A stretch of 25,728 bases of DNA, from the IMG/VR virus record IMGVR_UViG_3300031841_004836, positions 1 through 25,728 of that record, one strand, 5' to 3'. The notes below the pieces were generated by a model, which did not search any database, was not told the DNA's origin, and saw only the letters and a program-made list of their open reading frames with translations. A program made the position numbers and the translations under genes. Position 1 is the stretch's first letter, and each line of letters starts with the position of its first letter. This document shows positions 1 through 25,728 of the stretch, in pieces. Source of the stretch: a virus.

Positions 1-73
1 TGGACTCGAACCAGCGATGGCTTTCGCAACGGATTAACAGTCCGTCCCCTGCTACCAACTCGGGTACTCCAGA
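1..73 (-). tRNA. tRNA-Asn (anticodon GTT), 3' end cut by window edge, class II-like body
   Basis: Read on the minus strand, the sequence folds as a tRNA from 73 down to 1, and the last part of the T arm and the 3' acceptor strand lie outside the window. The acceptor 5' strand is TCTGGAG, followed by T8 A9. The D stem is CCC/GGG and the loop contains GTTGGTAG. The anticodon arm is ACGGA-CTGTTAA-TCCGT, so the anticodon is GTT (Asn). The T arm begins GCTGG-TTCGAGT-CCA. About 13 nt lie between the anticodon and T stems, instead of the usual 4-5. A 3-bp D stem with an opposed G13/A22 is also typical of class II tRNAs (Tyr, Leu, Ser). The stop codon of the upstream gene lies 7 nt away, so the tRNA is probably co-transcribed. 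Confidence is high for a tRNA and lower for its amino-acid identity. Confidence 0.85.
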
Positions 74-80
74 GCATAAA

Positions 81-374
81 TCAATTAAGCTTAATATTTT
101 TTAAGTGTAGACCATTTTTTAAAACATAAAGAATGATATCTAGATTATTTTTCACAGCTGTCATTTGATCTTCGGCAGCAAAAAAAAGTTCTGGCAGATC
201 ATCTTGAACTAATTCAATTAAAGTTATACACATCTCAGTTTCGCTTACACCACGGCGCTCAAGTTCTTTTAGAATAGCTTGTATTTTAATTTCTTTTGCG
301 CCGGGTTGTTCCTTTTTTTTCTTTGGGAAAGGAACTACATTATTTAAATTCTGAATTTGAGAGTCATCTTTCAT
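81..374 (-). CDS. hypothetical protein, 97 aa
   Basis: I do not recognise this protein. It has a basic N-terminal stretch (PFPKKKKEQ, about residues 15-23), then a mostly helical body with charged helix 28-42 (QAILKELERRG) and an amphipathic/hydrophobic C-terminal helix. There is no signal peptide or clear membrane segment. It is the last protein gene before the tRNA, and it starts 37 nt after the stop of the 65-aa gene ahead of it, consistent with one short transcript from the promoter-like sequence at 639-669. Codon use and A+T content match its neighbours. The function is unknown, and reality as a gene is judged from its length and operon position only. Confidence 0.6.
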   Translation of the reverse strand: MKDDSQIQNLNNVVPFPKKKKEQPGAKEIKIQAILKELERRGVSETEMCITLIELVQDDLPELFFAAEDQMTAVKNNLDIILYVLKNGLHLKNIKLN

Positions 375-411
375 TTATCTGCCTATATATCTAGAAATCA
401 TATTCTCGATT

Positions 412-609
412 TTATTTATTATTTTGTTGCATATCTTTAAGGTATTCTTTGGTTAGGGTATCTTGAATTGACTCTTTTTTTACAACAATTGATGGACCAA
501 AATCGGCCGATATGCGTTCTACTGTTTCACGAAGTTCCTTGACTTCTGTTATTAGTTGCTCAATACGGTTTTCCCTTTTAAAAAATCTAAAATACTTAGA
601 AATACACAT
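412..609 (-). CDS. small coiled-coil protein, 65 aa
   Basis: This is a small protein of unknown function. After a short basic, aromatic N-terminus (YFRFFKREN) comes a helix with heptad-like spacing (IEQLITEVKELRETVERI, about residues 17-34), suggesting a short coiled coil and oligomerisation. The C-terminus is charged and polar. A GGGG-containing sequence about 12 nt upstream of the ATG (after CCAGGGGATTG) is a possible but poorly spaced ribosome site. It is the first gene downstream of the promoter-like sequence at 639-669 and is followed closely by the 97-aa gene. Nothing in it indicates an enzymatic role. Confidence 0.55.
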   Translation of the reverse strand: MCISKYFRFFKRENRIEQLITEVKELRETVERISADFGPSIVVKKESIQDTLTKEYLKDMQQNNK

Positions 610-638
610 TTTTTACAATCCCCTGGACCGTTATATAC

Positions 639-669
639 ATTATACACCGAATTATATAATTAAGTACAA
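639..669 (-). promoter_or_regulatory. promoter-like sequence (copy A of a motif shared with 18362-18391)
   Basis: On the minus strand a TTGTAC box (669-664) and a TATAAT box (644-639) are separated by 19 bp in the intergenic gap between the metallopeptidase-like gene and the 65-aa gene. The stretch TGTACTTAATT, then an A/T-rich spacer ending TTCGG, then TATAAT, is nearly repeated upstream of gp43. This recurrence in intergenic DNA is the main argument. A host sigma70-type early promoter is the natural reading, although the spacer is slightly long. Confidence 0.55.
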
Positions 670-678
670 TATTATAAG

Positions 679-1311
679 TTATTGATTTTCAAATGCTTTA
701 ATTATTTTTAATGGAATTTTATTATAATCTTCTTGAAATTCAGTTGGCATTATAGACCAAAGATTCTTTTTATATATTAACTCTTTTCCCATCTTATACC
801 ATGATCTTTTTTTAGCGACCATAGTATACCAATATAGATACGTATTTGATTGTTGAGTATATACAATTGGATCTAATGGCAAATCGTATTTTTTAATTTT
901 TTCAACTGTCCGTTTTTCACAATCAATTTCAATTTCCCGGACTGCATTGATATAAAGTTTTAATTGTTCTCGATTCAATTCAATCTTTTTTTTAATCCAA
1001 AGATGAATTAAAAGACCAGCATCGATATCTCCATTAAGAATATCTGCGGTCCAAGCTGGGCATTGCTCAATCCATTGATCCATATGACACGATTCATGAA
1101 CAAAAATTGGGAACCATTTCTTTAATGGTTTTTTTGTTCCAACGACTAACTCTAAAACATCTTCATCAAAATAACCGTTACATATTATATCATCGTCAAT
1201 AGTAACAAATCGAGTATCTAAAAATTTTATTTTTACATTATGGGATTTAGCGATTTTACGCGTAGTGCGAATAAATGATAATATATCTTTAGGAAGATGT
1301 TGCAGTTTCAC
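679..1311 (-). CDS. HExxH metallopeptidase-like protein, 210 aa
   Basis: The clearest mark is HESCH at residues 72-76, preceded by a hydrophobic strand/helix (WFPIFV). This matches the HExxH zinc site of zincin peptidases, in which two His bind Zn and the Glu activates water. A second acidic cluster, EIEIDCEKR (about residues 127-134), lies some 50 residues on and could give the third ligand, as in gluzincins; E129 or E132 are candidates. There is no signal peptide, so a cytoplasmic or virion role is more likely than secretion. I do not recognise a named family. The gene sits just downstream of two small membrane proteins, and a link to lysis or to processing of virion or host proteins is possible but unproven. 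The rest of the protein is basic and aromatic. Confidence 0.65.
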   Translation of the reverse strand: MKLQHLPKDILSFIRTTRKIAKSHNVKIKFLDTRFVTIDDDIICNGYFDEDVLELVVGTKKPLKKWFPIFVHESCHMDQWIEQCPAWTADILNGDIDAGLLIHLWIKKKIELNREQLKLYINAVREIEIDCEKRTVEKIKKYDLPLDPIVYTQQSNTYLYWYTMVAKKRSWYKMGKELIYKKNLWSIMPTEFQEDYNKIPLKIIKAFENQ

Positions 1312-1330
1312 AATAATTCTTTAAAAGTTT

Positions 1331-1732
1331 TTATTTCTTTTCACATTCTTCATTTGATATATCTTTACTAAAATAAGTTATATCTTGCCAATCGTCATTA
1401 ACATCAACACCACTAAGAGCTGATATTGTTTTAGGTGACCATTTTGAAGCAGCTGAAAACCAAACCCAAACGATAAATGGACCAACCATAGCTAAACATA
1501 CTGATACTTTAATAGCGCTTTCGAGAGATCCGGGCCAAGTCCAAAACGCAAACATTCCAGTTACAAATGCATTAATTAACATAAGAATTTTGCGTCGTAT
1601 TTTTTTTGGTTTTTCCTGTATAAACCAACGTTTAAATGCATCTGCTATTATAAAACCTATAAGGGGAGCAATAGATATAGTGGCAATTTCCCAAGCATGT
1701 TGTTCTAAATAGGGTATAATTGAATCTAACAT
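1331..1732 (-). CDS. small multi-pass membrane protein, 133 aa (holin candidate)
   Basis: Three hydrophobic segments are visible at about residues 15-33 (ATISIAPLIGFIIADAF), 48-68 (KILMLINAFVTGMFAFWTWPG) and 74-94 (IKVSVCLAMVGPFIVWVWFSA). A basic loop (EKPKKIRRK) lies between the first two, and the tail is polar and acidic (residues 105-133). Small size, three transmembrane segments and a charged C-terminus are what class I holins look like. The next gene upstream encodes a one-TM coiled-coil protein, and the pair starts and stops within about 10 nt of each other. No sequence match to a named holin family is claimed. Another inner-membrane function such as superinfection exclusion is equally possible. 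Confidence 0.65.
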   Translation of the reverse strand: MLDSIIPYLEQHAWEIATISIAPLIGFIIADAFKRWFIQEKPKKIRRKILMLINAFVTGMFAFWTWPGSLESAIKVSVCLAMVGPFIVWVWFSAASKWSPKTISALSGVDVNDDWQDITYFSKDISNEECEKK

Positions 1733-1742
1733 TTAAGATTTC

Positions 1743-2027
1743 CTAATGGTTGCTAAGATGCGATCTCAAATCACTCTCTAGTTTACCATAAACTTGCCAT
1801 TGTGCTCTATACTTATCTTCTAATTTTTCAAGATCAGAACGTAATTGATTGATCTGTTCTCGTTTTACGGCTACATCTACATCTAATTGTTTCTCTTCAA
1901 TACGAACAATTGACTGTTCGATAGATTCTATGCGTTGAACAAATGAACCCCAAGTAACAGCAAAACCTGCAATAATAACTATTACAGGTATATATTTGGT
2001 AATTGTATTTGCGTCGATTGTAACCAT
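1743..2027 (-). CDS. one-TM coiled-coil membrane protein, 94 aa
   Basis: A single N-terminal membrane segment (about residues 11-28, KYIPVIVIIAGFAVTWGS) is followed by a long heptad-patterned helix (about 30-85, RIESIEQSIVRIEEKQ onward) rich in Glu, Arg, Gln and Leu. This N-in, periplasmic coiled-coil design resembles inner-membrane spanins (Rz-like) and also many phage membrane adaptors. No lipoprotein partner is visible next to it. It precedes the three-TM protein by 10 nt, so the two probably act together. There is no convincing Shine-Dalgarno sequence, and TATAAATA occurs just upstream. Function is inferred from architecture only. Confidence 0.6.
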   Translation of the reverse strand: MVTIDANTITKYIPVIVIIAGFAVTWGSFVQRIESIEQSIVRIEEKQLDVDVAVKREQINQLRSDLEKLEDKYRAQWQVYGKLESDLRSHLSNH

Positions 2028-2046
2028 ATTTTTATTTATAATCTAA

Positions 2047-2919
2047 TTATCCATAATACGCGCCTTGAGCTTGTTTTTCATCTGATGATAATTTAACTGG
2101 AAGATAATCCCATCCGGTTCCTAAAACTGGAGTAAATTCCAAAGTAGATCTTCTTAAAAAATATTTTTTAGGAATTGACATTCGCATTTGATCTACATAA
2201 TTGACAAAAAAAGAATCCATTCCTATAAAGCATTGACTTTGTTCTAGAATATAAGTCCAATCAAAAAGATTATCAGTAATAGGCTCAATTCTAATTACTT
2301 GAGTATCATACTGGGCACCAGCAGCTCTAGCAATCTCTCTAGCCTTTCTATCATCAATATTTAAAACAAATCTTCCATTTCCTCCTTGCAAATGCATAAC
2401 AATGTATGGTTTAGTTGTGTCATTAACAACTTTATTATACAAATCCATTTCCCTTTCCATATTTCTGTTTATATTTAAATTCCATTTTTCAAGAAAGGGA
2501 ACATCTGCCATAGCATATTTAAACTCGTCAAACTTATTAAAGTAAGGTATAGAAAGATTTTGTGCTCTCTGCGCTGGATTATCTAGACGTCTGTATTCTA
2601 ATTCCTTTAATGCATCGGCATATTTTATTTCTTCATAACAAAAATTAAAAACTAAATCCATTTCAATTTCATCTAATATTTTTCTTGGTTCATCATACCA
2701 AAACGTACTTCTTATATTTCCTTGTACATCACTTTCAGAAATAGGCTTTAAACCTATAAAATTAATATCAGGAAAAGCATAAGCAAAGGATTCTTTAAAT
2801 ACATCATCAATTATCCAATAAACTTCATTACCTTGCTTTACCCAATGTTTAGCTATCGGTGCTAAAATAATACAATCTCCAGCACCTCTCAATTGCAATA
2901 TTCCAAGTTTCATTTTCAT
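2047..2919 (-). CDS. GT9 (heptosyltransferase)-like glycosyltransferase, 290 aa
   Basis: The N-terminus (LGILQLRGAGDCIILAPI, then KHWVKQGNEVYWIID) follows the pattern of ADP-heptose:LPS heptosyltransferases and other GT-B family 9 enzymes, where a GxxGD loop after strand 1 precedes a helix. The C-terminal half has the donor-domain style strands IVMHLQGGNGRF (about 173-184) and CFIGMDSFFVNYVDQM (about 230-245), the latter like the 'G.DS...H.A' segment of GT9 but with Asn where the His usually sits. At 290 aa it is a little short for the family. It is the last gene of the surface-sugar island, 15 nt after the FkbM-like methyltransferase. A role in adding a sugar to host LPS or a virion glycan is inferred; donor and acceptor are unknown. 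Confidence 0.6.
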   Translation of the reverse strand: MKMKLGILQLRGAGDCIILAPIAKHWVKQGNEVYWIIDDVFKESFAYAFPDINFIGLKPISESDVQGNIRSTFWYDEPRKILDEIEMDLVFNFCYEEIKYADALKELEYRRLDNPAQRAQNLSIPYFNKFDEFKYAMADVPFLEKWNLNINRNMEREMDLYNKVVNDTTKPYIVMHLQGGNGRFVLNIDDRKAREIARAAGAQYDTQVIRIEPITDNLFDWTYILEQSQCFIGMDSFFVNYVDQMRMSIPKKYFLRRSTLEFTPVLGTGWDYLPVKLSSDEKQAQGAYYG

Positions 2920-2934
2920 TACCTCATAATATTA

Positions 2935-3807
2935 TTAATTCTTTTCTTTCTTTACAGCAAGCGTTATATATTTAGATAAATCTTTATGAATTGCTAATAT
3001 ATTTATTCCAACACTAGCTATTATTTTATAATCGATTTCTTCAAAGAAATCCATAAACCATTTAGAAGAATAACTTCCTCTACGTTCAATATCTGTTACC
3101 CATAGACCGTTTGGATCTTCTGGAAAATGTTCAACAAATAATATTGGCTTTTTGTTTTTTATAAATTTTTTAGAATTTTCTAAAATAATTCCTTCAGTTC
3201 CTTCAGTATCTATTTTAACGAGTACAAAATTATATTCATCATCATCAGAATATAAAAAATCTAATGAACAACATGTTATTGGTTTATGATCAACAACTGA
3301 ACATAGTGAATCATTTCTAGCAAGTTTTTCATCTGGATGTAAACTTGTACATCCGTAATTTGATACAATTTTTTCATCATAAACTGGAAGATTAACTGTC
3401 GTGTAATTTTTACCTATAGCTATAGACGAAACATTTACATTTGGAAGATGAATTGTATTTAAACAAGATATGTTATAAAGTGATTCCATTGGTTCATACA
3501 TATCAATGTGAACATTTGGGTTATTAATAGCCCAATACCTGCCATATAAACCAAAATTACAACCTATATCAATAATTTTATTTTTTTCATATTTTGTGAA
3601 AAGAGATTTACATTTTTGATAGATATCATTTAAAATTATAATTTCATTATGATCATGAGCTTGTTTAGTATTTTTTATACTTTGTGTTTGATTAATATCA
3701 TAACGATGCACAGCAATAGAACCATATGCAGTATCATGCACTACATCAACAAGTTGTAAAAATGGATATATCACAATACGGCTAACATTTCTTAAGTATA
3801 AATTCAA
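2935..3807 (-). CDS. FkbM-family SAM-dependent methyltransferase, 290 aa
   Basis: The class I methyltransferase core is clear. SAM motif I is IIDIGCNFGLYG (about 78-89), the acidic end of strand 2 is DMYEPM (102-107), and a later VKIDTEGTEGIIL followed by PILFVEHFPED is diagnostic of the FkbM family. Members O-methylate sugars or polyketides and are common in capsule, LPS and phage glycan loci. The N-terminal 60 residues are less typical. The gene overlaps the upstream methyltransferase gene by 26 nt, implying translational coupling. It most likely methylates a sugar made or transferred by this island. The substrate cannot be read from sequence. Confidence 0.8.
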   Translation of the reverse strand: MNLYLRNVSRIVIYPFLQLVDVVHDTAYGSIAVHRYDINQTQSIKNTKQAHDHNEIIILNDIYQKCKSLFTKYEKNKIIDIGCNFGLYGRYWAINNPNVHIDMYEPMESLYNISCLNTIHLPNVNVSSIAIGKNYTTVNLPVYDEKIVSNYGCTSLHPDEKLARNDSLCSVVDHKPITCCSLDFLYSDDDEYNFVLVKIDTEGTEGIILENSKKFIKNKKPILFVEHFPEDPNGLWVTDIERRGSYSSKWFMDFFEEIDYKIIASVGINILAIHKDLSKYITLAVKKEKN

Positions 3808-4360
3808 TTGCGCATTCTATTGCAGGATGCAGTGTTTGATCTTGATCTCCAGCATTTGGATAATAAAAATCACGAATAACTTCTATTTTTTCAACAGTAG
3901 CAATATGTTTCATTTCTACTAACATTTCTAATAGGTTAATGCTTTTAGGCATAAACGAATTTGAAGTTAAAGTAAATGACCATTTATGATCATCATTATA
4001 CTTACTAGGCCAATGACCGTGTTCATACATTTCTTCTTCTGGAATAGTAATAACTAAATGACCATATTGTTTACACACTCGAATCCAATTACGTAATGCT
4101 TCATGCGGATCTACCATGTGTTCTAAGCAATGGCTACTAACAACAAAGTCATATGTATTATCATCAATACCATTTAAATATTGTGCATCACCGTCTGGTA
4201 AATCCCAAGGTCTAACTTCTCGTATTCCTCTAAATACATGACGAAGATTGCCAAGATTATCTTGGCCACATCCAATATCTATTCCATCACCTATAAAATA
4301 TCGGTTATGGAAATTACCATCGTCAAATCTACGTTTTGCAGCTTTTGTTTGTTCATGCAT
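3782..4360 (-). CDS. class I SAM-dependent methyltransferase, 192 aa
   Basis: A compact Methyltransf_11-like protein. GIDIGCGQD (about 26-34) is SAM motif I, DGDAQYLNGIDD is the motif II region, and YDFVVSSHCLEHMVDP (about 71-86) is the typical motif III with the 'H.LEH' signature of sugar and lipid methyltransferases. LVITIPEEE follows on the next strand. The length is normal for a single domain. The 26-nt overlap with the following FkbM-like gene and the short gap to the dehydratase gene above place it within the sugar operon. It probably methylates a nucleotide-sugar or glycan, although small phage-encoded methyltransferases with other substrates exist. Confidence 0.75.
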   Translation of the reverse strand: MHEQTKAAKRRFDDGNFHNRYFIGDGIDIGCGQDNLGNLRHVFRGIREVRPWDLPDGDAQYLNGIDDNTYDFVVSSHCLEHMVDPHEALRNWIRVCKQYGHLVITIPEEEMYEHGHWPSKYNDDHKWSFTLTSNSFMPKSINLLEMLVEMKHIATVEKIEVIRDFYYPNAGDQDQTLHPAIECAIEFILKKC

Positions 4361-4366
4361 AATTAA

Positions 4367-5317
4367 TCACCATATAAAATTATTTTTGTAAAATTCAACT
4401 ATTTCTGGTAATTCATTATCAAAAATAGTTTGCGGTTTCCATCCTAAAGATTTTAATTTAGAATCATCAATTGAGTATCTAATATCTTGACCAGGTCTAT
4501 GATAAGAAAAATCTATAAATTTATCATAATTTATATCATTATAATATTGATTTATTATTTTTTTAACAACATTAAGATTGCTATCTTCATAATTACCAGA
4601 TATATTATATATTTGGTTTATTTCATTAGATTCTATTATTTTAAGTATAGCATTTGCTGTGTCTTTAACGTTTAACCATGTTCTCTTAGGTTTACCATTT
4701 TGGTGTAAAGGTATTTGTTTTCCTAATGTAAGATATTTACATGTCTTAGGAATTAATTTTTCTGTATATTGACCAATACCATAATTATTTGTAGGTCTTA
4801 CTATTATATATGGAACATTAAAAGTTCTATTCCAAGCTAAAATTAACATATCAGCTGCTGCTTTTGTTGCACTATATGGATTACTTGGTTTTAACAAATC
4901 AGTTTCTGTATGAGATCCAACTTCAATATCTCCATAAACTTCATCAGTACTAAAATGCAAAAAAATAGGCATTTTATGTCTATGCTTATCTTTTATTAAA
5001 TTTAATAAATGATGAACACCATTCACATTACTCATTAAAAAAACATTTGAATTTATTATACTATTATCTACATGAGATTCTGCTGCAATATTAATTACAT
5101 AATCACATTCATATAATGAATCAAGTTCATTAATATCTTTTTGTAAGAATTTAAAATTTTTATATGTAAGTAAATCGTCTAAAAAAATATCATGGGAAGC
5201 ATAAGTTCTTTTATCAACACCTATAACTTTATGTCCTTCATCTAATATTTTTTTAGTTGTATGATAACCTATAAAGCCTAAACACCCAGTAATATATATT
5301 ATATTTGTGAATAGCAT
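4367..5317 (-). CDS. NDP-sugar 4,6-dehydratase-like SDR enzyme, 316 aa
   Basis: An extended short-chain dehydrogenase/reductase of the RmlB type. The Rossmann glycine motif is TGCLGFIG (10-17). INIAAESHVDNSI (75-87) and the STDEVYG block with catalytic Thr124-Asp125-Glu126 follow, then Tyr148/Lys152 in PYSATK and RPTNNYG. The C-terminal RPGQDIRYSID is the sugar-nucleotide binding segment of dTDP- or CDP-glucose 4,6-dehydratases. Asp-Glu after Thr is the 4,6-dehydratase signature, so the expected product is an NDP-4-keto-6-deoxyhexose. The nucleotide (dTDP or CDP) cannot be decided by eye; the RfbH-like 3-dehydrase nearby favours a CDP-sugar. The gene is strikingly A+T rich, and its start overlaps the preceding reductase gene by 19 nt. 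Confidence 0.82.
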   Translation of the reverse strand: MLFTNIIYITGCLGFIGYHTTKKILDEGHKVIGVDKRTYASHDIFLDDLLTYKNFKFLQKDINELDSLYECDYVINIAAESHVDNSIINSNVFLMSNVNGVHHLLNLIKDKHRHKMPIFLHFSTDEVYGDIEVGSHTETDLLKPSNPYSATKAAADMLILAWNRTFNVPYIIVRPTNNYGIGQYTEKLIPKTCKYLTLGKQIPLHQNGKPKRTWLNVKDTANAILKIIESNEINQIYNISGNYEDSNLNVVKKIINQYYNDINYDKFIDFSYHRPGQDIRYSIDDSKLKSLGWKPQTIFDNELPEIVEFYKNNFIW

Positions 5318-6120
5318 TCAAATCCCCTTTCTAATCCTTGAAATTGATTAGAATATTTTTTTATTCTTTCAGCATTACCGGTATAATTATTAATTTTCTT
5401 ATTTTCAATTTTTAATAAATTTATGTCTAAATTATTAGCTTTAACAAATAGTTTTAAAATATCACTTAATAGCATTTTATTTTCATAAACACAATTTATA
5501 TCTTTAAATTCAATTCCAAACTTTATAATATTTTCAATTACTATTGCAATATCATTTACTGATATAAAATCAAAAAAACGATCTTCTTGTAATGTAAATA
5601 CATTATTATCATTTAAAGTATATAATATTTTTTTAAATAAACGATTTTGATCTTCTGTTTTGTCGAAACACCCAAAAATTCTTAAATTACAAAATTTATT
5701 GTTTAATGTATGAATTAATCTTGTAATAATATTTTTACTTAAACCATAAGTATGATTTGGAAATGAATTAAAAACTTCGTGTTCTTTAACATTCATTAAA
5801 TTTTTTTCCAATCCAAATTCAGCACCAGTACCAATATTAATTAATATATCATAATATTCTTGATATTCAACTAAATTTAAAAAGCTATTTAAATTATTAT
5901 TTAATATAGTAGTGTCATGACTTAATGGATCATATCTTCCTTGTGCTGCGCAATGAAGAATTATATTTGGTTTAATAGTTTCTAATAACTGTTTAACATG
6001 TATTTTATTACATGTGTTTAATTCAAGTTTAGAAAAAGCATAAACTTCATATTCTTTTTTAAAAAATGAATTTAAATATTTTCCTAAAAACCCATTAGCT
6101 CCAGTTATAAAAATTTTCAT
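5299..6120 (-). CDS. NAD(P)-dependent sugar epimerase/reductase (RmlD/YerF-like SDR), 273 aa
   Basis: The Rossmann motif is ITGANGFLGKYL (5-16), HCAAQGRYDP follows in place of the usual AA(Y/H)V(D)xxE segment, and catalytic Tyr125/Lys129 lie in YGLSKN. The GTGAEFG sequence (about 97-103) precedes them. The shortened, simplified fold resembles 4-ketoreductases such as RmlD and fucose synthase rather than dehydratases. In a pathway with a 4,6-dehydratase, a 3-dehydrase and a YerE-like TPP enzyme, the expected role is reduction of the keto group at the branch or C4, as YerF does for yersiniose. This is inference. The gene is very A+T rich and overlaps both neighbours (19 nt with the dehydratase, 4 nt with the TPP enzyme). 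Confidence 0.7.
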   Translation of the reverse strand: MKIFITGANGFLGKYLNSFFKKEYEVYAFSKLELNTCNKIHVKQLLETIKPNIILHCAAQGRYDPLSHDTTILNNNLNSFLNLVEYQEYYDILINIGTGAEFGLEKNLMNVKEHEVFNSFPNHTYGLSKNIITRLIHTLNNKFCNLRIFGCFDKTEDQNRLFKKILYTLNDNNVFTLQEDRFFDFISVNDIAIVIENIIKFGIEFKDINCVYENKMLLSDILKLFVKANNLDINLLKIENKKINNYTGNAERIKKYSNQFQGLERGFECYSQI

Positions 6121-7871
6121 CTTTTATATTTTATAAATTGGTTATTATCATCAAATTCAGATTGTGTTACATAAGGAAATTGATCATTAATAGGACGACC
6201 CATTTCAAGTTTAGGTTCAATTAAGGTTCTTTCATCTAATTCAATTTCTATTAAACTGCGATTTGTATTAAAAATATTTTCATTTATATCAGATAATTTT
6301 TTTATCAAATGATATTCTAAGCTATAAGCATTTGCAATTTTTTGAAAATTAGGTTGGCCCGGGCCTTTACCTTTACCAGTAGCTTCATAGCGACTTTGCA
6401 TATACGTATCTTGAAATTGTTTAATCATCCCAAGGCCTTTATTATTAAAAATAATTATTTTAATATCAAGATTATATTCAATCAAAGTTTGGAATTCTTG
6501 AATGTTCATTTGAATTCCACCATCCCCATTAAAACTAATAACTTGTCTATTAGGATTCATAAGTTTAGCGCCAATAGCAGCCGGTAAACTATATCCCATA
6601 GCGTAATGACCAGAACTTGTAATTAGTTTTTCATCTTTTTTACGATTATATGATTGAAATACCCATACATGATTAGCACCGGCATCTGTAAATAAAATAG
6701 AATCATTATCTAAATAATTTGATATTTTTTCTATAGCACTATATGGATTTAAAGAATTATAAGTAGAAGAGCTAGTACTGATATCTTTATTTAAAAATTT
6801 ATTTTTTATGTTATTAATATATAATGGCCATTCGTCATTCATATTAATATCGCATTTAACTAATTTTAAAATATCAGGTAAACACATGAGATCAAAACAA
6901 GATATAGTATATTGTTCTGGATCATATTTGTATAATTCTTCTATATCAATATCACATACCATAATTTTTGCTTTTGGAGCAAAAGATGTAGTATTACCAG
7001 AGCGTTGACGATTATCTAGTCTAGAACCAAATACAATAATTTTATCTGCATTTTGAATAATATAATTTCCGCCTCGATTTCCATAAACACCAAAATGACC
7101 ACAATATAAAGGATTTTGATGGTCAAAAGAATTTAGTGCAGACCAACTAGCAACAAATGGTATATTATTTTGCGTTAACCATGATTCTAAATGTTTCTCA
7201 ACACCAGCAAGTTCAGCGCCAGCTCCAAAAACAGCTAAAGGTCTTTTTGCATCTATTAAAAAATTGCTAATAGAATCACTAATATCATTATAATTATAAT
7301 GATTGTTATGGTAATCATAATATTCCGGAAGAACTAATTCATCTCCAACATCTTCAGTTTGAACATCCATAGGAACATCAACTAAAACAGGTCCCATACG
7401 GCCATTAAACATTTCTTCAGCTGCTTTTTTTAATGCTTGTTTAAGTGTATTAGCATCATGAACTGCTACAGAATAATTAGTAATATTTTTTACCATATTA
7501 ACAATATCCATCTGTTGAAACCCAGCTTGTCTAACTTTTGCATTTCTATATTGAGCTTGCTCTTTTCCATTTACTTGGCCAGTAATATGAAAACTAGGTA
7601 TACTATCATAATAACCACATGCAATACCAGTTATTAAATTACTAGCACCAGGACCAGATGTAGAAAATGTTGAACCAATTTTTTTAGTAGTTCTCCATAC
7701 TGCATCAGCAGCCATTGCTGCAGCTTGCTCGTGTTGAAAACACTTATATTCAATTCCATGTTCTTGTGCAAGACTGTCTAACATAAAAGCACAAGCTCCG
7801 CCTTGAACCAAATATACTTGCTCAATTCCAATTTTTTTTAAAAATTTTGCTATATATTCTGAACCTTTCAT
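6117..7871 (-). CDS. thiamine diphosphate-dependent enzyme, acetolactate synthase/YerE-like, 584 aa
   Basis: The three-domain acetohydroxyacid-synthase architecture is complete. The Pyr domain has the activating glutamate E48 in HEQAAAMAADA and the SGPGASNLITG loop (72-82). A central domain follows (about 195-340). The PP domain carries the ThDP/Mg motif GDGG (449-452) and ends with NN at 476-477. A housekeeping acetolactate synthase is possible, but the position between an SDR reductase and a sugar 3-dehydrase, with a 4,6-dehydratase next in line, points instead to YerE-type enzymes. These transfer an acetyl unit from pyruvate to C4 of a CDP-3,6-dideoxy-4-keto sugar to give branched sugars. 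The ATG overlap with the reductase gene suggests coupling. Metabolic context, not sequence detail, drives the YerE reading. Confidence 0.8.
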   Translation of the reverse strand: MKGSEYIAKFLKKIGIEQVYLVQGGACAFMLDSLAQEHGIEYKCFQHEQAAAMAADAVWRTTKKIGSTFSTSGPGASNLITGIACGYYDSIPSFHITGQVNGKEQAQYRNAKVRQAGFQQMDIVNMVKNITNYSVAVHDANTLKQALKKAAEEMFNGRMGPVLVDVPMDVQTEDVGDELVLPEYYDYHNNHYNYNDISDSISNFLIDAKRPLAVFGAGAELAGVEKHLESWLTQNNIPFVASWSALNSFDHQNPLYCGHFGVYGNRGGNYIIQNADKIIVFGSRLDNRQRSGNTTSFAPKAKIMVCDIDIEELYKYDPEQYTISCFDLMCLPDILKLVKCDINMNDEWPLYINNIKNKFLNKDISTSSSTYNSLNPYSAIEKISNYLDNDSILFTDAGANHVWVFQSYNRKKDEKLITSSGHYAMGYSLPAAIGAKLMNPNRQVISFNGDGGIQMNIQEFQTLIEYNLDIKIIIFNNKGLGMIKQFQDTYMQSRYEATGKGKGPGQPNFQKIANAYSLEYHLIKKLSDINENIFNTNRSLIEIELDERTLIEPKLEMGRPINDQFPYVTQSEFDDNNQFIKYKR

Positions 7872-7875
7872 GATA

Positions 7876-9183
7876 TTATACCTCTAATATAAAATTGTCT
7901 AATACGCGACCAATATATTCTATTTGCTCTTTAGATATTATTGGGCTTGTTCCATGAAAAAAAGTATTTGTCATAGAAAAAGTAGCATTTGGGTATTCAT
8001 TATATGCTTCTTGTTGATTCATTAAATGAGTATAACCAGGTTGAAGTATAATATTACCAGCAAAATATGGTCTTGTTTGTATTAAATTATCTTCAAAATA
8101 ATCAACTATTTTATTTCTATTAAATGGTGCAGTTTTCTTGATAGTTAAAGGAAAAGCAAACCAACTTGGATTAGATTTCTCTGTAGCCACGGGTAAATGA
8201 AAAAAATCTTCATATTTAGAATAAATATCAAAAAGTAATTTATAATTTTCTCGTCGCCTTTTATGTATTTCATCTAATTTATCTAACTGGCAAAGACCTA
8301 TTGAAGCTTGAAGTTCAATAGGCTTTAAATTATAACCTATTTCATCATAAACGTATTTATGATCAAAGATCTCATCAGGCATCGATGGTACCCAATTACT
8401 AAAACGTTTTTTGCAAGTACCACATTTTAATTTATTTGCTTCGGGCCCAATGCAATAGCATCCACGACCCCATTCACGAAAAGATCTTAAAACAACTTCT
8501 AATTCATTAGTTTTGCACGCTACAAATCCACCTTCTCCCATAGTAATATGATGAGCAGGATAAAATGAACAAGACGCCATTTCGCCAAATGATCCTAATG
8601 GATTTCCATCATACTCTGATCCTAAAGCGTCACAGCAATCTTCTAATAATATTAAATTAAATCGTTTTACCAAATCCATAATAATATCCATATTAGGCGG
8701 ATTCGCAAGAACGTGTGCAAATGTTATAATTTTAATATCAGGATTTTCATATAATTTTTTTTCAACTTGAGTTAAATCTAGATTTAGAGTATCAAGTTCT
8801 ATATCAACAAAAATAGGTTCAAATCCTAATTGAAGAATAGGATTTAATGTAGTAGGAAATCCAGATATAGGAACTAATACCTTTGTTCCTTTATTGAAAT
8901 TATACGTTCTTTTGCTAGTTAAAGCTGCCATCATTAAAAGATTAGATGATGATCCAGAATTAGTTAAAATTCCATGTTTTTTATTAAAAAGTCTTGGGAA
9001 TTTTCTTTCAAATTTTACTGCGTCATTCCCCATGACTAGCCAGCCTTTTAATATAGTTTCAATTGCGGCTAAAGGTTCTGACTCATCAAAAAAAGGACCA
9101 GAATATGGTATAAAATCTTTTCCAGGTTCCCATTTTTTTTGTATTTGAGAATTTTCAATCAATTTTTTAATTATATCTTTCAT
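7876..9183 (-). CDS. PLP-dependent sugar 3-dehydrase (DdhC/RfbH, E1-like), 435 aa
   Basis: This is a member of the DegT/DnrJ/EryC1 aminotransferase fold with the dehydrase hallmarks. In SFYPAHHITMGEGG (207-220), His211 stands where aminotransferases carry the PLP-binding Lys, as in E1 and ColD. C184, in EDCCDALG, is followed after 57 residues by C242-x-C244, then C254 and C257, which matches the [2Fe-2S] cysteine pattern of CDP-6-deoxy-glucoseen-forming E1 (C-x57-C-x-C, then a further Cys). Length and the C-terminal region fit RfbH. The reaction expected is removal of the C3 hydroxyl from CDP-4-keto-6-deoxyglucose, with an E3-type reductase supplying electrons. No E3 gene is in the window, so the host or another phage gene would provide it. 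The start overlaps the upstream GT gene by 4 nt. Confidence 0.82.
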   Translation of the reverse strand: MKDIIKKLIENSQIQKKWEPGKDFIPYSGPFFDESEPLAAIETILKGWLVMGNDAVKFERKFPRLFNKKHGILTNSGSSSNLLMMAALTSKRTYNFNKGTKVLVPISGFPTTLNPILQLGFEPIFVDIELDTLNLDLTQVEKKLYENPDIKIITFAHVLANPPNMDIIMDLVKRFNLILLEDCCDALGSEYDGNPLGSFGEMASCSFYPAHHITMGEGGFVACKTNELEVVLRSFREWGRGCYCIGPEANKLKCGTCKKRFSNWVPSMPDEIFDHKYVYDEIGYNLKPIELQASIGLCQLDKLDEIHKRRRENYKLLFDIYSKYEDFFHLPVATEKSNPSWFAFPLTIKKTAPFNRNKIVDYFEDNLIQTRPYFAGNIILQPGYTHLMNQQEAYNEYPNATFSMTNTFFHGTSPIISKEQIEYIGRVLDNFILEV

Positions 9184-9881
9184 TTTATTATTTTAACTTT
9201 TTCATGGGTAGAAGACTGAATTTCGTTAAATACTTTCAATCTCATATCATTAACAACGCCTGGAAGTTGTAAAGCAAAATCGCCAGTTTGATATTCTCCA
9301 TCTTGTTTAGTATAAGGATCTAAATATGGAGCTGTATATTGACCACCGTAAAGACCATATAGATAAGAATTCATAAGTCTTTGTGGCATTACTTTCATTA
9401 TATATTGCGATAAATGATTTTGTTGATAAAAAGCCCAAATGGCTCCTTGTTCAAATGGCCATGCTCTAACTGATTGTTCTTTAGTGGTTAATATCCATTT
9501 TAATAAACCTTTAGATATTAAACTATTTCTAATTAAATGCGAATCGATATTAATACCATTGACATCTGCACATAAAATTTGCTGATAATTATTATCAATA
9601 ATTGATTCTAATTTGATTGTAAAATTAGTTATTAAAAGATCAGTTCCAGTAAACCAAATCCATTCTATATCTGGATGATGCTCAAATACATTAAGAATAA
9701 AATTATATTTTTCATAATATAAGTATTGAGGTTCAAAACAAAAATCTTTTTCAGTACAATGAAATGTACTATACCCATGTCTTTTAGCATATTCAACTTT
9801 ATTATTAAACCAAGTTATTTCAGCCATTTCTTTAAAATTAGAATTATTAAAAGAAACTAATGCTATGTTACTTCTGTCCAT
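9180..9881 (-). CDS. GT34-like (galactosyl/mannosyltransferase) glycosyltransferase, 233 aa
   Basis: A GT-A-type protein resembling family 34 transferases. After an N-terminal strand (IALVSFNN) comes NNKVEYAKRHGYSTF, typical of the 'N...Y...hGY' start. Then EWIWFTGTDLLITN (about 73-86) takes the place of the metal-binding 'W.DaD..i.N' motif, here with TGTD rather than a perfect DxD. FEQGAIWAF (about 143-151) matches the 'DQ.a.' acceptor segment, and TGDFALQLPGV (about 200-210) the conserved 'GD...H.PG'. It is the first gene of the sugar island, overlapping the 3-dehydrase gene below and the zinc-ribbon gene above (19 nt). It probably attaches the sugar made by this island; the acceptor is unknown. 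Confidence 0.65.
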   Translation of the reverse strand: MDRSNIALVSFNNSNFKEMAEITWFNNKVEYAKRHGYSTFHCTEKDFCFEPQYLYYEKYNFILNVFEHHPDIEWIWFTGTDLLITNFTIKLESIIDNNYQQILCADVNGINIDSHLIRNSLISKGLLKWILTTKEQSVRAWPFEQGAIWAFYQQNHLSQYIMKVMPQRLMNSYLYGLYGGQYTAPYLDPYTKQDGEYQTGDFALQLPGVVNDMRLKVFNEIQSSTHEKVKIIK

Positions 9882-10219
9882 ATTGAATTATCCTCAATAA
9901 AATAATCTAATTCTTCTTCATCCAAATTAGGTGGAATAGCTAAATCTTCAGCGTCAATTGCTGCAGCAAATTCATTGCTATCATGTTCAACGACACTTGC
10001 ATTATTTTTACGTACTGCGCTTAATTGCCATCGTTTTACTTCACCTTCATCAGTTTCGAAAAAATATTTTTTATTTGCTATTGATTTATTTTTTCGTTGT
10101 TGATCAGTCCATTCGCGAACATTACCACAACTACGACTGCAATATACCCTGCGTTTAGTGTGTTCGGCTCCACACCTTGGACATATTTTAATCTTTTTTG
10201 GTTTCCTTTTCCCCATCAT
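9863..10219 (-). CDS. zinc-ribbon-like protein, 118 aa
   Basis: The basic N-terminus is followed by two Cys pairs, C13-x2-C16 (CPRC) and C27-x3-C31 (CSRSC), which look like a small zinc ribbon for nucleic-acid or protein binding. The middle (about 36-70) is basic and polar. The last 35 residues are strongly acidic (DAEDLAIPPNLDEEELDYF), a split charge layout seen in small phage regulators. There is no known family match by eye. It overlaps the 65-aa gene above by 32 nt and the GT gene below by 19 nt, so it belongs to the same transcript and may be translated by coupling. Confidence 0.6.
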   Translation of the reverse strand: MMGKRKPKKIKICPRCGAEHTKRRVYCSRSCGNVREWTDQQRKNKSIANKKYFFETDEGEVKRWQLSAVRKNNASVVEHDSNEFAAAIDAEDLAIPPNLDEEELDYFIEDNSIWTEVT

Positions 10220-10385
10220 CTTCGCCTAGAATAGCTTTAATAGACATTTTATGTCTTACAGTTGAAGCATGATATTCTGCAGCAGCCATCGTTCTTTTAT
10301 ATAGACCACGTTCATGCGGATCTAGAATCTGATCTGCAATAATTTTAGTCCGCGACGACATTTTATAATTTTTGTCTGGTTTCAT
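10188..10385 (-). CDS. small basic protein, 65 aa, unknown function
   Basis: This is a short, charged, probably helical protein (MKPDKNYKMSSRTKIIADQI at the start, acidic/basic tail GEDDGEKETKKD). There is no membrane segment or Cys motif. It starts 18 nt after the stop of the PqqA-like gene with a plausible ribosome site (AAGGA before AATATTATG). It overlaps the zinc-ribbon gene by 32 nt. The function is not recognisable. Conserved spacing with pqqA could hint at a shared role, but nothing in the sequence shows that. Confidence 0.55.
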   Translation of the reverse strand: MKPDKNYKMSSRTKIIADQILDPHERGLYKRTMAAAEYHASTVRHKMSIKAILGEDDGEKETKKD

Positions 10386-10403
10386 AATATTCCTTATAAA
10401 GTA

Positions 10404-10478
10404 TTAGCGGTTATTAATATACATTGTGATTTCAAAGCCAAAACGGATATCGTTATATACAGGTGTTTCCCAAATCAT
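10404..10478 (-). CDS. pqqA: PqqA-like peptide, PQQ precursor, 24 aa
   Basis: The ORF encodes a 24-residue peptide beginning MIWETPVYNDIR and ending FGFEITMYINNR. Its length and nearly every position follow PqqA, the ribosomal peptide from which pyrroloquinoline quinone is made. The Trp near the start, Pro6, the D-(I/L)-R motif and above all Glu16-x3-Tyr20 are present; PqqE joins that Glu and Tyr. From memory, Pseudomonas PqqA contains DLRIGFEVTMY at the same place. The start codon overlaps the stop of the 54-aa gene above as ATGA, and GGAG lies 8 nt upstream, so it is well placed for translation. No pqqB-F genes are in the window, so modification would rely on host enzymes. It is easily missed because of its size. 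Confidence 0.85.
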   Translation of the reverse strand: MIWETPVYNDIRFGFEITMYINNR

Positions 10479-10639
10479 ATTCTTTCTCCTAATTTAATTT
10501 TAAGTTGCCGATTTTCTTCCATACATTCTGCCAATTGTTTTTCAATATTTCTATATCCATCATTTAACCATTTATATTTGGTCATTAATTTTTCAAATTC
10601 AAAAAACAATTGATCATGACGGTTAATACAATCAAACAT
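10475..10639 (-). CDS. 54-aa coiled-coil protein
   Basis: The ORF runs from an ATG preceded by a strong ribosome site (GGAGAAGTCT then ATG) to a TGA that overlaps the PqqA-like start. The product is helical and charged with heptad-like leucines in its second half (NIEKQLAECMEENRQLKIKL). The start overlaps the end of the DUF3445 gene by 8 nt. No family is recognised. Being locked between the HODM-like and PqqA-like genes, it is probably co-translated with both. A PqqD-like chaperone would be about 90 aa with a winged-helix fold, and this does not resemble it. Confidence 0.6.
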   Translation of the reverse strand: MFDCINRHDQLFFEFEKLMTKYKWLNDGYRNIEKQLAECMEENRQLKIKLGERI

Positions 10640-11450
10640 AGACTTCTCCTACTGTTTGGTTTATAATAGTTTTAATATCATGAAGATTCTTATACGTAAG
10701 AATATCTTCACTCATACTATTTATACTATTTGTTATAAGATTTCTATGAGTTTTAAAAACTTCTATGAGAGGAATAATATTTATTTTTATAAGGAATAAA
10801 GCTGTAGAGTTTTTAATAATTGGAACTGTAGTTTGTGTTTCTACTCTTAAAAATAAGTCATTAATTTTTTCAGGCTTTTTCCATTTATCTTTATATTTTG
10901 GATGCATAGACATATTATCAGTTGGTGCAATAGTCCAAATATGGCGACAAAACATGTGGTTTCCACATATTGCAAGCGGCATTGACTTCATAGCACGTAA
11001 TAATTTTTTATTATCTGCGACTGGTTTATGAATATCTACTAAAGATAAATCTTTTTTTTCTAATGGATTCCAATTCGTTGGAGATGCAAAATAGCCAGCA
11101 ATTAATTTTCCATCATGTATTATCCCAATATCTTCTTCTATTTGAAGGGATAGTAATGAAATGATCATTTTGCTCGATAAAATTTCATTATTTAAACCTT
11201 CTATTTCTAGTTTAAATTTTTGATATATGTCCCATTTTTTCTGATATGTATTAATTTTCTTCAATATTTTAAATAAAATATCAGAAGGTATTTCCCCAAA
11301 AGATATTGCTGTACCTAACTCATTTTCTTTTATTTTATGAATTAAAGATTTATGTGTTATTCGTGAAATAGGATTCCCTTCAAACTTAAACATATAAGGT
11401 TCCATTGTAAATGGAACTTTAATTATACTATTGTAATTAAGGGATGACAT
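10632..11450 (-). CDS. DUF3445 / haem-dependent oxidative N-demethylase (HODM) alpha-like protein, 272 aa
   Basis: The middle and C-terminal parts carry the signature blocks of DUF3445. YFASPTNWNPLEKKDLSL (120-137), VDIHKPV (138-144), the RHIWTIAP segment (169-176) with a later MHP (182-184), and LFLRVETQTT (199-208) followed by STALFLIKI (215-223) match the family's 'P..W...eK.g..l..IH.PV', 'r.nW.i....L', and 'LRvErQtl.rlP.s.a.lFtIrt'. The family includes the haem-binding alpha subunit of HODM, which oxidatively demethylates secondary amines such as dimethylamine in methylotrophs and marine bacteria. Reductase subunits are absent here. It has no clear Shine-Dalgarno sequence and overlaps the 72-aa ORF above by 28 nt, suggesting coupled translation. 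Family call is good; activity and substrate are unknown. Confidence 0.72.
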   Translation of the reverse strand: MSSLNYNSIIKVPFTMEPYMFKFEGNPISRITHKSLIHKIKENELGTAISFGEIPSDILFKILKKINTYQKKWDIYQKFKLEIEGLNNEILSSKMIISLLSLQIEEDIGIIHDGKLIAGYFASPTNWNPLEKKDLSLVDIHKPVADNKKLLRAMKSMPLAICGNHMFCRHIWTIAPTDNMSMHPKYKDKWKKPEKINDLFLRVETQTTVPIIKNSTALFLIKINIIPLIEVFKTHRNLITNSINSMSEDILTYKNLHDIKTIINQTVGEVYV

Positions 11451-11641
11451 TGTATTATTGAAAATATTATATTATCTTGACGGAATGATTTATTTTTTAA
11501 ATTAATAATTTTTTCAAATATAAATCTATCATGTGGTGATATTAATAATAATGAATCAAAGCTTTTTACTGTCATTTTATTTAAGTCACACTTTTGATAT
11601 ATAACTATACTATTATTTAAACAGCTTGAGCTTGATACCAT
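11423..11641 (-). CDS. 72-aa ORF upstream of the HODM-like gene
   Basis: The ORF extends to an upstream ATG at 11662, but the ATG at 11641 is preferred because AGAGGAG lies 5-6 nt before it, inside the end of the gene above. The product is Ser- and Ile-rich (start MVSSSSCLNNSIVIYQKCDL, end FSIIQCHPLITIV) and has no recognised family. It overlaps the 179-aa gene by 25 nt and the HODM-like gene by 28 nt, fills the only gap between them, and could serve to couple their translation. It could be a small partner of the HODM-like protein, or a non-functional ORF. Confidence 0.45.
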   Translation of the reverse strand: MVSSSSCLNNSIVIYQKCDLNKMTVKSFDSLLLISPHDRFIFEKIINLKNKSFRQDNIIFSIIQCHPLITIV

Positions 11642-12156
11642 GCTGGCTCCTCTGTTTTCCAAGTAGCAAATTTGCTTTTTTCAATTTGATAAAAGTTACG
11701 ATATGCTTGAATCGTATTTCCTTCTACTTTTAAAGTATCAGGCATGCATTGAGGCGGATCTACCCAACCATTATCTTTTAAGTTATTAGGTGTATCAAAT
11801 AGGTATCCACGAAGATCTGATGCTTTGTGTATTTTACCATATCTTATAGTATATTCAAGACATAAATGCATCCACATGGTCCATAACCATCGGTAATGTT
11901 GAGACGACTCTCTAATCCATGTATTAGATGGATGATTTACATGTGAAGCTTTATATAAGGCCTCTTCACGTAAATCATTTAATGCCCACCTTTTAATACG
12001 TCGATTATCTGTTTTACTATAGTATTCTTCACCATCCATAACGCGATGGCATGTACTTAAAAGTTGAGCATATTCGGTGGCCATTTTAACTACATGTTTA
12101 TCACAATGCATTTGCGCACAAGTAGATTCATTTTTATCTAAATAAAATATATTCAT
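11617..12156 (-). CDS. conserved T4-like phage protein of unknown function, 179 aa
   Basis: The protein begins MNIFYLDKNESTCAQMHCDK then HVVKM, has a HPSNTWIRES segment (about 75-84), a Trp/Tyr-rich helix (YRWLWTMWMHLCLEYTIRYG) and ends with PQCMPD, AYRNFYQIEKSKFATWK. I recall proteins with this pattern (Cys/His N-terminus, 'HP...W.R.s..NY.WL', 'AYR.YY...K..faKW') in many marine T4-like phages, without a known function. Conserved Cys14, His18/Cys18-type residues and several His could bind metal. It starts 4 nt inside the end of gp41, so it is co-expressed with replication genes, hinting at a DNA-metabolism role. It is not DenV: the sequence lacks the pyrimidine-dimer glycosylase pattern. Confidence 0.7.
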   Translation of the reverse strand: MNIFYLDKNESTCAQMHCDKHVVKMATEYAQLLSTCHRVMDGEEYYSKTDNRRIKRWALNDLREEALYKASHVNHPSNTWIRESSQHYRWLWTMWMHLCLEYTIRYGKIHKASDLRGYLFDTPNNLKDNGWVDPPQCMPDTLKVEGNTIQAYRNFYQIEKSKFATWKTEEPAWYQAQAV

Positions 12157-13535
12157 GCAAAATCCTTAAATTTATCCAATATACTTATAGTATCAGATGA
12201 TTCTGTGAAATTATTAGAAGGAATATCACTTGTAATTAAATCTTGTTGCGATGATTGCTCAGTATTATATAATCTCATTTTAGCACGGTCTACACCAACA
12301 ATAAATTTACGATTATAATTAGGATCACTATAACGATTCTTTAATTGCTTAACAAGAATCTGATTTAACTGAGCCATTTTTTCATTTGTAATCAATGCAA
12401 ACATAAAATCAGCAGTTGCCGGTAAACCAAATGATTCTGATACATCTTCAAGCCCAACATCTGTACTTGTAAAACCTGTACGATTCGTTTGTGTTGCACT
12501 TACGATAGGAACATTAGCTTCTACCGCTAATCCACGTAATTCTTCGGCAATTGCTTTCACATATGTATAAGAGTTTATATTTGCTCCAGTTTTAATACGT
12601 GATGATGCACAAATATTAATATAATCAATATAAATTATATCAGGTATAAACCCTCTTTTCATTTTCAATTCATTAAGTAAATAACGGAAATTACCGGCAT
12701 GAGCAGATGCTGTTGGATATTCCTTTACAATTAATTTACCAAATGTCTTTTCTTTTACTTTAGTAATTTTCTTTTCATATACATCATATGGAAGATCTCT
12801 AAGTTCATCAAGATTGATATCAAGTAAATTTGCATCAATACGTTCAGCAATGCGTTCTTCGGCCATTTCTAATGTAATATATAGAATGTTTTTGCCGTCC
12901 TCTAAATTTTTTGCTGCGCAATGACACATAAACATACTTTTACCGACGCCGGTACCGGCGAGGCATATATTAAGTGTTTTACGACTTAAACCCCCTTTCG
13001 TAATCTTATTAAAGTATTCAAGATCAAATGCTATTTTATCTTCTTTAAGATGATAAAGATCGTATCGGTGTTCCCAATCTTCAACAAAATCATGACCAAC
13101 ATTAGTATCAAAAGTAACTGCTAATGCTTTAGTTAGCATATCAGGAATAGAGCCTTTAGCTAAATTAGATTCTCCTCCATTAATTACATTAATAGATTCT
13201 GATAAGGCATTATATAATGCTTGGTCTTGACAGAATTTTTCACTTTCATCTATAAGCCATTCGATATCTGTAGTTTCATCTCGTTCCAGACTACGAATAA
13301 TATCACTACCGTCTTTGAACACTTGTTCGCTAAGATCATCTCGAGATTCAAAATCAATAGTTAAAGCTTCGATTGATGGTACAGTATGATACTTATCTGT
13401 ATATGCTTTGATCGTATTAAAAATAAATTTATAAGTAAAATCTTTAAAATAATCCTCCTTAATAAAAGGTAAGGCTCGATTAACATATTCTTCATTAAAC
13501 AGTAGATTCGACAGAATCGTCTTCTCGATCGTCAT
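12153..13535 (-). CDS. 41: T4 gp41-like replicative DNA helicase, 460 aa
   Basis: A DnaB/RecA-fold helicase. The N-terminal helical domain starts MTIEKTILSNLLFNEEYVNR, much like T4 gp41. Walker A is AGTGVGKS (193-200) and Walker B is IIYIDYINI. An ATQTNR segment follows, then VGVDRAKMR near the end, probably the arginine-finger region. The length is close to T4 gp41 (about 475 aa). It forms a hexamer on the lagging-strand template and with primase gp61 makes the primosome; gp61 is not in this window. The start lies 41 nt inside uvsX. The good N-terminal match to gp41 supports this start despite the overlap, so uvsX and 41 are translationally linked. Confidence 0.92.
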   Translation of the reverse strand: MTIEKTILSNLLFNEEYVNRALPFIKEDYFKDFTYKFIFNTIKAYTDKYHTVPSIEALTIDFESRDDLSEQVFKDGSDIIRSLERDETTDIEWLIDESEKFCQDQALYNALSESINVINGGESNLAKGSIPDMLTKALAVTFDTNVGHDFVEDWEHRYDLYHLKEDKIAFDLEYFNKITKGGLSRKTLNICLAGTGVGKSMFMCHCAAKNLEDGKNILYITLEMAEERIAERIDANLLDINLDELRDLPYDVYEKKITKVKEKTFGKLIVKEYPTASAHAGNFRYLLNELKMKRGFIPDIIYIDYINICASSRIKTGANINSYTYVKAIAEELRGLAVEANVPIVSATQTNRTGFTSTDVGLEDVSESFGLPATADFMFALITNEKMAQLNQILVKQLKNRYSDPNYNRKFIVGVDRAKMRLYNTEQSSQQDLITSDIPSNNFTESSDTISILDKFKDFA

Positions 13536-14556
13536 CCATTTCTCCTATTCCATAGCTAAATTCTTTTTTAGCTGCTTCATCTAGTTGCATAAGAATTTCT
13601 TGACTATAAATTGATTCCGGGTTTTCATTAATTTGTTTACCGTAAACTTTACTGCCATCTGCTAATTCATATTTAACACCTGTCTTTTTAATAATATTAT
13701 ATTTTTCAGCAAGAGGAAGTAGACCATAATACTTGTCTAAACCGTGCTTATATGATATTCGCACTTCAGCTTCACCATTTTCTTTACTTAATCGTGATTT
13801 ATACATCTTAACTTTTACAATATTACCAATAATATTAGTACCATCGCGATCTTTTTTCTTGCCTAGAGTTGCAATTGATGATGCTGCATACTTTAATCCT
13901 GAACCACCTGAAATTTCATTCTGCGGTACATAAGAACCAATTGCGGCATAAACATGATTAGTAAGAATTAATGGAACATTTACTTTTGCTAGTTTAAGTG
14001 TAAGAACACGAAATGCAGCTTTAATCACTTGAGATTTAGACATATCACGCGTCTCTTTACCTTCAGCCGTATCTTCCATTTCTTTAGTCGTAGATAAAAG
14101 ACCAAGTGAATCAAGAACCATCATAAATGGTGGACGATCATCACCTGAGTTACCATAATAATCGAGTGTTTTAATTGCGTGTGTACGGAATTTTTGAATA
14201 GTATCGGGTTCTGATATAATCACACGCGATGTATCAATACCTCGACTTTCCATCATATCTCTTGTTACTGCAGCTTCTGTATCATAATACATTACTCCAG
14301 CTTCTGGATGAGAATCTAAGAAGGCTTTAACGATTCCAAGAACAAAGAAAGTTTTGCCAGTGCTCGATTCGCCAGCGAAAGCAGTAATTTTATTGTTTGA
14401 AACACCACCAAAAATGCTGCCGCTAAGAACAGCATTAAGAATGTAACTGCCAGTGTCAATGCATCCGCTATACTCAGAGGAGCCTTTTCCATCAGATGCA
14501 ATAGAGGTATCTTCATCTTTCAATTCCTCCACAAGATTTTTTAGAAAACTTGCCAT
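13495..14556 (-). CDS. uvsX: T4 UvsX-like RecA-family recombinase, 353 aa
   Basis: A RecA-fold ATPase with Walker A GESSTGKT (62-69), a YYDTEAAV strand after it, Walker B region FMMVLDSLGLL and the loop LILTNHVYAAIG. ISGGSGLKYAAS is a RecA/UvsX hallmark. The acidic C-terminus (MDDDREDDSVES) resembles the regulatory tail of RecA-like proteins. It is slightly shorter than T4 UvsX (391 aa). It binds ssDNA and drives recombination-dependent replication and repair with gp43 and gp41. GAGGTGA is a good ribosome site 6 nt before the ATG, and a promoter-like sequence lies at 14586-14614, so it may head its own transcript. Confidence 0.92.
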   Translation of the reverse strand: MASFLKNLVEELKDEDTSIASDGKGSSEYSGCIDTGSYILNAVLSGSIFGGVSNNKITAFAGESSTGKTFFVLGIVKAFLDSHPEAGVMYYDTEAAVTRDMMESRGIDTSRVIISEPDTIQKFRTHAIKTLDYYGNSGDDRPPFMMVLDSLGLLSTTKEMEDTAEGKETRDMSKSQVIKAAFRVLTLKLAKVNVPLILTNHVYAAIGSYVPQNEISGGSGLKYAASSIATLGKKKDRDGTNIIGNIVKVKMYKSRLSKENGEAEVRISYKHGLDKYYGLLPLAEKYNIIKKTGVKYELADGSKVYGKQINENPESIYSQEILMQLDEAAKKEFSYGIGEMDDDREDDSVESTV

Positions 14557-14585
14557 TTTTCACCTCGCTTTTTTTTCATTAATAA

Positions 14586-14614
14586 ATTGTACTATAAATA
14601 GATAAATAAGTATA
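14586..14614 (-). promoter_or_regulatory. promoter-like sequence upstream of uvsX (copy C)
   Basis: On the minus strand TATAC (14614-14610) and TACAAT (14591-14586) are 18 bp apart, as in the gp43 copy. The surrounding bases also align: TATATACTTATTTATCTATT here against TATGTACTTAATTTATTTAT upstream of gp43. The -10 box is less perfect (TACAAT). It lies in the 70-nt gap between the membrane protein gene and uvsX. In such A+T-rich DNA the similarity could be partly chance. Confidence 0.4.
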
Positions 14615-14626
14615 TAAGATATTTAT

Positions 14627-15442
14627 TTAAATATTAATTCTCAAATCTTTATCGCCAGCTTTTATTGAAAAGCTTTTTGATATAGGACGACTAAACATTT
14701 TTTCTCGTGACAAAGAAACATTTGCAGCAATTAATAACATAACAGCTAATGGGTCAAAGGCGGTTACTATTAAAATAATAACTACTCGGACGGTATTTTC
14801 AAGATAATCATTTGCTGTTTCTCCATATATAAGTTCAGCAATATACTTAAGGGGACCAACTTCAGCTTCTAATGATCTTCTTTCTTTTTGTAAATCTTCA
14901 ATTTCCAATTTATAAATCATCATAAGTTCCATACTTTCTTGTATAGAATTTAAAAGATCTTTTCTTTCTTCTTTTTGAGATTGTCTAATCGCCAACGCTC
15001 CGTCTTTACCACGGATTCTATCGTAGTCAAGAAGAGTTTCAACTGATTTGTCAAGTTGTTCAAGTACTCGTTCTGCATCATTAATTTTATTTTGTTCAAA
15101 ATCAATTTTACGTTGAACTAATTGTATTTGGCCACTACTATCGCCTTGTTCAACCGTTTGTTGTATATGTGCTTTTGATAAAAATCCAAAAATTCCCATC
15201 GATGTAATAATCATTAAAATAACAATAGCAGAAGTAAGATACAATTTTAATAGGTTTGGAGTATATTTCCAATTTCTATAAAGCCAACTTGCTGATACTA
15301 GTTTACCAACTTCAAGTACAGAACCCATTACAACGATTGGCCAAAAAGCCGAAGAAAAGATAGTAGTAAGACCGACAATAGAATAATAGGCGGCAACTGC
15401 TGAAATTGATATAGCAGTAAAAAGTGTTATATAACTAATCAT
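14627..15442 (-). CDS. coiled-coil membrane protein, 271 aa, conserved in marine T4-like phages
   Basis: Hydrophobic segments are visible at about 3-30 (ITLFTAISISAVAAYYSIVG), 34-50, 66-88 (LYLTSAIVILMIITSMGIFG) and 214-242 (VRVVIILIVTAFDPLAVMLL). Between the third and fourth lies a long charged helix, about 100-195, with clear heptads (KIDFEQNKINDAERVLEQLD), likely an extended coiled coil on one side of the membrane. I recall similar proteins between gp43 and uvsX in marine T4-like phages, with unknown function. The place inside the replication operon suggests early expression; membrane anchoring of the replisome or superinfection control would be guesses. Confidence 0.7.
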   Translation of the reverse strand: MISYITLFTAISISAVAAYYSIVGLTTIFSSAFWPIVVMGSVLEVGKLVSASWLYRNWKYTPNLLKLYLTSAIVILMIITSMGIFGFLSKAHIQQTVEQGDSSGQIQLVQRKIDFEQNKINDAERVLEQLDKSVETLLDYDRIRGKDGALAIRQSQKEERKDLLNSIQESMELMMIYKLEIEDLQKERRSLEAEVGPLKYIAELIYGETANDYLENTVRVVIILIVTAFDPLAVMLLIAANVSLSREKMFSRPISKSFSIKAGDKDLRINI

Positions 15443-15445
15443 TAG

Positions 15446-15772
15446 TTAGGCAGAAATATCTTCTCCGACAAGTTCATTTACCTTATTAATAAAGATTTGC
15501 ATTTTTTCTGCACGGTTTGGCCAATACAAATATGTCTTTTCGCTATCTTTAGATAAATTTACTAATAGAGGCATAACAGCACTATATAAATCTTGAAGTT
15601 TTTCATTATAATATGCTGCAGTTTTATTGACTTCTTGTTCAAACTCTTCTTTAACAGCAGTTGCAGCAGCTTGCGCAGCAAGTTCAGCAGCTTCCTGCTC
15701 GCGCTTCTCCATTTCTTCTTCACTAATCGCAAAGAACCCGAAGTCATTATCAAAGTTTGTTATATTGGTCAC
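15446..15772 (-). CDS. 108-aa hypothetical protein following gp43
   Basis: An acidic, Ala/Glu-rich protein (EEEMEKREQEAAELAAQAAA, residues about 17-36) followed by a second helical region and a C-terminal aromatic stretch (TYLYWPNRAEKMQIFINKVN). It is probably helical and may form a coiled coil; there is no membrane segment. The start overlaps the end of gp43 by 4 nt and its stop is 3 nt from the membrane protein start, so it is translated as part of the gp43 transcript. Overlapping ORFs on both strands in this stretch are shadows of it. No family is recognised. Confidence 0.65.
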   Translation of the reverse strand: MTNITNFDNDFGFFAISEEEMEKREQEAAELAAQAAATAVKEEFEQEVNKTAAYYNEKLQDLYSAVMPLLVNLSKDSEKTYLYWPNRAEKMQIFINKVNELVGEDISA

Positions 15773-18321
15773 TCGAATAAATCCTCTAATGTATTAGTAT
15801 TACGTTCAACTTTCCAATTAATTTTATCAGTAATACCCTTTAAAGGCTCGATAAAGGCTTTTTGGAATTGCGTCTCACGATCTATATATTTATCTAGACC
15901 AAACTCTTTTGGTATATTATCAAGACAAGAAATTACATTACTACCATATACATTATTAAATAGATAACAAAATTTCACTTTATCACCAGTTTGTATCTTT
16001 TCATATTTTTTATCTAAATCTTTAGATTTAAGAAGGTGATTATATAGTATGGCCCCGCGGACGTGAATTGGCGTACCCTTTGCAAATAATCTATCTCTAG
16101 ATCTTGCAAATTTTTTCATATTGTTACAACCTCGAGGAAACGCAATCTCTTCGTACGGTAAATTCATAAAAGAATCTTTAAATTCAATAATATAATTTAA
16201 TAATTCTTCATTATCACCTAACATAATAATATTTAATGCATTTTTAATCGATTCTCTACATGATGAAGGCGTCGACGACTTAACGGCTTCGATGCCCATC
16301 ATTTTAAGTTTAGGTGATGAATATCTTACACCTTCTGAATCATGTACATTTAGAATATACCGTTTTTTTGCAGTCCATATAGCTTTATCTGCAATGGACT
16401 CACGCTTCATTTTCATCTTTTGTTCATACGCCTGAGTATACTCGGCTAGCCTTTCATAACTTTTATCGATTAGAGGCTCGAGCGCTTGGGAACAAACTTT
16501 ATCTAAAAAGTCAATTACTTCAGATGTCTTTGAATGTGGATCATCAAATATTTGATTAACTAAACCACTCATATCAATATAAATTGAATCAGTATCAGAA
16601 GCAATAATATAATCTTTGTTTGTTTTTAATTGTTTATTTAAATATCTATTTACTTCTTCTTCAACCCAACGAATTGAAACCTGTCCGGCTATAGTAATAC
16701 ACTCGGCCAATGCAATTTGATAATATCGATAATATTGATTACCGAATGCGCCATAAGCTGAATTTAACATAATTTTAAAAGCCATTTGCAAATTATTATA
16801 TTTTGATATATCTTTTTGCAATTGGAATGATTTATTTTTTTCATATTCCTTTTGGCATTCAATCATTTTATTCTTATAAATGGTACGCTTATTATAATAT
16901 AGTTCCATTAGTTCTGGAAGAAATCCATATCTATCTTTTGTAAAAATGCATCGATTCGGTGTTTTGATGGAATCTACATCCCATTTTTCTGCTTCACCAT
17001 TTAGAAAAGCATCGATATTCTTTTCACCTGGAACTTGACCAATATAAGTTTCCGGTGAAATATTATATTGCATAATTAGATGAGGATACAAACTATTTAA
17101 ATCGAAAGAACATACCCAATCATGCATACCAATTTGAGGAGATTTGACATATGCACCTAAAAATGATGTATGTTCAATATCATTTCCATCTAAACTTTCA
17201 CTTATACCATATGGAGTGTATTTAATTGACTCAATACTATTTTTTGGAGTTACTACAATATTATGCTCCATAAGATAGTTATGGCATATGATATCCCAAA
17301 GTTTAACAACGCCAAATGTATCAGTATAATTGACTTTAGCTGAATATGCCATAGCATAAACGAGCTCGATTAACTTAAGCTTATCTTCAAGTCTTTGCAC
17401 TAAATGGACGTCTTTAATATTATAATCCATATAAGTTTGAAAATCATTTTGATACAACTCATTTAATGTACCTTCAAACTGAAGCTTCTTTTCACCTAGT
17501 TCAACAAAAGCAATATGATCTAACTTATAAGATTCTTGATTGGTATATGTAAATTTGCGATAAAGTTGCAAATAATCTAAAGTGGCAACACCTACTATTT
17601 CAAAAACATGAAATACTCCATTACTTTTACCACGACTTACTTCTCGCTCATCGATACGGTTCCAAGGTGAAAGACGATTTGCTATACTTGGAGCGCACAC
17701 TTTGCGAATGCGATTAATTAGATATGGTATATCAAATGATTCTATATTCCACCCAGTTACTACATCTGGTGAAACAGAACCCCATACGTCTACAAACTTA
17801 CGTAGTAAATCAGATTCTGAATTACATTTAATATATTTAATATTTTTATCTTCATTTTCATAGTCTTTCATACCAATAGACATTGTATACCCTTTCCAAG
17901 AAAGGCTAATCGCCGTTACCACGCTATTTGCATCTTCTGGATTAGGAAACCCGTCTCCACTATCTACCTCAATATCAAGATACGCAACACGAATTTGTTC
18001 GGGGTCATACTGTATTTCATTTCGAAATTTATCGAAGATATATACGTAAGCTAAATTTTTACCATCTTGCCCATGTAAAATATAGTTACTAGTTTCGGAG
18101 TATTCTGCAGCAGTTTGTTTAGCTTCTTTAATTGAATCAAAATGAAGCTTTTCTACCGGAATTCCATTAAGAGTTTTATATGTAGAATCTTCTCTCTTAG
18201 TTTCTACAAAAAGATAAGGCTTATATGGAATTTTTTTCTTAATTTGTTTACCGTTTTCATAGCCACGGTAAAGAATATTGTTGCCGAATTGCACAAAGGA
18301 AGTATAAAACATTAATTCCAA
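15769..18321 (-). CDS. 43: T4 gp43-like family B DNA polymerase, 850 aa, intact
   Basis: This is the replicative phage polymerase with 3'-5' proofreading. Exo I is YLDIEVD (D116, E118), Exo II is VTGWNIESFDIPY (D197) and Exo III is YMDYNIKDV (D304). Polymerase motif A is SFDLNSLYPHLI (405-416), motif B is KIMLNSAYGAFGN (516-528) and motif C is ASDTDSIY (574-581, catalytic DTDS). KLKMMGIEAVKSSTP is the KKRY/thumb-type segment. The C-terminus ends NTLEDLFE, a clamp-binding-like tail with LEDLF. It is shorter than T4 gp43 (about 898 aa) but carries all motifs; no intein, intron or split is seen. It has its own promoter and a leader inverted repeat, and a terminator lies just above. Confidence 0.96.
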   Translation of the reverse strand: MELMFYTSFVQFGNNILYRGYENGKQIKKKIPYKPYLFVETKREDSTYKTLNGIPVEKLHFDSIKEAKQTAAEYSETSNYILHGQDGKNLAYVYIFDKFRNEIQYDPEQIRVAYLDIEVDSGDGFPNPEDANSVVTAISLSWKGYTMSIGMKDYENEDKNIKYIKCNSESDLLRKFVDVWGSVSPDVVTGWNIESFDIPYLINRIRKVCAPSIANRLSPWNRIDEREVSRGKSNGVFHVFEIVGVATLDYLQLYRKFTYTNQESYKLDHIAFVELGEKKLQFEGTLNELYQNDFQTYMDYNIKDVHLVQRLEDKLKLIELVYAMAYSAKVNYTDTFGVVKLWDIICHNYLMEHNIVVTPKNSIESIKYTPYGISESLDGNDIEHTSFLGAYVKSPQIGMHDWVCSFDLNSLYPHLIMQYNISPETYIGQVPGEKNIDAFLNGEAEKWDVDSIKTPNRCIFTKDRYGFLPELMELYYNKRTIYKNKMIECQKEYEKNKSFQLQKDISKYNNLQMAFKIMLNSAYGAFGNQYYRYYQIALAECITIAGQVSIRWVEEEVNRYLNKQLKTNKDYIIASDTDSIYIDMSGLVNQIFDDPHSKTSEVIDFLDKVCSQALEPLIDKSYERLAEYTQAYEQKMKMKRESIADKAIWTAKKRYILNVHDSEGVRYSSPKLKMMGIEAVKSSTPSSCRESIKNALNIIMLGDNEELLNYIIEFKDSFMNLPYEEIAFPRGCNNMKKFARSRDRLFAKGTPIHVRGAILYNHLLKSKDLDKKYEKIQTGDKVKFCYLFNNVYGSNVISCLDNIPKEFGLDKYIDRETQFQKAFIEPLKGITDKINWKVERNTNTLEDLFE

Positions 18322-18341
18322 CCTATAGTAAATAGAATGAC

Positions 18342-18358
18342 AGTATCAAGATGATACT
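18342..18358 (-). promoter_or_regulatory. inverted repeat in the gp43 leader, possible operator
   Basis: AGTATCA-TCT-TGATACT is a perfect 7-bp inverted repeat with a 3-nt loop, ending 20 nt before the gp43 start. T4 gp43 represses its own translation by binding a hairpin ahead of its gene, so a leader operator is a natural idea. The start site predicted from the TATAAT box (about 18355) falls inside the repeat, so it could equally be a DNA operator, or only part of it may be transcribed. Confidence 0.45.
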
Positions 18359-18361
18359 AAT

Positions 18362-18391
18362 ATTATACCGAAATAAATAAATTAAGTACAT
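18362..18391 (-). promoter_or_regulatory. gp43 promoter (copy B)
   Basis: On the minus strand ATGTAC (18391-18386) and a perfect TATAAT (18367-18362) are 18 bp apart. The promoter directly abuts the terminator for the unit above and lies 40 nt before gp43. The TGTACTTAATT...TTCGG...TATAAT arrangement recurs at 639-669, and a weaker version lies ahead of uvsX. It probably resembles host sigma70-type early promoters. Confidence 0.6.
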
Positions 18392-18420
18392 AAAAAAAGG
18401 GGGACCGAAGTCCCCCCTTT
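18392..18420 (-). terminator. intrinsic terminator with TTCG tetraloop
   Basis: Minus-strand GGGGGAC-TTCG-GTCCCCC folds as a 7-bp GC stem with a TTCG loop, directly followed by seven T (18398-18392). It lies 12 nt after the stop of the 75-aa gene, and ends the hsp20 unit before the gp43 promoter. It stands out sharply in the A+T-rich sequence. Confidence 0.92.
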
Positions 18421-18431
18421 AAAATTATAAA

Positions 18432-18659
18432 TTATGCAATAGATGTTTCTTCAGTTGGCTCTTCTATCTCTTCTATATCTTTGATAGTCTGATTCCTAGA
18501 TTTAAAAATATCAACTTGCATTTTCGCTTGTTCTTCAATATTGTCAATTAGAGCTCTAACTTGATTATAAGGCATTGCTGACAATCCCTGTAAAATCATA
18601 TTATAGCCATTTGCAGTTACTGTAATTGAAAGAGTAAATGATTCCTGTTCACCTGCCAT
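18432..18659 (-). CDS. 75-aa acidic protein, unknown function
   Basis: The first part looks like a beta-rich segment (SFTLSITVTANGYNMIL, about 7-23) followed by a helix (VRALIDNIEEQAKMQVDIF), and the tail is acidic and low in complexity (IEEIEEPTEETSIA). There is no membrane segment. GGAGG lies 10 nt before the ATG. It is the last gene of the unit that begins with hsp20 and ends at the strong terminator, so it should be expressed together with hsp20. No recognised family; a small virion or accessory protein is one possibility. Confidence 0.65.
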   Translation of the reverse strand: MAGEQESFTLSITVTANGYNMILQGLSAMPYNQVRALIDNIEEQAKMQVDIFKSRNQTIKDIEEIEEPTEETSIA

Positions 18660-18674
18660 AATAAAATACCTCCA

Positions 18675-18788
18675 TTACGCAATAGGAACCTGCAATGCTA
18701 TATGCAATCCATTTATAATAGATATACTTATAGCGATAGGTACACAAATAGAAATAAAATTAATTAATTTATACTTAATGGTATTCAT
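18675..18788 (-). CDS. 37-aa single-pass membrane peptide
   Basis: The ORF starts MNTIKYKLINFISICVPIAI and continues as an almost uninterrupted hydrophobic stretch to residue 37 with two basic residues near the start, which is the form of a small N-in membrane peptide. AGGAGA stands 4-5 nt before the ATG, a strong ribosome site. It starts 8 nt after the hsp20 stop and ends 15 nt before the 75-aa gene, filling the gap between them. The function is unknown. Confidence 0.6.
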   Translation of the reverse strand: MNTIKYKLINFISICVPIAISISIINGLHIALQVPIA

Positions 18789-18796
18789 GGTTTCTC

Positions 18797-19309
18797 CTAT
18801 TCAGATAATAATTGCTTTTTCGATTTTGGTTTTGCTGTAGCGTTGGTAGTACCTTCGCCGTTACCGATTTCTATCGTTTTTGGCTTTTTATGCTCAGGAA
18901 TAATATTTTCTAGCCACACCTTAAGCATACCGTCAATAAGATCAGCATTTTTTACCTCGATCGTATCAGCTAAATTAAACTGACGCGTAAATTCGCGGTT
19001 AGAGATTCCTCGGTAGATTACCCTCCCTTCTGAACTAGAACTCAATTTTCCAGTAATAGTTAATTTACTATCGTCCAATACGAGTTCAATATCAGTTTTA
19101 CTAAATCCAGCAACAGCCATTTCGATTACAAAAGTATTATCACCCGTCTTCTTAATATTATAAGGCGGATAATTTGACTGTTTTTGGATTAAATTGACTT
19201 GGTCATTGAATTGTGATAAGCGATCCATTACGCGGTCAAAACCGACGAAATGACGATCGAATGTATCCCAATCAAAAGGAATAGAATTTTTAATTGTAAA
19301 GCCTGTCAT
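18797..19309 (-). CDS. hsp20: small heat-shock protein, Hsp20/alpha-crystallin family, 170 aa
   Basis: An N-terminal region (FDWDTFDRHFVGFDRVMDRL) resembles IbpA-type Hsp20. The alpha-crystallin domain follows at about 46-145, with NYPPYNIKKTGDNTFVIEMA, VAGFSKTDIELVLDD, LTITG, the loop SNREFTRQFNLADTI, and DGMLKVWL. The C-terminal IEI-like motif (KTIEIGNG, about 144-151) matches the I-x-I oligomer anchor. The family makes ATP-independent chaperone oligomers that hold unfolding proteins. Hsp20 beside gp43 is a known feature of marine T4-like phages. A very strong ribosome site (AAGGAGGT) and the TATAAATA box about 90 nt upstream suggest high, late expression. Confidence 0.92.
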   Translation of the reverse strand: MTGFTIKNSIPFDWDTFDRHFVGFDRVMDRLSQFNDQVNLIQKQSNYPPYNIKKTGDNTFVIEMAVAGFSKTDIELVLDDSKLTITGKLSSSSEGRVIYRGISNREFTRQFNLADTIEVKNADLIDGMLKVWLENIIPEHKKPKTIEIGNGEGTTNATAKPKSKKQLLSE

Positions 19310-19346
19310 GATAGACCTCCTTCTTAAGCAAGGTTTATATTTTTAT

Positions 19347-19395
19347 GAGACCCTTACGGCGTCTCGGTTAATGATATGCTATATAGCCATATCAT
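19347..19395 (-). other. two leader hairpins between regA and hsp20
   Basis: A near-perfect palindrome at 19371-19395 has 8-bp arms (ATGATATG / CATATCAT) around CTATATAG, itself palindromic. A second, imperfect hairpin at 19347-19365 has arms GAGAC/GTCTC plus CC/GG around GTAA. Neither is followed by a T run on the minus strand, so they do not look like intrinsic terminators. They lie between the late-type box and the hsp20 ribosome site and may protect or regulate the leader of the mRNA. Confidence 0.4.
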
Positions 19396-19400
19396 GGAAC

Positions 19401-19408
19401 TATTTATA
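19401..19408 (-). promoter_or_regulatory. T4-type late promoter TATAAATA upstream of hsp20
   Basis: Minus-strand TATAAATA is the exact consensus of T4 late promoters recognised with gp55. It lies in the gap between regA and hsp20, about 90 nt before hsp20. The 8-mer should occur by chance several times in DNA of this composition, so the argument is its intergenic position and the fact that a terminator closes the unit it would drive. Confidence 0.5.
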
Positions 19409-19422
19409 ATAAAAAAATAGCT

Positions 19423-19815
19423 TTATCGTCTTTTTCCAATATTATATTTAGCAACCAGCTCCCAATTATCTTTTTCCTTATGAGGAATAATTTTAATCTG
19501 ACTAATTGGAGCTTGATCTTCTATTGATTGTTCATTGACAATCTTTAGCAGACCCCATTGCGCAAGTAATTTGGAAATAGTATTTCTACGCCCACGATCT
19601 TCTTCTGAAAAATTAGAAGGTTTGCCGTCAAGCATAAAAAGTTCTTTAAAATGCACAATATAGTATTTACCTTGTTTGTGCAAAATGTGGCAGGATTGAT
19701 AAAGAGTATTGTCCTTACGGGAAGCAACGCCAATCCTAGTAAGGGTTTCTTTGATTTTTAGGAAGTCTTCTTGCTCATCGAGAACCACTTCAACTAAAGT
19801 TTCTATTAAATTCAT
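19423..19815 (-). CDS. regA: RegA translational repressor, 130 aa
   Basis: Close similarity to T4 RegA is visible. EDFLKIKETLTRIGVASRKD (about 16-35), TLYQSCHILHKQGKYYIVHF, KELFMLDGK, and the later LLAQWGLLKIV and WELVAKYNIG at the end all correspond to the T4 protein. Length (130 aa) is close to T4 RegA (122 aa). RegA binds the start regions of many early phage mRNAs and represses them, including those of gp44 and gp45. Position directly after gp62 is as in T4. GGAGTGAG before the ATG is a good ribosome site. The end lies 15 nt from the late-type box. Confidence 0.92.
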   Translation of the reverse strand: MNLIETLVEVVLDEQEDFLKIKETLTRIGVASRKDNTLYQSCHILHKQGKYYIVHFKELFMLDGKPSNFSEEDRGRRNTISKLLAQWGLLKIVNEQSIEDQAPISQIKIIPHKEKDNWELVAKYNIGKRR

Positions 19816-19821
19816 AATTAC

Positions 19822-20202
19822 TCACTCCGCTTGTTGTATTTTTTCTTTCATGAGATGTAATTCTTTTTTATTTATGATTTTTAATATCTCATTTGCACGA
19901 GTAAGATTGCATTTATAAAATTCACTTACAATATCTACATCAGATGTATCTTTTTTTGCCCATTTACTAAATCTTTTTTTCTTAGAAATTCCATACATAT
20001 AATATTCATATTGCATCTTATTATCAAGATGTGGCATCATATTCATATCATTTGCATATAGTATAGTATCAATAAAATATGATAAAGAACGATTAGTTAG
20101 ATATGCATTATATGATTTTTCTGCTAATTCATCATTCTCAGTGCCAGTCATCATATCTTTATTTTTATTATTGATGCTATTAATATAATCAAATGGTTTC
20201 AT
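19822..20202 (-). CDS. 62: T4 gp62-like clamp loader small subunit, 126 aa
   Basis: The protein starts KPFDYINSINN and has the family segments YLTNRSLSYFIDTILYANDM (35-54) and HLDNKMQYEYY, then KKRFSKWAKKD (about 75-85). With a gp44 tetramer it forms the loader that opens and places the gp45 clamp. At 126 aa it is much shorter than T4 gp62 (187 aa), but I recall this short form in cyanophage-type T4-like phages. It lies 21 nt after gp44 and 6 nt before regA, the T4 order. Confidence 0.88.
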   Translation of the reverse strand: MKPFDYINSINNKNKDMMTGTENDELAEKSYNAYLTNRSLSYFIDTILYANDMNMMPHLDNKMQYEYYMYGISKKKRFSKWAKKDTSDVDIVSEFYKCNLTRANEILKIINKKELHLMKEKIQQAE

Positions 20203-20223
20203 TATTAAATTTCTCTACTTCCA

Positions 20224-21165
20224 TCATTCAAACTCACATTCAGACATAATTGAAGTAAGACATGCCATAATATTAATTTCCGGATCACTTACAAATGCAG
20301 CTTTATACTGATATTCACCAAGAATAAGTACCAATTGAGGTATAGATTTTGGTTGTAGAAATTCTCCAGCATTATCATAAAGACTACGAAATAATTGAGC
20401 TGTATCTAAATCAATATTTTCACCAACCCATTTACGAAGTTTAGTAAATGATTTTTCTTTCATAAGAGCCATAACGGCTTTCATACTCTCATCATTAAGA
20501 TTAGAAAGAATTCCGGTATCAATTTGACCATTAACGCTATAGCGTTGTAGTTCATTTAAAACTCGGCGCCAATCGGGAAAATGATTACTAATAAGTTGTG
20601 CTACAACTTTTTCATCATAACTTATATCTTCAGTATTTAGTATTCCCTTTACTCTTTTCATGAAAGCCATTGCTAATTTTGGCTTTTCATTTTTAGGAAT
20701 AGTAAATTCGATATTAGTACACCGACTGCGTAGTGGTTCAATAATCTTATTTTTAAAATTACAGGTTAAAATAAATCCACAATTCTTTGAAAACTCTTCG
20801 ATAAAATTACGGAGCGCTGGTTGAGTACTATTTGGATTTAAATAATCTGCTTCATCTAGTATAACATACTTACGGCCACCCATAAGAGATACTGTTGATG
20901 CAAATTGCAAAATATCGGTTCTAAGTGTATCAATATTACCATACATAGAACCATTAACCATATAGTAGTCACAATCTAATTGGTCAAGCATAGCCCGCGC
21001 TACTGTAGTTTTTCCCACACCAGCACGACCGCTTAATACCATATTTGGTATTTCACCTTTATTTACAAATTCTTGAAAAGTTCCTTTTAATTCTTTAGTT
21101 AAAATACAATCATCAATAGTTTTTGGTCGATAGCGTTGCGACCACAAAAATTCATCACGAATCAT
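20224..21165 (-). CDS. 44: T4 gp44-like clamp loader ATPase, 313 aa
   Basis: An AAA+ protein of the clamp-loader type. It begins FLWSQRYRPKTIDDCIL (the 'W.EKYRP' start of RFC and gp44), Walker A is SGRAGVGKTT (45-54) and Walker B is YVILDEADYLN. LTCNFKNKIIEPLRSRC contains sensor 1 and the SRC arginine finger. DWRRVLNELQRYS is the sensor 2 region. Length matches T4 gp44 (319 aa). It loads the gp45 clamp with gp62. The start is 11 nt after the gp45 stop. Confidence 0.94.
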   Translation of the reverse strand: MIRDEFLWSQRYRPKTIDDCILTKELKGTFQEFVNKGEIPNMVLSGRAGVGKTTVARAMLDQLDCDYYMVNGSMYGNIDTLRTDILQFASTVSLMGGRKYVILDEADYLNPNSTQPALRNFIEEFSKNCGFILTCNFKNKIIEPLRSRCTNIEFTIPKNEKPKLAMAFMKRVKGILNTEDISYDEKVVAQLISNHFPDWRRVLNELQRYSVNGQIDTGILSNLNDESMKAVMALMKEKSFTKLRKWVGENIDLDTAQLFRSLYDNAGEFLQPKSIPQLVLILGEYQYKAAFVSDPEINIMACLTSIMSECEFE

Positions 21166-21176
21166 TTTATCACCAA

Positions 21177-21833
21177 TTATTCAGACCAGGTTGAAGAATT
21201 CTCTACTGTAATCCAATATTCCATATCATTATTTACAAAATGTCCAAAGCGATTTGAAATATTTACTTCGTAATCACCTGGTAAAAGTTTTAAATTTGCA
21301 CATGAAAAAATCATATTAAAAGTTAATTCTGTTTCTCCAATTTTAACTTCAAAATTATTACTAGATGGATTTTTAGAATCAATAGCTTTACATAATAGAT
21401 CTGAACCATTTCCAACAACTGCAAATTCTGGAAGTTGCAATACATTAGCTGCCTTTATAACATCCTGAAAAATCTCAGAAGTAAGAGTAAATGATACAAT
21501 AGTATCACTCGGTGGAATATCTTTACTTGGCGGAAGAACCATCGTAACAGGGTCTGCATAGATAAAGTTTACAGCCTTCTTGCCATCTGAAATTTTAAGA
21601 TTAGTTTCTTCTGTAAAGATTTCAGCTCCATCAAAAAGACTAAGTACACCAAGGAGACGATTTAAATCAAAAATTCCAAAATCCTTTTGTACATCTTCTT
21701 GAATTTTGCATTTTGCTAAAATAGTCTTTTGCGGGGATACAGTCCTCAATTCGCTACCAGTTCTAAACATGATAGAAGGATTTATAGTACTATAATTTTT
21801 AAGTACTTTTAAAGTTTTGTCACTAAGTTTCAT
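21177..21833 (-). CDS. 45: T4 gp45-like sliding clamp, 218 aa
   Basis: The start MKLSDKTLKVLKNYSTINPS corresponds to T4 gp45 (MKLSKDTTALLKNFATIN), so the true ATG is at 21833 and not the first in-frame ATG at 21872; GGAGGATC about 8 nt before supports this. Further matches are FGIFDLNRLLGVLSLF, YADPVTMVLPP, and NMIFSCANLKLLPGDYEVNI. The trimeric ring tethers gp43 to DNA and also takes part in late transcription. The gene overlaps the end of the SGNH-like gene by 11 nt. Confidence 0.92.
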   Translation of the reverse strand: MKLSDKTLKVLKNYSTINPSIMFRTGSELRTVSPQKTILAKCKIQEDVQKDFGIFDLNRLLGVLSLFDGAEIFTEETNLKISDGKKAVNFIYADPVTMVLPPSKDIPPSDTIVSFTLTSEIFQDVIKAANVLQLPEFAVVGNGSDLLCKAIDSKNPSSNNFEVKIGETELTFNMIFSCANLKLLPGDYEVNISNRFGHFVNNDMEYWITVENSSTWSE

Positions 21834-22908
21834 CAAAAAGATCCTCCAGGGTTGATGGTGGTGTGTCAACACATTTTCGTAGTTGGCTTATTTGTAAATC
21901 TTCATTAAAATTTGGTCCTTGCCAATACGGATATGCAGCTCTAGATAAGTGAACTGATTTAGGTTTTTCCATATATTGAAAATCAAGTTCACCTACTGAA
22001 TTGCATAGATAATCAGTCCATTGAATAAATTTAACATTAGAAAAAACAGATTCTAATTTTTTACATTCCTTTATAAAAAGATTTCTTATTCTATTTCTCT
22101 CTTCCCAGCTTCCATAAAAAGGAGTTCCTTTATAATAACCGGTTTTCGGCAAAGATCTTGATTCATTTTCTATAGGAAGTGGCTCATATATCTTAATAGT
22201 TTGTATTGGATGCATCTCAGATGCTTGTTTAAAATATTCATGAACTAATGATATTGTAGCGTCATCATCATATCTACAAAGATGATGACGTATATCAATA
22301 TTTCCAAAATAAAATCCAATTTCATCTAAATCAGAAATATTACCTACTAATAAATTAGATAATCCTACACTTAAAGCTCCGTGTAAAGTTTTAAATGGTA
22401 TTGAATTTACTTTCCATTTAGGTCTATACATACAAATAGCATGGCTATCACCTACTATAAGATGTTTACTAGTAAATGTTTTATAGTCATTTGGTATATA
22501 CTTAATTGAATTATTCTGAATATTTAGTAACTGATCCCAATTTACATAATTCCATAATGGATTAATTTCTTTAGCTTTATCAATTCTTTTTTGCAACATT
22601 GCATGATAGTCTGGATGATCAATTACTAAAGAAAAAACTTTACCATGAAAATCGGAATAACGTATAACACTATCAATATTAGAATAGCTTTTCATACCGC
22701 CAAAAAGGTTTAATGTGCCACTCCAATCGTTTCCATGATAGACATACAATTGATCAAATTTATCAAAATTATCAATTTGACCATAATCTAATGTAATATC
22801 TAGTCCATCACTTTTTAATTGGTCGTAATACATCACAGCCTGCGCAGCACGATGAGAATGGCTTTGCTTTGATATCTTATTAAATGGACTAGTTAATACG
22901 GCTTTCAT
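21823..22908 (-). CDS. SGNH hydrolase-like protein, 361 aa
   Basis: The second domain resembles the SGNH/GDSL fold. LIVGDSHAICM (150-160) is block I with candidate nucleophile Ser155, FYFGNIDIRHHL (199-210) is a block III-like G-x-N segment, and SVHLSRAAY (318-327) offers His320, close to the usual catalytic D-x-x-H, though a clear Asp three residues before is missing. The N-terminal 140 residues are of unknown type. The C-terminus ends STLEDLFDET, with LEDLF like the tail of gp43. SGNH proteins act as esterases or acyltransferases. It sits between the PLP enzyme and gp45 and shares one base with the former. A role in base or glycan modification is a guess. Confidence 0.55.
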   Translation of the reverse strand: MKAVLTSPFNKISKQSHSHRAAQAVMYYDQLKSDGLDITLDYGQIDNFDKFDQLYVYHGNDWSGTLNLFGGMKSYSNIDSVIRYSDFHGKVFSLVIDHPDYHAMLQKRIDKAKEINPLWNYVNWDQLLNIQNNSIKYIPNDYKTFTSKHLIVGDSHAICMYRPKWKVNSIPFKTLHGALSVGLSNLLVGNISDLDEIGFYFGNIDIRHHLCRYDDDATISLVHEYFKQASEMHPIQTIKIYEPLPIENESRSLPKTGYYKGTPFYGSWEERNRIRNLFIKECKKLESVFSNVKFIQWTDYLCNSVGELDFQYMEKPKSVHLSRAAYPYWQGPNFNEDLQISQLRKCVDTPPSTLEDLFDET

Positions 22909-23780
22909 TAATCTTTATCCCATTTTCGAAATGAATCTACTTTATCAAAAATAGATTTATCTTTTAATTTTGGTTCAGTTCCAACATTCCACATTAATAT
23001 ATCACGTTTAGTATATTTAGGTACATACTTCCATACTTTTCCATCATAAGTATTTACCGATGGAAAAGGAGGTAAATTTTCTGCCTTTTCTTCTGTTTGA
23101 AATTCTAATGGGTCTGATATAACAGTAGCTCTTCCTAATTCTCCTGCTTTTAAATTCCTAGATACAGCTACACATGTAAATTTAGTATTAGGCCATGCTA
23201 TTTGTAAAGCTCTAGATAAAACACCAGTAGAAATTGCAACATATGCTTCTTCAGGTTCTATTATTTTACTTGCGATTTTAACTAAACCAGCAGTCACTAA
23301 TTCATGCCTTAGACCTAATGGAACAAAAAATGCTTTATTTTCAAGGGCCCAATCTAATGCCATTTTATTCAAATTAGGCATTGCTGCTATACGTTTAAAA
23401 ATAGGAGTCGCGCCGCGTTCAATGCAACAAGCTTGATGATGTGATATTTTTTTTGAAGACGGCATAAATAATACTACTTTTTTATCATACCTTTTAGCTA
23501 CATCTAATATTGATACCCCTGCTAATCCAACTCTTGGTTGAACATATACAATAGTATCAGACGGAGCTTTAGAAATAAGAAGATCACCACCACGTACTTT
23601 AGTTCCGGTAATCAAATCATCTCTAAGAACACGAACTCCTTCGTGTTCAGTTATAATAGGATCTGGATTAGGATCTTCCCAGTCTTCAGCTAAACTTAAA
23701 AAATGCTCTTTAGCTGTATCATAGTCAAGCATACCTACATCTTTATTAAATCCATCAATTACATGATTATTATGTGCCAT
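22908..23780 (-). CDS. fold-type II PLP-dependent enzyme, 290 aa
   Basis: The pattern matches tryptophan-synthase-beta-type PLP enzymes such as ACC deaminase/D-cysteine desulfhydrase. VLRDDLITGTKVRG (51-64) gives a PLP-lysine candidate, Lys61 (compare 'REDL.pGGTK.R'). YVQPRVGLAGVSILDVAKRY replaces the usual S-x-G-N-x-G phosphate/substrate loop, followed by KKVVLFMPSS and AYVAISTGVLSRAL in the place of the Gly-rich phosphate-binding loop. The protein is shorter than typical members. PLP enzymes of this sort occur with thymine pyrophosphorylases in phages that build amino-acid-derived side chains on thymidine. Adjacent to a candidate of that family, it is likely to take part in DNA base hypermodification, but a small-molecule role cannot be excluded. 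Confidence 0.65.
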   Translation of the reverse strand: MAHNNHVIDGFNKDVGMLDYDTAKEHFLSLAEDWEDPNPDPIITEHEGVRVLRDDLITGTKVRGGDLLISKAPSDTIVYVQPRVGLAGVSILDVAKRYDKKVVLFMPSSKKISHHQACCIERGATPIFKRIAAMPNLNKMALDWALENKAFFVPLGLRHELVTAGLVKIASKIIEPEEAYVAISTGVLSRALQIAWPNTKFTCVAVSRNLKAGELGRATVISDPLEFQTEEKAENLPPFPSVNTYDGKVWKYVPKYTKRDILMWNVGTEPKLKDKSIFDKVDSFRKWDKD

Positions 23781-24951
23781 ATAACAAATTCACTTTAACT
23801 TTATACGATTCTATCGATAGACCAGCCTTTTTAAGAATAGCATCGTCGGATGGATGTGATTTAATACCATTAAACGTTTCAACTATTCCTAAGTCTAACA
23901 TTGCTTTTTGTCGACCAAATGGATGGTCTTTAATAATACAACTAGACCATATGTTATCAAAATCTAAGTAATCATAATGAGCACCAGGTCTTATATAGTT
24001 TTCAACCCAACGAATAAAGTCACAACAAACATCTTCAGCATTATAAGGATATGATTGAGTATCTTCATATATTTTCATCATAACTTTGTCTAAAAATAAT
24101 TCTTTGTTTATTTTTTTAGTTGGATTCGCTAGATAAGATATACATTCGACTGCATTAGTACCATAATAAAAAGGGCTTTCTTTATTTACATATTGAGGAT
24201 ACCAATCAGCTATATCTGCAATAACAGCCGCATATTGGAATTTATACGCGTTCATGCCATTATGCGCATTAAACTTAAACATGTATTCACCAATCTCTCT
24301 AAGATCTTTTTTCTCAGAACTAGACTCTAACCATTCAGCCATGTCTCTAGCCAATCTTGGTGCAAATTCACTTAGATAATAATCTCCTCCTCGTTTGTAG
24401 TTACTACCTTCTGGAGGTTTAGGAAACTTAGGGAATTGATAACCTATTGAAGTATAAAAGGGATGTGGGTAGTGATTCAATAGCTTAATCATTTCTTCTA
24501 TAGATTTGCATTGATGCAAATGCATAAGAAGTGTATTATGATAACCAGAAGGTTTAGTGCCATAGTTAATAGCGCTTCCAGTCACTCTATGTAATATAAA
24601 AATATAGAGCCATTCTGGTAATTTAAAATCTGAGTGTTTTCCGGTCCATGATTTAGCTACTATATCTCTTTGAGATGTAATTTTACCAGCTTCCATTTTT
24701 TTCCAATATGGATGATCCTCTGTCCATCCATAAAAACAATCATTAATAATTTGAGAAAACCCAGCATATTTTCGTTCAACGACATCATATAATTGAACAT
24801 AATGCATAAGATCGTCACCCATATCGCTTTGATCATGATCGATCATACCATATGGTTCTTTATGGAAAACATTACATTTATTTTGTTGGTCTAAAGCTAA
24901 ATTGAAATACCTCAAATACTCATCATAATAATGTGTAGTTTCAATTGACAT
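23770..24951 (-). CDS. alpha-glutamyl/putrescinyl-thymine pyrophosphorylase-like protein, 393 aa
   Basis: The central part FILHRVTGSAINY (118-130) then KPSGYHNT (133-140) and KSIEEM (149-154) matches the 'hR.TGS.inY...sGYhNT' pattern that I associate with the alphaGPT-PPlase family, a HhH DNA-glycosylase-derived group. In phages such as SP10 and phiW-14 these enzymes replace the pyrophosphate on 5-(pyrophosphoryloxymethyl)-dU with an amino acid or polyamine. The PLP enzyme next door, which overlaps by 11 nt, fits such a pathway. The ORF extends to an ATG at 24999, but the start at 24951 (MSIETTHYYDEY) is preferred because it avoids a 35-nt overlap with the glycosyltransferase. No strong ribosome site marks either. 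Thymidylate hydroxymethylase and the 5-hmdU kinase are not seen in this window. Confidence 0.65.
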   Translation of the reverse strand: MSIETTHYYDEYLRYFNLALDQQNKCNVFHKEPYGMIDHDQSDMGDDLMHYVQLYDVVERKYAGFSQIINDCFYGWTEDHPYWKKMEAGKITSQRDIVAKSWTGKHSDFKLPEWLYIFILHRVTGSAINYGTKPSGYHNTLLMHLHQCKSIEEMIKLLNHYPHPFYTSIGYQFPKFPKPPEGSNYKRGGDYYLSEFAPRLARDMAEWLESSSEKKDLREIGEYMFKFNAHNGMNAYKFQYAAVIADIADWYPQYVNKESPFYYGTNAVECISYLANPTKKINKELFLDKVMMKIYEDTQSYPYNAEDVCCDFIRWVENYIRPGAHYDYLDFDNIWSSCIIKDHPFGRQKAMLDLGIVETFNGIKSHPSDDAILKKAGLSIESYKVKVNLLYGT

Positions 24952-24964
24952 GATATAATTACTG

Positions 24965-25728
24965 TTATTTTTTATCCTTTCGTTTAGCTTTAGCCGCATT
25001 TACTAAATTAGCATCTGCAGTGGCCGATGCTCCGATTTGCGCTAAATCAATTAAGCTACCACCAAACATATATGTTCCAATATGAGATAAGTGCATCCAT
25101 GGACATAACCAAACTTTCATTCCGATTTTTTGAACATTATAACAAAACATATAATCTTCTGATAGATATCGTTTTGAATCTGGATCAATAATACAATCAA
25201 AATATGCCATAATCTGTCTAGTTCCATCAAAGTGATCAGTTCTAATATGGTCTGGCGTATAAAGTAATTCTGGAAAAGATTCATCATATTTTTCAAAAGT
25301 CCTACGACGAATTAACATAAAGCCAGTACCAATTTCGCTAACTTCGCATGGTTTATTTAGTGGAATGTTTTTACCACTTTTAGGATTAAAAACATAATCG
25401 CCGACATATTTTTCTAATTGATTTGGATCGTCGTCTGCTACGCCTTTATCTACTGCATGTTTAATTTTTTCCCATGAAATACATTTCTTAGGATAAGGGC
25501 CACCAATAACATCGTATGGACTATCATCACCAGATAAAGCAAGAAGAGCCAAAACATCATTTGGATTAAATCCAATATCAGAATCAATAAACATTAAATG
25601 TGTACATTCAGACCTTAGAAATTCGTCAACACAATAATTTCTAGCACGAGTAATCAACGATTCATTAAATAAAAAATACATTTGAAGCTTAACGCCATAT
25701 TGTACACAACGTGCAGATAAATCAGCTA
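24965..25728 (-). CDS. GT-A glycosyltransferase, 5' end outside the window
   Basis: The reading frame stays open to the window edge (upstream residues include ARCVQYGVKLQ before the first visible Met at 25681), so the start lies beyond 25728. FNESLITRARNYCVDEFLRS then HLMFIDSDIGFNPNDVLALL is the typical opening of phage GT-A enzymes of the Anp1/GT2 type, with metal-binding DSD in FIDSDI. EIGTGFMLIRRRTFEKY and LSEDYMFCYNVQKIGMKVW give the acceptor-side segments with acidic ED. HIGTYMFGGS follows. The tail is basic (AKAKRKDKK). It could glycosylate modified DNA bases (given the hypermodification-like genes that follow) or surface glycans. Confidence 0.8.
   Translation of the reverse strand, partial: ADLSARCVQYGVKLQMYFLFNESLITRARNYCVDEFLRSECTHLMFIDSDIGFNPNDVLALLALSGDDSPYDVIGGPYPKKCISWEKIKHAVDKGVADDDPNQLEKYVGDYVFNPKSGKNIPLNKPCEVSEIGTGFMLIRRRTFEKYDESFPELLYTPDHIRTDHFDGTRQIMAYFDCIIDPDSKRYLSEDYMFCYNVQKIGMKVWLCPWMHLSHIGTYMFGGSLIDLAQIGASATADANLVNAAKAKRKDKK

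Follow-up and report, generated by a model that had tools for sequence, protein, structure and literature searches.

A phage gene cassette proposed to make a C-branched 3,6-dideoxysugar with a YerE-like carboligase

C-branched dideoxysugars are rare, the known examples coming from a small number of O-antigens and antibiotics. The 3-dehydrase E1 used to make 3,6-dideoxysugars requires an E3 reductase, i.e., a protein with ferredoxin plus FAD/NAD domains. The well-studied E1/YerE pathways are, to our knowledge, all CDP-sugar based, and we know of no tested dTDP-based precedent. In the yersiniose pathway of Yersinia pseudotuberculosis O:VI, 4,6-dehydration is combined with 3-deoxygenation by E1/E3, YerE-catalyzed addition to the C4 ketone and reduction of the branch (PMC12247030, PMC4753412). 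The branching of keto-sugars has been assigned to three enzyme classes, the YerE-like enzymes, alpha-KADH2 and split transketolases, and YerE-like enzymes use donors from C2 to C8, with pyruvate not being accepted by ErwE (PMC12247030). On the phage side, the LPS-type clusters of the cyanophages S-H68 and RN05-S hold an E1 homologue (approximately 41% identity to the one studied here) among glycosyltransferases, annotated as CDP-4-dehydro-6-deoxyglucose 3-dehydratase. Our literature searches found no report of phage yersiniose or phage branched-sugar genes.

In the current study, we analyzed a stretch of 25,728 nucleotides of viral DNA (IMG/VR record IMGVR_UViG_3300031841_004836, hereafter the window), which carries a T4-like replication/recombination core with a gp41-like helicase, UvsX and a gp43 polymerase (12153..18321, minus strand), thus placing the sugar genes in a phage genome. 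Four consecutive sugar genes had been predicted at 4367-9183, and all four open reading frames were verified there on the minus strand, with family matches far beyond chance. They encode an E1-type 3-dehydrase, a ThDP-dependent carboligase, a short-chain reductase (SDR2) and a 4,6-dehydratase, and they are tightly coupled, with 4 bp between the first two, an overlap of 4 bp between carboligase and SDR2 and one of 19 bp between SDR2 and dehydratase. Directly upstream, and overlapping the E1 gene by 4 bp, lies a GT34 (GMA12/MNN10-type) glycosyltransferase (9180..9881, minus strand), a slot that is also filled in this way next to E1 in several relatives. Downstream of the cassette, on the same strand, there are a SAM methyltransferase (3782..4360), whose relative stands upstream of GT34-E1 in three other loci (L002, L066 and L086), an FkbM-family methyltransferase (2935..3807) as a candidate glycan modifier, and a possible GT9/heptosyltransferase-like protein (2047..2919), recognized by eye only and without a Pfam or NCBIfam match.

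The first gene (7876..9183, minus strand, 435 aa) encodes a PMP/[2Fe-2S] NDP-4-keto-6-deoxyhexose 3-dehydrase of the RfbH/DdhC/AscC type, which scored 437 bits against the RfbH model NF011936 (cut-off 423) and matched PDB 3bcx over its full length (333 bits, E=3e-98). H211 aligns to H220 of the solved enzyme and stands where the PLP lysine would be, which rules out an aminotransferase function. The His211 and C184-X57-C242-X-C244 of the original prediction are present exactly as described, whereas of the two further cysteines that it named, C254 and C257, only the latter is kept in the full-length viral homologues; at the position of C254 many of them have R, K or N, and this residue is ruled out as an Fe-S ligand. 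The four ligands C184, C242, C244 and C257 are all aligned in the window's enzyme, and among 190 full-length viral homologues the HH motif was found in 188 and the C-X-C...C part in all 190. The Fe-S loop reads C-X-C-X12-C (11-13 residues in viral relatives), compared with C-X-C-X7-C in bacterial E1.

Considering these residues together with the family identities and the gene neighborhood, we propose, with a probability of about 0.7, that the four genes are an operon by which the phage obtains an NDP-activated, most likely dTDP-activated, 3,6-dideoxy-4-C-branched hexose made from host precursors, with the GT34 protein as the user of the sugar. We infer the substrates, donor, reaction order, product and glycan use as follows. 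The RmlB-type enzyme would turn host NDP-glucose, most likely dTDP-glucose, into NDP-4-keto-6-deoxyglucose. The E1-like enzyme, supplied with electrons by a ferredoxin or reductase of the host, would deoxygenate this intermediate at C3 to NDP-4-keto-3,6-dideoxyglucose. The YerE-like enzyme would then decarboxylate a 2-oxo acid, probably pyruvate, and transfer the acyl group onto the C4 ketone to give a branched tertiary alcohol, the branch keto group of which would be reduced by the RmlD-like SDR2. Finally, the adjoining GT34-like transferase may attach the sugar to a glycan of the host surface or of the virion. The phage C-branched 3,6-dideoxysugar pathway originally predicted is thus well supported by the YerE-like carboligase, the complete set of E1 residues and the ThDP enzyme beside phage E1 in most relatives. 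That the pathway is near-complete holds only together with the host, as Fer2, the domain of the ferredoxin-type E3, was not found in 28 related viral contigs, the E3 domain NAD_binding_1 was not found in 14, and a clear sugar-nucleotidyltransferase was not found in most related contigs; no E3 gene was found near E1 in the window, which is a genome fragment, and E3 may be host-supplied. That no E3 turned up although E1 requires one counts against the proposal. Together, the absences suggest that both dTDP-glucose and reducing power are probably supplied by the host.

The carboligase (6117..7871, minus strand, 584 aa) contains all three TPP_enzyme Pfam domains and the ThDP motifs, i.e., the activating E48, G449-D450-G451 and N477. 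Its nearest solved structures are the YerE-like PpYerE (5ahk) and JanthE (8rph), with acetohydroxyacid synthases (AHAS) behind them, and in the tree it stands beside the characterized YerE-like lyases and apart from IlvB/IlvG/IlvI and plant AHAS, as had been predicted. Within the YerE side it belongs to a virus-specific subclade that is sister to bacterial enzymes of E1/CDP-glucose clusters. Matches to this enzyme in phage records mostly look like bacterial DNA within those records, and a plasmid search returned AHAS-level matches only. Since YerE-like enzymes differ in their donor acid, the specific product named in the original prediction, yersiniose, a 3,6-dideoxy-4-C-(1-hydroxyethyl)-hexose, is not established. 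A longer or functionalized branch, as in erwiniose- or caryophyllose-like sugars made with a donor larger than pyruvate, is less likely, but we regard it as the best of the other readings. The range of donors described above speaks for it, as does the class I/II aminotransferase that lies between E1 and a split ThDP enzyme in related cassettes and could provide an amino-acid-derived 2-oxo acid, but the window's own cassette has neither an aminotransferase nor an aldolase.

The nucleotide was judged from the 4,6-dehydratase (4367..5317, minus strand, 316 aa), for which TIGR01181 was the best model and in which the TDE (124-126) and YxxxK residues are present; these point to the dTDP-glucose (RmlB) type, from which we infer the nucleotide itself. 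Its 296 bits lie below the equivalog cut-off of 365, which, like the CDP basis of the well-studied E1/YerE pathways, counts against the proposal. We consider it rather unlikely that a true CDP-yersiniose pathway operates here, with CDP-glucose from a host cytidylyltransferase, pyruvate as donor and CDP-yersiniose A or B as product. In its favor, E1 is nearest to the CDP-specific RfbH/3bcx, and the closest bacterial relatives of the carboligase (46-50%) often adjoin E1 and CDP-glucose genes, as in one bacterial locus with matches to TIGR02623 (442 bits) and TIGR02622 (468 bits) besides E1 and the ThDP enzyme; this neighborhood also supports the branched-sugar reading as a whole. However, the window's dehydratase has TDE and not the SDK of CDP-type enzymes and reached only 66 bits on the CDP-glucose 4,6-dehydratase model TIGR02622 against a cut-off of 278, which together rule out a CDP-type dehydratase and speak against the CDP-glucose basis originally assumed; likewise, none of 15 viral contigs tested had a CDP-type dehydratase over the cut-off. 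CDP-glucose pyrophosphorylase is moreover rare, with a cytidylyltransferase over the cut-off in 1 of 14 control genomes compared with 8 of 9 genomes of the closest bacterial carboligase relatives, so that most hosts would not provide CDP-glucose. The complete CDP-based yersiniose gene set was thus not recovered, the dehydratase not being of the CDP type and the related contigs yielding neither the glucose-1-phosphate cytidylyltransferase nor the E3 for which the original prediction had proposed a search.

SDR2 (5299..6120, minus strand, 273 aa; G7xxGxxG13, Y125xxxK129) matched PF01370 and PF04321 with 64 and 53 bits, respectively, and belongs to an extended-SDR family that spans 4-keto reductases and branch reductases, which leaves its proposed role as branch reductase the least certain in the scheme. 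In its fold it most resembles 4-keto reductases, among them GDP-fucose synthase and RmlD, which would fit a role in reducing a 3,6-dideoxyhexose without a branch at its C4 ketone, the ThDP enzyme using another acceptor; this is improbable, given that SDR2 directly follows the ThDP gene in most cassettes, whatever the ThDP type. It is scarcely credible that the carboligase is an acetolactate synthase of amino-acid biosynthesis, carried as a metabolic gene beside sugar genes by chance, as its generic annotation would have it and as could be read from a virome study listing an IlvB/G/I homologue next to rfbG and rfbE as a viral metabolic gene (PMC8226683), since the AU test rejects grouping with AHAS (p=0.000145), the gene keeps a fixed slot between E1 and the SDR in relatives, and no regulatory-subunit gene adjoins it.

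Returning to the branched-sugar pathway, its arrangement was found to be shared. About 20 viral contigs carry the same genes as the window, and the succession of E1, ThDP enzyme and SDR2 hardly varies among them. Among viral loci seeded with E1, 69 of 84 have a ThDP carbon-carbon ligase at most 6 kb away, usually adjoining E1, although the surveyed loci are the closest relatives only, and come from different contigs of which some are near-identical, so that such proportions are not independent counts. When the phage RmlB clade served as seed, 54 of 56 loci contained a ThDP carboligase, compared with 0 of 20 when the seed was a phage GDP-mannose-dehydratase-like gene; nearly all RmlB-seeded loci therefore carry one, and some that were scored as lacking E1 end right at E1. 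Four ThDP types occur in the E1-seeded loci, i.e., YerE-like, split YerE-like, alpha-ketoacid-dehydrogenase-like and split transketolase, and they match the three classes assigned to keto-sugar branching (PMC12247030). Pairs of genes of 207 and 179 aa near E1 correspond to E1_dh and Transket_pyr in Pfam and were counted as ThDP modules. These types have been exchanged repeatedly around a conserved E1. Such a pathway had been expected to be unusual in phages, yet the module is common in uncultivated ones, and we conclude that it is a widespread, little-recognized phage sugar-making module whose branch-adding enzyme is swapped among four types. We see about even chances for a broader reading, a shared modular cassette in which the phage-specific dTDP-type dehydratase, the long-loop E1 and the SDR flank one slot for four interchangeable ThDP types, yielding different C-branched sugars that diversify phage-made surface or virion glycans.

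If true, a common phage module of this kind, for which a dTDP-type dehydratase apparently became the new basis, would yield many uncharacterized carboligases for chiral tertiary alcohols. It would also account for some of the viral genes that are at present classed with central metabolism as 'acetolactate synthase' or 'transketolase', and it would point to rare surface sugars as the object of an arms race. A single slot in which unrelated ThDP enzymes have replaced one another time and again would offer a clear example from nature of how enzyme modules are swapped.

Compared with known systems, the window follows the same logic as the Y. pseudotuberculosis O:VI pathway, but its set is phage-borne, has a dTDP-type dehydratase and a longer E1 Fe-S loop, is one for which neither a nucleotidyltransferase nor an E3 was found on the phage side, and has a product and donor that are only proposed. 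The E1 shares with E1/RfbH (CDP-6-deoxy-L-threo-D-glycero-4-hexulose 3-dehydrase, PDB 3bcx) the histidine for lysine and all four Fe-S cysteines, and differs in its longer loop and in its RmlB-type partner. In the cyanophage RN05-S, no ThDP carboligase is annotated in the stretch around the E1 homologue, unlike in the window. The carboligase lies on the same side of the tree as PpYerE and JanthE against AHAS and has the canonical GDG motif in common with 5ahk, although it belongs to a viral subclade of its own. The alpha-KADH2 and split-gene transketolases proposed as keto-sugar branchers of actinomycete antibiotics (PMC12247030) are types absent from the window, but both fill the ThDP slot beside E1 in related phages (loci L025, L166 and L012), where the proposed sugar is a 3,6-dideoxy-4-keto hexose.

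All four genes of the original prediction are present on the minus strand of the window (4367-9183), and adjoining genes overlap or lie 4 bp apart. In transcription order, they encode an E1-type 3-dehydrase (7876-9183), a ThDP enzyme (6117-7871), an SDR reductase (SDR2, 5299-6120) and a 4,6-dehydratase (4367-5317). The operon continues into the cassette from a GT34-family glycosyltransferase gene (9180-9881), whose product would transfer the sugar, probably for use on the host surface or the virion, and two methyltransferases come after the four genes. The 25.7 kb virus record has a T4-like core a few kilobases from the cassette, with gp43 and UvsX sharing 48% and 57% identity, respectively, with their cyanophage matches. 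This T4-like phage also encodes a haem-dependent oxidative N-demethylase alpha-subunit-like protein (10632-11450; PF11927, 74 bits), a threonine-dehydratase-like protein lacking a Pfam match (22908-23780; phrog_7093, E=5e-34) and, by eye, a small Hsp20-type heat-shock-like protein (18797-19309), as in other T4-like marine phages.

The first product is firmly predicted to be an E1-type dehydrase, since it passes the RfbH equivalog cut-off (437 vs 423 bits) and its full length can be aligned to the E1 structure 3bcx. Its His211 sits at the aminotransferase lysine position, and the four Fe-S ligands correspond to cysteines 184, 242, 244 and 257. C254, also a candidate in the original prediction, is excluded as a ligand because many relatives have R, K or N at this position. 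Among 190 full-length viral E1 homologues, the HH motif is kept in 188 and the C-X-C...C part in all. The last Fe-S cysteine is preceded by 11-13 residues in every viral E1 vs 7 in the five bacterial E1 compared, and the phage Fe-S loop thus has a small insertion.

The pathway had been proposed to start from CDP-glucose. The bacterial enzymes sister to the phage ThDP clade (46-50% identity) are often encoded next to E1 and CDP-glucose genes; in the Tardiphaga locus L040, a cytidylyltransferase (442 bits), a CDP-glucose 4,6-dehydratase (468 bits), E1 and the TPP enzyme occur together, and a cytidylyltransferase scored over the cut-off in 8 of 9 genomes with sister enzymes vs 1 of 14 control genomes. 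The window dehydratase argues against a CDP basis: it reaches 66 bits on TIGR02622 (cut-off 278), and its triad is TDE, as in dTDP-glucose enzymes, not the SDK of the bacterial CDP-type dehydratases of L040 and L042. None of 15 related viral contigs had a CDP-type dehydratase over the cut-off. The enzyme is RmlB-like, but since its TIGR01181 match (296 bits) falls under the equivalog cut-off (365), dTDP is only the probable nucleotide. A search for a nucleotidyltransferase and an E3 reductase found no Fer2 domain in 28 related viral contigs (up to 327 kb) and no NAD_binding_1 in 14 of them; three of the 28 have low-scoring NTP-transferases. Most simply, the phage would rely on its host both for dTDP-glucose and for the electron donor of E1.

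Generic models label the ThDP enzyme acetolactate synthase. Its two nearest solved structures are 8rph and 5ahk, the latter of which we take to be PpYerE. The former is the structure of JanthE, which has been characterised as YerE-like (PMC12188165), and structures exist for both PpYerE and JanthE (PMC12247030). The trees separate the AHAS of Salmonella, E. coli, Staphylococcus, Acinetobacter and Arabidopsis from a second group, in which the window enzyme falls with both YerE-like enzymes (SH-aLRT 98 and 94). A tree that places the phage clade within AHAS is worse by 78 log-likelihood units (p-AU 0.000145). This rejects an AHAS identity, the main outcome that would have contradicted the original prediction; by its sequence, the enzyme is YerE-like, as predicted, presumably with pyruvate as donor. 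Many 'phage' records with AHAS genes (OR84xxxx, AFYI01, CAKLQH02) resemble bacterial DNA, and the Salmonella AFYI01 records are placed under Bacteria by their own taxonomy.

The weakest link of the pathway assignment is SDR2. Its sequence matches RmlD, its AlphaFold model (mean pLDDT 94.6) is nearest to GDP-fucose synthases and RmlD, and G7xxGxxG13, Tyr125 and Lys129 are conserved, the Lys being absent in one relative. A role as reductase of the new branch suits it because its gene directly follows the ThDP gene in most relatives, but it may instead be a 4-keto reductase. The probable product of the pathway is an NDP-3,6-dideoxy-4-C-branched hexose.

None of the papers searched describes a pathway for C-branched sugars in a phage. 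A virome study counted an acetolactate synthase, together with rfbG and rfbE, among viral metabolic genes and placed the synthase in amino-acid pathways (PMC8226683), contigs carrying LPS-type genes were dropped from a global-ocean catalogue (PMC11360552), and PHROGs lists the family, phrog_11199, with unknown function, all of which may explain why the module went unnoticed.

The strongest and most surprising evidence is the comparative gene context. The YerE-like version occurs in about 20 viral contigs, with a nearly constant E1-ThDP-SDR order. Using the best 80 matches per scan and E1 alone as seed, 84 loci extended at least 4 kb downstream, and 69 of them had a ThDP module within 6 kb (YerE-like, 24; split transketolase, 18; alpha-ketoacid-dehydrogenase-like, E1_dh + Transket_pyr, 14; split YerE-like, 12; two types together, 1), with none recognised in 15. 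Seeding with the phage RmlB clade gave a ThDP module in 54 of 56 loci. The control seed, a cyanophage GDP-mannose-dehydratase-like gene, gave 0 of 20 in a small set with some short loci. Because the scans kept the best 80 matches, included near-identical contigs and used profiles built here, these counts describe close relatives rather than frequencies. The E1 tree implies about 20 changes of module type, and its well-supported branches alone force several for each type, so E1 has stayed in place while the ThDP modules beside it were swapped.

Several phage loci vary this arrangement. In L012:9296-10380 and relatives, E1 is directly followed by a split transketolase that is very short (202 aa Transketolase_N-like and 159 aa Transket_pyr, without the third domain), and in L025:9201-10363 and L166:9290-10461 by an alpha-KADH2-like E1_dh-like + Transket_pyr pair, which precedes the SDR reductase. 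In L033:9317-12230, L008, L023, L153 and L212, a class I/II aminotransferase, which might turn an amino acid into a 2-oxo acid donor, separates E1 from a ThDP enzyme encoded by two ORFs, one for the N+M domains and one for the C domain. In L205:9773-11299, a 508 aa NTP-transferase and APH-kinase fusion soon after E1 replaces the module.

A review gives YerE-like enzymes, alpha-KADH2 and split-gene transketolases as the classes that branch keto sugars, the last so far identified only in Streptomyces clusters (PMC12247030). With all of these classes occupying one slot beside the phage E1, their best common function would be to add a carbon branch to a deoxy keto sugar.
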